From Halorussus sp. MSC15.2 (GTDB lineage: Archaea > Halobacteriota > Halobacteria > Halobacteriales > Haladaptataceae), in contig NZ_VSLZ01000010.1 of assembly GCF_010747475.1 (NCBI RefSeq), positions 1 through 64,000 on the forward strand: a DNA stretch of 64,000 nt. Direction: 5' to 3'. Under the pieces are notes generated by a model, which saw nothing but the letters and a program-made list of their open reading frames with translations, made no database searches and had not been told where the DNA came from. The first letter of the stretch is position 1; each line of letters begins with the position of its first letter. Positions 1-64,000 of the stretch are shown here, piece after piece. The position numbers and the translations under genes were made by a program.

Positions 1-869
1 TCATCACTTGACACGGCCTCGGCGTCTACTGTATCTCCTGTATCGGTGTAGTCAATCTCGTATTCTGACGTGGGTGCGAGAAGCGATCGGAGAGCGTCGA
101 ACCGCCGTTCGTACTGCTCACGTTGTTCGGCGACAACGTTTTCGATCTCCCGGGAGTCGATCAACCTAGGCGATACGCCGGCGAGCACTGCTACCACGGA
201 ATTCACCGAAGACTCCTCGTCCGAAGATCCTCCGGCAATTCGACTTGCAACGTCTTCTATACACCCCTCGTCGTCGATAGCCGTGATATGCCACAGTAGT
301 TTCTCGTACGCCGTTGCAACGGCGTGCTCGATCGATTTCTCGCCTTGCGCTCCAAGTGCGCGTTCGATTCGCTGGTGGTGCAGTTCGACGCTGTCGGGGT
401 ACACGGTCACGAACCCGAGTGATCCCAAGAGCGGTCCAAGGACCACCTCATCTCGTTCGTCGGCGAGGAGACTGTCGAACTCCCTTCGTGGGAGGCTTCC
501 GTCGATTTCGCCGCAGGACCGGAGCACGGTCTCGGCGTCTCGGAGACTCGTCGCCGCGACCGATCGCAGGAGAGACTCCGGGTCCTCGGACGTAAGTACG
601 AGCGCACCGAGAAGAGTCGGTTCTCCATCATGTACTAACTCTAGTTCGGAGAGTACCCAGCGGTGCACGGTCACGACGCGATCACGATCACGTTTGTCGT
701 TCGTCCGCAGCGTCTCGGCCCGGATGTGAGGGGCAATCTGATCTTGAAGTGAATTAGCTGCCGACACTGCAGCTAACGCCGTGTAGATACTCTCGGGGGA
801 GAGACCCCAAAGCCGCCGCGGCGATCGCGTCCGGAGGTCTCGCGCGACCTCGATTGGGTCGTCAGTCAT
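1..869 (-). CDS. Unrecognised protein, last visible gene of the helicase operon (C-terminus off the window edge)
   Basis: The ATG at 869 overlaps the stop of the upstream helicase (TGA at 864-862), so the two genes are translationally coupled. About 289 codons are readable with no stop before the window edge. The product is acidic, Arg/Glu/Ser-rich, apparently soluble and largely helical. It has no signal peptide, membrane segment, Cys cluster or P-loop that I can see. It starts MTDDPIEVARDL and contains the stretch SLLADERDEMVLGPLLGSL. I do not recognise the family. Its place at the end of an operon of ATPases and helicases suggests an accessory subunit or effector of the same system, which is inference only. 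Confidence 0.75.
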   Translation of the reverse strand, partial: MTDDPIEVARDLRTRSPRRLWGLSPESIYTALAAVSAANSLQDQIAPHIRAETLRTNDKRDRDRVVTVHRWVLSELELVHDGEPTLLGALVLTSEDPESLLRSVAATSLRDAETVLRSCGEIDGSLPRREFDSLLADERDEVVLGPLLGSLGFVTVYPDSVELHHQRIERALGAQGEKSIEHAVATAYEKLLWHITAIDDEGCIEDVASRIAGGSSDEESSVNSVVAVLAGVSPRLIDSREIENVVAEQREQYERRFDALRSLLAPTSEYEIDYTDTGDTVDAEAVSSD

Positions 870-3800
870 CGCCTCGCTGTTCCAGATGCAGGTCGTTCGA
901 CAGGAGTTCGAACAGTTCGTCCTTGTCGAACGACTCTGGGTCGTTCTGTTCGACGCATCCGTACTGGTAGACGCAGAACGGACAACCATTCTCGCAGTTG
1001 CACTCGGACTCCTCGGGCGAGAAGGCGTCGCGCATGATTCGGGTCGCGCGCTCGAACTTCTCGCCGTCGTCCTGAGTCAGGAGGACGGTGATACCGCTTC
1101 CCCCTTCGTCGGAGTCGTACACTAGCGTCCCCTCGTCCTCGATGGACTCCGGGACCTGCCGAACGCTGACGCCTCCGATGTACTGGAGTGCGACGCGGAG
1201 GCCGTGGGCGAAGCCGTGTTCCAGTTCCTCGCTGTCGAACCGGACCCGAGCAGCCTTGGTGTCGAACTTCGTCGCAGGGCGTACCGCGATGCTCTCCTCT
1301 ACCGGGTGTTCGATGTTGTTGGTACAGTAAGCGGATTCACCGACGCTCGCAATAGTGCCGTTACAGCCGTCGACGCCGCAGACCTCGAAGACGTTGGGGA
1401 GCGGGTCGGCACCTCCGCCTTTGTAGGTCGCCCTGTAGCTGTCCGTGGAGGCGAGAATCGTCACGTCACCGTACTCGAACTGCCCGTGAACTGTACCCTC
1501 CCCGTCGACGATGTCGTACGACACTTCGGGGTCGAACGAGTCCCCGGCGTCTGTCTCGACCGGCGCGTACGTGCTCTGAATCTCGTCGTCGCTCTGGTAG
1601 ACGCTGGCCGGCTGGAGGTGTTGGGCGTTCGGCGTCGAACCCAGAGGCAGGCCATGCCGGTACGCCGTCACGCGTTCGGGAACTTTCGTTACGAGCCGTT
1701 TCAACCGCGAGCCGCACGACTCGCAGTTCGCCGTGTCTGTATCGTACTCCGACGCGCAGGTCGGACAGATAGCGGCGGCTTCGAACCGTTCGCCGATGCG
1801 TGCCGACTTCAGCGGCTCCCAGGAAACCTGTGTGACCACGTACGTCTCGCCGTCGTGGAGGTATGACGCACACGGATGTAATTCGGAGAGGGCGATGCGA
1901 CGGTCTCGTGACCCGTCGCTGACGCTCTCGAAGTCCTCACCGACCAATTGGTAGTCGACGGTGTCGCCGACCGAGCGGAGTCCGAAGGCGGACGGACTCT
2001 CGCGATTGAGGTAGCGGCCGAAGTCCATGTCTTCCAGTCGACGGAGGTACTCGTCTAGCTGGTCCGCTCGCCGGCGGACCTGCTGTTTGCGTTCGCGGAG
2101 TTGCTGCTTGCGCTCGCGGTCTCGCGTCCTGCGTTCCTCTCGCCGCAAGTCGGCGAGTTCTTCGTCGATCTCTTCGAGGTCGGCGTCGATGTCGTGCCAT
2201 TGGTTGCTGTACAGGTCGATGATGGTCTCCTCGAAGCTCAACCGGTCCTCAGTGCCGGACAGTGTCGCCTCAACGATGTCTTCGTGTTCGTCGAGTATCG
2301 ACTCAACCGTCCCCTCGCACTCGTTGCGGTGGCATGTCCCGTTGTACCCGGCCGCGTGTTTGCGGCCGCACGCCGAGCAGACGCCGAACGCTAAGACATC
2401 CTCGAGCCACTCCTCAACATCGTCTCGCTTATCGTCTACCAGAGTGCGAAGCGCTTCGAGTGGTGCGTCCTCGCCCTCGTGTTGCACTTGGAAATTCGAC
2501 GACGACAGCAGCTCCGTGAAACGCATCACATCGTTCGGTCGGGGTTCGGTCCGCGGTGAGGGGTCGTCATTGCAGACGGCGAAGTCGTCGAGACCGCTCT
2601 GGTCGCGCCGCCACGGGACCCAGTGGGTAGTCGCAATCCAGTCGAGGATCGCCCACGTGAGCGACTGGTGGAGCACCTCGCGGTTCACTTCGTTGAGCGG
2701 GACCTGTTGAGAATCGGATGCGATGAGTTCCTCGGGGTGCTCGTGATAGTAATAGTCAATCGGGTTTCGCTGAGAGACAGAGTGAACGAGCGAATTGCCG
2801 GACGCGCGTCCCGCGCGACCCACGCGTTGGAGGTAGGAGTTCGCGTTCGGTGGCGTCCCGTACAGCAGGAGCGTGTTCAGGTCGCCGATGTCGACGCCGA
2901 GCTCCATGGCTGGCCCCGAGGAGAGGAAGTGCGGGTAACGACCCTGCCGGAACTGGTATTCGAGCTTGCGCCGCTCGTCTCGGTCGGTCTGCCCGTAGTA
3001 GGCCCGGGCGAGCAGCATCATCGGCTCGGAAGTGGACACTTGCTGTGCGGTCAGAGAGAAGTGGGGCTGCGAGAATTCGGACCTGTCTTCCGGTGTCGCG
3101 CTGAATTCGACGAGGTCGTCCGCGGAATCACCGAGCGTCGCGGCCAGCGACGTGACGAATTCCTCTCTGTCGGCGCTGTATCGGGTCGGCGTCTCTTCGT
3201 CGACTACTGCGCACTGGACCGCGTCCTCGTTGACCATCACGTACCGACTGCCGTCTTCTTCGACGCGGCGCAGGTAGCCACGGTCGATCAGCGAATCGAG
3301 GTGCTCGTGTCCGTCCTCAACCTCGTCCACCAAGTTCGGCTCGTATCGGTGGTTCTGAGAGACGCACTCTGCGAGCAGTTCGCGCTCGCCGGGGGAGAGT
3401 TCGTCGGCGGCGTCAAGTCGGACGTCTATGAGACCCTCATCGCCGAGTTGGTTGCTTCGGAAGCGTTCACTGTACATACCGGAGAAGACCCTCGACACCA
3501 TCTCCTCCTTCAGATACTCGTCGACCGACTGGTCGTACCCGGTGAGGTATTCGTACATCCCCGGTGGCTTTCCGATGTTCCCCGTCAGGTCGTCTTCGTA
3601 CGCCTTGGCTTCCCTCACTCCGCGGTCGACCACGGCGGACAGCGAGGCCCACCCCGTGTCGTCGGCCTCGACTCTGACGCTGTCCACGAACAGTTGGTCG
3701 AAGAAGAACGACTCCTCGGGCTCGCGGAAGTTCCGCTCCAATTCCTTCATGTCGGACTGGCTGTCCGCGAACGACAGCATCTTCGACTCCTCGAACGTCG

Positions 3801-5139
3801 AGGGATCGTCGCGGTCGGCGAGCGAGCGGAGCAGGTACCGGCCGGTCGTCACCGCAGCGTTGGCCGGGCCGCGGAGCATGGAGTCGTACCGACCGCTCTT
3901 CGAGTAGGTCTCGCGCTGGTCCTCGTGATAGCACGGCAGGCCGCCGGGGAAGTCGCTCGCCTCTCGAAGGCGGCCGTTGTCGTCAACCATTCGGAAGTTG
4001 CTGTAACCCCGAGCGCGGCGAGCGACATTGGCGTCGTCGCAGTCACATTCGTGTTCACCGTCCGGGAGGAACTCCCTCTCACACGACTGACATTCGTCGA
4101 CCATTCGGACGTCGAACAGCGCCGACCGGACGAACCGCCGCTTCCCGCACTCGCAGGTCGACGGCGGGCGTCCGAAGTACACCTCGTCGCAGTCCGGGTC
4201 GCCGCACGTCCATCCCAGGAACCGCTTGGGCGTCAATTCGCCGTCGCAGTCGCCAGAAGTGCATTCCTGCCCTTCGGGGTCCTCGTACACGTCCCCGCAT
4301 TCGGTACAATATCGGATATGTTCGTCCGCTAGTGGCTCCAAGTCGCTCGATTCGCAGGACTTGCACGTTGGCTCCTGGGACTCCTCTACCGGAACTTCCC
4401 CGTCACAGTCCGGATTGGAGCAGACTCGTGTCTCCATCGAGTCGTCGAGAACCAGCGGCGAGTCGCACGTCGGACAATCGCGCTGACGATTCCGTTTCTG
4501 GCGCTCCCCGCAGTCGGTGCACTCGTAGAACGGCCGCCAGTACACTCGCACCATCTCCGGCGTCTCCCCGTCCAGCGTCTCGCACTGGCACTCCTTGCGC
4601 CGGAAGTACTCGAACCGACCCTCCTCCGAGGTGACGGTGTGTGGGGCGAGGCGCTCGCAGTTCGGGCAGAACCACGACTCGAGCGACTCCTCGCCGCACT
4701 GGTTGCACAGCGACAGCTTCGTCACGAAGTGGTGGTCGCACTCGGTACAGGTCGCTTGGGGCGTGTCGTAGACCGTCCCGCAGTTGATGCACGTGTAATA
4801 GCCGTCGAGGGGCCAACTGAAGAGGTGCGCGCGCCGCTCTAAGATGCCCGAGACTTCCCCGATTGCCATGAAATTCCGAAACACCGTCTCCGCACGCTGT
4901 TCCGTGAGTCCCGCCTCGTCGACGAACCGGTCGAGGAGTTCTCCCGGACGGAGCGGTTTCTCCCGCAAGGTCGCGTAGACGCCGCGGACGAACTCTAACG
5001 GACCTCCTTCCTCCTCTACGAGGTGTTCGTAGAGCACGTCGCTCACCGCATCATCCTCACTACTGGCGTCAACCCCGGCGGCGTCTAGAGCCAAACGCGC
5101 GGCGTCCGTGTCACCGCTCAGCAGTTGCTCTTCGGTCAA
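862..5139 (-). CDS. Giant SF2 helicase B, C-terminal part: zinc ribbons, RecA2 and DUF1998/MZB-like region
   Basis: A 1425-residue product. About the first 380 residues are packed with CxxC pairs (roughly ten zinc-ribbon-like knuckles). The second RecA-like lobe follows, with GVDIG near residue 745 and the arginine-finger motif QRVGRAGR near 770. A charged coiled coil (LRREERRTRDRERKQQLRE) lies near residues 990-1035, and a four-Cys cluster of the type seen in DUF1998/MZB helicases (CENGCPFCVYQYGC) near 1380-1395. The readable start is TTG at 5139, overlapping the stop of the N-terminal half. The sequence just upstream in this frame (AAFASTE) continues the protein naturally, so this is probably the C-terminal part of one roughly 1820-residue helicase split by a missing base near 5155. 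Known relatives are the helicase/DUF1998 proteins of DISARM, Druantia and Dpd-type systems; the assignment to defence is inference. Confidence 0.88.
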   Translation of the reverse strand: MTEEQLLSGDTDAARLALDAAGVDASSEDDAVSDVLYEHLVEEEGGPLEFVRGVYATLREKPLRPGELLDRFVDEAGLTEQRAETVFRNFMAIGEVSGILERRAHLFSWPLDGYYTCINCGTVYDTPQATCTECDHHFVTKLSLCNQCGEESLESWFCPNCERLAPHTVTSEEGRFEYFRRKECQCETLDGETPEMVRVYWRPFYECTDCGERQKRNRQRDCPTCDSPLVLDDSMETRVCSNPDCDGEVPVEESQEPTCKSCESSDLEPLADEHIRYCTECGDVYEDPEGQECTSGDCDGELTPKRFLGWTCGDPDCDEVYFGRPPSTCECGKRRFVRSALFDVRMVDECQSCEREFLPDGEHECDCDDANVARRARGYSNFRMVDDNGRLREASDFPGGLPCYHEDQRETYSKSGRYDSMLRGPANAAVTTGRYLLRSLADRDDPSTFEESKMLSFADSQSDMKELERNFREPEESFFFDQLFVDSVRVEADDTGWASLSAVVDRGVREAKAYEDDLTGNIGKPPGMYEYLTGYDQSVDEYLKEEMVSRVFSGMYSERFRSNQLGDEGLIDVRLDAADELSPGERELLAECVSQNHRYEPNLVDEVEDGHEHLDSLIDRGYLRRVEEDGSRYVMVNEDAVQCAVVDEETPTRYSADREEFVTSLAATLGDSADDLVEFSATPEDRSEFSQPHFSLTAQQVSTSEPMMLLARAYYGQTDRDERRKLEYQFRQGRYPHFLSSGPAMELGVDIGDLNTLLLYGTPPNANSYLQRVGRAGRASGNSLVHSVSQRNPIDYYYHEHPEELIASDSQQVPLNEVNREVLHQSLTWAILDWIATTHWVPWRRDQSGLDDFAVCNDDPSPRTEPRPNDVMRFTELLSSSNFQVQHEGEDAPLEALRTLVDDKRDDVEEWLEDVLAFGVCSACGRKHAAGYNGTCHRNECEGTVESILDEHEDIVEATLSGTEDRLSFEETIIDLYSNQWHDIDADLEEIDEELADLRREERRTRDRERKQQLRERKQQVRRRADQLDEYLRRLEDMDFGRYLNRESPSAFGLRSVGDTVDYQLVGEDFESVSDGSRDRRIALSELHPCASYLHDGETYVVTQVSWEPLKSARIGERFEAAAICPTCASEYDTDTANCESCGSRLKRLVTKVPERVTAYRHGLPLGSTPNAQHLQPASVYQSDDEIQSTYAPVETDAGDSFDPEVSYDIVDGEGTVHGQFEYGDVTILASTDSYRATYKGGGADPLPNVFEVCGVDGCNGTIASVGESAYCTNNIEHPVEESIAVRPATKFDTKAARVRFDSEELEHGFAHGLRVALQYIGGVSVRQVPESIEDEGTLVYDSDEGGSGITVLLTQDDGEKFERATRIMRDAFSPEESECNCENGCPFCVYQYGCVEQNDPESFDKDELFELLSNDLHLEQRGDD

Positions 5140-6323
5140 CTCCGTCGACGCGAACGCGGCAGGACTTCCTCGGGGAAGTCCGCGTCGAGTGTGCGCTCGT
5201 TCTCTTCGACGACTTCGACGTCGGCGTCCACGAACGGGTTAATCCGCTGGAAGACCGTGAGCTTGTTTTCCACGGTCGCGCTCGCTCCGACGACGGTGAG
5301 GTCGTCGTCGGACTCACTATCGTACCCGTTGAGCTCCCGCCGTTCTTGGACGTAGCGCCGCATCAGTGCCGACGTGAACGACCCGAAGAGCTCTGAGTAC
5401 TCGTGGATCTCGTCGAAGACAAAGTACTTCGGCTCTGCGACGAACCGTTGCTGTTCCTCGTCTTCGTTCACGTTAAACAGCCTGTAGTTGATCGTGTCCG
5501 GGTTGGTCAGCAGGATGTCGGCCGGTTCTTCGATAACGGCGTCTCGCGTGACCTTGATGAAGTCGAAGGAGAGGTCCTCCTCGTGCTCCGCCATCGGTTC
5601 GACCACGAACGAGTCGTCCGAACGTCGACGCACAGTGAGCGACGAGTCGCATTCGCCGCAGGGACAGTCGAAGTACTGGAACGTCGTCTGGAGGTACGAC
5701 AGCTCGTCGGGGTCGCGGCGCTTCGTGTCGCCGTCGTAGATGCCGACGGTTATCTGCTTCTCCGGGGACCGGCCTCGGTTGAGCGTGAACAGGTAATCGA
5801 TGAGCCGCTTCAACTGGTCCTGTGCGAGCGCCTTCGTCGGATACGTCAGCACGCACTTGACGCTGTTCGGCGGATGGGCGTCGTGCTGTCCCTCCTTCGC
5901 CTCGGCGATGAACTGGAGGATGGGAATCAGCCAGCCCTCGGTCTTCCCGCGTCCGGTGCTCGCCGTCAGGAGCGTGTGGCTGTCATCCAGAATCGTCTCG
6001 ACGGAGTCCTCCTGGAACTCGAAGAGCGACCGGAATCCGGCCTCGGTGAAGGTCTCGGTGACGTCGTCGTGGAGGCGGTGGTCGGCGGCGAACTCCTCCC
6101 AGGGAGTGTCGCTCATACGTGGGAGGTCGAGCACTTGGATGTAGGGACCCTTTGTTCGGATGAACTCCGGGAGGTCGTCTTCCAGCGATTCCCCATCCCC
6201 TTCGTCGTACCGCGAGACGAGGTTTTTGACGGCGCGCTGGGGTTGCGAGCCCGCGTAGTGTTCGGCGTACGATTCGCGCATCGCGTTCGCGAGTTTGAGC
6301 GGATCAAATTCCATCGGTGGCAT
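5136..6323 (-). CDS. Giant SF2 helicase B, N-terminal RecA1 lobe (ATPase motifs)
   Basis: A 395-residue N-terminal half with a Q-motif-like FEFQEDSVE (about 102-110), motif I ASTGRGKTE (121-129), motif Ia YPTKALAQDQ (161-170), motif II DEIH (304-307) and motif III SAT (348-350). A CxxC pair inside the lobe (CPCGEC near 220) suggests a zinc knuckle. The reading frame degenerates into RSRRRS just before the stop, and the following ORF resumes the protein, so this is RecA1 of the helicase continued at 5139. The ATG at 6323 lies 16 nt after the stop of helicase A, in the same operon. Expected activity is ATP-dependent translocation on nucleic acid. Confidence 0.88.
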   Translation of the reverse strand: MPPMEFDPLKLANAMRESYAEHYAGSQPQRAVKNLVSRYDEGDGESLEDDLPEFIRTKGPYIQVLDLPRMSDTPWEEFAADHRLHDDVTETFTEAGFRSLFEFQEDSVETILDDSHTLLTASTGRGKTEGWLIPILQFIAEAKEGQHDAHPPNSVKCVLTYPTKALAQDQLKRLIDYLFTLNRGRSPEKQITVGIYDGDTKRRDPDELSYLQTTFQYFDCPCGECDSSLTVRRRSDDSFVVEPMAEHEEDLSFDFIKVTRDAVIEEPADILLTNPDTINYRLFNVNEDEEQQRFVAEPKYFVFDEIHEYSELFGSFTSALMRRYVQERRELNGYDSESDDDLTVVGASATVENKLTVFQRINPFVDADVEVVEENERTLDADFPEEVLPRSRRRS

Positions 6324-6339
6324 TAGGTGTGGGATGTTG

Positions 6340-7863
6340 TCAGTCGGTCAGCTGTTCGCCTGCTCGCCGTTCTCCGGCCGGTCGGATCGTCAGGCCGGAC
6401 TCCTCGAGGATGTCGTGAATTCCATCGCGGTCGAACGACCGGCGGTCGTTCCGGACGTCACACCCGTACTGGTACAGGCATGAGGGGCAACCACTCTCGC
6501 AGTCGCATCGGAACTGCTCGCGCATGAGGTTGACCGCACGGTCGAAGGCCCGGAAGTCACCATCGGTGCGCTCAAAGAGCAACCGAGCGACGTCAGACCC
6601 GCCTTCCTGCGATTCGAACACGTCGACTCGCTCCTCGCCGACGTACTCGGCGATCTCCCGGACGTTGACCCCGCCGAGGTACTGAAGTGCGACACGGAGC
6701 CCGTGCGCCAGCGTGTGCGACAGGTCCCGGTCGTCGAGGTCGACCCTGACTCCTTGGGTGTCGTATCGGTAGCCGAGTCTGACGAACTCCGAATCGGCGC
6801 CTCGGCCGTCGGGGAAGTGCTCGGGATCGGCGCTGCACCGCCGTTCCTCGTCGTCGTCACGGTAGACGACTCCCGGGCAATTCTCCTCGCCGCAAACCTC
6901 GAACAGCGTCTCTCGGGCGTCGACCTCTCCGGACTTGTACTTCGTCTGGTAGCTGTCCGTGTGCAGGAGGACGGAGTAGTCGCCGTACTCGAGCGTCCCG
7001 AGTCGCTCGCCGTCGTCGGTCCGGAACTCGAACGTCCTGTCCGGGTCGAACGAGAGAATCGATGTCTCGCGCTCCGCGTAGGTGTTCTGCACCTCCTGGT
7101 TCGGTTCGTCGTGCAGGTATCGCGCCTCGTTGCCGTCCGACGTCAGTCGGAGGTTGTCGTGGTACGCGTCGACGGAGTCCAGCACCGCGAGGCGGCGCCG
7201 CTTTAGCGGAACGTCGTTCCCGCAGTCGCAACTGTCGGCGTCGAGGCTGTGAGTCGCGTGGCACGCGGGACACACCAATTCGTCCGCCAGACGCTCTCCG
7301 TCCGCCGTCTCGCGAACCGCTTCGCGGAGGTCGGAGCCCGACTTCTCGTCTAACCGAACGCGGGCGACGGTGTACGTCTCGCCCCCATCGAGGTACGCCG
7401 CGCCGGGATGCAACTCGGAGAGAGCCATCCGCATCGCCCGGCCGCTGTCCGCATCGCCCACATTGCGGCGGTTGTACCCCTCGTCGACGAGGGTCAGACC
7501 CGCGGTGCTGGCGACGCTTCTCATGGAGAAGTCGTACTTGCTCTCGCGGGACTCACGGAGGATATCGAAGTAGCTCGAACGACCGAGTTCGGAGAGGTAA
7601 TCGTCGAGGACGTCCATCCGTTCCTGCACTCCGCGGCGCTCGCGCATGATGCGAGCGCGCTCCTCGGTGTCTGCCCGCTGTTGGTCGCGCCGGAGTTGTC
7701 GGTTCCGCCGACGAAGTTTGGCCAGTTCGTCCTCTAGCGACCGCTCGTACTCGCGGTAGTGAGTGACGTAGCGCTCGTCGAAGCGGCGACCGCGTCGCCG
7801 ACGAGGTGGCCGAACTCCTCCTGCGCGTACCGGATCTGACCGTCGCAGTCGTCCCGTTCGCAC
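6340..7863 (-). CDS. Giant SF2 helicase A, C-terminal fragment with coiled coil and DUF1998/MZB-like region
   Basis: The first roughly 25 residues (Arg/Pro-rich) are out-of-frame noise. From RFDERYVTHYREYERSLE onward the protein aligns by eye with helicase B: a coiled coil (LAKLRRRNRQLRRDQQ), the shared motif MALSELHPGAAYL (helicase B has IALSELHPCASYL), a CPAC/CDC zinc pair, and the terminal cluster CDCESGCPSCLYQYGC. It is separated from the preceding ORF (ending at 7734) by one missing base near 7790, so it is the tail of helicase A and not a separate gene. The stop is 16 nt before the start of helicase B. Confidence 0.85.
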   Translation of the reverse strand: MRTGRLRRSDPVRAGGVRPPRRRRGRRFDERYVTHYREYERSLEDELAKLRRRNRQLRRDQQRADTEERARIMRERRGVQERMDVLDDYLSELGRSSYFDILRESRESKYDFSMRSVASTAGLTLVDEGYNRRNVGDADSGRAMRMALSELHPGAAYLDGGETYTVARVRLDEKSGSDLREAVRETADGERLADELVCPACHATHSLDADSCDCGNDVPLKRRRLAVLDSVDAYHDNLRLTSDGNEARYLHDEPNQEVQNTYAERETSILSFDPDRTFEFRTDDGERLGTLEYGDYSVLLHTDSYQTKYKSGEVDARETLFEVCGEENCPGVVYRDDDEERRCSADPEHFPDGRGADSEFVRLGYRYDTQGVRVDLDDRDLSHTLAHGLRVALQYLGGVNVREIAEYVGEERVDVFESQEGGSDVARLLFERTDGDFRAFDRAVNLMREQFRCDCESGCPSCLYQYGCDVRNDRRSFDRDGIHDILEESGLTIRPAGERRAGEQLTD

Positions 7864-10652
7864 GTGGTTCGGTCATCGTCGGCAGCGTACCGGCGCTCGC
7901 ACGACTCGCAGAACCGGTAGTCGAGCAGCGACTCGAGGTAGTCGGTGATTTCCGATTCGTAGTCGGAGACCACCTCCTCCAGCACGGCGAGGCTGGACTT
8001 CTCGCTACCGAGCGACAGCGTATCGGCCGACAGCGACATCACGTGAGTGAGTTTGCTCGCGTCCTCACGAGCGCTCTCAGAGCGGCCGTCGCGGCGGTGG
8101 TACGTGTCTCCTCCTTCGATGGAGCGACTGCGCCCGTGGTGGCTGACGTCCCACGGGACGGAGAAGTTGGCCGCCACGTAGTCGAAGACGGCCCACGACA
8201 GCGAGACGCGGAGGACTTCCTCGTTGTGCTCGTTTAGCGGCACCGGCGTCGGCTCCGCGTCGATGAGCTCCTCGGGGTGGTCGTAATAGTAGTAGTCGAT
8301 GGGGTTGCGCTGGCTCACGGAGTGAACCATCGACGAGTGGGAACTACGCCCGGCGCGCCCTACCCGCTGGAGGTAGGCGTTCATGTTCGGCGGCGTCCCG
8401 TACAGCAGCAGGGCGTCGAGCGACCCGATGTCGACGCCGAGCTCCATGGTCGGCCCCGACGAGAGGTGGTGGGGGTAGTTCTCCTCGCGGAAGAGGAACT
8501 CCAATTCGCGCCGCTTTCGCTTGTCGGTGGTTCCGAGGTACTCCTCGGAGACGAGTATGCGCGTCTGGGAGTACTCGACACGGTGGGCGCGCTGGGTGAA
8601 CCGCGGATGAGACGGCGACGCCCGTTCCGAAAGCGACGCGTCGGACGGCACCGCCGACTGACTGTCGAGGCTGAACTGGTGGTGGAGCGTCGTGTAATAC
8701 CGCTCGGTCTCGGGGTCGAAGCGGACGCCATCGCCTTCCCCTGCGACCGTCACTTCCAGCGCGGACGGGTCGAAGGAGACGTAGTCCTCCGAGTGGCCGT
8801 ACGAGAGGACGCTCCGTTCGACCAGTTCGCGGACCACCTCCGAAGCGCTCCGGTCGGGGCTCGAATCGGAGAGGTCCTCCACCCGACAGTCGTTCCCTTC
8901 GTCGACGAGTTCGCGAACGACAGCGCGTTCGTCTCCCGACAGCGCTCCAATGCCCGGTTCGAACCGAACGTCGAGGAGACCGACCTCGGTCAGCGGGTCG
9001 TCTCGCTCGCCCAGACGCTGGCTGTACGTGTGGGGCAGCGCTCGCCGTGTGAGTCGGTCTCGGAGCGCGTCGTCGTCGTCCCATCGCTTCCGCGGCTGGT
9101 CCTTCAGCCGGGACTTCAGGTCGAAATCGACGCTCCGCGCGACCTGTGGGGGCTCGAGCGCGTCGTTGAGTCCGTCGATGGTCTCGTCAGCGTCGATGAG
9201 GACCTCGTCGAATGAGGCCCACGACTCCTGTCCTCCAGCGGCTGAGGAGCATCTGATGAGCAGTTGGTCGAGCAGCGTCTCGACCTCGGGCTCGGAGAAG
9301 TCCCGGCTGAGCTCTTTCATGTCCCGATGGGAGTCCGCGAACGACAGGAGTTTGGCCGCCCGCTGTCCCTCGTCGTCGGCGACCACTCGCAGCAGGTACT
9401 GCGACGTCGTCGCGGCGAGGTTGTTCGGACTGCGCATCAGTTCGTCGAACCGGCGGCCCACTTCGTACCGGGCGTACGGGTGTGGACATGGGACCGCCGA
9501 CGGCTGAGAGCTCATCTCGTGAATCCAGCCGCGGGTATCGATGGTCTTGTAGGCTCGGTGGGAACCGGTCCGCGGGAGAATCTCCGGGTCGTCGCAATCG
9601 CACCCGTCGTTGCCGACGAAAGCGGTGTCGCACGACTGGCAGTGGCGGTCGTGACGGATCTCGAGCAGCGCCCGCTTCACGAACTCTTCCTCGCCGCAGT
9701 CGCATCGGCGAGGTTCGTCATCGAAGTGTAATCGGTCGCAGCCGTCGTTCGTACAGACCCACGGAACGTATCGACCTCCATCGGAGACCACCTCGAACTC
9801 CGAAGCGTCACAGCGTTCGCAGACGCGTTCGTCGGTGTGAGTCCGCCCACACTGCGGGTTGATGCAAGTGAATTCGTTCGGTCCCGTCCGGACGGTCCGA
9901 GAGTCGCACTCCCCGCAGTCACGAGTCGTCGTGCGTTCGCTCAAGCGCCCGCAGTCGCGACATCGGAGGGTCGGCTGGAACGTCGTTCTAATCATCTGCA
10001 CCGCGTCGCCGCGGTCGGCCTCGCATCGCTGACAGATCCGTTCCTCGTCCTGACCGACCGACCCGTGTTCTGTGGGCGTATAGGGGTCCGTTCGGTTGCA
10101 GGACGGGCAGTACCACCCGATCAGGTGTTCGTCGCTACAGTAGCGGCAGTACGTCGTGCGCGTGACGAAGTCGAACCCGCACTCGCGACAGGCGTCTTGC
10201 GGCGACCGATAGGTCGAGTCGCACGACGGGCACGCATAGAAGCCGTCGATCGGCCACGAGAACACGTGACTGCGGTTCTCCAGAATGCCCGAGAACTCGC
10301 CTAGAACGCGGACGTTTGATACTAGCGTCTCGGTCGCCGTCTCACCGAGTTTCAGTTCATCCGCTAACTGGTTGTGGAGCTCGGCGCGGGTGAGGGGTTC
10401 GTCGTAGAGCAACTGGTGGACGTATTGGACTGCCCGTGCGCCGGAGCCGCCGTCGTCTCTGGTCAGGTGGTCGAACAACGCGTCGCTCACCAACGTCTCT
10501 CGTCGCTCGCGGTCGTAGCTCGACGCGTCTTCCAGCGTGTAGTCGAACTCCTCCAGTCCCGGGACCGTATCGTCGGGGTCGGCCGCCGCTCGGAGGACGC
10601 GTTCAACAGACAGTTCGTGGGACGTCAGCTCCTCGGGAACCCGTGACGGCAC
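7734..10652 (-). CDS. Giant SF2 helicase A, middle part: zinc ribbons and RecA2 lobe
   Basis: A 972-residue frame homologous to the first two thirds of the helicase B C-terminal ORF. A Cys-rich region of about 380 residues with many CxxC knuckles is followed by RecA2 with MELGVDIG near 740 and QRVGRAGR near 765, then SVSQRNPIDYYY, also present in helicase B. The natural upstream continuation in this frame (ELDDAVPSRVPEEL) overlaps the end of the N-terminal ORF, and the two are joined by one base in a seven-C run at about 10669. The last residues (AASTSATSLTTASTSGR) are out of frame. Helicases A and B are paralogues in tandem, presumably from an old duplication. Confidence 0.87.
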   Translation of the reverse strand: MPSRVPEELTSHELSVERVLRAAADPDDTVPGLEEFDYTLEDASSYDRERRETLVSDALFDHLTRDDGGSGARAVQYVHQLLYDEPLTRAELHNQLADELKLGETATETLVSNVRVLGEFSGILENRSHVFSWPIDGFYACPSCDSTYRSPQDACRECGFDFVTRTTYCRYCSDEHLIGWYCPSCNRTDPYTPTEHGSVGQDEERICQRCEADRGDAVQMIRTTFQPTLRCRDCGRLSERTTTRDCGECDSRTVRTGPNEFTCINPQCGRTHTDERVCERCDASEFEVVSDGGRYVPWVCTNDGCDRLHFDDEPRRCDCGEEEFVKRALLEIRHDRHCQSCDTAFVGNDGCDCDDPEILPRTGSHRAYKTIDTRGWIHEMSSQPSAVPCPHPYARYEVGRRFDELMRSPNNLAATTSQYLLRVVADDEGQRAAKLLSFADSHRDMKELSRDFSEPEVETLLDQLLIRCSSAAGGQESWASFDEVLIDADETIDGLNDALEPPQVARSVDFDLKSRLKDQPRKRWDDDDALRDRLTRRALPHTYSQRLGERDDPLTEVGLLDVRFEPGIGALSGDERAVVRELVDEGNDCRVEDLSDSSPDRSASEVVRELVERSVLSYGHSEDYVSFDPSALEVTVAGEGDGVRFDPETERYYTTLHHQFSLDSQSAVPSDASLSERASPSHPRFTQRAHRVEYSQTRILVSEEYLGTTDKRKRRELEFLFREENYPHHLSSGPTMELGVDIGSLDALLLYGTPPNMNAYLQRVGRAGRSSHSSMVHSVSQRNPIDYYYYDHPEELIDAEPTPVPLNEHNEEVLRVSLSWAVFDYVAANFSVPWDVSHHGRSRSIEGGDTYHRRDGRSESAREDASKLTHVMSLSADTLSLGSEKSSLAVLEEVVSDYESEITDYLESLLDYRFCESCERRYAADDDRTTCERDDCDGQIRYAQEEFGHLVGDAVAASTSATSLTTASTSGR

Positions 10653-11775
10653 TGCGTCGTCGAGTTCTCGGGGGGGACTCGCTCACACGCGTGACGTCTA
10701 CTGCTCCACTCACCTTCTGGAACAGTTCGACGTCGTTCTCGACGGTCGCGCTGCTCGCGATGAGCTGTAAGTCGTCGATGTCCCGGCGCTCGCGCAGTGA
10801 CTGCACGCGCTTCATCAGCGTCGACGTGTAGCTTCCGAACAGGCCGTCGTACGTGTGAACCTCGTCGAAGACGAGGAACTCGGGCTCGTAGATGAACCGC
10901 TCGTGCTCGTCCTCGGCGTTGACGTTTGTGAGCCGGTAGTTGATTGTGTCCGGGTTCGTGAGCAGGATGTCGACGCCGTTCTCGAGGATGTCGTACTTCG
11001 TCAGCTTGAGGAAGTCGAGCGGCACGTCGTGCGGTTCGTCGTCTTCGCAGGCCGCCTTCTCAGGGATGAGTTTGAACCGGGCACCGGTGTTCCGGACGCG
11101 GACGCCGCCGCCGCAGTCCTGACACTTCTCGAGGTCGGGGTTGTACCCCGGGCACTCGAAGTGCCGGAACGTGGCGTTGAGGTAGCCCTCCGACCCGGAC
11201 TCGCTGACGTTCCGCGGCGTATCGCCGTCGTAGATGCCGACGGTGATGCGCTGCTTGGACTTCAGCTGACTGTTGATCTGGTACAGGTACTGGATGAGCC
11301 GCTTCAGTTGGTCCTGCGCGAGCGCCTTGGTCGGGTAGATGAGCGTGGCCTTGACGGTGGTGTCCTCGCCGGTCCCCTCGTACCGCTTCGCCTCCAGGAT
11401 GCGGTTGAGAATGGGGATGAGCCACGCCTCGGTCTTCCCTCTGCCCGTCGCGGCGGTGATAACGGTGTCGTCGCCGTCGAGGATCGCCTCGATACTACGC
11501 TCCTGGAAGTCGTACAGGCGCTCGAACCCAATTTCCGAGAACGCGCGACGGATGTGCGGTTCGAGGCGAGCCGACCGAGCGAAGTCGTCCCACGAGCGGT
11601 CGCTCCAGTTCGGGATGTCGAGCGCCTGAAGATACGGCCCGCGCATCCCCGTGACGTCGTTCTCACTGTCGGCGAGGCGATTGGCGACGCTGCGGGCTGC
11701 TCGCCCGCCGCGACCGATGAAGTAATCGCGGTAGGCGTTTTGCATCTGCTCCGCGCGGGCGACGGGGTCCTTCAT
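10603..11775 (-). CDS. Giant SF2 helicase A, N-terminal RecA1 lobe
   Basis: A RecA1 lobe with AATGRGKTE (motif I), YPTKALAQDQLKRL (Ia), DEVH (II) and SSATVEN (III), paralogous to the N-half of helicase B. It also shares GIYDGDT and LLTNPDTINYRL with that protein. The last 20 or so residues (RTRRRSAVTGSRG...) are out of frame, downstream of a C7 run. Deleting one C gives ESPRELDDAVPSRV and fuses it to the following ORF. The ATG at 11775 is 2 nt after the stop of the helical protein gene. Confidence 0.87.
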   Translation of the reverse strand: MKDPVARAEQMQNAYRDYFIGRGGRAARSVANRLADSENDVTGMRGPYLQALDIPNWSDRSWDDFARSARLEPHIRRAFSEIGFERLYDFQERSIEAILDGDDTVITAATGRGKTEAWLIPILNRILEAKRYEGTGEDTTVKATLIYPTKALAQDQLKRLIQYLYQINSQLKSKQRITVGIYDGDTPRNVSESGSEGYLNATFRHFECPGYNPDLEKCQDCGGGVRVRNTGARFKLIPEKAACEDDEPHDVPLDFLKLTKYDILENGVDILLTNPDTINYRLTNVNAEDEHERFIYEPEFLVFDEVHTYDGLFGSYTSTLMKRVQSLRERRDIDDLQLIASSATVENDVELFQKVSGAVDVTRVSESPPRTRRRSAVTGSRGADVPRTVC

Positions 11776-11777
11776 GG

Positions 11778-12551
11778 TCAGAGACTGAGTTCGACCGCTG
11801 ACTCAAATTCGTCGACTCGCTTCATCTCCTCCAGCGTCTCCATCGAGACGTCTGCGAGGGTGAGCTTCTGGGACTTGCTGAGGGTCTTCACGTCCTCGAT
11901 GGTGTCGTCAGACAGGTCGTGCTTCTCCTGGAAGTCGTCGAAGCTCTGGAGCGACTGGTGCTTCTCCCAGTCGCTCGTTGCGTTCTCCCACTCCGAGACA
12001 AAGTTCGACGCGCTCCCGCTGGTGTCCATCAACTCTCGGGTGAGCAGCGAGTGCATGTGGTTGAGCGTGCGGGAGAAGTCGGCGTTCTGCCCGCCGAGGA
12101 TCTTCTGTAACTCCTCTGCTGCCTCCACCTTCGTTGTCCACGCTGACCGCTCACTCTCAAGTTGGTTTTCGATCGTTTGGATGACGCTCTTTACCTGCTT
12201 CTTCGCCGACCGAATCTGTTTTAAGTGCGTCTCGACTTCGTTCTCGCCCACGTCGTCGCTCTGAACGTTTTCCAGGAGATCGTCTTGGGTCACGCCGGTG
12301 GCGTTCTCGATCGCCTGAACGGCACCGGCGGTCATCGTCGGTGCCGAACCGCCGAAGGCTTCCTCCAAGACCGTTTTGTAGTATTTCAGATCGCGGAGGC
12401 GAGTGGCGAGCTCGTCGAACTCGCTGTTAATCTCGCTGATGTTCGAGCGAGCGACCGAGACGTGGTACTTCGTGTTCTGTGCCTGCTTGTGCTCCTTGGC
12501 CTTGTCGTCGAGGGCCTCGACGGCCGTGGGTAGAGATTTGGAACCGGACAT
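11778..12551 (-). CDS. Helical, coiled-coil-like operon protein of unknown function
   Basis: A 257-residue, strongly acidic, almost all-helical protein with no Cys and no membrane segment. Heptad-like stretches (VETHLKQIRSAKKQVKSV) suggest a coiled coil. It sits exactly between the ATPase (stop 1 nt upstream) and helicase A (start 2 nt downstream), so stoichiometric co-expression is likely. A bridging or adaptor subunit between ATPase and helicase is a reasonable inference; its position is similar to that of the small DpdI-type protein in Dpd operons. I do not recognise a Pfam-level domain. Confidence 0.8.
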   Translation of the reverse strand: MSGSKSLPTAVEALDDKAKEHKQAQNTKYHVSVARSNISEINSEFDELATRLRDLKYYKTVLEEAFGGSAPTMTAGAVQAIENATGVTQDDLLENVQSDDVGENEVETHLKQIRSAKKQVKSVIQTIENQLESERSAWTTKVEAAEELQKILGGQNADFSRTLNHMHSLLTRELMDTSGSASNFVSEWENATSDWEKHQSLQSFDDFQEKHDLSDDTIEDVKTLSKSQKLTLADVSMETLEEMKRVDEFESAVELSL

Positions 12552-12552
12552 C

Positions 12553-15500
12553 TTACAGGTCCTCCGTCAGGGAGATTATCTCCTGGCGCTTCTGCTCGTA
12601 GTCGCTGTACTCGTCGAGTTGCTTGATTCGGTGTTCGAGGTCTGCTCCGGTGGCGTGGTCCTGCTCTTGGAGGTCGTCGATGAGCGCGTCGAACGCTTCG
12701 TAGATCTCCCAGGCGGCCTGCTCGTTGCGACTTCTGGCGAAGTCGTGGAGTCGAGCGACGAGGGTCGTGCCTGTCGCCCCGTCCATGTTCCGGAACCGCT
12801 CTACGTCCTCGCGGAAGTCCGCGAGATTCAGGTCCTCTGGCGACTCCGTCAGCGTCTCGTAAGCGTCCTCGTAACTCGACTTAATCGGCACGTCCATTGC
12901 ACCCGCGCACTCGTAGAGGGTCTCGAACCATTCGGCGAGGTCGTCGACCGTGTGACCGCCGTCGTACCACCGTTTGACTGGTTCTAGCGCTTCCTGAATG
13001 TGGGACGCGTCTTGGTCGACGGTCAGACGCTGGAGTTCGGCCGCGTAGTCAGAGATCCGGTCGAACAGGCTCGACACCTTGGTGTTGGCTCCGTTCCGCG
13101 TCGTCCCGACCTTGTACGCGTCGGCCAGGTCGTCGGTGTCTATCATCATCGCGGCGTCGACGTGGGACTCGAAGTCCTCCGCTACCTCCCTGCACGCCGC
13201 GGACAGTCGCTCGTAGTCCACGACGTTCGACTTGAGAAGGAAGAACCCCTCGACGAGTTTCGCGATGTCGGTAGACGACATCGCGAGGTCGCCGAACGCC
13301 TGTCCGAACGCGCTGTCCCGGTCGAAGTTCTCCACGATGGGCTTCCCGTACGACCGGTTGCTGTCGTACTCCTCGAAGACGATTTCGGCGGGAACCCGGT
13401 CCTCGTCGGCCTCTACGCCACGCGCTCCGTTGATCAGGAAGAACTGAGCGAGCACGAGCGTCTTCTCGATGGTGAGTTCCTTGGGGAGGCACGCCTCGAT
13501 TTCCTCGCGCATCTCGTGTTTGAACCGGGCGACCTCGGTGTCGGCCCACGCTCGCAACTGGTCGAAGTTGGTCGTCTGCGAGTCGAACACGTCGAACAGT
13601 CCGTACTCAAGCATCGGGGTGTAGAGGTCGGCGTGCTCCGCTCCCCACTCGAGTTCGACGTCGATGCTGGACTGTCGTTGCTGGTCGCCCTGTATGGACA
13701 CCGGGATGCTGTCGCCGCGGGCGTAGTAGATTCCACCGGCGGACCTCGTCGAAGCGTTCGGGTTCCCCAAGCGAGTGGGTTCGTGCCAGCGCTCAAGGAC
13801 GGCGACGGCGCCGTCGTGTAGCGTGTCCGAACTAGGATACTCCTCGCCGGCGGTCACCCAGTCTTGGAACTCCTGGAACTTGCGCTGGCGCTCGCGCTCC
13901 TCTTCGGTGAGTTCGGGTTCCTCGATGACGGTGACTCCCTCGTCACCGTTGCCTCCGGTATCCTCCTCTTCGTCCTCGCCGTCGCTACCCGATTCGTCAC
14001 TCTCCTCGTCCTCTCGGTCCTCTCCGTCTTCCTCGTCGGCCTCTACGGCGTGCTCCGGGACCGGCGGATTCTTGATCTTGTCGAGTACGGCGCTCCCCTT
14101 GCCTTTGTCGAACACCACGTGGTCGCCTTTGACAGGGGCGACGTCGTCGTCCGGGAGTTCGATTCCAAACGCCTCGAAGATACCGACCTTCACCCCGATT
14201 CCCTCCTCGACCGGGACGCCGTACCAGCGGCTGACGTCCTGGTAGATCTGGTCGTAGTTCATGTCGATCTCGAACGTCGGGGTGTCGACGAACGAGTTCG
14301 ATTTCATCGCCTCGTACGGCAGGAGCGACGACTTGAGGCAGTGTTTCACGACCCGGAGCAGTAGCAGGCGCGGCGTCTTCCGTTTACTGCCCTCGTCGTT
14401 CAACTGCCGGTAGGCGACATGTACGAAGCGCTCGTTGAATGGGTACATGTCGTCGAAGGCCGCTTCGATGTCGTCGGGCGCCCCGTCGACGTTGGAGTTG
14501 CGCTTGATGGCGTTCAGGTACGACCGGGCCAGCGCGACGGAGGCGTCATCGTCGAGGAAGTACGCTTCCCCGTTCTCGTCCGTCATCGTGAGAAAGCCCT
14601 CCGCGCGTCCCTTCATATACGTCGCCGCGTCTTCTCGGGCGAGTGCGTCGTCGATGTTGTCCTGCTCCCACCCGACGGTCCAACCGAGGACGATATCGTA
14701 GTTGCTGCTGCTGAGCTCGAAGATATGGTCCAGAAGTTGTTCCTTGAGGACGCTGAACGTCGTCAGGTCCTCGCAGATGAGCACCGGGCGGATGCCCTGT
14801 TCCTGGTACATTTCCGAGTACTCCTGCAACTGCTCTTTGAACTCTCCGACGAGGTTCCGGGAGAGGTACTCGTGGGCTTCGTTCTTCAGCACCGAGTACA
14901 GCACGTCCTTGTTCTCGGTGAGCTTGTCGCCGAAGCTCAGTTGTAACCGCAGGTCCCGGTAGTCGGTGCGCGTCAGGAGGTTGAAGTCAGGATTCTCGTC
15001 GCGGGTCTCCAGGGCGTCTTGGTAGTCTTGGATGTTCTTCGCGAAGATTGCCCGCAGGTCGCTCTCGCCGCCCCGGTTCTCCGTCAACTCGCCCAGTTCC
15101 GCCTCGGTGAGGTGCTCGGTGGACCAGATGCCGCGCATGTACTCCACGATGGCACTCGCGGCGTCTTCCGGGTCGAGGTCGTCGATGTTCCTGACGTCGG
15201 TGTCCACGTCCAGGGGCTCGGTGAGGACATCGATTATCTGGTCCATTCGAGTCTGGCTGCGGGATACGTGAAGGGCTACGTAGTCCTCGATGCCCTGTTC
15301 GTCCTCCCCGTAGCCGTTGACTTGGTACTTCGTCCACTCGCAGAGTTGGCTCTTCCCCGACCCCGGCTCGCCGCGTAGGATGAAGATGCGGTTGGGATCG
15401 TCTAGGTTAGACGCCGTGACGGCGTCCAGGAAGTTTTCTTGAGTGACGAAGTCACCTGACACGCCGAGCGGAGTTAGGGTGTCGGCGTAGATGCGGTCGA

Positions 15501-15642
15501 TGTCGACGTGGGTCTCCCTGAACTGTTCGGGGGTCTTCTTCTTCGTGTGTGCCTCCGACGTGATGAAGTGGTCGACCTCGTCGTCGTCCCAGTAGTGGGT
15601 CATTTGTTCGTCGGCCGGGGGCTCTTGGACTTGCTGACTCAT
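12553..15642 (-). CDS. Large P-loop ATPase, 1029 residues (DpdH/BrxC-like in architecture)
   Basis: Walker A is GEPGSGKS at residues 91-98, with a Walker B-like VLICEDL at about 287-293. The stretch near residues 560-610 is a very acidic low-complexity linker (runs of E, D, G, S). The rest is helical with no other clear motif. The ATG at 15642 overlaps the stop of the preceding gene as ATGA, and the next gene starts 1 nt after its stop. The architecture (small winged-helix-like protein, then roughly 1000-residue ATPase, small helical protein and DUF1998-type helicase) resembles the G-H-I-J part of Dpd islands, and big AAA-like ATPases also occur in BREX (BrxC/PglY). This is a resemblance of layout, not a demonstrated homology. 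Confidence 0.85.
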   Translation of the reverse strand: MSQQVQEPPADEQMTHYWDDDEVDHFITSEAHTKKKTPEQFRETHVDIDRIYADTLTPLGVSGDFVTQENFLDAVTASNLDDPNRIFILRGEPGSGKSQLCEWTKYQVNGYGEDEQGIEDYVALHVSRSQTRMDQIIDVLTEPLDVDTDVRNIDDLDPEDAASAIVEYMRGIWSTEHLTEAELGELTENRGGESDLRAIFAKNIQDYQDALETRDENPDFNLLTRTDYRDLRLQLSFGDKLTENKDVLYSVLKNEAHEYLSRNLVGEFKEQLQEYSEMYQEQGIRPVLICEDLTTFSVLKEQLLDHIFELSSSNYDIVLGWTVGWEQDNIDDALAREDAATYMKGRAEGFLTMTDENGEAYFLDDDASVALARSYLNAIKRNSNVDGAPDDIEAAFDDMYPFNERFVHVAYRQLNDEGSKRKTPRLLLLRVVKHCLKSSLLPYEAMKSNSFVDTPTFEIDMNYDQIYQDVSRWYGVPVEEGIGVKVGIFEAFGIELPDDDVAPVKGDHVVFDKGKGSAVLDKIKNPPVPEHAVEADEEDGEDREDEESDESGSDGEDEEEDTGGNGDEGVTVIEEPELTEEERERQRKFQEFQDWVTAGEEYPSSDTLHDGAVAVLERWHEPTRLGNPNASTRSAGGIYYARGDSIPVSIQGDQQRQSSIDVELEWGAEHADLYTPMLEYGLFDVFDSQTTNFDQLRAWADTEVARFKHEMREEIEACLPKELTIEKTLVLAQFFLINGARGVEADEDRVPAEIVFEEYDSNRSYGKPIVENFDRDSAFGQAFGDLAMSSTDIAKLVEGFFLLKSNVVDYERLSAACREVAEDFESHVDAAMMIDTDDLADAYKVGTTRNGANTKVSSLFDRISDYAAELQRLTVDQDASHIQEALEPVKRWYDGGHTVDDLAEWFETLYECAGAMDVPIKSSYEDAYETLTESPEDLNLADFREDVERFRNMDGATGTTLVARLHDFARSRNEQAAWEIYEAFDALIDDLQEQDHATGADLEHRIKQLDEYSDYEQKRQEIISLTEDL

Positions 15643-16505
15643 TGTCGGGTGAGGAGCTGGTTAAGGGGGTATTCGTAGGCCGTTTCGTCCGGGCGTGGGC
15701 GGATTGAGACGTGGGTCACGCTTCGCCGGTTTCCGCGAACGTCGTCGTTCAGGTTCTGCGGCGGCAGTTCGACGCTGTTCTGCGCGTCTCCCGGAGCGGA
15801 GAGCGACAGCACGTCATTATCGTCCATGTTCCGCAACACGTCGGCGACTGCTGGGTGGACTCGCCGGTTTCCCGAGCGCTCGCTGAACACTGTGAACAGG
15901 TTGTCGTTGATCCAGTCGAGGGCCCGACGGAACTCCCCGTCTTCGACGGTGACGTCACCATACTCGGCGCCCTCTCCCGATTCCATAGGGGCTAGGGCTA
16001 ACGCGTCGTGCACGAGCGCCCGACAGGGGCTAAGCACGAGTCCGTCTTCGGTCTCGGAGACGAGACCGAGTTGTTCGCACAGCGTCACCCACATGTCCAG
16101 TTTCTCGTCGGTCCAGCTGAAGTCGTAGTCCGTCTCGCGCTTCAGGATAGTGCGGAGGTTGTCACGGCCGGCATCTACCGTTCTGCTCTCCTCGCTCATC
16201 AGCGCGCGGTGAATGTCGGCGAAGTGGGACTGGCGGCCTTCCTGCTGATTACAGTGGTATAGCAACCGCGCCTCGAAGGCGAGGCCCTCGAAGTGTCGGT
16301 CGTTGATGCGCTCGACCGTATCCCTGATATCGCCGCTGGGACTCTCTACGAGGTCGACGGTGTTCAGGAATCGAAGACTCTCCTCAACGTGGTCCGTCTT
16401 CTGTCCGCCGCCCTCTGCGGGGCGTCCGAACTTGCTTGTGACTTCAGAGACGCTCGACGGCCCCTGAAGAGAGCCGTAGATGTGTTTGAGTTCCGGTGCT
16501 CGCAC
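15639..16505 (-). CDS. Small winged-helix-like operon protein (true start probably ATG at 16567)
   Basis: A 288-residue frame, soluble, with helix-turn-helix-like helices near the N-terminus (HIYGSLQGPSSVSEVTSKFG). The apparent start is GTG at 16505. A better start is the ATG at 16567, which overlaps the upstream stop as ATGA and is followed by a high-GC3 stretch (MSTTYTPAVDKPDKLLTGFI). One missing base near 16505 would join it to APELKHIYGSL. If so, the protein is about 308 residues. Its stop overlaps the start of the large ATPase. Its role may be DNA recognition or regulation of the complex (inference); its size and place are like DpdG. Confidence 0.72.
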   Translation of the reverse strand: MRAPELKHIYGSLQGPSSVSEVTSKFGRPAEGGGQKTDHVEESLRFLNTVDLVESPSGDIRDTVERINDRHFEGLAFEARLLYHCNQQEGRQSHFADIHRALMSEESRTVDAGRDNLRTILKRETDYDFSWTDEKLDMWVTLCEQLGLVSETEDGLVLSPCRALVHDALALAPMESGEGAEYGDVTVEDGEFRRALDWINDNLFTVFSERSGNRRVHPAVADVLRNMDDNDVLSLSAPGDAQNSVELPPQNLNDDVRGNRRSVTHVSIRPRPDETAYEYPLNQLLTRQ

Positions 16506-16563
16506 GAGATGAACCCGGTGAGTAGTTTGTCCGGTTTGTCTACCGCCGGCGTGTACGTCGTGC

Positions 16564-17428
16564 TCATGTGTCCTCCTGGTGTCGGTGGCGATAATCGTCT
16601 AACCGATTTTCTTCGAAATCAACACGTTCCAGCATGTCCAGCATGCTGTTGGCGACCTCCTGGGTAGGTCCGCGCTCCGTCCACGAGCGGAGCGCTCCCG
16701 GATGCGCTCGGAGTAGTCCTCCAGCACCCGGTCGGCGTCCTCGCGGATGAAGTAGTATAGCGGTTCCCACGCGGGACTGTCCGCTGGCACCCGCGTGTAG
16801 TCGAATAGCGCGGGGATTGACCCGGCGTCGAGACCCGCCCGCTTGTGATGCGCGGAAACCTGATGATAGAACAGGTTCTGGGTCGTCGAAAGCGGAAGGT
16901 CGGAGTCGAGGTTATACCGCAAGTACCGCTTCAGCATCCCCTTGTAGTCGGTGACCGTGCACTCGAACTCGTCGATGAACGACTTGCCCGGTTTCTTCGT
17001 ATACCGGGGCATCTCCGGTGTGCTCGTGTCGGTCATTAGGACGTAGGGGACGCCCTCCGGTCGCTCTCGGAGCAACCGGCGCACGATGTCCTGATCGTCG
17101 AAGGTGCTGTCTTCGTCTCGCAGTTCGCCGGTCAGCATTTCCTGGGTGATGTAGTGAACGATCGGGAATTCGATTCCGTCTACTCCGTTCTCGCGCAGGT
17201 CCTCGCTTGCGAGGTGTTCGTATTGGGTGAGTCGTAACCCGTTGTCGTAGATGCCGGGATGGACGACTCTGTTGAGACCGAACTCCGCGATGAACGGGAG
17301 CGACCTGAGTTGTGCCCGGGCCTGCTTACCCGTCTTCTGGAGTTGCGGGTCTCGGACTACGAGTACCGAGTCCCGCGTCCGACGAAGTCGGATAGCGCGG
17401 ACGGGCCCGAATCGGGCGGGTATGTCAT
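16564..17428 (-). pseudogene. First gene of the helicase operon, unrecognised, interrupted by two one-base frameshifts
   Basis: Reconstructed from three frames: ATG at 17428 (MTYPPDSGPSALSDFVGRGT), a shift near 17358 into VLVVRDPQLQKTGKQARAQL, the long middle section, and a shift near 16690 into SWTERGPTQEVANSMLDML, ending at the TGA that overlaps the next ATG. Repairing each break by one base gives about 288 residues. The perfect ATGA coupling at its end supports a real gene. HHKRAGLD fits the HxKx4D pattern of phospholipase D enzymes, but no GSxN or second copy follows, so I do not call it PLD. Because the rest of the operon is intact in content, sequencing error is as likely as decay. Confidence 0.65.
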
Positions 17429-17867
17429 CTTCCTAGGTGTTTGGGAGTCGATTCGGCGCCGATTGTGGGATGGACGCCGTTCGTAAGCATTCGATATCTG
17501 TAGCTATCGCTACCTGCGATTTAGCCCTTTCAGGCCTCGCCGTGCCGAATGCTTCCATCCTTCACTTATCCGGCCAAATACTTAAAATTGTTGGATATAT
17601 TATAGGAATAATGATACCACTCCTCGTCCGTGGGATGGTGATCCCGGACGGAACGTGCGAACAGTTGACGGGTTAACCCCTTACCACCATATAATTACCG
17701 ACTACGCAACAATTGAAGTTGAGTTGCACTACTTTCGAACAGTCGGCGAGGTGGTTCCGAAGATTTTTCGGGGCGATACGGTACTGCGGCAGTTTGCGTT
17801 CGAATATGGTGGTGACTGTTGCACTATTCCGGAACAGTAACAGTACCCCTCGCCGAACACTTCACGT
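17429..17867. promoter_or_regulatory. Divergent intergenic region between the helicase operon and the CARF regulator
   Basis: No convincing gene. An AT-rich patch (TACTTAAAATTG, GGATATATTATAGG) near 17580-17612 can supply a TATA box for the leftward operon, leaving a leader of over 100 nt. The rightward half holds two near-identical 21-bp sites (17723-17743 and 17818-17838), listed separately. Confidence 0.5.
17723..17838. promoter_or_regulatory. Pair of operator-like sites upstream of the CARF-HTH gene
   Basis: Sites at 17723-17743 and 17818-17838 both begin GTTGCACTA and end ACAGT, with 17 of 21 positions identical. Each is partly palindromic (CTATTCCGGAACAG in the second). They are 95 bp apart start to start, about nine helical turns, and the second ends 29 bp before the regulator start. 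This fits autoregulation by a dimeric HTH protein, possibly with looping. The binding protein is inferred. Confidence 0.45.
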
Positions 17868-18521
17868 ATGCGTACGTACCTCGCACCGCTTGGTTTCGAC
17901 AGTAGACGCGTAGTCCGACCAGTTCTGAGTGAAGGACTGGACGAGGGTGATCGGGTCGTGTTGCTACAACCGGTCGGTGGTTCAGAACGCGGCGAGGACG
18001 CGTTCGAGGAAGTCGAGAACGTACTAACTCAGGTCGTCCCCGCTCTCGATTTACAGATCGAACATCTCCCTCATAACGACTTCGTGGAGACGACTCTGTA
18101 CTGCGCCGACCTGATACAGAATGCAGAGGGAGAGATTATCGTTATTCTCGGCGGCGGCGCCCGAGAAATTCTACTTCCGTTGACCGTTGCGACATTTGGA
18201 AGCGACGTTTTCATCGACACGATTCTCCAAGTAGGTGACATAGATAGTAGCGTCCGACGAGTTCCCCAACTTAACCTACGCGGTAACGTCACGGATGCCG
18301 AGTGGAAACTCCTCGCGGACATCGCCGACCTAGATACTCTATTGTCTATCAGCGAGATAGCTAACCGATTAGATAAGTCGAAGAGCACTATCGCGCGGCA
18401 TGTTCCCACATTAGAATCGAAGGGATTCGTCCTCACCGAGAAAGAAGGCCGGAAGAAAACCGTCGATGTTACTGATAGTGGTAGGGTCTTCCTGAGAACG
18501 AGTACAAATCAGAGATTGTGA
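17868..18521 (+). CDS. CARF-domain winged-helix regulator, Csa3-like
   Basis: 217 residues. The N-terminal roughly 135 residues form an alternating beta/alpha fold like CARF domains: a first strand ending in a Gly-Phe-Asp loop (LAPLGFDSRR), VVLLQPVGG, and the glycine-rich ligand loop GGGARE preceded by IIVILG. The C-terminal roughly 75 residues form a winged HTH (ISEIANRLDKSKSTIARHVPTLESKGFV). Csa3 proteins bind cyclic oligoadenylate and regulate cas genes in archaea. Here there are no cas genes or repeats in the window; the neighbour is the divergently transcribed helicase/ATPase operon. A ligand-sensing regulator of that operon is the natural inference. Confidence 0.82.
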   Translation: MRTYLAPLGFDSRRVVRPVLSEGLDEGDRVVLLQPVGGSERGEDAFEEVENVLTQVVPALDLQIEHLPHNDFVETTLYCADLIQNAEGEIIVILGGGAREILLPLTVATFGSDVFIDTILQVGDIDSSVRRVPQLNLRGNVTDAEWKLLADIADLDTLLSISEIANRLDKSKSTIARHVPTLESKGFVLTEKEGRKKTVDVTDSGRVFLRTSTNQRL

Positions 18522-18882
18522 TTTCGATTCGGAATCTCTTCCAAAAAGGATACTCCTCGGCCGAAAATCTGGATTCAGATGGAAATGACGGTCCGGTCGT
18601 TTTCTTCTGGCGTCGATTCGATACTTAAATGGAATGTTGAAAACGGTTACCACTACCTTCCGTGGCGCGATCCACGTAGGTCGGCCCTCCTTTGGTAGTG
18701 TTAGCAAATCTGGCCTATCTGGGCAATAACTATGGCCTTCTAGTCTGTTCCTCCAACTGGATGATCTGCATCGCGTATTGGGACACATAGCATACTCCGA
18801 GGGATATCATCCGCGTCTTTGTACCGAAGATACGCCCCGGTAGTAACCGGGATTAATTGTGGACGCGTTCGGATACACCATT
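18522..18882. other. Intergenic stretch without a convincing gene
   Basis: About 360 bp. One imperfect hairpin, CGTGG/CCACG at 18661-18676 with flanking CCT/AGG pairs, could mark the 3' end of the CARF gene transcript. Nothing else was seen. Confidence 0.4.
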
Positions 18883-19173
18883 ATGACCAGAATCACACAG
18901 TCAACCCGTCTCGAACAAGTCGAACACATTCTCGGAAGCAGAACGAATATACTGGATTTTGCAGTTAAAGGCGAGAATGATTACTATACATGGGATGAAA
19001 GCGAAGACGCAGACTGGACTATTGAAGATGTAGACTACGTCGAAAACGTCGAGGAAGATCGCTTTATTCTGTACCTCCAGGGGGAGTACTTCACTTGCGA
19101 CATAGAGGCCTCACGTGAAGAAGGAAACAAGGGTCCCGTGCGGTGTTGGTGTGAAGAATCGAAAGATAAATAG
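18883..19173 (+). CDS. Small acidic protein of unknown function
   Basis: 96 residues from ATG 18883 (an in-frame ATG at 18859 would add 8 residues). Very acidic and aromatic-rich in the middle (YYTWDESEDADWTIEDVDYV), with three Cys in the C-terminal third (FTCD, RCWC), possibly a small metal or redox site. No membrane segment. I do not recognise it. It stands alone between the CARF gene and the lipoprotein genes. Confidence 0.55.
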   Translation: MTRITQSTRLEQVEHILGSRTNILDFAVKGENDYYTWDESEDADWTIEDVDYVENVEEDRFILYLQGEYFTCDIEASREEGNKGPVRCWCEESKDK

Positions 19174-19387
19174 CTCCGTTTCGTGGCGAATCAGCGTGAG
19201 GGGTGAGTTTGTGGAGTCGGGGAAGATGTTCTCTCTAATTCTTGTGGATGGCATTTCTGGCGAGGTAGAGGAACTATTCGGACAATCTCTTTGAGTGCTT
19301 CTCGGCTTAGTTTGCGGAGGATTCGTCGTTGAGGCTGGGGATGTCACAAAGAATTTACCACCAGTATTCGAACCTAACCTATCCCAA
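19174..19387. other. Intergenic stretch
   Basis: The 210 bp before the lipoprotein gene show no clear gene. The minus strand can be read as LSREALKEIVRIVPLPRQ over a short distance, perhaps a remnant, but I cannot place it. Confidence 0.25.
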
Positions 19388-20082
19388 ATGGTCCCCCTCA
19401 CACGCCGCCGCCTCCTCCACGTAGCGACAGCGATTGCCGGTGGACTGGCTGGTTGTAGTCAGTTCACGGCGGTGAAGCCTCATCGACGCGCTCCGTCTCC
19501 AGCGACGGAGCAACCATTCCCGAATCGGACACCGCGACCGATCCACCGATGGTTCACCGCCGGGCTGCCGTACCCCCGATTCGACTCACCGACCCGGATA
19601 ATGACCATACCGAAACACCACAACGGGAATCTTCCCCCCGACTCAATCAGTACGAAGTCATCGACTCTCAGTCACGTGCTCAACGGCTCACTGTCGCCGA
19701 TGGTGTAGACGGCGACGAACTCTCGTCGTTCATCTCCGCGACGAACTTCGACAGCGAGACCCTGTACTTAGAGACCCAGCAGGTCAAGGAGTGCTTCCGA
19801 TTACAGCTCTGTTACGTCTCGTGGCAATCGAAGAAAATCCAGACCGATTACACCCGGACGCTTCGACCGTACGATGAATCGTGTACCGTCGACGAACACG
19901 TCTTCGAATCACGCCTCGTCCGACTCCCGGTTGCACTCGACGCAGACTCGGTCAACTCCTACGGGTCGAGCATTGGCGGAAGCGGACGTTGCAACGGTGG
20001 TGGCTCCGTCCGCTCCGAGGGAGCAAGCGGAAGTAGCGATTCGACGACAACGCCTATCACTACTGCGGAGGGCGAGCAGTGA
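19388..20082 (+). pseudogene. Twin-arginine lipoprotein, frameshifted
   Basis: The start MVPLTRRRLLHVATAIAGGL and lipobox AGC (Cys 22 or so) mark a haloarchaeal Tat-exported lipoprotein. After CSQ the frame fails; adding one base near 19463 leads into the long second frame (GGEASSTRSVSSDGATIPES and on to the stop at 20082). The mature part is Ser/Thr-rich with one likely disulphide pair (ECFRLQLC) and a low-complexity Gly/Ser tail. The stop overlaps the next gene's start. It is the first gene of a run of exported proteins leading to the secretion ATPases, so a cell-surface part of the conjugation apparatus is likely. Confidence 0.62.
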
Positions 20083-21365
20083 TGCGCGGTAGCTCCTCGA
20101 CGCGTCGTGGTTTTCTGGCGGTCGCGGGTGCGACACTAGCCGCAGGCTGTAGTGAGTTCAACCCACTCGATAGCAGTACTAGTGAATCTGTCTACAGCCA
20201 CGAGTTGCCGGATGTCACCGACGACGGTGAATCTGGACCAGTTGTCACCGAGGCGATTCCGGTCGCTATCGAGCAGTCCAAACTGGACGAAGCGACACAG
20301 CGCGTGAACGAGCTCCTGGAGACCCTCCCGATGCCATTCGGGTCGGAGAGCATCCCGAATGGCTACATCAGACACCGACTTCTCGATGCCGCCAGCGAAG
20401 CGACGGCACACGTCGAGGATGCTCGGACGACTCATACTCGTTTTGCTGCGTTTCAGTCGCTCCGCGAAGCGCGTGCCAACGCTCGGTATGCCGCGGCCGG
20501 CTGGGGATTCGTCGAGCGTGGCGTGACACAGGCCGACTTGAAGACGGAACATCAGCAAGCGCTTGACGAAGCCCGTACACTCCGGACAAACCACGAGTAC
20601 CGCGGGACGGATCCGGTCCGTGCAGCGCTCGTCCACGCTCATATTGAGCGAAATCTCGACCACGTCCTTGACGCCCGGAAACCATCTGGCCGAGCTGAAC
20701 ACGGTTCGTTGTTGGCCGTCGCCGAGTGGGGAGAACACGCAGAGCAGGCGACTGCCCTCGCCGCCGACAGCCGCTATCTGTATGATCAATTCACGGCCTC
20801 GCTTCCATCCGACGCCGGGACTATCCGCAAGACGCTCGGGACTGCGACCGAGCACCTCGCACAGGACCTCCGGAGTCGTGACAAAGACCTGCCCTCGGAA
20901 CCGACTGAGGACGACCATGACATCGCGTGGTGGCTTCAGTATCGACTCCGCGACGATGCAGCGAGGAGTGTGGATGCGGTCGCTGACGCGATTGGTCCGG
21001 CTAGTGCGGTGTTAGCCGCGACTGGGGGACTTACCGACTTTCTCGCGTATGAGCGCATTCGGGATCGAATCGAGAGCGGCGAGCAGTTCGGCGTTCAGAA
21101 TGCGGCGGACGTTCGGTCGGTGCGCTCGCAGGCTATCGAAGCGATTCGGACGGCACTTGAGGAGAGTCCACGACCGGAACTTGTCCGTCCGATTCTCGCA
21201 GATGCGGCGGCTCGCGTCGCCTACGCCGACGAGCGGCTCGCCCGTCATCAGGGCGAAGTTCGGCTTGCACAACTTGAGGACCCTGTTCGTGGATATATTA
21301 CCGCGACTGTCCGCGCTCGGAGTACGCCGTCCGCGTGTCGTCGTGTCCTCAATGCGCTCGAATGA
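20082..21365 (+). CDS. Twin-arginine lipoprotein, helical, unknown function
   Basis: About 427 residues. The ATG at 20082 overlaps the preceding TGA; a GTG at 20079 is the alternative start. The signal is RRGFLAVAGATLAAGCSEF, with the twin arginine and lipobox Cys intact. The mature protein is mostly helical with many Arg/Glu/Ala repeats and no Cys beyond the lipobox that I noticed until the far C-terminus (SACRRVL). Exported and membrane-anchored, it is next to another lipoprotein and upstream of the pilin-like gene. Its function in the secretion module is unknown. Confidence 0.8.
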   Translation: MRGSSSTRRGFLAVAGATLAAGCSEFNPLDSSTSESVYSHELPDVTDDGESGPVVTEAIPVAIEQSKLDEATQRVNELLETLPMPFGSESIPNGYIRHRLLDAASEATAHVEDARTTHTRFAAFQSLREARANARYAAAGWGFVERGVTQADLKTEHQQALDEARTLRTNHEYRGTDPVRAALVHAHIERNLDHVLDARKPSGRAEHGSLLAVAEWGEHAEQATALAADSRYLYDQFTASLPSDAGTIRKTLGTATEHLAQDLRSRDKDLPSEPTEDDHDIAWWLQYRLRDDAARSVDAVADAIGPASAVLAATGGLTDFLAYERIRDRIESGEQFGVQNAADVRSVRSQAIEAIRTALEESPRPELVRPILADAAARVAYADERLARHQGEVRLAQLEDPVRGYITATVRARSTPSACRRVLNALE

Positions 21366-21769
21366 TGAGGGCGACGGTCTTGACGTAGGAACTGGCTACT
21401 TTCTGGAACTTGCGGGTCAGAATCTCGGTTGTTGCTGTTTCGAGAGAAGGTCTCAGTATGTCGCCCAATACTAGTGTATTGTCGAAAACTATTAAACAGA
21501 TATCTTGTCATTGGTGATGTATCCTCTATGGTCGGATGCGTTTCTCTACAGCATTATCTGCGCCACTTCTAGAAATATACTGACTATTATTGGCCGAACA
21601 GAAGTTATATAGTACCCTGACCAGCACCACGAACTACCGCCGAATCGCGGTCACTCGACCGCGGAACAATACGCCATACGCTAATCTAGTAGTCACAACT
21701 CTGCCGATCTAGGTATTGGTCCGCAGTTGGACGACCAACACGACCGCGTTCAGGTGAGAAGCCAACCCT
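21366..21769. promoter_or_regulatory. Promoter region of the secretion operon
   Basis: 404 bp without a gene. AGTTATATAG at about 21608-21617 is a good haloarchaeal TATA box; with TSS near 21640 it would leave a leader of about 130 nt before the ATG at 21770. The AT-rich stretch 21480-21620 stands out from the GC-rich genes. Confidence 0.45.
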
Positions 21770-22249
21770 ATGAACGAACAACCGACAGACCCGACAATTG
21801 AGGTATCGGCCGAATTTCTAAGTGACGACTCCCACTCTACGTCCCAACGGAGACACCGCTTCAAAGCGATTATCACCCGCACCTCTCCGCGAGTGACGAC
21901 CCTTGCAATGGGGCTTGCATTCTTTATCACTGCTGTCGGCCCCGCCGCTGCACAGAGCCAAGTCGGTGACGTGTACTGTAATACTGGCGTCGCAACCGGT
22001 ATCGATCTCGTGTTCAGCGCGGTCGCCGGACTCGGACTTCCGGCAACAGGCTACTACACCGGGAAGGCTGGCCTCTCGTACATGCGTGCAGGAGGCAATC
22101 CTGAGCAACAGAACGAGGCGAAAGAGAAACTCGTCATGTCTGGCATCGGTTTCGGCATCGTCGTGCTTGCTCTCGTCTCACCTGAACTCATCGACAAGAT
22201 TGGTAGTCAGATGGGCTTTGGCTTCTCGGACTGCGTCAAGCCATTCTAA
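21770..22249 (+). CDS. Pilin-like two-TM protein (VirB2/TrbC-like in architecture)
   Basis: 159 residues. A cytoplasmic N-terminal stretch of about 45 residues precedes a hydrophobic segment (VTTLAMGLAFFITAVGPAAA) ending in a plausible AxA signal peptidase site. A short mature part follows with a second segment (LVFSAVAGLGLPATGYYTG) and a third (GIGFGIVVLALVSPELI). Two Cys (YCNTG and SDCVKPF) may form a disulphide. Long leader plus small Gly/Ala-rich hydrophobic mature protein, directly upstream of VirB6/VirB4-like genes, is the VirB2 arrangement. The family match is by architecture only. Confidence 0.6.
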   Translation: MNEQPTDPTIEVSAEFLSDDSHSTSQRRHRFKAIITRTSPRVTTLAMGLAFFITAVGPAAAQSQVGDVYCNTGVATGIDLVFSAVAGLGLPATGYYTGKAGLSYMRAGGNPEQQNEAKEKLVMSGIGFGIVVLALVSPELIDKIGSQMGFGFSDCVKPF

Positions 22250-22292
22250 CCCACCTGAATCGATACAGAACTCCCCTGCAGTCCTCGAACGC

Positions 22293-24050
22293 ATGTCTGT
22301 CCGTCACGCGATACCCGCCGTGCTTGCCCTGCTTCTCGTGAGCAGTAGCACCATCGGTATCGCAGGAAGCGTGCAGACCGCGACACCAGCTAACTATGAC
22401 TCGGCAATCCCTGACGACGGACCCGATTACGGCGTGAACAACAGTACGTTCCAGCGTCTCTGGTCGGAAGACACCGACAACGGGAATCTCTCCGCCGACG
22501 ATTTCGGGGATGCGAACGTCGGTTCTCGGAGCGAGTTCACTCGACGGCTTGCCCAGTCGACAGACATCCCGTTCCCTCGTCCACCACAAGCGGCCGGTGA
22601 CTGGAACCGCGGTGACTTCGACGATTACACACCCGGCAATCAGCGTTCGTCAGTCCACCCAATAGGAGCATCCCTCACGGATGGCGTGTACATCAAAGAT
22701 GCCTACGTCAGCGTTTTCGCTATCCAGCCGTCGACAATCCTTCACCGAGGGAATGAGACGACACGGTATGTTTCGCCGGACGGCACGGTTCGCACAGTTA
22801 GCGATTACCGGGTTGCCGTGCCGCAAAGTGATCGAACCGGGTCGGAGCGTGACCGCTGGTCAGTTGACCAAACCAAGATCGAGTCCATCAAGCTCACAGC
22901 AGACGGACAACCGCTCGATACTGGTCGCGGCCACCAAGCGACGCTCCAATACACCGACCTCTCAGGGTCGCCGGGACTGACTGTCACGGCCACTATCTCG
23001 GTGCAACTCCGCCACGTTACACTCGACTGCCCGAGTTGGAACCAAACAGGTGACGGTTGTGGTGGCGGGTGGACGCACGACGTTGAAACCCTCGAAGCGT
23101 CGAAAACAGTGTCGACCTCTCAGAACGTCTCTGTCGCCCAACTCACTCAAGCTACGGGCAATCGTGTTCAGTTTGAAACCGACGAGAACCGAACCGGCGC
23201 GGTCGTCCATCCGAATACTGAGTGGGCGACGATTACGGTCAGCGACGATGTTCGCGCCCGGAGCAACTGGCGGTTCTACACGGCCGGACGCGCCGGATGG
23301 CAGACGATGGCCACGCGGACTGCAACCAACACGTCGCGTGCTGAATCCTCGGTGCGCCCCGTCCAGGTTCACGCATTCCCGAGCCAGCAGACACCGTCCG
23401 TTCCGACTGACCCAACCGACGATGGGAAACGCCCACTCGTCATCGAAGAAGCGTGGGGTACAGAACGGACAGGACCATCGCTCTCGCCGAATATCGACCT
23501 CGAATCGGCCGACTCATACGTGAACGCAGACTCGGTCGCGCTGAGTTCCACGACCTTGGACGAGCGCGACTTCCGCGAGGTCACAGTCCACGGTATCATT
23601 CGAGGCCAATCACGAACAGTCTCACTCGCCGAGCAACAGACCGTCCGCGAGACGAATCTCACCGTAACCGTCACCAAAGCCACTGCGACCCATGCAGTCG
23701 TTCAGGCGCGAGTGACGGAGAACTCGACCGGAGATGCCGTCACGACTGGCCGTGTCCAAATCAGGAATCAGACGACAGCCCTGAATAGTAGTGGAATCGG
23801 GGTTGTGACCCTCTCGAACCCGGATTCCGTCGTTCGCGGGGAGTATACCCCAACAGCGTGGTGGCAGGCCGAGAAACCGTATACGAAATCGACGGACATT
23901 ACGACGCTTCCTGCCGACTTTCCGGACGCTCAGTCGCTCATCCAACTCGTCGTCGTGACGATACTCTGGTTCCTCCCTGTTGCAGTCCTGCTCTTCGGCT
24001 TCGACTACATGTCCGGCGGCGAATTGCTCGGACTCTCAAACAGAACATGA
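22293..24050 (+). CDS. Large secreted surface protein with C-terminal TM anchor
   Basis: 585 residues from ATG 22293. Sec signal peptide VLALLLVSSSTIGIAGS, a long Ser/Thr/Asn-rich extracellular part with many N-x-S/T sequons, a small Cys-containing loop (CPSWNQTGDGCGGGW), and a C-terminal TM segment (LIQLVVVTILWFLPVAVLLF) followed by a short cytoplasmic tail. Its stop overlaps the next start as ATGA. In this module it is a candidate for the surface-exposed part of the mating or secretion channel. I do not recognise the extracellular fold. Confidence 0.75.
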   Translation: MSVRHAIPAVLALLLVSSSTIGIAGSVQTATPANYDSAIPDDGPDYGVNNSTFQRLWSEDTDNGNLSADDFGDANVGSRSEFTRRLAQSTDIPFPRPPQAAGDWNRGDFDDYTPGNQRSSVHPIGASLTDGVYIKDAYVSVFAIQPSTILHRGNETTRYVSPDGTVRTVSDYRVAVPQSDRTGSERDRWSVDQTKIESIKLTADGQPLDTGRGHQATLQYTDLSGSPGLTVTATISVQLRHVTLDCPSWNQTGDGCGGGWTHDVETLEASKTVSTSQNVSVAQLTQATGNRVQFETDENRTGAVVHPNTEWATITVSDDVRARSNWRFYTAGRAGWQTMATRTATNTSRAESSVRPVQVHAFPSQQTPSVPTDPTDDGKRPLVIEEAWGTERTGPSLSPNIDLESADSYVNADSVALSSTTLDERDFREVTVHGIIRGQSRTVSLAEQQTVRETNLTVTVTKATATHAVVQARVTENSTGDAVTTGRVQIRNQTTALNSSGIGVVTLSNPDSVVRGEYTPTAWWQAEKPYTKSTDITTLPADFPDAQSLIQLVVVTILWFLPVAVLLFGFDYMSGGELLGLSNRT

Positions 24051-24937
24051 ACGAGAACACAACTTCATCTAATCACGGTAGGTGTATCGACCGTCGAACA
24101 GCTCTTACTGGACTTAGCGGAGCAATCATTACGCTTGCTGGCTGTTCATCATCGCCATCAGAGACTAACAGCACAAGTTCTAGTACATCTCCTGCCTCTG
24201 GAAGTGACACCAACGTCTTTGAGCGCGTCGGAATGGTCGAGACGGATCTCGTTGTCAAACTCGCCAGCGATACAGAGGTAGATTCGGTGAACCTCCTCAA
24301 CCCTGCCGGTGACATGAACGCGCTCCAGCAAGTTCAGGAAGGAGTGACACAGGTATCGTTTCAGCTACTCGGTGAGACCGAAGATGGGTACACGCCAGGT
24401 GACTACCGCGTGGTCGCTGTCGCTAGTGATGAGACTATTGGTGAGACGACGATTTCCCTCCAACCCGAACTCATGATTACAGACCTCAAGTGGGCGCGGA
24501 ATCACCCGGATATGGCCTGGGAGAGGGATAGATCGACATGGGAACAACACGCTGCGTTCACTATCGAGAATACAGGGAATGCACCATCATTCCTTACGAA
24601 GACCCGGTGGTCGAACGCCCCGCTCTGTCGAGTCAAGTCTCAGGAGACGATGGAGTTCGGTCACGGTGTTCTTCTTCCCGCTGGTGAGGCAACGGTCGTC
24701 TACTCGTCAGCGCCAATCTACCAAACAGAAGGGCGTCTCGGCATGGGAGCGCACGTGAACTGTGACGACCTTGGGACGTCCCCTCTCACCGTCACTGGAG
24801 TCGTCCAAGCTGGGGCGAACCCGTCGTACTCACAGATGATCGAATATGGCGGCACAAACAGCTCATGCGAGTTGGCCATTGTTGACGGCGGCCCGACTGA
24901 CCCGACCCAAACGACCTCGAACAGGAGTGATACTTGA
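24047..24937 (+). CDS. Twin-arginine lipoprotein of the secretion module
   Basis: 296 residues. Signal RRTALTGLSGAIITLAGCSS with twin Arg and lipobox Cys. A Ser/Thr linker is followed by a beta-rich domain (VVAVASDETIGETTISLQPE) that looks like an Ig-like or CARDB-like adhesion module, with Cys at PLCRV, VNCDD and SSCEL that could be paired. The start overlaps the upstream stop as ATGA, and its own stop overlaps the next ATG as TGATG, so the three genes are translationally coupled. Confidence 0.78.
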   Translation: MNENTTSSNHGRCIDRRTALTGLSGAIITLAGCSSSPSETNSTSSSTSPASGSDTNVFERVGMVETDLVVKLASDTEVDSVNLLNPAGDMNALQQVQEGVTQVSFQLLGETEDGYTPGDYRVVAVASDETIGETTISLQPELMITDLKWARNHPDMAWERDRSTWEQHAAFTIENTGNAPSFLTKTRWSNAPLCRVKSQETMEFGHGVLLPAGEATVVYSSAPIYQTEGRLGMGAHVNCDDLGTSPLTVTGVVQAGANPSYSQMIEYGGTNSSCELAIVDGGPTDPTQTTSNRSDT

Positions 24938-26133
24938 TGGGGTGGTTTGAAGAGCAGGTTGAGGACGCTATTAAGAACGTCCTCGCGGGCGTAAAAGATG
25001 CGCTTCTTGGGTTTGCGAACAACATCTTTGAGGCACTCCTCAATCCCATTGTTGGCGTTCCAGCACCGAAATCTAACTCTAGGTACATCGTCGTCGGTAC
25101 ACCCGATAATGCACCATGGCAGAGCCTATATGCCGAGTTCTATATCCAATACATCCTACCGTTAACGATTACATTGCTGGTTATCGGACTCGCGTACATC
25201 GGTCTTCGGTCAGGATCCGTCAGTAACTATCGTCGCAAGCGTCTCGTCCGACGTATTGGTCTCGTGTTTCTCGGGTCGTTCGTCTGGTTCCCACTTGTCT
25301 CGCTCCCGCTCCAGTTTATCAATGCGATGGGACTCACCCTTGCCCCGGTCGACAGTATGTCGGTCGGATTGGGAAGCCTCGTTGAGTCAGCAGTCGGTGG
25401 ACTCTTCGTCGTACTCACGATGGCAATCGTCACGAACTTCCTGCTTATTGTCGCAGCTCTCGTCTACGGCCTCCGGTGGCTTGGAATTCTTGTACTGACA
25501 CTACTAATTCCATTACTTGGTGTCTTCTGGGCACTTGATATCTGGCCACTCAGTCCCGCCTCAGAAATTGCTCGTCGTGCTGCGGGCATTTATCCCGGTC
25601 TCATTCTTTCGGGACTTCCTGCTGCGGTTCTCTTTCGGATTGGCTGGCAGATGGATCTCACAGCAGGTGCAAGTGGTATCTTCTCGCTGTTCCTCGGACT
25701 CATTCTCATCCCCGCAGCTTGTCTTGCCTCGATCATGACTGTCTACTGGTCCTCCCCTGCAATCAGAACAATTGCTCGTAAGAGCGCGACAAAGACGAAT
25801 CCGGCGACCGCTGCCTCAGCGGCGAAGAAGGGAACTGGGAAATCGGTTCGTGGTGCCCGCAACGTCCATCGCGGGTACGCTCAGAACGCACACGGTCCGG
25901 TCACGAAGAGTGGGCAGACGCAGCTTGGCAGCGGCGACTCGAACGCTTACAAACTGGGGTCGTCTGCTCAGTCCGCGAAGGAACACGCAGGCCGCTACAA
26001 CGACCGCCGGAAGTCGGAGTCCGGCCGGATGCGTGACCAAGCAAAAGCAGACGTAACAGACGCGACGCAGGCGGCGAAGGCGCGATCCAAGCAGGCATTC
26101 AGAAACACGAAAGAGAAGGTTTCACGGTGGTAA
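24937..26133 (+). CDS. Polytopic membrane protein, VirB6/TrbL-like
   Basis: 398 residues. A short amphipathic N-terminus (WFEEQVEDAIKNVLAGVKDA) precedes about six hydrophobic segments between residues 65 and 275 and a long basic Ala/Lys/Ser/Arg-rich cytoplasmic tail (residues about 280-398). The same architecture is seen in VirB6/TrbL channel proteins of type IV secretion systems. It lies between the exported proteins and the VirB4 gene (6 nt gap), the usual gene order. The family call is by architecture and context. Confidence 0.68.
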   Translation: MGWFEEQVEDAIKNVLAGVKDALLGFANNIFEALLNPIVGVPAPKSNSRYIVVGTPDNAPWQSLYAEFYIQYILPLTITLLVIGLAYIGLRSGSVSNYRRKRLVRRIGLVFLGSFVWFPLVSLPLQFINAMGLTLAPVDSMSVGLGSLVESAVGGLFVVLTMAIVTNFLLIVAALVYGLRWLGILVLTLLIPLLGVFWALDIWPLSPASEIARRAAGIYPGLILSGLPAAVLFRIGWQMDLTAGASGIFSLFLGLILIPAACLASIMTVYWSSPAIRTIARKSATKTNPATAASAAKKGTGKSVRGARNVHRGYAQNAHGPVTKSGQTQLGSGDSNAYKLGSSAQSAKEHAGRYNDRRKSESGRMRDQAKADVTDATQAAKARSKQAFRNTKEKVSRW

Positions 26134-26139
26134 TTTCCT

Positions 26140-27888
26140 ATGAGTACCAACACTGACGATCACGAGTATAGTGCACGACGAATCCATCAGTCGCTCGGCG
26201 GGACGACCGCGTTCTTCCAGGGATACACTATCGGCGAACTCATGCTGTTTGTGGGCGTGGCGTTCGTCACGCTCATCGGTGCAGCACTCGTCCCGGCGAC
26301 GTTCACGATTCCACTCCTCGGGCTCGGCATCATGGTCAGTCTCCTCCTCGGCTTGCTCCACAAAGTGAAGCCGTCCTACCTCTGGCTGACCGAGTGGCTG
26401 GCCGCACGCCTTGGCTGGGCAGTCAAGAACAAAGAGTACACTCACGGCGAAGACAATAGTGAAGTCCGCTACCTAACCCGCGTTGGCCGAGTCTTCCCGC
26501 ACGCCATTGAGCGGTCGGACGGCGCGCTCGTCGGTGCAATGCGAGTCGAGCCAGCGAACATGGCACTCGAAGACGACGAGGCGTGGGCAAAAGCCGTCGA
26601 GTCGCTCTCCGAGTTCGTCAATTCGACCGTCGACTTCCCCGTCAAGTTCTACATCACTAGTCGGGAGGTCGACCAAGACGATGCCGTCCGTGAACACCAG
26701 CAACGCCTTGGGGATGTTGACGTTCGTTCCCGGCCCGTGCTCAAACGACTGCTCGAAGAGTACATCACCACTAACACTAACCAGAACGGCGATATCGACT
26801 CCGAAAGCACGACCATCCGCGAATACTACATCATCACCGCAGTTCGTGATGCTGACGTTGAGCATCTCAACGAAACCGGGGATAGTGTCCTCGCCTATCT
26901 CGCTGATGTCCCTGTCCTGGGACGTGTGTTCGGCCGGTTCCAGTCCGACGGCCTCTCGGAGGCCGAACGCGACCGCCTCAAAGAAGACAAACTGGAATCT
27001 CGTCTTGGCCAGATTCGTCGGGGTGGGTCGTCGCTCTACCGCTGTTCGGTGAGTCCGGTCGACGCCTACGACCTCGCTCGCGTGACGAAGGAATTCTGGA
27101 CGGGACGCACGGAGGAGTACGGCGACATTTCCGACGCAATCGGGACGTTCCCGGTCGTCGCACACGGTCTTAGCGACGACGTGCCATCGACTCCTAACCC
27201 GGACACCGTCGTTGACGCGATGGACACCGACGCCGCAGAATCGAATACTGAGACAAACGTCGCCTACGAGGACCGCCTCGATGATACGTCGACAATTCAC
27301 CAGTCGATTATCGCCCCATCGTCGGTCGACTGGGAGACGACCTACGCTGTCCTCAACGACGAGACGTACGTCCGAACGTTCTGGATCGAGCAGTTCCCGG
27401 AGGAACCTGCCAACGGGATGCTGGAGCGTCTCTTGCTAGAAACGGACCTGCAGACGGACATCAGCATCCACCTTGACCCATTCGATACCCAATCGGCCGA
27501 GGACATGATGGCCGATTGGATCTCGGATCTGAAGGTCAACCAGCACGACGCGAATAGCCTCAAAGCCGAGGATCTCCAGAAGGACATCGACCGTGGGAAG
27601 TTCATGCGGTCGCTGGTCCGCGCGAACAAGGCCTCGTTCTACCGTGGCGGTGTCTTCATCCGACTCTCCGCCGAGAGCAAGCAGGAACTCGACAATCAGA
27701 CGACGCGCCTCCGCTCGATTGTCAAGGACGCCCCTGCGAACTGTACGCTCAAGGTGGCGAATCGCTGGCAGGAGAAGGGGCTTGCGACGGTGTCGCCGCT
27801 CGGCGCGAACGAACTCGGCCGTGACCGAATGTCGACGCTGACCAATCAGCAGTCGGCGCGATGTTCCCATTCTCCTCGAACTACATGA
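26140..27888 (+). CDS. virB4: VirB4-like ATPase, N-terminal half with PrgI-like membrane segment
   Basis: The N-terminal 75 or so residues contain two membrane segments (ELMLFVGVAFVTLIGAALVP; LLGLGIMVSLLLGLLHKV), as in PrgI-domain proteins fused to VirB4 in Gram-positive bacteria and archaea. About 480 residues typical of the VirB4/TraC N-terminal domain follow. The frame breaks after NELGRDRMSTLTNQ. Adding one G after CAG (near 27850) gives AVGAMFPFSSNY and continues into the next ORF with the P-loop. The full protein would be about 1085 residues and energises the secretion channel at the membrane. Confidence 0.82.
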   Translation: MSTNTDDHEYSARRIHQSLGGTTAFFQGYTIGELMLFVGVAFVTLIGAALVPATFTIPLLGLGIMVSLLLGLLHKVKPSYLWLTEWLAARLGWAVKNKEYTHGEDNSEVRYLTRVGRVFPHAIERSDGALVGAMRVEPANMALEDDEAWAKAVESLSEFVNSTVDFPVKFYITSREVDQDDAVREHQQRLGDVDVRSRPVLKRLLEEYITTNTNQNGDIDSESTTIREYYIITAVRDADVEHLNETGDSVLAYLADVPVLGRVFGRFQSDGLSEAERDRLKEDKLESRLGQIRRGGSSLYRCSVSPVDAYDLARVTKEFWTGRTEEYGDISDAIGTFPVVAHGLSDDVPSTPNPDTVVDAMDTDAAESNTETNVAYEDRLDDTSTIHQSIIAPSSVDWETTYAVLNDETYVRTFWIEQFPEEPANGMLERLLLETDLQTDISIHLDPFDTQSAEDMMADWISDLKVNQHDANSLKAEDLQKDIDRGKFMRSLVRANKASFYRGGVFIRLSAESKQELDNQTTRLRSIVKDAPANCTLKVANRWQEKGLATVSPLGANELGRDRMSTLTNQQSARCSHSPRTT

Positions 27889-29402
27889 TGATGGACGACG
27901 GCGTCGAATACGGCTACCACGGCCATAACGGTTCACCGGTCCGCATCAATCCGTGGGACCTCGAAACCGGCCATAGCGAACTCGTCGTCGGAATGCCCGG
28001 CGCTGGGAAGACGTTCGGCGACATTATGCGTCACTTGCGGATGATGAAACGCCAGCAGGATACGATGCTGGTCATGATTGACCCGGTCGGCGGGTTCAAA
28101 GGAATCGCCGACGCGCTCAACGCGAAGACCATCTCTGTCGGGGGAGACACACAGCTGAATCCACTGGAGATTCGTGAGACATCCCGAGAAGTCCTCGAAT
28201 CCGACGACAGCATCTCACCGTTGTCTGCGAAGAAAGACGAAGTGTACGCCGTACTTGAAAACTTCCTGACCGCACGCGATATCAACCTCGGAACCGAGAC
28301 AGGTGTCCTCTCGTACGTCATCGACGAAGCCTACCGGCAGGCTGGTGTCGTCGAGGATGACGTCAGCACTCACACGCCTGAGAACTCGCCGACAATGACG
28401 GATGTGCATCGAATTCTTGCGGACATCGCTGAGAACCCGGACGAACACAATATCGCTACGTCCGAGTCTGCCCGCGAGCGCGCCGCCCAGTACGCCGACG
28501 AACTCGCTATCGCGTTCCAACCATTCCGTGAAGGAGGTGCGTACGCGAATCTCTCGGAGCGATCAGAGATCGATATCCTCGAAGGTGACAACAAGGTCGT
28601 CTACATTGACCTCGGCCAAATCGAAGGAAGCGCGTCGGGAATAGACCGCCAAACGTTCCTGATGCAGTTGCTCCTCTCGACAGTCTACCAGCAAGCGAAG
28701 AAGACCGACCGAAACGTCGAACTCGCTATTGATGAGGCGCACTACCTCTTTGAGGATCAGGCGAATCTCGATTTCCTCGAAACCGCGTTCCGTCACCAGC
28801 GCCACGCTGGTCTTCGGATGGTGCTGCTCTCACAGACCGCCCAAGAGTTCTACGAGACCGACCAAGCTGAGAAAATCATCGGCATGTGTCCGATCAAGGT
28901 CTTCCACAAATTGCCGGACTTAGACGAGGAGACGGCAGACAAGATTGGGCTGACCCGTGAGCAACGGAAGTACGTGCGGAGTGCCGACGCTGGTAAGGAA
29001 GACCTCGGATATAGTCAGGCACTCGTCCGCGTCGAGGAACACGGGACGTACCCGTTACACGTCGTGGCCGACGAGTTCGAGAAGCGCGTCATCGACTACG
29101 AACCCGACGACCGAGAGTTCATCCAGCAGGCGATTAACGCCGAGCCTGAGGAGTTCGTTACCTTCGAGGGGTTCGTCGAGAACAAGGCCCGCCACAACGC
29201 ACTCACGAACCGATTCGACCTCCGTGAGGAAGAAGCGACACGCCTCCTCGAAGACGATTTCTCACAGCAAGAAGTCGTGGACGCAGTCGTAACACAGACA
29301 CTCGGAACAACATCCGAAGCAACTGCTCGGACGGATGGTGGGAGCGCACCGGCAGAGAGCGACCAAACTGAAACAATGACTGAGGAGGATGACCGTGTCT
29401 AA
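27861..29402 (+). CDS. virB4: VirB4-like ATPase, C-terminal motor domain
   Basis: The RecA-like motor of VirB4: Walker A GMPGAGKT near residues 44-51, Walker B-like ELAIDEAHYLFED near 290, and the VirB4 motif LLSQTAQEFYE. The apparent ATG start falls inside the domain (the MFPFSSNY motif just before the P-loop), so it is the second half of the preceding gene, joined by one missing base. TGAGGAGG at 29381-29388 near the 3' end is the ribosome binding site of the next gene, which overlaps the stop by 14 nt. Confidence 0.86.
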   Translation: MFPFSSNYMMMDDGVEYGYHGHNGSPVRINPWDLETGHSELVVGMPGAGKTFGDIMRHLRMMKRQQDTMLVMIDPVGGFKGIADALNAKTISVGGDTQLNPLEIRETSREVLESDDSISPLSAKKDEVYAVLENFLTARDINLGTETGVLSYVIDEAYRQAGVVEDDVSTHTPENSPTMTDVHRILADIAENPDEHNIATSESARERAAQYADELAIAFQPFREGGAYANLSERSEIDILEGDNKVVYIDLGQIEGSASGIDRQTFLMQLLLSTVYQQAKKTDRNVELAIDEAHYLFEDQANLDFLETAFRHQRHAGLRMVLLSQTAQEFYETDQAEKIIGMCPIKVFHKLPDLDEETADKIGLTREQRKYVRSADAGKEDLGYSQALVRVEEHGTYPLHVVADEFEKRVIDYEPDDREFIQQAINAEPEEFVTFEGFVENKARHNALTNRFDLREEEATRLLEDDFSQQEVVDAVVTQTLGTTSEATARTDGGSAPAESDQTETMTEEDDRV

Positions 29403-30528
29403 GCTCAGCCAGATTCTCTTCGGGTCGCCACAATACGATGCGACACAGCTGCAGATTGACGACCCGTTCGTCCAGCGACCGGAAAGTGCGCCTGGTACTC
29501 TACTCCGGATTCGGCCGTTCAAAGAGAATCAAGGTGTCGTCGACGGTGCTGGCCTCCTTCAGTCGGTCCACGACGTGACGACCAACCTTCGGGGAAAGAA
29601 CACGAGTGACCACCACTCGTTCGAGGTCTGGTTCGACGAGGGCAAAATCAAGTTCTACATGCACGCCGCGACCGAGGCGGCCGCCGACAAGTTCCGCCGC
29701 CGCGTCGGCAACAACTACGCCAATAGCGATGTCTTCCCCGTCGAGGACAGTCCCGCGTTCCCCGTAATCAACCCCGAGGAGTATGTCGCTGGGGCGTGGC
29801 TGAAGATGGAGAAGATACCCTACTACCCGATTCGCCATTACAACAGCCAAGAGTTCGAGGCCGACCCGTACGGCGAGATTACCAGTGAAATGCTCTCGCT
29901 CGACGACAGCAAGGTCGTCACACAAATCATCTTCCGACCAGCGAAGCAGTCGTGGACGAGTGGTGACCGCTTCAAGCACAATAGCGTTGACGACCTCGCC
30001 CATGCACTCCGCCAGGGAACCTCGGTCGGATGGCTCAATCCGCGCACCCGGCCAGCGAGTCAGAAGGACAAGCAGGCCGCGAAAACCATCGAACAACAGC
30101 GTGGCCAGCAGGCATTCCACGTCAACATCCGTATCCTTGCAGTCTCTTCGGACAAGGAGGAAGCCGAGGCCCGTGCCCACGGAGTCGCTGGGATGTTCAG
30201 AAAGTTCTACAATGGCATCACCGAGCAGGGCCTCGATGATACGCCGGTTTGGCATCGGACCGAGGACAAACGAGCGCGGAAACTCCAGGATCACGTCACC
30301 CGGATGGCCGATCGGGAGTGGATCGACTGCCGGATGATTATGACCGTCGACGAACTCGCTGGTGTCGCACACATCCCGAACGAGGACATCGAGACGCCGA
30401 ACATCGACTGGCGACACACCCAGCGCGGCGACCGCATTCCGGCCGATACAGGCAACTACGACCGTCCCACCGACGACGGTCCGTCTACCGATTACAACCC
30501 AGAAGACAGAGGAAACAATGGTCTTTGA
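29389..30528 (+). CDS. VirB4/VirD4-associated protein of the archaeal conjugation module
   Basis: 379 residues, soluble, no signal. It starts at ATG 29389 immediately after TGAGGAGG, or better at GTG 29395, which gives a 6-nt ribosome-binding-site spacing. The sequence has helical and beta segments with no P-loop: a PFVQRPESAPGTLLRIRPF region, VHDVTTNLRGK, and a C-terminal Asp-rich tail. It overlaps VirB4 at the 5' side and the VirD4-like gene at the 3' side (11 nt), so its product probably works in the same complex. I know such a protein recurs between VirB4 and VirD4 in haloarchaeal elements but have no function for it. Confidence 0.72.
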   Translation: MTVSKLSQILFGSPQYDATQLQIDDPFVQRPESAPGTLLRIRPFKENQGVVDGAGLLQSVHDVTTNLRGKNTSDHHSFEVWFDEGKIKFYMHAATEAAADKFRRRVGNNYANSDVFPVEDSPAFPVINPEEYVAGAWLKMEKIPYYPIRHYNSQEFEADPYGEITSEMLSLDDSKVVTQIIFRPAKQSWTSGDRFKHNSVDDLAHALRQGTSVGWLNPRTRPASQKDKQAAKTIEQQRGQQAFHVNIRILAVSSDKEEAEARAHGVAGMFRKFYNGITEQGLDDTPVWHRTEDKRARKLQDHVTRMADREWIDCRMIMTVDELAGVAHIPNEDIETPNIDWRHTQRGDRIPADTGNYDRPTDDGPSTDYNPEDRGNNGL

Positions 30529-33500
30529 CCGATTCTTCAATAGCAGCGACTCCACAGAACAGACGACCGACGACCAAGCACAGCCTGAGTCATCGACTCC
30601 CGATGACGATAATCCAGAGTCCGATTCCTCAGAAGCCCCGCAGTCTCGACTCGGCGAGACGTACAATATTACTGAGCAAAACACGACGTACGTCGGTGAC
30701 AAACCCGCAATTACCGACACAGCTACCGAGGGCCTTGTTGCAGGCTCGTACATCCGTGAGATGCTCGAGTCGGGTGCCCACACATCGTCTGCCCCGCTCT
30801 GGATTGGCTACAACGAAGATCCCCAACGCGGCTTTCGAGAAGCACCGCTTCAGTTCGAGTCGCTCTTCCGGCACATCTGGATCACGGGCACGACGGGCTA
30901 CGGGAAAACCACCGAGATGGAGAACATGATGGTCCAATGGGCGAACAGCGGCTACGGTTTCGTCTACTTCGACCCGAAAGGCCGTGATTCCCGAGAACTC
31001 CTCCGGAAACTTCCCGCAGACCGACTCGACGACGTCGTCTGGATCGAACCCGGTTCGTCCGAGTTCAACAAGACGGTCGGACTCAATTTCCTCGAAGTCC
31101 CGGACTGTGACACCGAGGAGGAGCGTGAAAACGAGATCGAGAATCGCATCGAGAATCTGAAGGCGATTTTCGATACCGACGAGTACTGGGGAATCAACAT
31201 GGAGTCGATTACCGAGTCGATGGGTCGGGCGATGATGCAGTCCGAGAAACCGTTCTCGGTGATCGATATGTACTTCACGCTGTTGAACGCCTCGCGCCGC
31301 GAGGAGTTTGCGGCCAACGTCGAGGACCCCTACGTCCGCGAGTTCTGTATCGAAATCGCCCAGATGAACGACGAAACGGTGCGGCCAATCCTAAAACGCA
31401 TCAAGTCGTGGGTGGAGAACTCGGTCATCCGTCGGATTATCTCCCACCGCGAGAGCACTATCGACTTCCGGGATATCATCGACAACGACCGTATCGTCAT
31501 CGTCCGTACGCCCGTCGAGAACACGGACATTAAGAAGATGATCACGCTCGGCGTGATGCGGAGTCTCTGGAGCGCGATTCAACAGCGGTCGTACGAGCAC
31601 GATAGTGACCCCGACCCGTATTTTGTCCTCTGCGACGAGTTTGACGATATTGCGAGCGACAACCTCGATATCGAATCGATGCTCGCTCGCGCCCGCTCGA
31701 TGCGGTTGTCTGTAACCCTTGCCTCACAGTATCCGTCGCAGTTTGACGAGGAGACGCTCAAGGCGATGCAGAACAACTGCGACAACCTCATCGCCTTCTC
31801 GGTGAACGACGTGGACGACGCGCGTCTGTTAATGAAGCGGTTCCGTGACTATACGGCCGAGGACCTCATCTCGACCGACCAGTACAAAGCGTGGACGAAA
31901 CTCCCACTCGATGGCGGTCGCTACTCCGAGCCAGTCCTGCTCAATTCGTTCCCACCGTATCCACCGCTTCGGTCAACCGAGGCGGTTGATGACATCATCG
32001 AGCAGAGTTTAGAGCGGTATGGGACGGAGCCGCTGACTGACGAGGAGATCATGCAGAATCTCATCTACAGCGACGCAAACGAAGCGGCGAGTCCGACACA
32101 GATACTGGACAAGACGATGGCGGAAGCGGTTCGTGCAGTCCAGATCCGAGCGGGTGTCCGTGCCGAAAACGGCTGGGTGGACGTCACTACTGTGGACGAT
32201 GAACTCGCGGTTCGCCTCGAAAATCAGGACGCCGATATCGAGTACGCACCCGAGGACTTGCCCGACGTACGAGACGCCTCTGGACTAATGGAGGTTGAGT
32301 TGCAGGACGACGATATCGTGGTCCGTCTCACCGAGGACGGAGAAACGATGGTTGAACCGGAGACGGGGTCCGTTCGATCTGCAGGTGGTGAAACCCACGA
32401 TGCAGTCCTCGTAGAGACCGAGGCAGCACTCACCGAGCGTGGGTTTAGCGTCGAGATCGTCGAACAAGACGGGAGTGATCAACCCGACGCCGTCGCAACC
32501 CACCCGGACCATGACGCCGTATTCAACATCGAGGCCGAGACAACGACACCGGACCGACCGGTGAAGGTTTTGCAGAATCTCAAGCGTGCCCACGAAGCAG
32601 ACCGAATCCCCATTTTCGTTGTTCGGCCCGGCGATTCTGAGACGAAGTGGGCAAATCGAGTCGAGAATATCCTTTCACCGCCACTTCGTGAGCGCGCAGA
32701 CGGGACCGAGCAGTTCTACAACTGCGACGAGGTCGTGACGTTCGGCGGTGGCGCGACAGCGCACGGTGGCGTAACTGCTGTTCGGCCACGTACCTCCGAC
32801 ACGAATCGGACTGTTTGGACCCGCAATGGAGATGAGCGTGTCCTCTCCGATGGCGAGACAGAGTTCGTCCGTGTGCCAGATGAAGGGGGACTCTCGAAAG
32901 ACGCGGTTCCAGCCTACTACAGTCATGACCGAGAAACCGGCCAGTATACCGTCCATAGACCCGGCGAGACGCAAACATATGACTCGAAAGACGAGTTCGA
33001 AGCGGAGTGGACGCCAATCAAGCGACCGTTCATCCCGAATGACGAACTGCCGGAGTCAGAGGTACCCCGAGACAGCTACGTCGTCCTGATTCTGCCAGCA
33101 GACGACAGTCCGACGGTCTTCCATCAGGGCGAAACCTATGCGCTCCCAGAGAATCCAAGTGCCGAGGAGTTGTGGCCGGACACACCAACTGAAGATTCGA
33201 ATCAGTCTACCGCTCCTACACAACGTGAGAAGACCTCCTCATCTCCCAAGGAGGTTGATTCTCGGACTTCAGCTGAGTCGATGGACGTTGATCCGAGTGG
33301 TGACGGTGTTGAGGCGTTCACGGCAATGTATGTCCGGCGGGTGGACGAGGCCAGAGTTCCACAGGATGAACTGTTTCAAGCGTATTCCGAGTGGACTGAC
33401 CAGCACGATATCGACGGAACGACCAAAGGGTGGTTCACTCGGAAGCTGCAGAACGTCATTGAATTCGATACTGACCGGTCGAGAGTAGACGGTGAACGTG

Positions 33501-33559
33501 TCCAGTTCTACGTTGGAATCACTCTGACACAAGAGGGCCAGACACTACTCGAACAATGA
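30518..33559 (+). CDS. VirD4/TraG-like coupling ATPase, large
   Basis: 1013 residues from ATG 30518. Walker A GTTGYGKT at residues 124-131, FDPKGRDSRELL just after it, a Walker B-like YFVLCDEFDD near residue 370, and VTLASQYPSQFDE as the sensor/box III region. After the HerA/TraG-type motor (to about residue 520) comes a roughly 450-residue acidic extension with FNIEAETTTPDRPVKVLQNL, which resembles a PD-(D/E)XK-like strand-helix, and a C-terminal winged-helix-like part (WTDQHDIDGTTKGWFTRKLQ). In conjugation such proteins recruit the DNA substrate to the channel. There are no N-terminal TM segments, unlike bacterial VirD4. Confidence 0.84.
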   Translation: MVFDRFFNSSDSTEQTTDDQAQPESSTPDDDNPESDSSEAPQSRLGETYNITEQNTTYVGDKPAITDTATEGLVAGSYIREMLESGAHTSSAPLWIGYNEDPQRGFREAPLQFESLFRHIWITGTTGYGKTTEMENMMVQWANSGYGFVYFDPKGRDSRELLRKLPADRLDDVVWIEPGSSEFNKTVGLNFLEVPDCDTEEERENEIENRIENLKAIFDTDEYWGINMESITESMGRAMMQSEKPFSVIDMYFTLLNASRREEFAANVEDPYVREFCIEIAQMNDETVRPILKRIKSWVENSVIRRIISHRESTIDFRDIIDNDRIVIVRTPVENTDIKKMITLGVMRSLWSAIQQRSYEHDSDPDPYFVLCDEFDDIASDNLDIESMLARARSMRLSVTLASQYPSQFDEETLKAMQNNCDNLIAFSVNDVDDARLLMKRFRDYTAEDLISTDQYKAWTKLPLDGGRYSEPVLLNSFPPYPPLRSTEAVDDIIEQSLERYGTEPLTDEEIMQNLIYSDANEAASPTQILDKTMAEAVRAVQIRAGVRAENGWVDVTTVDDELAVRLENQDADIEYAPEDLPDVRDASGLMEVELQDDDIVVRLTEDGETMVEPETGSVRSAGGETHDAVLVETEAALTERGFSVEIVEQDGSDQPDAVATHPDHDAVFNIEAETTTPDRPVKVLQNLKRAHEADRIPIFVVRPGDSETKWANRVENILSPPLRERADGTEQFYNCDEVVTFGGGATAHGGVTAVRPRTSDTNRTVWTRNGDERVLSDGETEFVRVPDEGGLSKDAVPAYYSHDRETGQYTVHRPGETQTYDSKDEFEAEWTPIKRPFIPNDELPESEVPRDSYVVLILPADDSPTVFHQGETYALPENPSAEELWPDTPTEDSNQSTAPTQREKTSSSPKEVDSRTSAESMDVDPSGDGVEAFTAMYVRRVDEARVPQDELFQAYSEWTDQHDIDGTTKGWFTRKLQNVIEFDTDRSRVDGERVQFYVGITLTQEGQTLLEQ

Positions 33560-33913
33560 AATCAAACAAATACGTGATACAATCAGAGGGTGGCTTAGAC
33601 AGCACCTTCATTCGACAGAAGTTAGTCGGCGAATTACTGCAGTACAAGCCACAAGACAAGCAGAACCTGGCTTCTTTACCGCCTGTCCACGCAAACTGGA
33701 CGGCCAAGGACGTTGCATGGACACGACTGTCCACGCAAAATCGCATGACGAGAGCACTGTCCATGCAACCTGCCGTCCAAATACCAACTAATATAGAACG
33801 GGTTGCACCCGTTGGGTGGAAGAGCGGACAGTCCACGAGTCAGGAGCCGTTTTATCACTATCATGAGAGAGGGTGTGCGATGTTCCAAGAAATATCTGCA
33901 AGGAGAAAGGAAG
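33560..33913. promoter_or_regulatory. Repeat-rich region upstream of the PrimPol gene (candidate origin or operator)
   Basis: About 350 bp that can be read as a short ORF overlapping the upstream stop, but the reading has no protein-like character and is full of repeats. It holds the TGTCCAYGCAA repeat cluster (33684-33768), an AT-rich TATA-like ACTAATATAG (33788-33797) and a small palindrome ACGGGT-TGC-ACCCGT near 33799. The AGGAG at 33900-33905 precedes the ATG at 33914. Confidence 0.5.
33684..33768. repeat. TGTCCAYGCAA repeat cluster: three direct copies and one inverted copy
   Basis: Copies at 33684-33695, 33728-33739 and 33758-33768 on the plus strand, and TTGCATGGACA inverted at 33713-33723. 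The inverted copy with the 33728 copy forms an 11-bp-arm palindrome with a 4-bp spacer and a single mismatch. Iteron-like clusters beside a replication gene commonly mark a plasmid origin; an operator array for the same gene is the alternative. Confidence 0.6.
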
Positions 33914-35185
33914 ATGGATTCTGAGTCAGCAGTTGCAGTATCGGCGCTTCCGGATGAGTTGTGTGAGCGTGAGCAGTGGGTGTGCTGGCGGGAGGAAGAA
34001 CGGGATGGGAAAGCGACGAAGATTCCGGTGACACCGGGGTCGGGCGAGTTCGCGTCCTCGACAGACTCGGAGACGTGGACGGAGTTCGAGACAGCACTCG
34101 ACTACGTCGAAACGGGGAGCGCTGATGGTATTGGGTTCGTCTTTACCGACGATGATCCGATCGTCGGCGTGGATCTCGACGACTGCCGGGACCCTGAAAC
34201 CGGAGATGCTGACGACGCGGCGCTGGACATCATCGAGCGCCTCGACTCGTACACGGAGGTGTCGCCGTCCGGCACCGGTTATCACGTGCTTATCAAAGGA
34301 GAACTTCCCGATGGTCGGAATCGGCGTGGGAGTTTCGAGCTGTACGATACGGCGCGGTTCTTCCCAGTCACCGGCGACCATGTCGAGGAGACACCGACGC
34401 GTGTTGCACGCCGCCAGGACGCGCTCGCAGCGATCCATCGTGAGTACGTCCAAGATACCGGCGACGACTCGGAGACCGAGCCTGACCGCCGTGGAAGCAC
34501 TGACGAAGGGTCCGCGACGGACGGATCAGACAACGTCGACGTTGACCTTGAGGACGAGGAGTTACTCGAGAAGGCGATGAACGCGTCGAATGGCGCGAAG
34601 TTCGAGCGACTCTGGAAGGGGAACACGGGTGGATATGAGAGCCAGTCGGAGGCTGATATGGCGATCTGTAATCTGCTTGCGTTCTGGACTGGTGGCGACC
34701 AAACGCGGATGGACGATTTGTTCCGCCAGTCAGGGTTGTTTCGTGAAAAGTGGGACGAGGTCCACTATGCCGACGGCTCAACGTACGGCGAGAAGACGAT
34801 TGAGCGAGCGGTTGGGAACACCTCCGAGTTCTACGACCCCGAACCGAGGGACGAATCGACTTCGGATTCTACCTCAGCCGGGAACCCATCCGCTGACGCC
34901 AGCCATGACGAATCAGAGCGTAGTCAGGCGTATCTCGCCGAGAAGAATCGGCTGTTGGCCGAGCGTGTCGAAGAGCTTGAGACGATCCTCGAATGGAAGA
35001 ATGACCGCATTGACGAACTTGAAACAGAAATTGCGCGGTTAGAAGCAGCAGTTGAGGATTGTGAACAGGAAGTAGACGAGCTTCGTGAACGGCAGGGTGA
35101 CGGTGTGGGTGGCGAAGACGCGGAATCGGAATCAGCAACCGTTTTGGAACGGACGAAGCAATGGTTCGGAAGTAATCCAGATTGA
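33914..35185 (+). CDS. PrimPol-like replication protein (AEP superfamily, NrS-1-polymerase-like N-terminus)
   Basis: 423 residues from ATG 33914, preceded by AGGAG. The N-terminal domain has a conserved Trp pair (QWVCWREEE), AEP motif I IVGVDLDDC (83-91), motif II SPSGTGYHVLIKG (117-129) and motif III-like FFPVTGDHVEE, the signature of primase/polymerases of phages and plasmids. A helical domain follows (ADMAICNLLAFWTGGDQTRM), then a C-terminal coiled coil (about 350-405). No helicase P-loop is present. It likely primes replication of the element; the repeat cluster upstream supports an origin here. Confidence 0.78.
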   Translation: MDSESAVAVSALPDELCEREQWVCWREEERDGKATKIPVTPGSGEFASSTDSETWTEFETALDYVETGSADGIGFVFTDDDPIVGVDLDDCRDPETGDADDAALDIIERLDSYTEVSPSGTGYHVLIKGELPDGRNRRGSFELYDTARFFPVTGDHVEETPTRVARRQDALAAIHREYVQDTGDDSETEPDRRGSTDEGSATDGSDNVDVDLEDEELLEKAMNASNGAKFERLWKGNTGGYESQSEADMAICNLLAFWTGGDQTRMDDLFRQSGLFREKWDEVHYADGSTYGEKTIERAVGNTSEFYDPEPRDESTSDSTSAGNPSADASHDESERSQAYLAEKNRLLAERVEELETILEWKNDRIDELETEIARLEAAVEDCEQEVDELRERQGDGVGGEDAESESATVLERTKQWFGSNPD

Positions 35186-35401
35186 GGGAGTTTTTGCTCT
35201 TGCAATTCGGACTACATCAATATTCACGTAGAGATAGACTACTCCTTCGACTCAAGAGGGACTACGAGAAGGGTATGCCAGTTAGGGTCGTTTTCAATTA
35301 GTCTCTGGCAGTAGATTGGATAGAGATGAAGCAATTTTCTCTCTATTTATACCGTTAAAAATATTTAGAAAATTAAATGTTTGTCTGGCAAAAAGACGGA
35401 A

Positions 35402-35545
35402 ATGGACATGATAGAGAAATCCGACATCGCCGACTGGCTCGCAGACAACCCGAAGATGATGGGCGTCCTCTGGACGCTAATGATTGTGGTGACCGAAACA
35501 GGAAGTCTCATCGACTCAACCTCGGTGGGAACGGCGGGCCCATAA
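35402..35545 (+). CDS. 47-residue single-TM peptide, DUF7503-like
   Basis: From ATG 35402 (or 35408): a charged start (MDMIEKSDIADWLADNP), a hydrophobic stretch (KMMGVLWTLMIVVTETGSLI), and a short Gly/Ala tail ending GTAGP. This is the shape of the tiny haloarchaeal family I remember as DUF7503, which is often found near DUF7504/CHAT genes. A TATA-like TATTTATACC lies at 35344-35353. It converges on the CHAT gene, whose stop is 18 bp away. Family name from memory, so moderate confidence. Confidence 0.6.
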   Translation: MDMIEKSDIADWLADNPKMMGVLWTLMIVVTETGSLIDSTSVGTAGP

Positions 35546-35562
35546 CCGTTTGATCAGGCACT

Positions 35563-36423
35563 TCACTCCTTCAGCGACCATTCATCGTGAACCAATTCAC
35601 CGTCGATGACAACCGGATTAGGCGCACAAATCCCCTCTCGGAACTCCTCCACTGTCAGTTCCTTCTGCGAACAACTGCCGCCCGCAATCCGGGACTGGTC
35701 GAACCCATCGAATAGCGGCCGCACTGTCGAACCGATGCCGAAGGCCCGCGTCGGATACGCCACTGGCTCAACCAGGACCGTTTCGGAACTTCCTGTTGCG
35801 GTATTCACACGGTACAGGACCGGCGGCCCGCTCCCTGCTTCGACTACCGTCACACCTGGGTCGCCAAGTACGACGTACTGCCGTCCCAGCGACGTATACT
35901 GACGGATTAACTCAAGGACTGTCCCGACGGTGAATCCGCTATGCAACAGTTGGGCTAGAACCTCTCCGACCTCCACTGCCCCGTCGTTCCACAGATCACT
36001 CAGACTCACAACAGCGGCCGAGGCACCTGCTTCCACCAGCATCCGCCCTTGGTCGTGGGACCGACAGCCGTTTAGGAGAATAGTCGACGCATTCATGTGT
36101 TCAACGTCCGCCGCATCAACAACTCCATCAGGACAGGCGAACCCCTCGCCGTCGATGTGGCCTATGAAGTGGAGAACGTCCATATCCTTCGAGAGGAGTT
36201 CTCGCAGTTCCTCTGTCGTGGTGCCGAACCGGCAATCAACCTGGACCTGAAGATACTCCCGGCTCCCGTAGATGTCGGTTACAGTCTCCCACTCGTCTCG
36301 CATCCGGTCGTCATTACAGACGACGGCGACTTCTACCACGCCGTCGGAGGTGGCGGCATCCTCAGTTTCGAACGCCTCCGGGAGCAGTTTCGTTCCGCGG
36401 AGCGCGTCCGCTCTCCGACCCAC
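35563..36423 (-). CDS. CHAT-domain protease, C-terminal catalytic part
   Basis: A 286-residue frame with the CHAT caspase-like dyad: His in HFIGHIDG (His89 of this frame) and Cys in LLNGCRSHDQG (Cys120). A typical CHAT tail follows (AVVSLSDLWNDGAVEVGEVL; YVVLGDPGV). The apparent start (GTG at 36423) lies inside the protein. The natural N-terminal continuation is the ORF ending at 36333, joined by one missing base near 36395. CHAT proteases cleave partner proteins, for example gasdermins or other CHAT substrates in bacterial defence. Confidence 0.78.
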   Translation of the reverse strand: MGRRADALRGTKLLPEAFETEDAATSDGVVEVAVVCNDDRMRDEWETVTDIYGSREYLQVQVDCRFGTTTEELRELLSKDMDVLHFIGHIDGEGFACPDGVVDAADVEHMNASTILLNGCRSHDQGRMLVEAGASAAVVSLSDLWNDGAVEVGEVLAQLLHSGFTVGTVLELIRQYTSLGRQYVVLGDPGVTVVEAGSGPPVLYRVNTATGSSETVLVEPVAYPTRAFGIGSTVRPLFDGFDQSRIAGGSCSQKELTVEEFREGICAPNPVVIDGELVHDEWSLKE

Positions 36424-37733
36424 GCCCGTTCCACCGTCTCGCCGTCCGGTAGCGGTACGTACCCGTCCCTTCCGGGAACGCCTTCCGTCGACAGTAGTTC
36501 GTCACCGCTCCGAGTCAGATTCTTCGACCGGGTGAAGTCATTCGGCCCGGCACTCGCCTCCATGTCCGGACTTCGGGCGAAGGCGTCAAGGGCTTCCATC
36601 CCGCTCTTCTCGATAGCCGAGGGCGTCCACTCGCCACCTCGGTCTGCAATCTTGACTAGCGATAGATCGTTGACGACGTACGGCAGCAGCTCGACCATGT
36701 CGGCGTCCGGCCGGGCGTGTGTCACCCGGTGCCACGTCGGCCGTATCTGTTCGACCATGCGGTCTGGCACCGCCAGATACGTTTCCAAGCGGTCCGCTCG
36801 GTCGGCATCGTACAACGTCTTCAAATTGAGGTCCGTCGCCTCCTTGACCACCGTCCGTTCGTACAGTTTGAACGGGTAGTCGCCTTCCGTCCGGACGACA
36901 CAGTCTAGTGTGAGGATGCGCTGGAGTAACTCCGCCACTTCGTCCGCGAACGTATCGACACCAGTTCCAAATCGCATAAGCACCGTCTCACCGACCGACA
37001 ACGTGGGACAGTCGTCAGTAGGCTGGAGATCTGCGGCAAGGTAGTACGCCAGCGGTGCGGCCGCGAAGATGTACGGGTACTCTGCTGGGATAGCAAGTTC
37101 AACATCGGTATCTGGTCGGTTGATTGCGTCGGGGATGTCCAACTCCGAACCGAGTTCGATGCGTGGTGGATGTCCGCGAAGTGTTGGCCACGACCGCTCC
37201 GGCGAGGTCGTCTTTAGTCCGGACGATAGGTGAGAAACCGTTTCCATCACCGCGCTAGGGTCGTCGGGAACCGTGATTGTTGCAGCGGGCTGGCTGTGGT
37301 ACGACCGGGCTCCCACTGTCACCTGTATAGCGTCATCGAACTGTATATCGAGCCCCGAATCAGTCTTCTGAGTGATTTCAAATGCTGCAGTAACTCGCAG
37401 GTACAACTTGACTGGTGCTTGCAAGTCAAGAACGTACTCATCGTGTGGAAACTGTCGAGCGATGTCCGTGTTGACCGTGGCAACATGGCCTCCGTTAGCT
37501 GACCGAATATGGACAGCAACCGGATACGGGATATGTAGCCGGTCGGTCGTGATGCGGCAGGCCGAATCTATCGGGTACGCGAGGCGGTCGGCGTCGAGGT
37601 CAGTTGGGGACACCGGCGTGTCTGTCAAGAGTGAAACGCGGCGATTCTCGACGGGATCAATGACTGCCAGCCCGGCCGTCTGGGTCAATGGCTGAAAGTT
37701 GGGTTCCATGTTGAGGTAGGTGGACGACGGCAA
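36333..37733 (-). CDS. CHAT-domain protein, N-terminal part
   Basis: About 445 real residues, then out-of-frame Arg/Ser-rich sequence after VERAWVG. The N-terminal part is beta-rich then helical with no obvious TPRs (ELAIPAEYPYIFAAAPLAYY; VGETVLMRFGTG). The joined protein (ATG at 37733 to the stop at 35563) would be about 720 residues. The upstream P-loop-like gene ends 1 nt before this start. The N-terminal domain may be the sensor for the protease; this is inference. Confidence 0.72.
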   Translation of the reverse strand: MPSSTYLNMEPNFQPLTQTAGLAVIDPVENRRVSLLTDTPVSPTDLDADRLAYPIDSACRITTDRLHIPYPVAVHIRSANGGHVATVNTDIARQFPHDEYVLDLQAPVKLYLRVTAAFEITQKTDSGLDIQFDDAIQVTVGARSYHSQPAATITVPDDPSAVMETVSHLSSGLKTTSPERSWPTLRGHPPRIELGSELDIPDAINRPDTDVELAIPAEYPYIFAAAPLAYYLAADLQPTDDCPTLSVGETVLMRFGTGVDTFADEVAELLQRILTLDCVVRTEGDYPFKLYERTVVKEATDLNLKTLYDADRADRLETYLAVPDRMVEQIRPTWHRVTHARPDADMVELLPYVVNDLSLVKIADRGGEWTPSAIEKSGMEALDAFARSPDMEASAGPNDFTRSKNLTRSGDELLSTEGVPGRDGYVPLPDGETVERAWVGERTRSAERNCSRRRSKLRMPPPPTAW

Positions 37734-37734
37734 G

Positions 37735-38508
37735 TCACAGCGGGAGCCAATCCATCGTCAAGCCGGTACTCGGGACGTGCCACCGCTGTTCGGCTTCGTA
37801 GCCGTTCGGTTCCGGATCGACTGACCGAAGCTCAATAACGGCATCGAACTCGCTGGAGAGTTCCTGTACGAGATTGTGGTCGTATGGCTTCATCAGGATA
37901 TAGTGAGCCATCGCGTCGTGTTGGGTAACGGTAGTGCTGGTGGTTTGGAGAAACTGTTTGACGACCGAGATAGGGTAGTGGTCGATAAGCGGGGTGAGTG
38001 AGTCAAGGCCGACTCGGATTTCCGACGGGCGAATCGGGTTGTTTTCCCATGCAGTCGTTTCGATGGTTTCGATCAGGTTGGACTGGAGGCCCTGTAACTG
38101 CGGGTCGGCAATCTGGACTTCTGTGACGCCAGTCAGTGCAGGCTCGGTGTTCAGGTTGGTGGCGGCCGTTACCGACCGTGGTGGTCCAGCATGGTTAAGC
38201 ACGGTCGTGGTGTCGCTGATCGGCCGTGGTGCAGCAGTCGGGTCCGGTAGGCGGTCAACGATGCTTTCGGGTGGGGCGTCCGTTACCGCGAAAATCCGTT
38301 GACGGAGGGCGTCGTCGTCTCCGAATAAGTATTCGCTACAACGGGTGAACACGCTCCGGGCAGGGTCGCCGACGACGAGGAGATTGCAGCCGCCGACCTT
38401 TAGCTGTTGGAGCAGGGTCAGGAATTGCTGGAAGTCCTCGTCCGCCGGGTAATCGGACTGCGTGTCATCCCCGCCCCGGAGGGCTTCTGGGAAGTTGTCT
38501 CCAATCAT
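37735..38508 (-). CDS. DUF7504-like protein, partner of the CHAT protease
   Basis: About 257 residues from ATG 38508 (MIGDNFPEALRGGDD). An upstream in-frame ATG at 38547 is possible, but a TATA box (CAAATATAGA on the minus strand, near 38565) puts the TSS near 38538. The core strand GGCNLLVVGDPARSVFTRCSEYLFG resembles the P-loop region of RecA/KaiC-like proteins with a degenerate Walker A. Strands and helices follow with no other motif. It is followed within 1 nt by the CHAT gene. I recall this pairing from haloarchaeal genomes (DUF7504 with CHAT); the function is unknown. Confidence 0.62.
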   Translation of the reverse strand: MIGDNFPEALRGGDDTQSDYPADEDFQQFLTLLQQLKVGGCNLLVVGDPARSVFTRCSEYLFGDDDALRQRIFAVTDAPPESIVDRLPDPTAAPRPISDTTTVLNHAGPPRSVTAATNLNTEPALTGVTEVQIADPQLQGLQSNLIETIETTAWENNPIRPSEIRVGLDSLTPLIDHYPISVVKQFLQTTSTTVTQHDAMAHYILMKPYDHNLVQELSSEFDAVIELRSVDPEPNGYEAEQRWHVPSTGLTMDWLPL

Positions 38509-39348
38509 TACTCGGTTTTCAACCCAAAATGATATGCTCAAAGACATAAGTTTGTCTAACTCTATATTTGATTGTATTATACATCCAAGTACGAAAACCG
38601 GACCAAGCAGGCTATCAAACCCTCCCGACCAAACTTCGCCAGACACGTACTACTTACCTTACAAAGTGGGAAGGTGCTCAAGCTACGTATTTATACCAAG
38701 AAACTCTACAGACACCCTTCATCTTCGACAGCCTTGAGGCTGAAAGATTCGTGTTACGAACGTAGGAGGTCGAAGAGAAAACAGTTGGAGCGAACCCAGT
38801 AGCCGGTTATTCAATAGTGAGCGATACTGCCCACGCTAGCACTGCGATACTAAGCGACCCAGCCGTCACCAGCAGTAGGTCAACAAACATGGAAGGGGAC
38901 TTCGGAACGCCGGGGATGATTCCGGCGAAGTGACGGCGTCTGCATGTGAGATACCCTCCTCATCTGCCGTGGTCTCGACATACATGCCGAAGTGGTCGAG
39001 CACAGACTGCTCGCTCGTACTCAGGGGCCTCCATGAACTCGATATTACCCGATATATTGAATGCCACTAAATAGACCATCGAGATCGGAGCGAACCTTCG
39101 GTTTGGACTTGCGGCCTCGACAGTCAGTAGAAAAATTGCGTCGCTGGCTGTCAACCAACGAATACTGTATGGTGAGTGTCTACGAGGTCAGGCTCAGGTG
39201 TGGGATACCCAATGGGGAATTTGGGGAGAAATAGGGTATCCCACGCCCCAATTGGTTCTGGTCGCACGATATAAACGTGCGGTATTGGGACTGCAATGTT
39301 CCCCGAGTTAGGCCCCGCAACGGCAGACGAGTCCGGCAAGCCCGATTC

Positions 39349-39390
39349 TTAACCAACACTCGGTATCACTCGGGAGCGTCTGTTGGTTAA
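39349..39390. repeat. 42-bp palindromic element, copy A
   Basis: Arms TTAACCAACA and TGTTGGTTAA (10 bp, perfect), total length 42 bp. The right arm runs into TTAATATAG, a TATA-like box on the plus strand. The nearest downstream gene is the DUF6735-like gene at 39715. Confidence 0.75.
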
Positions 39391-39660
39391 TATAGAGACT
39401 CCTCAAAGCAGTAGCGACACTATCCTCGAACGCCCCCGGATGCTCGCGGTCGGCTCTGCAAGATATCTGTGCCTCTCAGCACCACTCAGCCCAGATAGTC
39501 GCTCGCAGAGCGACCACGCCCTTCGGACGCGAGCACCCGGTCCCGTTCACTCCCACCCAGCCACCAATCCCGGCCGTTTCTGCTCTCTGTCCGATATGTG
39601 CGCAACGGCCGTCTACTCACCCGTCTTCGAACACCCATTCAAAACGAAGGATTTGCCGTA

Positions 39661-39692
39661 TTTTTGTGCGCCCGACAGGGGTGCGGGCGCAC
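39661..39692 (+). promoter_or_regulatory. T-run plus hairpin leader element 1
   Basis: TTTTT at 39661-39665, then a perfect 9-bp stem GTGCGCCCG/CGGGCGCAC with loop ACAGGGGTG. It ends 22 nt before the ATG of the next gene. The T-run may end upstream transcripts; the hairpin with its GGGGTG loop is shared with the other elements of this family. Confidence 0.65.
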
Positions 39693-39714
39693 ACAATTGG
39701 CCCGCTGATTCCAC

Positions 39715-40332
39715 ATGGGATGTCGCGCACTCATCGCCTACGAACGTTCAGACGCATCGTACACCCTCCACTACTCGCACAACGGAGCCTTCAACTACCG
39801 GCTGAAACACCAACTCACATCGGAGACGCCCTTCGGTGGCGACCAACCATCGCAGTGGGCCCAGGACCACTTCGATGTCCTACGGTCTCAATCGGACATG
39901 ACCGCAGACTCGTATCGTGTGGATAGACAGTCGCGGACGCCAGTCAACCCGGGCCCGATTACCGTGGGTGTCTCGCTGGAGGAGATTTGCTCGGAGTACC
40001 TCGACTTCCTCCATCACGAAGCGTTCTACGCGATCTCAGAGGCATTCGAGGTGACGGCGTACCGAACGCGCTGGCTTGGCCTCGAGTACGACTGCGAGAC
40101 TGTCGAGTCCTCAGAGACGACGGGCAACGGCGTCATCCAATCCGTGACCTGGAGCGACGGTGAGCCCCTTCACGAGGAGTACAGTCACGGCCAATTTCAA
40201 GCCCTCAAAGACGTGGTTGGTGATCGAATCGACGACGGTGAACTCACGTCTAGGGAAGCACGGACATACATAATCAAGAAACTTCGAGACTGGAGTTGTG
40301 ACGAAACGGAGGTCCTCGTTCTCTGCGAATGA
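39715..40332 (+). CDS. DUF6735-like haloarchaeal plasmid protein
   Basis: 205 residues. Begins MGCRALIAYERSDASYTLHY, the recognisable N-terminus of the haloarchaeal DUF6735 family, with the conserved YRLKHQLTSETPFGG that follows. Acidic, soluble, no metal or membrane motifs. The C-terminus ends in WSCDETEVLVLCE. The family is known from haloarchaeal plasmids and integrated elements without assigned function. It is preceded by a hairpin leader element, as are several other small genes here. Confidence 0.8.
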   Translation: MGCRALIAYERSDASYTLHYSHNGAFNYRLKHQLTSETPFGGDQPSQWAQDHFDVLRSQSDMTADSYRVDRQSRTPVNPGPITVGVSLEEICSEYLDFLHHEAFYAISEAFEVTAYRTRWLGLEYDCETVESSETTGNGVIQSVTWSDGEPLHEEYSHGQFQALKDVVGDRIDDGELTSREARTYIIKKLRDWSCDETEVLVLCE

Positions 40333-40359
40333 GGTGGCCGTAACGGGGCGTGCGGTGGG

Positions 40360-40388
40360 TTTTCTTGCGCCTGCAGGGGTGCAGGCGC
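40360..40388 (+). promoter_or_regulatory. T-run plus hairpin leader element 2
   Basis: TTTT at 40360-40363, then stem GCGCCTGC/GCAGGCGC with loop AGGGGT; GTGGG before and CCCAC after extend the pairing. It ends 24 nt before the ATG at 40413. Confidence 0.65.
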
Positions 40389-40412
40389 GGCCCACAAGGT
40401 CGCGTCACACCA

Positions 40413-40643
40413 ATGACTGGGAATACTCGACGTTCGTTTGGCGGAAGTCGTATCGACGCAGCTGAACGTGACCTGGAACGCTGGTTACTCCTACAAGTAC
40501 AAGCAGGCGTCCCCGAGCTGGTGTTGGTCGGCATCCTTCGAGACTACGCCGACGTGATCGAGCACCGCGGCGTCATCCCTCGTTCATGGGGTGAGGTATC
40601 GCTTGAGCGCTTACAACCGACGGGGAGGTCGCCATGCCGATAA
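40413..40643 (+). CDS. Small basic helical protein
   Basis: 76 residues from ATG 40413, just after hairpin element 2. Sequence features: SRIDAAERDLERWLLLQVQA followed by GVPELVLVGILRDYADVIEH, a predicted helical hairpin. I believe it belongs to a small haloarchaeal plasmid family often beside DUF6735-like genes, but I cannot name it. Its end overlaps the start of the next gene by 10 nt. Confidence 0.6.
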   Translation: MTGNTRRSFGGSRIDAAERDLERWLLLQVQAGVPELVLVGILRDYADVIEHRGVIPRSWGEVSLERLQPTGRSPCR

Positions 40644-40795
40644 CCGTCTCTCGACTCCTACACCGCCTACTCCCGAAGCAGAACGAACAAACGACCATCT
40701 ACGAATGTCGCTACTGTGGGACGACCGTGAACTCCATAACTGACTCATGTCCCTACTGTGGCCCAACTGACGTTGTCGAATACGAACTCCCCTGA
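40634..40795 (+). CDS. 53-residue single zinc-ribbon protein
   Basis: ATG 40634, TGA ending at 40795. Two CxxC pairs (YECRYCGTT and SCPYCGPT) form a rubredoxin-like zinc ribbon. The N-terminus is short and basic (TVSRLLHRLLPKQN). It overlaps the preceding gene by 10 nt, so the two are co-translated. It probably mediates protein or nucleic acid contacts; no specific role can be given. Confidence 0.68.
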   Translation: MPITVSRLLHRLLPKQNEQTTIYECRYCGTTVNSITDSCPYCGPTDVVEYELP

Positions 40796-40920
40796 ACGAG
40801 ACGGGCGTTTCGCTATAGCTGCTCTCTTTTTATTGGCGGCCACCACCCCGCCCACCTCCACGTTCCGGGACTGAATTGTGGCCTCACAACACAAGTAAGT
40901 TGCAGACGGACGTTCCCACG

Positions 40921-41730
40921 CTATAGACTAAACCGCTCGCCGTCCTCAGGAACGTGTACATCCTCTGTCTCTGCCCGCAATTCGTCGCGCGACAGCAAGC
41001 AATGGTTGATCGTCTCCATATGGACGACCACTATCTCAGCATCAGTGGCCTCGCGGACAGCGTTGATATCCTCGACGCCCATCGTGATGGGTTCGCCCTG
41101 ATCGAACTGTGCTTCGCCGCCGTTGAGAACGACCAGATCGGGTTCGTACTGGTCGAGTGTCTCTTCGACCGGCTCGTACCAGATCGTGTCCCCGGCGACA
41201 TACACTATCTCGTTTTCCTCGAAGACGAAGCCCGAAACCGGGCCCATTCCCTCGGCGAGTTCGCCGTGCCCGTGCTGGCCCGGCGTCCGGTGGATAGTGA
41301 CACCCTCGAAGGAGGTTTCATCGTCGACGGGGTGAACGTCAGTGAAGCCCTCGTCAGTGAAGGCGTCGGACTCCTCGGGTTGACAGAACAGCGGCACGTC
41401 GGCAGTGAGTTCCTCCCTGGCCGCTTCGTCCCAGTGGTCGGGGTGACGATGCGTGACAACCACAGCGTCGTAGGTGAGGTCAACGTCAGGCAGCGGAATA
41501 AGCGGATTCCGGTCCTGATTCGCCGTGGTGAGGAACTCCGGAACTGCCGGGTTGTCTGTCACCGTCGGCATCTCGCCCTGCGGCGTGAACATCGGATCCA
41601 CAAGAAACGTCGTGTCACCGATATCCAGGAGGATAGTCGCGTTGCGAATCAACTGAACACTAGCACCAGTCGTTGCCATATCCGGGCCTACGAGATCCTC
41701 CGGGGTGGGATTTACTTCGACATATTCCAA
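40921..41730 (-). CDS. MBL-fold metal-dependent hydrolase (UlaG-like)
   Basis: 269 residues as read; the start may instead be ATG at 41676 (MATTGASVQLIRNATILL), which begins the fold more typically. Metal motif HRHPDHWD (HxHxDH) with later HG and D ligands (QHGHGE, VAGDTIWY) and a terminal H region (VVHMETINHC). The UlaG-like subgroup hydrolyses phosphodiesters or lactones. It lies 24 nt downstream of the HTH regulator gene on the same strand, so the regulator probably controls it. Confidence 0.78.
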   Translation of the reverse strand: MEYVEVNPTPEDLVGPDMATTGASVQLIRNATILLDIGDTTFLVDPMFTPQGEMPTVTDNPAVPEFLTTANQDRNPLIPLPDVDLTYDAVVVTHRHPDHWDEAAREELTADVPLFCQPEESDAFTDEGFTDVHPVDDETSFEGVTIHRTPGQHGHGELAEGMGPVSGFVFEENEIVYVAGDTIWYEPVEETLDQYEPDLVVLNGGEAQFDQGEPITMGVEDINAVREATDAEIVVVHMETINHCLLSRDELRAETEDVHVPEDGERFSL

Positions 41731-41754
41731 CCGTCGAGGAGTTCGACGTACTGT

Positions 41755-42579
41755 CTACTGGATGAACTCGATGTCCTCGGGATCGAGATCCACGTCTAGG
41801 TCAACATCGAGCGAATCGGCAGCGAACTGTTGCGCCAGCCACGCTTCGGCCCGATTAAGACGGTACTGGAACGTCGACCGTGACACTCCGACGTCTTCAG
41901 CGATTTCCGTAACCGATTGCTGCCGTGGCTCTTCGTAGTATCCACGTTTGATTGCAACCTCAAGTGCTGACTTCTGTTCGGGCGTGAGAGTTTGCTGGAC
42001 GCGACCGTCTTCGAGCAAGCACGGCGGCGTGCCGAGTCGTTCAACAGTAAGCGACAGTCCCTTTCGCAGGTTCGCTTGGACTTCCTCGTGAATCTCTGAT
42101 ACTGTCCCGTCGATAAGCATCCGCCACCGGTATTGGTCGCCACGCCGTTCCGTGCGCATTATCAATCCCTCTCCGATGTGCTTCGCCGCGACCAAGGGAA
42201 TCGACCGTGGACCATCACCCTCTCGGCGAAGCCAGTGAATCTTCCGTGATTCCGCATTAGACGAGAGGATCGTGTATTCGTATTCAGTCACGGGTGCCCC
42301 GCACATTCCGGTTGTGCCCGGAGTATCAGCGACGCGTTCCAGCGCGTCGTCGAACTCGTCGAGGACAGCAGCGGGGCCGACGACCTTCTCAATACCCCAC
42401 ACTGCCTCGCTAGTCGTATTGATCTCCATTGACCGGGCATACAGATCCGGATTGTCGATGAAGAGATCCATCACCCCATCAGCCCCCTTCTCGTATTCGA
42501 CTGTGAAGACGAACTCCCGCATGATACCGTCCGTTCGGGCTTGCTGGATAAAACCTGCTTGACGCAACCCGCGAATCAT
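41755..42579 (-). CDS. Bat-type HTH transcriptional regulator
   Basis: 274 residues from ATG 42579; ATG 42522 (MREFVFTVEYEKGADGVMDL) matches the usual start of the family better. The N-terminal 190 residues form the alpha/beta sensor domain of bacterioopsin-activator-like regulators. The C-terminal HTH_10 domain is clear (LTPEQKSALEVAIKRGYYEEPRQQ, VTEIAEDVGVSRSTFQYRLNRAE). The C-terminus is an Asp-rich tail. Haloarchaea carry dozens of these; the target is probably the adjacent MBL hydrolase gene. Confidence 0.82.
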   Translation of the reverse strand: MIRGLRQAGFIQQARTDGIMREFVFTVEYEKGADGVMDLFIDNPDLYARSMEINTTSEAVWGIEKVVGPAAVLDEFDDALERVADTPGTTGMCGAPVTEYEYTILSSNAESRKIHWLRREGDGPRSIPLVAAKHIGEGLIMRTERRGDQYRWRMLIDGTVSEIHEEVQANLRKGLSLTVERLGTPPCLLEDGRVQQTLTPEQKSALEVAIKRGYYEEPRQQSVTEIAEDVGVSRSTFQYRLNRAEAWLAQQFAADSLDVDLDVDLDPEDIEFIQ

Positions 42580-42634
42580 CTAGTGACGACAGCCGTCATC
42601 AGTTGCCGTTTTAGCTGACGATGTTGAGAGTTAT

Positions 42635-43165
42635 CTACTCCACGGGACGGACTGTGTCGCCATCTCGATGGATCCGGTCGAACGTTAAGAGATACGCGAG
42701 TCGGTCGTGAACCTCGTCGGTATCCAACTCCAGTTCCGCGGCCAGTTCGTCGACAGTCATCGAATCGTTGAGTGCCTGGAGGACTTCAATCCCCCGGTAG
42801 TACCTATTCGTGAGCTCTCGGACACGGGCTTCGATCGGCGTGGTCACCCCGTACCGCTCCTCGAGTTCGACCAGAGTCTCGTTCGCGAACGTTGCGAACT
42901 GATCGTCACTTAGGCGTTCGATCTGGGCTTCGAGTTCATCCCGGACGATGCCGTAATCGAGGCTGGCCTGCACGAGCATATTCATATCCTCGATGTCGTC
43001 GTCGCGGCCCGCGATTAGTTTGAACAGGAAGATATCCTCAGTGCTGACCAGTCGGACCGTCAGTCGATCCGTGTCGAGGAACGGCTCGCTGCGCTCTTGC
43101 ATACCATCGGTGAGCACGAGCTTGTTCGCGACTTGCTGGTTGAAGATGTCGAGGCGACACCCATC
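42635..43165 (-). pseudogene. Nucleotidyltransferase (AbiEii-like), 5'-truncated
   Basis: The visible frame (CRLDIFNQQVANKLVLTDGM, then VRLVSTEDIFLFKLIAGRDD and a winged-helix tail) aligns by eye with the middle and end of the intact protein at 58521 (VQVDLFEEQIVGKLRLSTEM; FTLSKEDMFLLKGVAGRGYD). The roughly 95 residues carrying the GGS...DID catalytic motif are missing because the sequence runs into glmS DNA near 43165. The internal ATG at 43117 is not a real start. It is a remnant of a toxin-like gene. Confidence 0.68.
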
Positions 43166-44110
43166 GTTGTTCTCGACGCAGCTCGTCGCTTGCGGAACCT
43201 CCTACCATGCAGCACTGTACGGAGCGTCACTACTTCGCGAGCGAAACATCCCCACTCACGCCTTCCTCGCAAGCGAGTACGCGACCTCGCCACCGCCATT
43301 TGCAGACGACAGTCTTGTCGTTGGCGTGACCCAGAGCGGGGAGACTGCAGATACATTGAGTGCGCTCCGTACGGCTCAAAATCGAGGTGACGTTCAGACG
43401 CTGGCCGTGACCAACGTCGTAGGGTCAACCGCAGCTCGGGAATGTAACGATGTTCTCTACATTCGTGCAGGACCTGAGATCGGGGTCGCGGCCACAAAGA
43501 CGTTCTCCTCGCAAGTGCTGGCGCTCAACTTGCTCGCGTTAACGCTCTCGCCGAATCCGTCGGCAAACCATTCCCCGCAGGGACTTCTCACAGAACTCCG
43601 TGACCTCCCCCGGAAGGTCCAGATGATTCTTGATTCTTCTCAGGCGGAGTATGTCGCCAATCAGATGTTTAACGCAGACGCGTACTTCTTCATTGGCCGG
43701 GATTATCACTACCCCGTTGCCCTTGAAGGTGCTCTCAAGTTCAAGGAAATCACCTACGAGCATGCGGAAGGCTTTGCAAGTGGGAGCTTAAGCACGGACC
43801 GCTCGCACTTGTCACCGAACAGACCCCAGTATTTACGACGGTCACTGGCACCGGTGACAGGACCCAAAAGACCATTGGGAACGTGAAGGAAGTTGAGGCT
43901 CGTGGGGCACCTGTGGTCGCCGTCACGGATGGGCAATCCGATGTGAGAAGATATGCCGACCATGTCCTTGAAATCCCCAAAACGCATCCTCGACTCTCCC
44001 CAATTTTAGCGAATATCCAACTTCAGTTGGTTGCCTATCATTCGGCAAATAAGCTCGGACGATCTATCGATAAGCCAAGACACCTCGCTAAAAGTGTCAC
44101 CGTTGAATAG
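43166..44110 (+). pseudogene. glmS: glmS fragment: SIS domains of glutamine-fructose-6-phosphate aminotransferase
   Basis: Reads VACGTSYHAALYGASLL, VVGVTQSGETADTLSALRTA and FFIGRDYHYPVALEGALKFK, the two sugar-isomerase domains of GlmS. The N-terminal glutamine amidotransferase domain is absent; the sequence begins abruptly at about 43160 against a truncated nucleotidyltransferase gene on the other strand. One base is missing near 43785 (GFASG should continue ELKHGPLALVTEQT); the C-terminus AKSVTVE is complete. The gene cannot give a functional enzyme. Confidence 0.82.
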
Positions 44111-44314
44111 CGGTTCTGAGACCCACTATTCTGGGCTGTACATCGATAAAAGTCCATTCACTGAGTCAAACGCCAGCGACTTCTATACGACGCTTCCGTA
44201 GGGTGCCATCCAACTGTCATTCACTGTCCGATGGACGACGCGCTACCCGCCAGCCTTCAGCATCTCCTTCGTATCAAGTAAGAATTATGAATGCTGAATG
44301 GGGAGATTCATACA

Positions 44315-44479
44315 ATGGCCCGGTATCCGCGAACGGTTCGCGACGCTGCAATGAAGTGCATCTCTTGTAACGCCCCGGTTACGCAGACGATCGATAATCG
44401 CTATGTCTGTGTTGGTTGTGGTCAAACTCCGCTAACAGAGAAATCATCGACCGATAAAACAGACAATCAGGCGGACTAA
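44315..44479 (+). CDS. Small zinc-ribbon protein
   Basis: 54 residues from ATG 44315 (an upstream ATG at 44291 adds 8). CISCNAPVTQ and VCVGCGQT give two CxxC pairs. The tail is Lys/Thr/Asp-rich and the start MARYPRTVRDAAMK is basic. It stands between two pseudogenes; its own promoter is not obvious. Function unknown. Confidence 0.55.
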   Translation: MARYPRTVRDAAMKCISCNAPVTQTIDNRYVCVGCGQTPLTEKSSTDKTDNQAD

Positions 44480-44481
44480 CC

Positions 44482-45428
44482 TTCAAGGAACTCCGCCCGG
44501 CAAATGGTACGTTTCCGACGGTCGCTCGAACGAGCGTCGAGAAGTGGCGACCGGGCTTCCGCCACGACGCCGAGCAGGTGCTTCGCGTCGATGTGACGAC
44601 CGTCGAGGAGGTGTCGCAACTCGCACAGTAGGTCCACGAGTGGGGCGACCCCGGCGAGTATCGGTGCTTCAACGTAGACTTCTCGCGAGAGTTCCGGTAC
44701 TGTCTCGAACAGGGGTGTTCGCCCACGCCCGAACATGAGGTCTCGACGGTCGCTATCGAAGGGCGAGCGCACGAGTTCGGCGATGGCGAGGTACCCGCGT
44801 TGACGGTCGGCGGCGAGCAGGTCGGTCGCCGGACCGTGCGCTTCCGCGCGTCGAGGAGATTGTCGGCCGCGAGGACCCGGACGTGTTGGTCGTGGATTCG
44901 GCGGCGTTGCTGGCCGAGTTACATTCGCTGGCCGACCGGTTGGGTTACGACCTCCAACTCGGACGGCGGCCGGGCTTCCAGCAACTCGCTCGGGAATCGA
45001 CGTACACCAGCTACGGACAGGTTGGCCACTCTCCCGCCCGATACAACGTGCCCGGCCGCGTCGTAATCAACCGGTCGAACACGCTCTTCTACGACGAGAC
45101 GAACATCGCCGGGTGCATCGACCTCGTTCGACGGTCGGGCAAACCGCTTCAGGAACTCTCGTGGGCGTCCATCGGGAACGTCCTGACCGCGGTTCAGATA
45201 CGCAAGGCGCTGTCCCGCGACGTGCTGGTCCCGTGGCAGGCGTGGCGACCCAAGCAGTTCAAGACGATGCGTCAGTTGAACGACGCCGACCGCGGCGGCT
45301 TTACGTTCGCCCCTGACGTGGGCGTTCACGAGGAGGTCCACGAACTCGATTTCTCGTCGCTCTACCCGAACATCATCTGCGAGTACAACGTCTCGCCCGA
45401 GAAGACACGGTCTTGCGAGCAACAGTAG
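44482..45428 (+). pseudogene. polB: DNA polymerase B fragment
   Basis: Reads FKELRPANGTFPTVARTSVE, then an in-frame TAG at 44629, then a shift near 44850 into EEIVGREDPDVLVVDSAALL and FSSLYPNIICEYNVSPEK, the motif A/region II of archaeal family B polymerases (DxxSLYP). It ends soon after (TRSCEQQ), so the polymerase fingers and palm C-terminal half and the exonuclease N-terminus are missing. Stop codon, frameshift and truncation at both ends mark it as a dead fragment, probably chromosomal in origin. Confidence 0.8.
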
Positions 45429-45881
45429 AAGTTCTCATTCTTGAGTCCTCCAGGATGTCCGCTGTGTAAACGGGCGACAAGGCCGGTTGAGTAGACCCTT
45501 CGTTACGGCCCGTCCGCTCGCCGCGTGCCAGCCGCCGCGTCGCTCGCGACCGACCATTCCGGGCGGTCTGCCTGCAGTAGCGGGCGGACTGCCGGGCTAA
45601 AGTGAATCTGGTCTCGACGCCAGCGGGTATCCGCCGGGGGTTGCGCGCCGTCGGTGCTCACCCCGCGACGCATACTCCGCTGGACGCTCGCGGCGGCCGG
45701 GTCGGCGCGCGGCGCTGGCTGATTCACTGTCATGGGTGCGCTCTCGCTCGCGCCCAAGGGGGCGCGCGAAGGCGCGAGCGAGAGCGCAGATGAGTCTGTT
45801 GGTTGTGGTTGTCGAGGAAATCCGCGATGTAAGGGCATCGCGGTGTCGGGCGCGTGAGCGCCTTCAGGTCCGTGAAGACCA
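45429..45881. other. GC-rich leader region of the RPA-like gene
   Basis: No convincing gene in about 450 bp. It is unusually GC-rich with short palindromes and holds the 18-bp-arm palindrome listed at 45737-45788. A plasmid-maintenance or regulatory role is possible. Confidence 0.4.
45737..45788. repeat. Perfect 18-bp inverted repeat, GC-rich
   Basis: Left arm TGCGCTCTCGCTCGCGCC and right arm GGCGCGAGCGAGAGCGCA are exact reverse complements around a 16-nt centre that can itself pair (CGCGCCC...GGGGCGCG). Located 94 nt before the RPA-like start. It could form a cruciform or a strong RNA hairpin; the AAGGGGG centre is reminiscent of the other hairpin elements. Confidence 0.7.
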
Positions 45882-46778
45882 ATGTCTAGTAACAACGCAA
45901 GCGGCAAGGTCGTTTCGGTCGATGAACAGGCACTCAAACAGGCGGACGAAGCAGAAGTCGATGCGGATGGCTTCGAGGTCGTCGAGGAGACACCCAAACT
46001 CAGGGCGACGGTTGAGCAGGAAACCCAAGCGAAGGTGGATGCGAACCATCCGGACGGAATCAAGGAGACGAACAAAGAACGAATTCAGGGTGCGACCCTC
46101 GAACAGGAAGAGCGCATTCGGGCGCAGGAAGCAGAACTGGAGCGCATCAGCGTCAGAGCTAAAGTCAGTAAGCAGGATGGCCGGGCGAAGCGAGCACGAG
46201 ACATCGCGGCAGAGCGGAGCAAAGAGCGACGTCGAGAGTTCCAGAGGCGGGCGGCGAGCGTAGACCCAATGGCAGACCCGGAGCGTCCAGACGCACGCGA
46301 AGAGTTATCCCAAGACGAGCTAGCGAGCGTGAACAAGCAGACGAAGCGATTGAGCGAGAAGCTGGATGGGTGGACGAAAGCGGCGATCAGTCGGCGACTG
46401 GCCGAGCGCGTGGTCGAAGGGGCAAGCCTGATGAGTGCGGTCGTCGGCGTTCACGAAGAGTTGCAGACAGCGCCGGGACAGGTGATTCCGATTGGGGAAC
46501 TTGAGGACGTGAATCGCAAGGAGGTGAGCATCTCCGGGCGTGTCGACACATTGTGGGAGCCCTCACATCCAAGTATCGCGCAAGTTGGCCTCATTGAAGA
46601 CGAAAGCGGGCGAACTCGGGTCACAGTCTGGGAGAACTCGAATGCGCCGTGGATGGAGGAAGGCGAGCAGGTGTGCATCCGCGGAGCGGCCCGGAACTGG
46701 TACGAGGGACGTGTCTCACTCGCCGTGACCGGGTGGAGCACCATCCTGTTCCCTGAGCGCGGTCGCTGGTGGGAATAG
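45882..46778 (+). CDS. RPA-like single-stranded DNA-binding protein with C-terminal OB fold
   Basis: 298 residues. A long charged helical N-terminal half (LEQEERIRAQEAELERISVR; RARDIAAERSKERRREF) precedes a C-terminal OB fold (VSISGRVDTLWEPSHPSIAQ, GRTRVTVWENSNAPWMEEGE, VCIRGAARNWYEGRVSLAVT) as in archaeal RPA paralogues. Such single-OB proteins are frequent on haloarchaeal plasmids. It probably binds single-stranded DNA during replication or repair of the element. A T5 run follows the stop by 17 nt. Confidence 0.8.
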   Translation: MSSNNASGKVVSVDEQALKQADEAEVDADGFEVVEETPKLRATVEQETQAKVDANHPDGIKETNKERIQGATLEQEERIRAQEAELERISVRAKVSKQDGRAKRARDIAAERSKERRREFQRRAASVDPMADPERPDAREELSQDELASVNKQTKRLSEKLDGWTKAAISRRLAERVVEGASLMSAVVGVHEELQTAPGQVIPIGELEDVNRKEVSISGRVDTLWEPSHPSIAQVGLIEDESGRTRVTVWENSNAPWMEEGEQVCIRGAARNWYEGRVSLAVTGWSTILFPERGRWWE

Positions 46779-46794
46779 CCCGAGCACGCCCCCT

Positions 46795-46947
46795 TTTTGC
46801 TGTGTGCCGGACCAGACCCAGACCCCGCCGCCCCACCCTCCGCTCCGTGCTCGCTTCGCTGCGCGCGCAGCCACAACCTTGCTGAGTGACTCCGTTGAGG
46901 TCCTTTGTATCTTACAGATAGAAGGATACAATTGTTTCCATCCTTCT
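46795..46947. terminator. Terminators between convergent RPA-like and serine hydrolase genes
   Basis: TTTTT at 46795-46799 ends the plus-strand gene. A second signal is the hairpin AGAAGGAT/ATCCTTCT at 46920-46947, followed by TCTTTTG. The genes converge here, so both strands need an end. Confidence 0.5.
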
Positions 46948-47047
46948 GTCTTTTGTCCACTATAGATGGTAGAATCGTACCTGTCTGAGTGAGATTAGGT
47001 ATTCTCAGACACCCTCTAATTCCCGACGAAAACCCTTGGGACGTATC

Positions 47048-48439
47048 CTAGTCGTCTAGGTCGCCGACGCGCTCGTAGAGGTTACGCTTGATGAGCAGTT
47101 CGACGCTGTCGTCCTCTACGAAAAACTCGACAGTGGTTCGTTTCCCACTTCGTTTTGCGACCCGGAAGGTGTAGTCATGTGGATCAATTGAAGCCGGCAT
47201 CAGTCGCATCGACTCTGCTCCCATCGGGCTGCTGTACTCGATTTCGAGGAATTCGTCGGTCCGGGAGACGGTTGCTTCTTGGAGCCCGCCGTAGGCTGCG
47301 TACTCGCCTGTGACACGACGCTCCTTTTGCTCGATTGCCCGTTTCGGCAACATCGCCTCTGGTTCTGTTTCGGTTATCTCTGCCAGCAGCTCAATTGCCA
47401 GCAATTCCGGCCTGATGTCCGGCTCTGCGTTACAGCCCAGCGCGATGCCGAGCCTCCGGTCTTTGAGGAACCCCAGATACCCCCCAGAGACCCCGGTCCC
47501 GCCGCCGTGACCGATTAGCACGTCGTCTCCGAATGAACGGGTCATCCAGCCGTAGCCGTAGCCGATTTCCGTTCCGTCGAGAAACGTCCTGAACGCTTCG
47601 TCTGGTTCGACCATCTCAGTAGCGAGATTGTTGTCGACCGGGATGTCCCGTTCGTTCCACGCGGCGATGAACTTCGCCAAGTCCGTCATCGGAGCCTGCA
47701 ACCCGCCGGGCCCTTCGAACAGCGGGTCGTCCGGGAGACCGACGCTGTGCATCTTGTCGTCTTTTTCGTAGTATGGCGTCATGGTATCATGCATGTCGTC
47801 GTTGAGGACGCCCACGTCGAACGTTGACCGATCCATCCCCAAAGGCTCCAGAAGGGTTGTTTCGACGTACTCGGCAAACGGGGTGTCGGTGACTGCCTCG
47901 ACAAGCCGTGACAACACAATGTATCCACTGTTGTAGTACAGACACCGGTCCCCGTCGAGTCGGCGGCGTTCGACCGAGCCGTCGACGTACTCCCGGAACT
48001 CCTCCCAGCCGTCCAGCGAGTCGTCGAACTCGTCACCGAGAATCGTGTCCATCAGCGTGATTGTGGCGACGTCGTCGGACGGCATCCCGGAAGTGTGCAA
48101 GAGGAGTTCGCGCACCCGGATCGGCTCCCCGGGAGCGTCCTCGAAGTACGGAACATACGAGGACACGGCGTCATCCAGTGAGATTTTGCCGTCGTCAACT
48201 AGCGTCATCACGGCCGTCGCCGTGATTGGTTTCGTCGACGAGCCGATCCCGTACAGCGTGTCCTGGCTCGCTGATTTTTCCGGGTCGAGCTGCCGTTTGC
48301 CGAACCCGTCCGCAAACACGGTTTCTGTCCCATCGACGACTGCAACGCTGATTCCTGGGCAATTCTGCTCTGTGAGAAGTTCTTCTGCTTTTTGTTCGAG
48401 CCGTTCGATATCAGTTGTCGCCGCCTCCTTAGCGACCAT
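47048..48439 (-). CDS. Class C beta-lactamase-like serine hydrolase
   Basis: 463 residues, no signal peptide seen. Catalytic SxxK is SSTK (Ser67, Lys70), the Tyr motif is YYNSG near 167, and the KTG-equivalent is HGGG (LIGHGGGTGVSGGY). The C-terminal roughly 110 residues form the beta-rich extension common in the AmpC/esterase family. Substrates may be esters or D-amino peptides; haloarchaea lack peptidoglycan, so a true beta-lactamase role is unlikely. It is divergent from the regulator at 48534. Confidence 0.83.
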   Translation of the reverse strand: MVAKEAATTDIERLEQKAEELLTEQNCPGISVAVVDGTETVFADGFGKRQLDPEKSASQDTLYGIGSSTKPITATAVMTLVDDGKISLDDAVSSYVPYFEDAPGEPIRVRELLLHTSGMPSDDVATITLMDTILGDEFDDSLDGWEEFREYVDGSVERRRLDGDRCLYYNSGYIVLSRLVEAVTDTPFAEYVETTLLEPLGMDRSTFDVGVLNDDMHDTMTPYYEKDDKMHSVGLPDDPLFEGPGGLQAPMTDLAKFIAAWNERDIPVDNNLATEMVEPDEAFRTFLDGTEIGYGYGWMTRSFGDDVLIGHGGGTGVSGGYLGFLKDRRLGIALGCNAEPDIRPELLAIELLAEITETEPEAMLPKRAIEQKERRVTGEYAAYGGLQEATVSRTDEFLEIEYSSPMGAESMRLMPASIDPHDYTFRVAKRSGKRTTVEFFVEDDSVELLIKRNLYERVGDLDD

Positions 48440-48533
48440 ACATGATTCAAACCACCTGACGTAATAATTGCATGTAGCAGCTAGTTACTATATAGAATAT
48501 TATATTTGTGTGGGGTATAGTCATCGAGACAGA
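48440..48533. promoter_or_regulatory. Divergent promoter of the serine hydrolase and its HTH neighbour
   Basis: The short AT-rich region contains GAATATTATATTTG (48495-48508), a TATA box about 30 bp before the ATG at 48534, implying an almost leaderless mRNA. TAATAATTGC near 48461-48470 may serve the other direction. Confidence 0.5.
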
Positions 48534-49388
48534 ATGTCAGCGGACCAGCCACTCAATGAGGGAGTTGAACTCCTGAGTCACGAGGTTCGCGCGGAAATTT
48601 TGCTGGCTCTCGCCAAGCGGATGCGGGAACAACCGCGTAATGAGACGCTCCAGTTCGCAGAGTTACGCGACCAGGTCGGGCACAACGACCCAGGAAACTT
48701 CAACTACCACCTCAAACGACTGTTGGGTACTCTCGTGGAGAAAACAGACGAGGGGTACCGGCTTTCGGATGTGGGCCACCACTTCGTCGCGGTGCTTCGC
48801 TCCGGTCGTTTCGATGCTGGCAGGCGACGGGAGTTCCCCGAAATCGAGACCTCGTGTCCGGTATGTGGCGCACCGTCGACGGTCACCTATGAGGATGGAT
48901 TGCTCCGGACGGCCTGTGGGAACGACCACACCTGGATGTTGAACGTTGGCCCTGAGCTTCTCGATTCGCATTCGGTAATCGACGCACTCAACGTCGCAAC
49001 TCGCCGGACGCTATGGGAAGCCAAATCGACAATGGACGGAGTCTGCCCGTACTGTGAAGGGCAGACCTCCGAGACGGAGACCCGGTTTCCGGGGGACCCT
49101 GTCTCCGTTTTGTATGAATGGATATGTAAAAAATGCGGTGTCTTCCTCCAGAATATCGCTGGTGGCTGTGTCATTTTTCATCCAGCAGTCGTTGGATTTT
49201 GTTACCAGCATGGCGTCGACGTGTTCCAGCATACCTGGGAGATACTCGTCGAGAACGTCGGAACTGCAACGGTATGCTCCGAGGACCCGCTCCGTGTTCA
49301 GGTCGGCGTCTCCCTGGAAGGAGAGCGACTGGAACTCACGCTGGACGACTCGGCAGCGGTCGTCAATATCGCAAATGACGGTACATAG
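48534..49388 (+). CDS. ArsR-like HTH protein with zinc ribbons
   Basis: 284 residues from ATG 48534; the longer reading starts upstream of the TATA box and is not credible. N-terminal winged HTH (HEVRAEILLALAKRMREQPR; FNYHLKRLLGTLVEKTDEGY). CPVCG and a later Cys form one possible zinc site; CPYCEG with CKKCG a second. The C-terminal domain is beta-rich with no motif I know. This is a common haloarchaeal architecture for transcription regulators (DUF7351-like, from memory). It probably regulates the divergent serine hydrolase. Confidence 0.75.
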   Translation: MSADQPLNEGVELLSHEVRAEILLALAKRMREQPRNETLQFAELRDQVGHNDPGNFNYHLKRLLGTLVEKTDEGYRLSDVGHHFVAVLRSGRFDAGRRREFPEIETSCPVCGAPSTVTYEDGLLRTACGNDHTWMLNVGPELLDSHSVIDALNVATRRTLWEAKSTMDGVCPYCEGQTSETETRFPGDPVSVLYEWICKKCGVFLQNIAGGCVIFHPAVVGFCYQHGVDVFQHTWEILVENVGTATVCSEDPLRVQVGVSLEGERLELTLDDSAAVVNIANDGT

Positions 49389-49402
49389 CCCCTGGCAACA
49401 GA

Positions 49403-49900
49403 GTGACGGAGGCAGCAAGGTTCTTGCGATGGCGGGGGCCACGCGTAGCAATATCAGGAAGGATAGAGATCGACGAGGAGACCGCGATGCGCGTCGCACA
49501 TCATGCGCTCGCTGTCGAAACACCGATCTGGATGATCGGTGATTCGGTGTTCGATATGCTGAACTGGCACGACGTTCTGCTGGAGGAGAACGTAGTGCCG
49601 GTCGCTTCATACAATCCGAGAAACACCGACGAGCCACTCGATATCGAGTACAGGGCCGAAGACCAAATCAAGGACCACTTCGAGAAGATCCGGGTTCACA
49701 GACGCAGCCTGAGGAAACTTACGCTGACAGAGCTCAGATTGAGAACACGATTAACGTCTGCAAGGGCGGTGGTCTCGGACGATTCTTCGCCCGAGGCCGC
49801 GCTATGATAAAAGCGCTTGTGCTCTTATCGCGGTGTCTTCGAGTCGTCGTTGCGATCACGAACTATGAACAAGGAGCTGATCCCAGTAGCCCCAACCTGG
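49403..49900 (+). pseudogene. Remnant of a haloarchaeal ISH-type transposase
   Basis: Reads AVETPIWMIGDSVFDMLNWH, then VPVASYNPRNTDEPLDIEYR, the C-terminal catalytic region of a family widespread in haloarchaeal insertion sequences. The following frame decays, but pieces of the end (RCLRVVVAITNYEQGADPSS) are legible near 49830-49890. The N-terminal third is missing and there are no clear terminal inverted repeats. It is a dead element. Confidence 0.68.
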
Positions 49901-49967
49901 GTTATAAAACCAATTATATCCTACACCCTTCAGCGAAGCAAGTCTACACCGTTAGTACGTCACAGAC

Positions 49968-50009
49968 TTAACCAACAAATTCGGTGAGGTAAGTGGTTTT
50001 GTTGGTTAA
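49968..50009. repeat. 42-bp palindromic element, copy B
   Basis: Arms TTAACCAACAAA and TTTGTTGGTTAA (12 bp, perfect) around an 18-nt centre, total 42 bp as in the other copies. It lies between the transposase remnant and the TFB gene. Confidence 0.75.
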
Positions 50010-50218
50010 CAGCGAAGAGGATACTCCATGAGAATCCCGCTAAAACCCCTGGAGCGTGAAGTACGTCATGGAGTCACCCTCTAACAGCGAAGTCATTCTG
50101 AGGCGTCTTTATTGTACGAAAGGAGTAGTGAACATCGCAAGTCCGTAGCGTTCTCTATTAGACGAGTAACTGCGTACTCAGATTCGATGAAACCGAACGA
50201 ATCGACCGCAGGGTAGTT

Positions 50219-50243
50219 TATCTGCCCCACAAGGGGTGAGGGC
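50219..50243 (+). promoter_or_regulatory. Hairpin-like leader element 9 (weak copy)
   Basis: TTATCT then GCCC/GGGC around CACAAGGGGTGA. The stem is short and the T-run poor, but the AGGGGTG centre matches the family. It ends 39 nt before the TFB start. Confidence 0.35.
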
Positions 50244-50282
50244 GTCGTCGAGTTGGCGAGGTTCTTGATAACCGTGATATCT

Positions 50283-51203
50283 ATGTCGAATAGAGCCATC
50301 TACGAGCGAGCGTTCGACGAAGATGTACAGACCGAGACGAACAACTGCCCCGAGTGCAACGGTCGAGTCACTACCAATGCGGTCGAAACCACCTGCGAAG
50401 ACTGTGGGCTCGTCATCGACGAGCAGCGCATCGACCATGGGCCGGAATGGCGGTCGTTCGAAGCTGACGAGCGTGAACGAACAGGTGCGCCACTAACGGC
50501 CACTCGTCACGACCGCGGCCTCTCGACCGAAATCGGGCGTGGGACCGACGCGAACGGAAATCAGCTCTCCGGGCGAAAGCGCCGACAACTCGGTCGACTC
50601 CGCCGGGAACAGTCCCGTGGACGATTCCAGTCGAAAGCCGAGCGCAATCTCGCGCATGGCCTCAGTGAAGTCCGTCGCATCAGTAGCGCGCTCGACCTCG
50701 GCGAGACGATTCGTGACCAAGCATGTCGGCTCTTCCGGAGCGCCCAGAATGAAGACCTGCTTCGGGGCCGGTCAATCGAAGCGATGGCGGCGGCAAGCGT
50801 CCACGGAACGTGTCGGTGCAACGGCCTCTCGCGGACACTCGAGGAGATCACCGAGCCAGCGCGCGTTGAGCAGGCCCGAGTGAGGACTGCGTATCAGACA
50901 CTGAATACAGAACTCGGCCTTCCAGCCCAACCCGTGAGGCCGAGTGGATTCATTCCCCAGCTAGCCTCCGAACTCGACATCCCCGACCGAATTAGGAATC
51001 GTGCCCGGAAGTTAGCAGAACAGGCAGAATCAGCAGGTGCCGTTTCAGGCGTCGATCCGACAGGATTCGCCGCCGCGTGCTTGTACAAAGCAGGCTGTGA
51101 CGCAGGCCGATTGATGGTCCAATCAGACGTCGCACGGGCCGCGAATGTCTCGACAGTGACCATCCGCACTCACCGAGACACATTGAACGAACTCGCTATG
51201 TAA
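50283..51203 (+). CDS. tfb: Transcription initiation factor IIB homologue (orphan TFB)
   Basis: 306 residues from ATG 50283. The N-terminal B-ribbon has CPECNGRV and CEDCGLVID (two CxxC pairs). The linker is Arg-rich (RKRRQLGRLRREQSRGRFQS) and two cyclin-like repeats follow (RNLAHGLSEVRRISSALDL; GFIPQLASELDIPDRIRNRA) with a C-terminal HTH (ARAANVSTVTIRTHRDTLNE). Haloarchaea use multiple TFBs; this divergent one is carried by the accessory region and may serve promoters of the element. Confidence 0.85.
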   Translation: MSNRAIYERAFDEDVQTETNNCPECNGRVTTNAVETTCEDCGLVIDEQRIDHGPEWRSFEADERERTGAPLTATRHDRGLSTEIGRGTDANGNQLSGRKRRQLGRLRREQSRGRFQSKAERNLAHGLSEVRRISSALDLGETIRDQACRLFRSAQNEDLLRGRSIEAMAAASVHGTCRCNGLSRTLEEITEPARVEQARVRTAYQTLNTELGLPAQPVRPSGFIPQLASELDIPDRIRNRARKLAEQAESAGAVSGVDPTGFAAACLYKAGCDAGRLMVQSDVARAANVSTVTIRTHRDTLNELAM

Positions 51204-51292
51204 ATGCGCGTGTTCCCCTAATTTGCGGGCCTCAATAGGTTGACCAGGGGTTATCGTTTAAATACGAAGACGAGGCAGTACTACATTACTTG

Positions 51293-52183
51293 ATGACTCA
51301 GGGGGACTCGGACCACCAAGAACTTCGGCCACTCGGCGAAGCAACGCATATTCCCGACGACAAACTCTCCAATAGTAGCGTCGAGGATTCTAGCCAACAG
51401 CGACTAGATGCAGTCGCTACAAGTTATCCAAACGAGACGACAGCAACGAAGAGCGAGTGTTCCTCCTGTGGAGCATCTATTCCTGCGGGGCGGACAAAGT
51501 GCAGGTTCTGTCTGGTGAACCACCTCGATAGCTCCGAGGAGGAACAGTCGAGGTCCGATACTGACTGGACACTGCTTCACGTTGTTCATTTCGTCGTGGG
51601 AGCATCGACGTTCGACAGCGCCATCGCGAAGGGTACTGCGGCGGCGGGCCTCCTCGTGAAGGCCGACAGAGACTCCGCGGTCGACGACTGTCGGCTGATC
51701 TACGAGTTCGACGAGGAGCCTGCACCACAGCTTACCGACAAGTGGCCTTCGCTCCCTGAGGCAGTACGGATTACGTCCGACTCGGGCAGACAGCTAGTCG
51801 AAACTGGCCGTGAACTGACGGAGTGGCAGGACACGACGCAGTCGCATCACGACGGCGAACACGCGACGTTCCTCTACGACGAAGGTGGACGTGGCGTTCA
51901 CGACGAAAATCATCTTATGACACTTCTTGAGGACACAGACGACGTGTGGCTAGTGCCCGCAATTGCACTCCAGCAATCTATCGAGGAGACCAGGACTGAC
52001 AGCCAGCAACGCGGGCGACCGAACAGGAGACAATTGGAGTGTCGTGAGTGCGACCGTGATACGAGGCACCGATTCCTCGACTTCGAGACTGTCCCCGACG
52101 ATGAGTGGAGTGGCCAGCCAATGTGGGAGTGCAACGTCTGCAGTACGCCCCGATACGGGCCAGAACCCAAAGCAGACCAGTAG
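51293..52183 (+). CDS. Zinc-ribbon protein with C-terminal domain shared with the gene at 56894
   Basis: 296 residues from ATG 51293 (ATG 51290 is possible); TTTAAATAC near 51257-51265 is the likely TATA box, giving a leaderless mRNA. N-terminal zinc knuckle (CSSCGAS...CRFC), a middle alpha/beta domain with FLYDEGGRGVHDENHLMTLL and VWLVPAIALQ, then a second ribbon (ECRECDRDTRHRFLDF; ECNVC). The middle motif recurs in the 56894 protein (FLYDEHGSGIRHRDQL, LWIVPADVHY). Function unknown. Its last 380 bp are duplicated at 55422-55801. Confidence 0.72.
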   Translation: MTQGDSDHQELRPLGEATHIPDDKLSNSSVEDSSQQRLDAVATSYPNETTATKSECSSCGASIPAGRTKCRFCLVNHLDSSEEEQSRSDTDWTLLHVVHFVVGASTFDSAIAKGTAAAGLLVKADRDSAVDDCRLIYEFDEEPAPQLTDKWPSLPEAVRITSDSGRQLVETGRELTEWQDTTQSHHDGEHATFLYDEGGRGVHDENHLMTLLEDTDDVWLVPAIALQQSIEETRTDSQQRGRPNRRQLECRECDRDTRHRFLDFETVPDDEWSGQPMWECNVCSTPRYGPEPKADQ

Positions 52184-52196
52184 ACGGATATCACTT

Positions 52197-52238
52197 TTAA
52201 CCAACAGACGAGCGCGTATTTTGGCGTTTGTTGGTTAA
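52197..52238. repeat. 42-bp palindromic element, copy C
   Basis: Arms TTAACCAACAGACG and CGTTTGTTGGTTAA (14 bp with one mismatch), total 42 bp. It begins 13 bp after the stop of the zinc-ribbon gene. Copies C and D match at 36 of 42 positions, also inside the centre. Confidence 0.75.
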
Positions 52239-52380
52239 CAAAGGACTGGTTCTCTCGGTTAGTCGATTAACTGCCAAGCGTGGCTCTGTTGAAAAACCCA
52301 GTATATGATAATATACCACATACGGAGGGTAATGCACCAAATGGTCGTCCTTTGGTTCTACGTCTCAGCAGTTACAAGTG

Positions 52381-52925
52381 CTAATAGACCGAGAGTGTGA
52401 ATGTGACGGCTATGTACTGAGCGCAAGTCGAAAGCCCCACGAGTGGCGTTGTTCGCTTTCCATATCTCTGGATCGCGAAGTCCCACTCACTCTCAAACCG
52501 ATACATTCCGGTTGGAAGATACTCCTCTTTGTTTGGGCCGTTCAATATCGAATACGTGTTTGAGACTTCGCCTCCAAGAGGAATGGTGACCACGCGTTGA
52601 GAAAGTAGAGGAACATACCGCTCCTTCAACCGCCAACAATCGACATATAGAGTTACTGGAATCAGACCAACGTACTGACGAGGAACGGACTCATCACTCG
52701 TATTATCTAGAATAACGTAAAGAGTGTTTCCTCGGAGAATTCATTCCGCATTGTGCGGAATGGCGCGACATATCCGAAGTATAATCGCCGCTGTACCTCA
52801 ACGTCGTCGTGACTGGGGTGTGAGTTGTGACGGTGAGTGTACGCTATACTCTTAATGACCTCCACTTGAATCCGAACGTCGGAATATTCCGGCACGGTAT
52901 CACTTTCGACTATGTACGTAGTCAA
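52381..52925 (-). pseudogene. Unrecognised beta-rich protein, frameshifted and without a good start
   Basis: Two frames join to one protein when one T is added near 52713: a part from TTG 52925 (VRIQVEVIKSIAYTHRHNSH; LYFGYVAPFRTMRNEFSEET) continues as VILDNTSDESVPRQYVGLIP, then VVTIPLGGEVSNTYSILNGP and EYLPTGMYRFESEWDFAIQR to the stop. About 182 residues, beta-rich, like an extracellular domain. No ATG exists upstream before a stop, so the 5' end may be lost. Codon use is less GC-rich than in neighbours. Confidence 0.5.
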
Positions 52926-53173
52926 TAGTGTCTTACCTTTATTTAATTAATAATCATCTGACGTGGGATATGAATCTCGATATGAGGTGATGACATTATG
53001 CGGCGATAACGACGTGAACCGGTTAGAGACGTGCGTGTACAGCAAGATATCCATGATTGGCATCATCTGCCTATACTCTCCCCACGTCGTTCTATTGCTT
53101 CAAATATTAGTTTTAGACTTATAAATTATCTATAAAAGAAACACTTAAGTATAATTTCAAACTACCTAATTCT
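52926..53173. promoter_or_regulatory. AT-rich region before the secreted-protein gene
   Basis: AT-rich DNA with TTATAAATTATC at about 53119-53130 as the likely TATA box; the ATG at 53174 would be about 25 nt after the expected TSS. Confidence 0.4.
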
Positions 53174-54283
53174 ATGTCGCAAGAAAGCGACGGTCGCAAG
53201 AATAGCGTGAACCGACGAACGTTCATTTCTAGTGCCGTTGGTGTAAGTGCAACAGCTCTCGGGACCGGTGTAGTAAGTGCTAATCCAGGGGGTAAGAAGG
53301 ACCTCGCGGCTGCCTTCAATACTATGATCAACCGACATGGAACCCCGAACGAGAAAGGGGTGGCAGTCGTCAAAGACGGTCAAGTTGTGTATACTGATGG
53401 CAAACCACCGAGTAGCCTACCTCAGTCTGTTGGAAGCCCCAGCATCGGCACGGCATATGTGTTTGACGATGGTTTCGAAACGGAGTACTGGTGTGCTCTG
53501 GAACCCACTGGAAACAAGTGGAAAGCGTCACTCAACGGTGACAAATACCGGCTCTTGTTCACCAAGGATGACCAGGCGGCGTTGTCGAAAAAGATGGAGG
53601 CCAACGAGGTCTCAACGAAATCGCGAGATGTGACTACGAGTTCGACAGCTGATATCAACCTCACCCAAGGTAACAACACGACTGTTTCCCCAAGCACGTT
53701 ATCCAATGGGGACACGGACAGCAACGTGGTCGTAGCTGGAGGTACGAGTGAGGACTATGACCCCAGCGCACGTGAAGGATACGCAGACGCCAAGGTGTTC
53801 GCTGGTGGCTCATCCATGTCTGAGGCAGAGATTTGGATGACCGTGTCGAGCGACGACTCTGGTGGCGTTGAGTGCACGGTCGGTGGCACTTGGTCTGGCT
53901 CAATGGTCGCTACGCCTGGGACCTCTTCCAGTGGTGAGGTTTCGGTGTTCATCCGCGAGGCTGGTAGTGGACAGGACATCGATACTGCTAACATTCTGTC
54001 CCATAATGCCCCAGTGTATGGGGACTACTGGCAGAAAATGAGCTCCTACGAAAGTTGGAGTGGTAGTGGAGATAATGACAACACGGTGTTTGCAAACCTC
54101 GACAGTTATACGACGTACGAGGTTGGGATTCGACTCCGCTGTGAGTCCGCAGCACTTAACGTTTCGTCGTTCCCTGGATCGGTCAGATCGGACTTCTACC
54201 GTAAGGACGAGCCGCTGGACCCGACTCAGAAACGGAAATTCGCCTCTCTTGATAGCATCGAATTCGCATGGCCCAATGCCTAA
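53174..54283 (+). CDS. Secreted protein with twin-arginine signal, unknown function
   Basis: 369 residues. Tat signal RRTFISSAVGVSATALGTGV with a cleavage site near SANPG; no lipobox Cys. The mature protein has a helical first part (AAAFNTMINRHGTPNEKGVA), an Asn/Ser/Thr linker and a beta-rich domain (AEIWMTVSSDDSGGVECTVG; YEVGIRLRCESAALNVSSF) with a few Cys. It is followed 6 nt later by a small two-TM protein gene; the pair may act together at the cell surface. Lower GC than neighbours suggests a separate origin. Confidence 0.75.
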   Translation: MSQESDGRKNSVNRRTFISSAVGVSATALGTGVVSANPGGKKDLAAAFNTMINRHGTPNEKGVAVVKDGQVVYTDGKPPSSLPQSVGSPSIGTAYVFDDGFETEYWCALEPTGNKWKASLNGDKYRLLFTKDDQAALSKKMEANEVSTKSRDVTTSSTADINLTQGNNTTVSPSTLSNGDTDSNVVVAGGTSEDYDPSAREGYADAKVFAGGSSMSEAEIWMTVSSDDSGGVECTVGGTWSGSMVATPGTSSSGEVSVFIREAGSGQDIDTANILSHNAPVYGDYWQKMSSYESWSGSGDNDNTVFANLDSYTTYEVGIRLRCESAALNVSSFPGSVRSDFYRKDEPLDPTQKRKFASLDSIEFAWPNA

Positions 54284-54289
54284 ATCCAC

Positions 54290-54472
54290 ATGTCGATCCG
54301 AAATGATCATCCGTACCTGATCGCTGGGATTATCGTTTACGCCTTGGTGATCGCGATATCCATGCTGAGTGTTGTTGCCCTTCCAGATCCTACAAGTGTA
54401 GTTTGGGTTCTGGTCGGACTATCGGTCCTCGGCGTGCCTACCACCTACGTAGTCGGACAGCGGTTCTCGTAG
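54290..54472 (+). CDS. Small two-TM protein
   Basis: 60 residues, two membrane segments (YLIAGIIVYALVIAISMLSV; VVWVLVGLSVLGVPTTYVVG) with a short loop. Starts 6 nt after the secreted-protein gene, so co-transcribed. Immunity or holin-like roles are conceivable for such a partner, but nothing in the sequence decides. Confidence 0.6.
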   Translation: MSIRNDHPYLIAGIIVYALVIAISMLSVVALPDPTSVVWVLVGLSVLGVPTTYVVGQRFS

Positions 54473-54940
54473 GTCAGCGGTGGGCCCACCGAAGTCAATA
54501 AAAGCACAGCATAAGCATGTCATCGTAGTGGTTCCGCGAGTAGGGTACTTAGATTATAAAATAAAAGTTTTGTAGTATATTTAATTAATATTTCATATGA
54601 ATATTATAGAAGGGCAAAATAATACCTCACAGTAGCCTGTCGACGACATTTGAAGAGATGGCACTAGCTACGGCGTAATCACCCATCGTCTATGAAAAAC
54701 GGTAATCCCGGAACAGTGACACCGAGAAGTTTGGTCTCTCCAACTCGCCTCTGCCAGCAGTTTGACATGTAGAGTCGAACCCTTTCTAAGGGACACTACA
54801 CCGCGGTACACTTTTTGACGACGGATGCGAACACTAGAACGGACATCACGGTGCTAACTAAAAAGTGCTTTCAGCCCTATCCGGATGAGAGTTCCCGATA
54901 CAGTTCATAACTTCCTCAATCACTCAGCGTTCCACCATCC
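54473..54940. other. Gene-free AT-rich stretch
   Basis: About 470 bp with AT-rich patches (ATAAAATAAAAGTTTTG near 54556-54572; TATTTAATTAATATTTCAT) and no readable protein on either strand. Confidence 0.4.
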
Positions 54941-55519
54941 TTACTGAGTCGATGGCTGGCTCCAGTCAAGCCAGAAGGCTACTGGGTACGCGATCAGGAA
55001 CGCTCCCAACCAAATCAGTATGGTCTGCACCGTCGGATACAGCGCGCCGATGTACCCGTCACCAACTCCGACGACCGCGGAAGCCGCAATCACGACTACC
55101 AACGAAACGAACGTAAACACTGTCAACTGTCGATATGAAGGTGAGTACGAACTGTTGACCAGCACCCCGGCCACTACAGCGACAACAAGCGTTGAAAGTA
55201 CCCCCAGCGTCGGCGGCGTCGGACTGACCGCTCGTTTCACCACCATTCTGACGGCAATGCCAATCGAATATTGGAGGATCAACAGATAGACGAGAGCACG
55301 TCCCATCTGCCGGATATACCCTGACAACGCCGTCAGACCTCCTGTCTCCGGGTCGCTCACGACTTTGTCTCCTCGAAGCCATACGCACGAAACGACCGTC
55401 CAACCTGGGCGTAAATCAAGACTGCCCGTGAACGGTCCGAGTGGCAGGATACGACGCAGTCGCGTCACGACGGCGAACATGCGACGTTCCTCTACGACGA
55501 AGGTGGACGTGGCGTTCAT
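54941..55519 (-). CDS. Four-TM membrane protein, 5' end disrupted
   Basis: As read 192 residues, but the first roughly 33 residues are antisense to the duplicated segment 55422-55801, so the original start was lost or lies at ATG 55306 (MGRALVYLLILQYSIGIAVR). Four hydrophobic segments follow (TLGVLSTLVVAVVAGVLV; VFTFVSLVVVIAASAVVGV; TILIWLGAFLIAYPVAFWL). No recognisable family. Confidence 0.5.
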   Translation of the reverse strand: MNATSTFVVEERRMFAVVTRLRRILPLGPFTGSLDLRPGWTVVSCVWLRGDKVVSDPETGGLTALSGYIRQMGRALVYLLILQYSIGIAVRMVVKRAVSPTPPTLGVLSTLVVAVVAGVLVNSSYSPSYRQLTVFTFVSLVVVIAASAVVGVGDGYIGALYPTVQTILIWLGAFLIAYPVAFWLDWSQPSTQ

Positions 55520-55801
55520 GACGAAAATCGTCTTATGACGCTTCTTGAGGACCCAGACGACATGTGGCTAGTGCCCGCGATTGCACTCCAGCAATACAGC
55601 GAGGAGACCACAACTGACAGCCACCAACGCGAGCGACCGAACAGGAGGCACCTCGAGTGTCGTGAGTGCGACCGTGGTACGAGGCACCGATTCCTCAACT
55701 TCGAGACCGTTCCAGACGACGAGTGGAGTGGTCAACCAATGTGGGAGTGTCACGTCTGCGGAATGCCTCGATATGGGCCAGAACCCAAAGTGGGCAAGTA
55801 G
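55422..55801 (+). pseudogene. Duplicated 3' fragment of the zinc-ribbon gene (second copy of 51804-52183)
   Basis: 380 bp that reproduces the last 380 bp of the gene at 51293 with scattered substitutions (for example HLECRECDRGTRHRFLNF against QLECRECDRDTRHRFLDF). The frame is open to the same stop position, but the N-terminal half is absent, so the piece is a 5'-truncated copy. The two copies are direct repeats 3.6 kb apart, with the secreted-protein genes between them. Confidence 0.75.
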
Positions 55802-55945
55802 GCGAGATGGTAATCTTAGTAGTAGTTAGTAGTACGGTTTCTTTGTTCAATTTGTAGTCCGTAACTGTCTCAGTAGTTTTGCTCAATACATGGTGAATAG
55901 TTAGTGTTGCGCCAATTATATTTTTGAGGGGCATATATTGCGGAT

Positions 55946-56563
55946 ATGTCCCTCACTATCAGTCAAGTAGACGAGATTGAACACTGGACAGGGAGACTCT
56001 TGGCGATTGCTGGCGTCCTGATACTTATTGAAGCTGCCAGCGGTGCCATTAATGAGAGTTTACGGGAGGTTCCGTTTGCATGGCTTCTCACGTCAATTCC
56101 GTTCGGAATCGGCTTTGTCTTACTCCCGCTTGTGCTGCTTAGGTCGTATCAGTTCCTCTCGGACCGTACACCGACATCGGCTGTCATCGGGGTTGCCCTC
56201 GTGGCGGCACTTCCGGTTGGGACCGTCGTCATAGTAGCGTGGGCTGTCGCGGCTGACGCCAGTGGTATCGTCCCCGACGTAACCGTCCTGCCGGTCAGAA
56301 TCGATACTGTCTTCTTCACGCTCTTGGCCGTCTTCGCGGGTGGCATTGCGACGTTCGGACTCTCTTTGCTTCGGTACGACCGAACCCGACTGCTCGGTGG
56401 GGCGTTACTGATGTTTGGATCGGCCTGGAACCTCCCGCTGGTCGTCGTGGGACTATCGGGAGTGTATCCAGGGTTGCTTTCGCCTCTTTTCGTCGCCTCA
56501 GTGGCGACAACAATGATAGCAATCGGCTACTGCTTCCCACTAGTCGAACCTGAGAGTCAATGA
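55946..56563 (+). CDS. Polytopic membrane protein, about six TM segments
   Basis: 205 residues. Hydrophobic segments include LLAIAGVLILIEAASGAI, LTSIPFGIGFVLLPLVLL, VIGVALVAALPVGTVVIVAW, VFFTLLAVFAGGIATFGL and LSPLFVASVATTMIAIGY. A TATA box, AATTATATTTTT near 55914-55925, lies just before the ATG. No transport motif is visible; function unknown. Confidence 0.68.
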   Translation: MSLTISQVDEIEHWTGRLLAIAGVLILIEAASGAINESLREVPFAWLLTSIPFGIGFVLLPLVLLRSYQFLSDRTPTSAVIGVALVAALPVGTVVIVAWAVAADASGIVPDVTVLPVRIDTVFFTLLAVFAGGIATFGLSLLRYDRTRLLGGALLMFGSAWNLPLVVVGLSGVYPGLLSPLFVASVATTMIAIGYCFPLVEPESQ

Positions 56564-56715
56564 GAACAGACGTTGTGCTGTACTTATCCGGTAAATTTTG
56601 CACGCCATTTGTGACAAATTCTATAGACAGCCAGTCGTGTCATACGTCGCTTCCCTAAATCGAGCGTCGATTGCATAGGCGATTCTGAGTAAAGAAATTA
56701 TGCTACCCTCTACTG

Positions 56716-56757
56716 TTAACCAACGGACGAGCACGAATTTCAGCGTTTGTTGGTTAA
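56716..56757. repeat. 42-bp palindromic element, copy D
   Basis: Arms TTAACCAAC and GTTGGTTAA (9 bp perfect, 14 bp with two mismatches), total 42 bp. 50 bp upstream of hairpin element 3 and 137 bp before the gene at 56894. Confidence 0.75.
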
Positions 56758-56806
56758 CTTCAGTCCAATCCACAACTCCTTCCTGATTGGACGATGGCCG
56801 CCTGTG

Positions 56807-56838
56807 TTTTTTCTGCGCCGGCGATGAGTGCCGGCGCA
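56807..56838 (+). promoter_or_regulatory. T-run plus hairpin leader element 3
   Basis: TTTTTT at 56807-56812, then the perfect 9-bp stem TGCGCCGGC/GCCGGCGCA with loop GATGAGT. It ends 55 nt before the ATG at 56894. Confidence 0.6.
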
Positions 56839-56893
56839 CTAAGCAGTAGCGTAGAATAGAGTCGTGTGCGTCGGCAGACCGAAGTGAGAACCA

Positions 56894-57385
56894 ATGCATA
56901 TGGTCATTTACTCGCTGGTAGAGGCATCGACACGAGACGAAGCACTCGCAACTGGAAAGACGGTATTCGACCGACTCGTCGGGGCTAACCCACATGCAGA
57001 TGCTGTGTTCGACTATTACGTGACGTTCGACGAGTCGGGCACGTCAGTCGCTGGGAAAGCCCGGTGGGGCGACTTGCCAGTAGCAGCGCCCGTCAACTCC
57101 GAGGAGGGCGAGGAACTGCTAGAACGTGGGTGGGACGCAACCGAGGACGAGTTCCAGCGGAATCTTGACCGTGTCCGGGACGCACTTGAAGAACTCAGCG
57201 ACGAGGAGATCATGCGCGACGACGGGCTCGCTCGGCATGCGTTCCACCAAGTCGGCGCATACGACGGCCCCACCATCTTCCTGTACGACGAACACGGGAG
57301 CGGTATTCGGCATCGAGACCAGCTTGACCGCATCCTCGACGAGGGCGAGAATCTCTGGATTGTCCCAGCAGACGTTCACTACTGA
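56894..57385 (+). CDS. Small acidic protein sharing a domain with the 51293 protein
   Basis: 163 residues (ATG 56894; ATG 56900 possible). Starts like a ferredoxin-fold domain (MVIYSLVEASTRDEALATGK), with helical ELLERGWDATEDEFQRNLDR and the C-terminal motif FLYDEHGSGIRHRDQLDRIL then LWIVPADVHY, shared with the gene at 51293 and its duplicate. No metal ligands. Known only as a plasmid-type haloarchaeal protein to me; function unknown. Confidence 0.7.
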   Translation: MHMVIYSLVEASTRDEALATGKTVFDRLVGANPHADAVFDYYVTFDESGTSVAGKARWGDLPVAAPVNSEEGEELLERGWDATEDEFQRNLDRVRDALEELSDEEIMRDDGLARHAFHQVGAYDGPTIFLYDEHGSGIRHRDQLDRILDEGENLWIVPADVHY

Positions 57386-57429
57386 GCGCCCGAGTTAGCC
57401 AGGGAACGTGACGGAGTGATCGCGGTGAG

Positions 57430-57453
57430 TTTTTCGTTCTCCCTGAGGGGTGC
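57430..57453 (+). promoter_or_regulatory. Hairpin-like leader element 4 (weak copy)
   Basis: GTTTTTC then CTCCCTGAGGGGTGC. It matches element 5 closely over GAGTTTTTC and CTGAGGGGTGC, but the flanking stem is lost. It is not next to a start codon; the following gene has its own TATA box 100 bp downstream. Confidence 0.4.
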
Positions 57454-57556
57454 ATGAAGTCCGAGTTACTGTGGAGCAACCTACGAATCGATATTCGAGT
57501 AGTGGCGGCTAAAACGAACTCCGAAATCGGCATTTGTAAACTAAAGCCGAAGACTC

Positions 57557-57564
57557 TTATATAC
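57557..57564 (+). promoter_or_regulatory. TATA box of the HTH/nucleotidyltransferase operon
   Basis: TTATATAC centred about 26 bp before the ATG at 57586, so the transcript should start at or next to the start codon (leaderless), as is common in haloarchaea. Confidence 0.6.
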
Positions 57565-57585
57565 TGCTTTAGTATTTCTTACCAA

Positions 57586-58524
57586 ATGATGGGGGAAGCG
57601 TATCTTCGAGTCCTCGACGCAGTGACCGAGGACCAATCGATTACAGCCCTTCACGAGCAAACGGGTTATAGCATGGGCCGCGTCCACGAAGTGGTCGAAG
57701 AGTTAGAGCAGAACGGCCTCGTCGTGACGAAACGCGGAAATCGCAATCGCAGAGTAGTTTCGGCCACCGAAACAGCCGTCTTCCGCGCCTACCGGCGACT
57801 CCAAAGCCAACACTCCCATATCGATTTCCCGGAACTCCTCTCTCGACGCACTCTCCATGTCTGCTGGTTTCTGGATCAGCCACGGAAAGTGAGCGAGATT
57901 GCAGACCGACTTCCGATAACACGCCAGCGGATCTACCAACTCCTTGCACCACTGCAAGAGCGTGCAATGCTTACCAAAGACGGAACCCAGTACAAGATTG
58001 CAGACGACCTCACGGACCTCGTTGAATTCGCTCGGGCGTTCGTCGACCACGAACACGCACACCGAGTGCGAGAACACGCCCCGAGTGCGGTCGTTCTGTG
58101 GAGTACCCCCGCAGAAGCACTCGTGTCCGTCGAATCGAAACAGGACCGACAACAGCTCGTAGATACGGATGGCTGGGCAGTAACAGGGCTTGCACGGTAC
58201 GAAGAGTACGGCCTCACCTTCTTTGGCGCGAACCAACCGCCGGTCTTCTACTCCGAGCTCGCCACCGAGATTACCGTCGAACAACTCGTCTGTCACACCC
58301 TCGTCGCCAAGACCGACAGTCGGCGGACAAGCTACGCACTTCTCCTACTCACGACGACCGCATTTGATGAAAACCAACTCCGCACAGCTGCAATGGAATA
58401 CGGCGTAACTGGACTCATCAAAGATATGCTTTCGTTCCTCCACGGTGAACCAACTAGCTCGGAGTACATCCCGAGTACACGTGATTTCGAGGCTCTTAAA
58501 CAGCAATATGAGGTGACATCATGA
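57586..58524 (+). CDS. HTH regulator, AbiEi-like partner of the nucleotidyltransferase
   Basis: 312 residues from ATG 57586, chosen because the TATA box at 57557 leaves no room for the longer reading. Two winged helices near the N-terminus (TALHEQTGYSMGRVHEVVEE; KVSEIADRLPITRQRIYQLL), then an alpha/beta domain (APSAVVLWSTPAEALVSVES; YGLTFFGANQPPVFYSELAT). Its TGA overlaps the next ATG as ATGA, so the pair is coupled. Two-gene HTH plus nucleotidyltransferase units are the layout of AbiE-type toxin-antitoxin systems; the HTH protein would be the antitoxin and autorepressor. Confidence 0.72.
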   Translation: MMGEAYLRVLDAVTEDQSITALHEQTGYSMGRVHEVVEELEQNGLVVTKRGNRNRRVVSATETAVFRAYRRLQSQHSHIDFPELLSRRTLHVCWFLDQPRKVSEIADRLPITRQRIYQLLAPLQERAMLTKDGTQYKIADDLTDLVEFARAFVDHEHAHRVREHAPSAVVLWSTPAEALVSVESKQDRQQLVDTDGWAVTGLARYEEYGLTFFGANQPPVFYSELATEITVEQLVCHTLVAKTDSRRTSYALLLLTTTAFDENQLRTAAMEYGVTGLIKDMLSFLHGEPTSSEYIPSTRDFEALKQQYEVTS

Positions 58525-59381
58525 GTCCGTTCAGTGGGCGTGAGGCGATCACCGAATTCCTCCAAGATGTAGATGACCAGCTTGACCAGAGCGTTGAGGT
58601 CTATCTCGTCGGTGGAAGCGCAATGACTGCACACCAGCTGAAGGATCAGACAAAAGACATCGACCTCGTGCTCGGCGTTTCTGAAGAATTCGAGCTCGTT
58701 CGAAATGCGCTCCTTGATATCGGATTTGTCGTCGAGAACGAGCCGACCTCGGAGTTCGAGGGTGTTGGACGGACATTAGAGTTGGCTGGTGAGACAGGAG
58801 TTCAGGTGGATTTGTTCGAGGAGCAAATCGTCGGGAAGCTTCGGCTCTCAACGGAGATGTGCGAACGCGCAGAGCGAATATACGGAGGAGAGTCAGTTGC
58901 TGGTTTCACGCTCTCAAAAGAGGATATGTTCCTCCTGAAAGGCGTCGCAGGTCGTGGATACGACCCCGAAGATATGCTCGCACTTGTGCGGTCTGGCCTG
59001 CAGTTTAGTGTCGTCGGAGAAGAGCTTGAGGCACAACTCCCGGTCAATACAGGGACTGTCGAGGCTCACCAACTATACAGCTACTCTCATCCCCTTATGA
59101 CGTTTGAGCAGACAATTACGCGATTCGATGGGCTTCCCTCGGGATTCACCGACCGAGTCGAAGCACTCGCAGACCGTGCCTTCACCGAGCGGACCGTCAT
59201 CGAACATCTCCAAACGGGCTCTCTGGAAATCGAGGTTCTGTATCGGGAAGTTACAGACAACGACGACTCCATTGACCGGCCAGAAACTGTCCGGAAGGCA
59301 GTCACCACTCTTGCTGAAAAGGGGATTGTCGAGCGGGATGGAGTGGACGTCTCGCTAGCCGAGGAGATCTCGCTTCCATAA
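58521..59381 (+). CDS. Nucleotidyltransferase, AbiEii/DUF6036-like (toxin candidate)
   Basis: 286 residues. Catalytic signature GGSA at 31-34 followed by KDIDLV (Asp46 and Asp48), the GS...DxD motif of MNT/AbiEii nucleotidyltransferases. The C-terminal half is helical with a winged-helix-like end (TVRKAVTTLAEKGIVERDGV). It starts within the stop of the HTH gene. AbiEii toxins transfer nucleotides to cellular targets such as tRNA; here this is inferred from family and context. A truncated relative is at 42635. Confidence 0.75.
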   Translation: MSPFSGREAITEFLQDVDDQLDQSVEVYLVGGSAMTAHQLKDQTKDIDLVLGVSEEFELVRNALLDIGFVVENEPTSEFEGVGRTLELAGETGVQVDLFEEQIVGKLRLSTEMCERAERIYGGESVAGFTLSKEDMFLLKGVAGRGYDPEDMLALVRSGLQFSVVGEELEAQLPVNTGTVEAHQLYSYSHPLMTFEQTITRFDGLPSGFTDRVEALADRAFTERTVIEHLQTGSLEIEVLYREVTDNDDSIDRPETVRKAVTTLAEKGIVERDGVDVSLAEEISLP

Positions 59382-59409
59382 ACGCTAGGCCAGAAGCGAC
59401 CGCGATGAG

Positions 59410-59440
59410 TTTTTCACCCCCTGAGGGGTGCGGGGGACTC
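59410..59440 (+). promoter_or_regulatory. T-run plus hairpin leader element 5
   Basis: TTTTT at 59410-59414, stem CCCCC/GGGGG with loop TGAGGGGTGC; flanking GAGT and ACTC can extend the pairing. It ends about 24 nt before the ATG at 59464. Confidence 0.62.
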
Positions 59441-59463
59441 GAAATAGTCCCTCGAATCGAACC

Positions 59464-59865
59464 ATGAGTGGAACAACCGACTCGCAATCACTCGAACAGA
59501 CACGGCCAAACCAGAAACAGGATATCGTCTACGTCGGCTACCGGCGGCGTGGACGCGCTGTTGTGGAAAAACAACCCGGTCAAGAGCGGGTGACACCAGA
59601 GCCGAGTCTCGAACTGGCGAACCACAGTCCCTCGGGCTTCAGTTGGGGATACGGTGGGAGTGGCCCGTCGCAACTTGCGCTTGCGCTTCTGCTGGACTAC
59701 ACCGGCGATGAAGACGTTGCGCTAGCCCACTACACCGCGTTCAAAAACCGGGTCGTGAGCCAGTCAGACTGCTCTCATCCTGAAGGGTACTGGCGACTCA
59801 CCGGCACCGACATCGAAAACGCCCTTCATAAACTGTCCGACGACGCAGTCGCACCGTCTAACTGA
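59464..59865 (+). CDS. DUF6166-like haloarchaeal plasmid protein
   Basis: 133 residues from ATG 59464. Core motif FSWGYGGSGPSQLALALLLD followed by YTGDEDVALAHYTAFKNRVV is the signature I know from DUF6166. Preceded by a YVGYRRRGRAVVEKQ strand pair. The family is small, acidic and found on haloarchaeal plasmids and viruses; no function is established. Starts 24 nt after hairpin element 5. Confidence 0.78.
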   Translation: MSGTTDSQSLEQTRPNQKQDIVYVGYRRRGRAVVEKQPGQERVTPEPSLELANHSPSGFSWGYGGSGPSQLALALLLDYTGDEDVALAHYTAFKNRVVSQSDCSHPEGYWRLTGTDIENALHKLSDDAVAPSN

Positions 59866-59888
59866 ACATCAAGTAGTGCAATCCCACC

Positions 59889-60158
59889 ATGTCAGAACAC
59901 AACTCACCGTCTCGTGCAAGCAACGAATCGAAAGTAACCAATGACGAATCGTCACCGACGGAGTACGTCGAGCGGAGCGACGTCGGTATTTCGCTCACCG
60001 TGAAACTCAAGCGGGGAACCGGGACGCGGGATGAAGACCAGATTAAGGCAAAGGTCAAATAGAAAACACTTGACGACGCCCGTGACGATATGGACGCACT
60101 TCGAGCGTACATTCGAGACCTCGCCGAGGAAACTCGTCAGATTCAACCAGCAGAGTGA
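59889..60158 (+). pseudogene. DUF7389-like small protein with an in-frame TAG
   Basis: ATG 59889 reads YVERSDVGISLTVKLKRGTG and DEDQIKAKVK, then TAG at 60060-60062, then in the same frame KTLDDARDDMDALRAYIRDL to the TGA at 60156-60158. The two parts together match the haloarchaeal family I recall as DUF7389 (about 90 residues). So a single nonsense change, or a base-call error, splits it. The 57-residue first half may still be made. Confidence 0.6.
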
Positions 60159-60257
60159 GATAGACCGAGGCGTCCTATTGCTACCTTGTAACCCCTACAA
60201 ATTTACAAAGAACACGGCGATTGCTGATTCTCCGAAATTTATCGGTTAGTGGTTATT

Positions 60258-61964
60258 TCAGGATTCATCTTCATCCGTCGTTTCGTTGATTTGAAGCTCA
60301 ACGAGTTGGCCGGGTGGGAGGTCAGTCTCGCCTAAGACCTGCAAGAACGTCTGCCCATCCTCACTCAATACTCGTACTGTCACAGTCTCGGTCGCGTCCT
60401 CGGCGTCGAACTTCGACTCGATAGCGTCCAACCGAGTCAACACCGTCGATTCGAACGAATCCGTCTCCGGGTCCGACGAACTCGCCGCCGCTGGGTCGTC
60501 GCGTACGTCTTCAGTCGTTGCGGGGTGTGACTGTCGATTTTCAGTCGAAGCAGACGGGCCAATAGTTCGACCATCGTGGTCAGTCTCAATCGATTGAGTA
60601 CAGAATTGGTCTCGAAATTCGTCAACGGCCACGCCTTCCGTCGCTACATCGATCGGCGTTCTCTCGGGAACTGGGAAATTCTCTCGGGTGGCAACAGGTT
60701 TGTCGCCAAGTGCCTGCCATTGTTGCATCCGAATCTTTTGGACGACTCTCTCGGTGAGCCAGCCCGGAGCAACCCATTCCCCCGACTCGTAGAGAGTATG
60801 CTCGTGAGCGTCGTTGGTGCCCCATGTGAAACACTCGTCGTAGCGCTTCTGGAACCGATTCAACTCCCCACCCGTCGCGTGCTTAATGACGATATGCTGT
60901 GGCGCTAGCTCCGCGACGGTCTCGTCGAGCGTCTCGGGCATCGGATGGTTGACGACTTCGAATGCGTGGGTGGTACACGACCCGCCGGAAGCAGGCTCAG
61001 CCCCGCCCGTCGTAAGTTGGACGAACACCGCAGAGGGGTCGTCCTCGATAGCCCCGAACAATCGCTTGGCACTCCCTCGAACAGGCTCGTCAGGACCACA
61101 AATCGTGATGACGCCCAAGTCCAGTACCTCCGACGGCTCAGAGAAAACCCGCTGTGATTCGACATTCGGCGTATCGAAGCTGAGGTCGTCCCAGAGTTTC
61201 GCGGTTTGACCAACGAGTCGAATCGGAAGTGTCCGGTCAAGCTCGTCGGCGAGGTGGCCGAGGAGCGTCGCGTAGTGAACGCCAGTTAGCGCGCTCGTTG
61301 CAACGACGACAGACGACCCTGCGAACCCGCGTTCGAGAATCGTTCGCAACGAATCGTTGAGGTGAGTCGTGTACTCGTCGGTCGTCGCAACGTTCATCAG
61401 GACGGCATCAATATCGACCGGCAAGGCCGTCTCCAGTCCGGGAAACCCCGCGCAGGGTCGAGTGGTGAAGTCGCCCGTTGCGAGGAGATACTGCATCTCG
61501 TCGTCGAATGTTGAGTTGGCACTCGCCTCGTCGTGGAACCGAATGACGAACCCAACGGCACCGGGTGTGTGCCCGACTGGAATTGGACGGACTTCGAGAT
61601 TTGGTAGGATAGCGGTCCAGTCCTCGATTGGTTCGAGCGCGTCGAGTGCGTCCGAGACAGCTCCGAGGTCGTTGTGTTTCTGGGCTTCGGGGAGTGCGCG
61701 CTCGACAATCGTCGCTGTTGCGGGCGCAGTATAGATCGGAGCGTTGTGACGAACGTTGTCGCCAAGCGTTCGATAGTGGTCGATATGGCCGTGCGTGAGC
61801 AGTATCGCGTTAAGATATTCGTCATCAGCAGGTAATTCGTCTACATCGACACCTTCTCCAGCATCGATGAGGATGCACGCAGTCGTCCCGTCATTCGTGT
61901 GAAATCGCAAGAGGGTAGACTCATTGCCAGCGTAGACATTCGCATTCTGGTACGAGACATCCAT
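60258..61964 (-). CDS. MBL-fold hydrolase, beta-CASP/RNase J-like, with disordered C-terminal extension
   Basis: 568 residues. HxHxDH motif LTHGHIDHYRTL (His58, His60, Asp62, His63), a GHTPGAVGF strand, the Asp ligand YLLATGDFTT, and a long insert before IVIKHATGGELNRFQKRYDE in the place of the CASP-domain end. The C-terminal 150 residues are a Ser/Asp-rich linker and a small beta domain (TVTVRVLSEDGQTFLQVLGE). Probably acts on nucleic acid or its phosphodiesters. It is on the opposite strand to the surrounding plasmid-type genes. Confidence 0.75.
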   Translation of the reverse strand: MDVSYQNANVYAGNESTLLRFHTNDGTTACILIDAGEGVDVDELPADDEYLNAILLTHGHIDHYRTLGDNVRHNAPIYTAPATATIVERALPEAQKHNDLGAVSDALDALEPIEDWTAILPNLEVRPIPVGHTPGAVGFVIRFHDEASANSTFDDEMQYLLATGDFTTRPCAGFPGLETALPVDIDAVLMNVATTDEYTTHLNDSLRTILERGFAGSSVVVATSALTGVHYATLLGHLADELDRTLPIRLVGQTAKLWDDLSFDTPNVESQRVFSEPSEVLDLGVITICGPDEPVRGSAKRLFGAIEDDPSAVFVQLTTGGAEPASGGSCTTHAFEVVNHPMPETLDETVAELAPQHIVIKHATGGELNRFQKRYDECFTWGTNDAHEHTLYESGEWVAPGWLTERVVQKIRMQQWQALGDKPVATRENFPVPERTPIDVATEGVAVDEFRDQFCTQSIETDHDGRTIGPSASTENRQSHPATTEDVRDDPAAASSSDPETDSFESTVLTRLDAIESKFDAEDATETVTVRVLSEDGQTFLQVLGETDLPPGQLVELQINETTDEDES

Positions 61965-62125
61965 CTATTTACAAGTATGGTAGGACCACCCGTACTTGAA
62001 AACCCAACAAAGAGTTCCTCCACTACGAGAATACTCTGTTTCGTCCCCCGAAATAGAGCCCCAGCATCGAAACTCGCGGAGGTCGCGCAGAAGTGAATCG
62101 GATTGAGACCGGCGATTACGATGTG

Positions 62126-62152
62126 TTTTTCGACCCCAGAAAGGGTGCGGGG
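62126..62152 (+). promoter_or_regulatory. T-run plus hairpin leader element 6
   Basis: TTTTT at 62126-62130, stem CCCC/GGGG with loop AGAAAGGGTGC. It ends 23 nt before the ATG at 62176. Confidence 0.55.
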
Positions 62153-62175
62153 ATAGGATTCCCTGCCCGAGAAAC

Positions 62176-62556
62176 ATGGCAACACTCCAAGCAGCAACAA
62201 CGTCGAACGGCGTCACCGTCATCGATGTACAGGCAGTTCGAGAACTCTGCGAATCATACTGTTTCGGAACGCTCGACTGGGAGGTTGACGACAACGACCG
62301 ACTCTCGATTTGGGGCTACGACGCATTCGAGGTCTACGGGCGTCGAGAAAACGGCCTGCCCGACTACGAAGCAGGACAGCGGACCCACGAGTTCCTTCGA
62401 GCACTCGCAACGTATGTCGAGGAGGACGACGAACTCGATATTCAGACGGCCGGATTCACCAAGTGTCGATTCCCGGTGCTCGCCTCTCGATACGTCGTCC
62501 GGCATGGCGACGTCCTGCGAGCAGACCTTCGGACTCTTGAGCCAATTGAGGATTGA
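62176..62556 (+). CDS. Small plasmid-type protein, unknown function
   Basis: 126 residues. Sequence features: TLDWEVDDNDRLSIWGYDAF, an aromatic-rich beta segment, then EAGQRTHEFLRALATYVEED and a beta end with CRFPVLASRYVVRHGD. Acidic and soluble. No recognised domain. It is in the run of small genes each headed by a hairpin element. Confidence 0.62.
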   Translation: MATLQAATTSNGVTVIDVQAVRELCESYCFGTLDWEVDDNDRLSIWGYDAFEVYGRRENGLPDYEAGQRTHEFLRALATYVEEDDELDIQTAGFTKCRFPVLASRYVVRHGDVLRADLRTLEPIED

Positions 62557-62663
62557 ATGGTGGCGCGTCCTATCAAAACGGATGCTGTCGCTGAACCCGG
62601 TTGCGGGGTGTATCAGAGAAGGTATTTGTCGCTTCGATGGACGAGTTAGAGCCGGTCGGTTAG

Positions 62664-62691
62664 TTTTTCTGCCCCTGACGGGTGCGGGGCA
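62664..62691 (+). promoter_or_regulatory. T-run plus hairpin leader element 7
   Basis: TTTTT at 62664-62668, stem TGCCCC/GGGGCA with loop TGACGGGTGC. It ends 28 nt before the ATG at 62720. Confidence 0.6.
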
Positions 62692-62719
62692 CTCGACTTC
62701 TCGATGCCTCACGACCACA

Positions 62720-63172
62720 ATGACGACACCACTTGCAAGACTCAAGACGACGAGTAGAGTCAGGAAACGTGCCCAATACGAAGCCTTCGAGTTCGAACTT
62801 CGAGATGGCGATATCCGCGTTCGGAACGGGAGCTACGCCGACCCGGAGAATCACGAGTACACCGTCCGAATCGAGGACGACCTGCCGACGGCGTGTACGT
62901 GCCCGGCAGACGCAAAATACAGCGGGGCGTGCAAACACCGTGTTGCAGTTGCGCTCCGCCAACCCATTCTCGACGCCGTCCGCCACCATCAACTTCTCGC
63001 CGACGGTGGCGAGACTGTCCAGCCCTCAAACCAATCGCGCGACCACGAGAAGAACTCCGAAGAAGTAGCAGAAGCAGAGACAGACGAACTGGATTGCGAC
63101 TGTGCGGACCTCTCCAGCGATTTTCCGTGTTGGGAGTGCTACCGAACTGGCCGACGTGATCTCCCCGAATAG
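62720..63172 (+). CDS. SWIM zinc-finger protein
   Basis: 150 residues from ATG 62720. The SWIM motif is CTCPADAKYSGACKHRVAV (CxCx(n)CxH), preceded by the usual beta strands (YEAFEFELRDGDIRVRNGSY). A C-terminal Cys-rich tail (CDCADLSSDFPCWECYR) may form a second small zinc site. SWIM domains bind DNA or partner proteins. This small haloarchaeal form is common on plasmids. Confidence 0.8.
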   Translation: MTTPLARLKTTSRVRKRAQYEAFEFELRDGDIRVRNGSYADPENHEYTVRIEDDLPTACTCPADAKYSGACKHRVAVALRQPILDAVRHHQLLADGGETVQPSNQSRDHEKNSEEVAEAETDELDCDCADLSSDFPCWECYRTGRRDLPE

Positions 63173-63250
63173 CATGCCTCACGTTGAGACGACCTCGCTC
63201 CGTTCTGCCACGCTGTATCGAAGTACAATCAACAGCAGATTCCGAACTCT

Positions 63251-63688
63251 ATGACTTCCCCCGAAAACACCAATGACGACGCTTCGCTCGCACGACTAAC
63301 CATCACAGTTACGAACGCCAACCTTCCAGAGGACGAAGCCGAACAACAGGCACTCTGTGAGTCACTCGAAACGGCCGTCGGCAGCGTCCTCAACGAGACG
63401 CTCGGCGACGCCACGGCAGACATTGAAGCGATGCTCGGGCATACGTACACCTTGGTCAGTCCCATCTGTCCAGTGTGCGATAGGGCGCTCACGCTCAACG
63501 GCATCCATCTCGGTGAGGGTGCAGGTGCGTACGCGGTCGCACGGTGTTCAGCCGACTGTGGCTGGACCGGTGGCGGCGTGTTCAAACTCGTTGATCTCGA
63601 TAGAAGCGTCGGCGATAACTACGAAAGCGAGGTCCTCACTGGTGGGATTCGACCGGAGCGCCAGCGGTACACCGACCGCGACTGCTAG
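63251..63688 (+). CDS. Small protein with central zinc ribbon
   Basis: 145 residues from ATG 63251. Helical N-terminal region with many Glu/Asp, then ICPVCDRALTLNG and ARCSADCGWTGGGVF (two Cys pairs), a treble-clef or ribbon. Ends in a charged tail (RPERQRYTDRDC). Unknown function; typical plasmid-type gene. Confidence 0.68.
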   Translation: MTSPENTNDDASLARLTITVTNANLPEDEAEQQALCESLETAVGSVLNETLGDATADIEAMLGHTYTLVSPICPVCDRALTLNGIHLGEGAGAYAVARCSADCGWTGGGVFKLVDLDRSVGDNYESEVLTGGIRPERQRYTDRDC

Positions 63689-63770
63689 TTCGGTCGCGCT
63701 CTTTCATCCGCATCTCGAAACACGTCTCATGTAGTCTTCCGGCGTAGAGTCCAAAAATCGCTCTCGGTTG

Positions 63771-63804
63771 TTTTTTCGTCGCCTCCGACAGGAGCGGAGG
63801 CGAC
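63771..63804 (+). promoter_or_regulatory. T-run plus hairpin leader element 8
   Basis: TTTTTT at 63771-63776, then the perfect 10-bp stem GTCGCCTCCG/CGGAGGCGAC with loop ACAGGAG. It ends 5 nt before the GTG of the following gene, the closest spacing in the family. Confidence 0.62.
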
Positions 63805-63809
63805 AACAA

Positions 63810-64000
63810 GTGAGCAATGTCAGAGACGGCGAATCGAATGGACTCTCACCAGAACAACGACTTGAGCCGCGAAACATCCGGCTCATCGATCCAAGCATTG
63901 CGGCGATAGACGACATGGACACCTTCCGTGCCTGTGTCGCCTACGAAAACACCCACCAGAATCGTATCCAAATCCTCCGACGGCTCAAACGACGTGCAGA
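63810..64000 (+). CDS. Start of a small plasmid-type protein, cut by the window edge
   Basis: GTG 63810 opens a frame that runs to the window end: ESNGLSPEQRLEPRNIRLID, then IAAIDDMDTFRACVAYENTH and RIQILRRLKRRA. High GC at third positions supports this frame over the ATG at 63817, whose frame stops after 30 codons. Basic helical end, possibly DNA-binding. Family unknown. Confidence 0.55.
   Translation, partial: MSNVRDGESNGLSPEQRLEPRNIRLIDPSIAAIDDMDTFRACVAYENTHQNRIQILRRLKRRA

What the first reader, a model, noticed from the sequence alone, without database searches (positions are those of the whole stretch)
17429..18521. Orphan CARF-HTH (Csa3-like) regulator divergent from the helicase operon
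The CARF fold with GGGARE loop and a winged HTH is that of regulators that sense cyclic oligoadenylates. No cas genes or repeats lie in the window, and the divergent neighbour is the helicase/ATPase operon. A nucleotide second messenger could control a non-CRISPR defence system here.
Basis: partly seen in the sequence, partly recalled or inferred. Interest (0 to 1): 0.68.

Follow-up and report, generated by a model that had tools for sequence, protein, structure and literature searches.

The report
CARF switch for a BRIGADE defence operon
A gene-control protein of the type that normally senses CRISPR alarm molecules sits, in many salt-loving archaea, as the dedicated neighbour and probable switch of a different antiviral system (BRIGADE), in genomes where the known CRISPR alarm-maker was not found, so it probably listens to a signal that nobody has identified.

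Summary
In detail: window 17868-18521 (+) encodes a 217-aa Csa3-type CARF-wHTH protein (AF2 pLDDT 91.7; top PDB match Csa3, including its cA4-bound form). The genome has no detectable cas1 or cas10, and its 85-kb replicon has no CRISPR array. The divergent operon is a haloarchaeal BRIGADE Type II-like system: two tandem YprA-type helicases, an AAA ATPase, a PLD nuclease, and a DpdA/TGT cassette on the same replicon. The link is not chance: of 69 homologue loci read, 28 are divergent from this operon and 39 from type I-D CRISPR-Cas; searching from the ATPase, CARF is adjacent in 28 of 30 close operons. The CARF pocket is conserved, but Phe14, needed for cA4 binding in Csa3, is Arg in all 28 BRIGADE-linked proteins, and none of those 28 genomes has a Cas10 over cut-off. 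The intergenic region holds a conserved operator, ACTGTT-N12-AACAGT (18 of 18 close loci), a weaker copy, and a covarying leader RNA. Best reading: the dedicated, ligand-gated transcription switch of BRIGADE Type II, related by ancestry to the type I-D CRISPR regulator. Ligand and direction of control are unknown. In this strain the operon carries six single-base frameshifts (decay or sequence error).

The parts
17868..18521 (+). CARF-wHTH (Csa3-type) regulator, 217 aa, intact
17815..17838 (.). Operator O1, ACTGTTGCACTATTCCGGAACAGT, 53 to 30 nt before the CARF start codon; candidate CARF binding site
   Evidence: ACTGTT-N12-AACAGT with at most 1 mismatch in 18/18 close BRIGADE loci at the same position (shuffle expectation 0.011 per locus for 2 mismatches); a search with up to 3 mismatches finds it once in the 4.4-Mb genome
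17720..17743 (.). Operator O2, weaker copy of O1 (TGAGTTGCACTACTTTCGAACAGT)
   Evidence: second-best motif site on the whole 85-kb contig; a second site lies at -146 to -159 in 17/18 loci, although several of those scores are within the shuffled range
17450..17555 (-). Structured leader RNA of the BRIGADE operon: three-way junction plus a hairpin with a conserved CCATCCCAC loop
   Evidence: covariance model R1, 104 bits here; 12 of 26 pairs have two-sided changes, 0/500 shuffles reach this; no Rfam match above gathering score
17579..17594 (-). Promoter-like BRE/TATA element for the operon (minus strand CCAACAATTTTAAGTA)
   Evidence: conserved CCGACA..TTTTATG in the alignment of close loci; inferred
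16563..17428 (-). Gene A (~305 aa, unknown fold), frameshifted at ~17378 and ~16695
   Evidence: ends approximate
15639..16567 (-). Gene B (~309 aa, no family assigned), frameshift at ~16505
   Evidence: start approximate
12553..15642 (-). Gene C, 1029-aa AAA-type ATPase, weak N-terminal match to DpdH
   Evidence: PDLC02891, E 1.4e-6, on the L034 homologue
11778..12551 (-). Gene D, 257 aa, no family assigned
6340..11775 (-). YprA-type helicase 1 (one 1842-aa ORF in relatives), frameshifts at ~10676 and ~7785
   Evidence: PADLOC DpdJ/DruE/DrmA and Pfam DEAD/Helicase_C
862..6323 (-). YprA-type helicase 2 (one 1816-aa ORF in relatives), frameshift at ~5166; its homologue is 37% identical to helicase 1
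1..860 (-). N-terminal part of the PLD-family nuclease (~657 aa); the rest is at the other end of the contig (84058-85155)
   Evidence: tblastn across the contig ends; the L077 homologue matches PLDc_2 (24.7 bits, below the Pfam cut-off of 27) and weakly DrmC, and has HxK...GSxN
18859..19173 (+). Small acidic protein, 104 aa; relatives lie in the modification part of other BRIGADE loci

Best explanation
The gene is the dedicated, ligand-gated transcription factor of a haloarchaeal BRIGADE Type II-like defence system. As a CARF-domain dimer it would sense a nucleotide-like ligand in the pocket at the dimer interface and bind the ACTGTT-N12-AACAGT operators with its C-terminal winged helices. 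It would control its own gene and the divergent operon A-B-C-D-helicase1-helicase2-PLD, whose transcript starts with a conserved folded leader. The most economical model is that it keeps the operon low until infection or damage produces the ligand. Shown by computation: fold, dedicated divergent linkage, conserved operators, conserved pocket, leader RNA. Inferred: that this protein binds these operators, that it regulates both directions, repression rather than activation, and the nature of the ligand. The ligand is probably not Cas10-made cA4.
For: Fold. Linkage: of 71 homologous places in 391 Halobacteria genomes, 69 were read: 28 divergent from the BRIGADE operon, 39 from type I-D CRISPR, 2 other. 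Reverse test from the ATPase gene: CARF adjacent in 18/18 close and 10/12 intermediate operons, 0/10 remote ones (compared). The GTDB contig scan, which includes many of the same species: 15 BRIGADE, 29 I-D, 3 other of 47 loci. A complete plasmid of Salinigranum marinum shows the whole layout. Label clustering on the CARF tree: 2 changes against 21.6 in shuffles. Operators. Pocket: G9, F/Y10, D11, S12, R14, R17, G96, G97, R99 and D124 are invariant or nearly so in 28 BRIGADE-linked proteins. Modification cassette DpdA-TGT-298aa-BrxC/D ATPase on the same replicon at 77424-83599.
Against: No binding, expression or phage data. Five of ten intermediate loci lack a site with 2 or fewer mismatches. 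O1 lies next to the CARF start, about 390 nt from gene A, so control of the operon itself is less direct than autoregulation. The window's own operon has six frameshifts, so the system may be inactive here. CARF-less BRIGADE-like loci exist, some with a TFIIB paralogue next to gene A, so CARF is not essential to the class. Cas10 absence rests on two models (PF22335, TIGR02578); a very divergent synthase could be missed.
Confidence: 0.74

Rival explanations
1. The CARF protein only autoregulates and acts elsewhere in trans (a leftover CRISPR Csa3 regulator that hitch-hikes beside BRIGADE).
For: The strongest operator is 30-53 nt before its own start codon. Its other homologues sit beside type I-D CRISPR.
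Against: No other good operator copy on the 85-kb contig and no second O1-like site (up to 3 mismatches) in the genome. Cas1 is found in only 6 of the 30 BRIGADE-operon genomes searched, and not in this one. The gene stays beside the operon at 70-78% identity across many genera.
Confidence: 0.15
2. It responds to cyclic oligoadenylate (cA4/cA6) as canonical Csa3 does, made by a type III CRISPR in the same cell or by an unrecognised synthase.
For: Same fold as cA4-bound Csa3; the equivalents of Gly9, Phe10, Gly96 and Arg98 of the two cA4 motifs are kept (against PMC8844856).
Against: Cas10 over cut-off in 0 of 28 CARF-BRIGADE genomes; it was found in 2 (G361, G338) of the other CARF genomes, which shows that the search works in haloarchaea. 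Position 14, Phe in Csa3 and essential there for cA4 binding, is Arg in 28/28 BRIGADE-linked proteins.
Confidence: 0.2
3. It is a transcriptional activator that works with ligand, or constitutively, from O2 upstream of the operon promoter, not a repressor.
For: Csa3a of Sulfolobus islandicus is reported to trigger CRISPR adaptation (abstract of PMC7480081); O2 lies about 130 bp upstream of the operon's TATA-like element.
Against: O1, the strong site, adjoins the CARF gene's own start; autorepression fits that better.
Confidence: 0.35
4. Ligand is a common archaeal dinucleotide (c-di-AMP) or an RNA end or fragment, as for the CARF protein RtcR.
For: c-di-AMP is made and essential in Haloferax volcanii (PMC6741144; PMC8646023). 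RtcR's CARF binds tRNA 5' fragments with 2',3'-cyclic phosphate (PMC7790460). Loss of the Phe14 stacking residue would suit a ligand with fewer stacked bases (inference).
Against: No direct evidence; c-di-AMP is a housekeeping signal, not an infection alarm.
Confidence: 0.2
5. In this strain the locus is a decaying pseudo-operon and the regulator is without function here.
For: Six single-base indels in genes A, B and both helicases, while a 120-kb chromosomal sample shows only slightly more broken ORFs than a complete genome. A truncated CARF relic without the operon exists on a Haloferax mediterranei plasmid.
Against: CARF, C, D, PLD, DpdA and TGT are intact. Another split gene pair on the contig (26140-29402) suggests indel errors in this contig.
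Confidence: 0.35

Closest known systems
Csa3 (CARF-wHTH regulator of CRISPR-Cas; S. solfataricus Csa3, PDB 2WTE/6WXQ)
   Same: Full-length fold, dimer-pocket motifs GF(D/N) and G-G-x-R, MarR-like wHTH
   Different: Not linked to CRISPR here; Phe14 of cA4 motif 1 is Arg; cas10 not found in these genomes
CARF-wHTH of haloarchaeal type I-D CRISPR-Cas loci
   Same: 35-41% identical, same divergent position next to the first operon gene (cas6)
   Different: Neighbours a CRISPR operon; different clades on the tree
BRIGADE Type II (Bell et al. 2025 preprint, PMC12458937)
   Same: Haloarchaea only, two ARMADA-like YprA helicases in tandem, Dpd-like deazaguanine cluster, PLD nuclease
   Different: The text of the preprint does not mention CARF with BRIGADE (its supplement could not be read); the two helicases are 37% identical here, not 'nearly identical'
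Dpd (7-deazapurine in DNA) system
   Same: DpdA homologue (E 3.8e-73), DpdJ-like helicase, weak DpdH match, PLD nuclease
   Different: DpdG/I/K not recognised by profile; helicases are two tandem large proteins
RtcR (sigma-54 activator with CARF)
   Same: A CARF-type transcription regulator outside CRISPR, PMC7790460
   Different: AAA+ sigma-54 output, not wHTH; bacterial

Membership tests
Csa3 / CARF-wHTH regulators | N-terminal CARF (Csa3_N) plus C-terminal wHTH | tested here: met
Csa3 / CARF-wHTH regulators | cA4 binding motif 1, hydrophobic-G-F-(N/D)-x-polar-F | tested here: not met
   L8 G9 F10 D11 S12 R13 R14: last Phe is Arg in 28/28 BRIGADE-linked proteins
Csa3 / CARF-wHTH regulators | cA4 binding motif 2, small-small-G-hydrophobic-R | tested here: met
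   G95 G96 G97 A98 R99; G96/G97/R99 invariant in BRIGADE-linked proteins
Csa3 / CARF-wHTH regulators | Association with CRISPR-Cas | tested here: not met
   no cas1 or cas10 in genome, no array on the contig
Csa3 / CARF-wHTH regulators | Binds cyclic oligoadenylate | not testable with these tools
   needs a binding assay
BRIGADE Type II | Two YprA-family helicases, both ARMADA-like | tested here: inconclusive
   tandem large helicases with DEAD/Helicase_C, many CxxC motifs and a cysteine-rich C-terminus; PADLOC DruE/DrmA/DpdJ hits: two YprA-type helicases met, but placement in the ARMADA clade by tree was not done
BRIGADE Type II | The two helicases 'nearly identical' | tested here: inconclusive
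   37% identical over full length, similar length and motifs
BRIGADE Type II | Dpd-like 7-deazaguanine modification cluster | tested here: met
   DpdA and TGT on the same replicon; queDE-folE-queC beside it in relatives
BRIGADE Type II | PLD or PD-(D/E)xK nuclease in the neighbourhood | tested here: met
   PLD gene is last of the operon; HxK...GSxN motif in the homologue; Pfam PLDc_2 just below its cut-off
BRIGADE Type II | Antiviral activity | not testable with these tools
   not reported for BRIGADE in the preprint text read either
Type I-D CRISPR-Cas | cas10d-cas7-cas5-cas3 beside the CARF gene | tested here: not met
   absent here; present beside 39 homologues

The most novel reading that the evidence does not exclude
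A CARF-based second-messenger pathway that works without Cas10: haloarchaea would use a ligand not made by type III CRISPR to switch on a DNA-modification-linked defence system (BRIGADE), through a regulator module exchanged with type I-D CRISPR-Cas, plus a new class of leader RNA on the defence operon.
Probability: 0.35. Interest if true: 0.85.

Novelty: new variant of a known kind. Interest (0 to 1): 0.66.

Why it matters
CARF domains are treated as sensors of CRISPR type III alarm molecules. Here a large clade of them is tied to a non-CRISPR defence operon, and its relatives to type I-D CRISPR, in genomes that almost all lack detectable Cas10. That makes one open question directly testable: what do CARF regulators sense when no cyclic oligoadenylate synthase is present? 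It also adds a regulator, a specific operator and a candidate leader RNA to BRIGADE, for whose regulation I found nothing in the passages of the preprint that I read, and it shows that annotation pipelines label such genes 'csa3: CRISPR-associated' beside an operon that is not CRISPR.

Tried and rejected
PbeABCD and Dnd phosphorothioation as the identity of the operon: gene content does not match. Single-protein scan of genome contigs for CARF found nothing; repeated with an alignment. Phage collection: no homologue. Rfam: nothing above gathering scores, only a chance-level snoRNA match. AF2 of gene A failed (pLDDT 42), so A's fold is open; no fold search was made with it. Single-sequence search of the PDB gave only weak wHTH hits; the profile gave Csa3. 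SMODS cyclases as ligand source: over cut-off in 4 of 28 genomes, not in this one, so not a general source. TIGR02578 gave many 19-24-bit partial hits at its N-terminal end, far below the 170-bit cut-off, not counted as Cas10. The motif scan for O1 in I-D loci found 1 of 39; other palindromes (GTTGCA-N6-TGCAAC and the like) appear there but were not followed.

Full report
Observation. The open reading frame 17868-18521 (+) gives a 217-residue protein. Its N-terminal half matches Pfam Csa3_N and its C-terminal part several winged-helix families; PADLOC's CARF3 profile PDLC01852 covers it end to end with 280 bits. A profile of 35 relatives finds the three Csa3 sequences of the PDB at E about 3e-8. 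An AlphaFold2 model (pLDDT 91.7) has Csa3 2wte and the two cA4-bound Csa3 structures as its best matches, followed by other CARF proteins.

No CRISPR. Cas1 is absent from the 98.4%-complete genome; no Cas10 palm or Csm1 match reaches cut-off; no CRISPR-like repeat array lies on the whole contig, whereas the same scan finds arrays in control I-D loci. The contig (85,156 bp) closes through one gene: the PLD gene reads across its ends, so it is probably a complete circular replicon. A contig of G172, a 'same genus' genome, has the same length (58,328) and the same homologue position as a Halorussus pelagicus plasmid, so the genome is probably a Halorussus.

The operon. Minus strand from 17428 down: A, B, C (AAA ATPase), D, two large helicases, PLD nuclease, and further along the replicon DpdA (83599-80618), TGT, a 298-aa protein and a BrxC/D-type ATPase. 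This fits BRIGADE Type II of Bell et al. (PMC12458937): haloarchaea, two ARMADA-like YprA helicases, Dpd-like deazaguanine cluster, PLD nuclease. A named complete example is a Salinigranum marinum plasmid, where the genes lie in the order PLD, helicase, helicase, D, C, B, A, CARF, HNH endonuclease, BREX-type ATPase, hypothetical, TGT, (four genes), DpdA-like, then queD, queE, folE, queC. The text of that preprint mentions CARF only in its reference list; its supplement was not readable, so I do not claim that nobody saw the link.

Linkage test. In 391 Halobacteria genomes the protein has 71 homologous places. Sixty-nine were read: 28 are divergent from the BRIGADE operon, 39 from a type I-D CRISPR operon (cas6-cas10d-cas7-cas5-cas3-cas4-cas1-cas2), 2 from neither. 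There is a sharp identity gap: 17 homologues at 70-78%, all BRIGADE, then 41% and below, mixed. Starting instead from the ATPase gene (40 genomes), CARF is adjacent in 18/18 close and 10/12 intermediate operons and in none of 10 remote ones. The GTDB r220 contig scan gives 15 BRIGADE, 29 I-D, 3 other; it overlaps the first set in species, so it is a check by another method and not fully independent. It includes Methanoperedens with I-D only, which suggests that the I-D association is older and that BRIGADE recruited the regulator (inference). On the tree BRIGADE-linked proteins are strongly clustered (2 changes against 21.6 shuffled); one origin is not rejected (p-AU 0.44) and not shown. In several CARF-less BRIGADE-like loci a TFIIB paralogue or a UvrD-like helicase-nuclease lies beside gene A, so the place next to A looks like a slot for interchangeable genes.

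Ligand. In Csa3, Phe10, Phe14, Gly96 and Arg98 are each needed for cA4 binding (PMC8844856). Here Phe/Tyr10, Gly97 and Arg99 (the equivalents) are kept, and the pocket is more conserved among BRIGADE-linked than among CRISPR-linked proteins, but position 14 is Arg in all 28 BRIGADE-linked proteins. The Cas10 palm was found in 2 of 67 genomes searched (G361, G338), and in none of the 28 with CARF-BRIGADE. The pocket is therefore under selection for some ligand, probably not Cas10-made cA4. c-di-AMP (PMC6741144; PMC8646023) and RNA ends (RtcR, PMC7790460) are leads, not results.

Operators. The alignment of the divergent region shows one stretch conserved beside the CARF start, ACTGTTGCACTATTCCGGAACAGT (17815-17838). 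ACTGTT-N12-AACAGT occurs with at most one mismatch in 18/18 close loci at the same distance, and with at most one in 5/10 intermediate loci; shuffles give about 0.01 per locus at two mismatches, and 1 of 39 I-D loci has it. In the genome a search with up to three mismatches finds only this site. A weaker copy at 17720-17743 is the second-best site on the contig; in 17/18 loci a second site lies at -146 to -159, though in several its score is within the range of shuffled sequence. That the CARF protein binds them is inference from position and symmetry.

Leader RNA. Between the operon's promoter-like element (about 17579-17594) and gene A, the minus strand can fold into a three-way junction and a hairpin (17450-17555). 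The covariance model finds 16 of 18 close loci; above 40 bits there is no hit elsewhere in 391 genomes, and weak hits of 24-33 bits occur in a few other genomes. Twelve of 26 pairs show changes on both sides, above every shuffle, and slid controls fall to 24-38% paired (the alignment was fitted to the model, but the 9-sequence training alignment gives the same). G-U pairs outnumber A-C mismatches 31 to 9, which favours the gene A strand. Its function is unknown.

State of this copy. Relative to Halorussus litoreus (L034) the window has single-base indels at about 17378, 16695, 16505, 10676, 7785 and 5166. CARF, C, D, PLD, DpdA and TGT are intact. I cannot tell decay from sequence error.

Verdict. 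A real, dedicated CARF regulator of a BRIGADE Type II-like system; regulation and ligand remain to be tested.

Noticed in passing
window 17450-17555 (-): Covarying leader RNA (three-way junction plus hairpin) upstream of the BRIGADE operon, found at 16 of 18 close loci; no Rfam family reaches its gathering score. Weak model hits at G057:C4:119664 and G100:C2:363372 were not examined.
   Followed up: partly
window 18859-19173 (+): Small acidic protein whose relatives (48-66% identical) lie in the modification part of 14 other BRIGADE or BRIGADE-like loci, near DpdA, the que genes or between them and PLD.
   Followed up: partly
L113:6978-7973 (-), L116:7843-8799 (+): TFIIB paralogues directly beside gene A in CARF-less BRIGADE-like loci; possible alternative regulators.
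   Followed up: partly
window 862-17378 (-): Six single-base frameshifts in genes A, B and both helicases; a further split gene pair at 26140-29402 may be a seventh.
   Followed up: partly
contig G000:C10, ends (window 1): The contig appears to be a circular replicon of 85,156 bp: the PLD gene reads across the junction.
   Followed up: yes
L156:15001-15351: Truncated CARF-wHTH remnant (67% identical, C-terminal half only) on Haloferax mediterranei pHME132 without the operon.
   Followed up: no
type I-D loci, upstream of CARF (e.g. L061, L065, L066, L067): Short palindromes of the type GTTGCA-N6-TGCAAC about 50 nt before CARF, possibly the I-D operator.
   Followed up: no
L155:20782-21816: HNH endonuclease between CARF and the modification cassette in Salinigranum marinum.
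   Followed up: no
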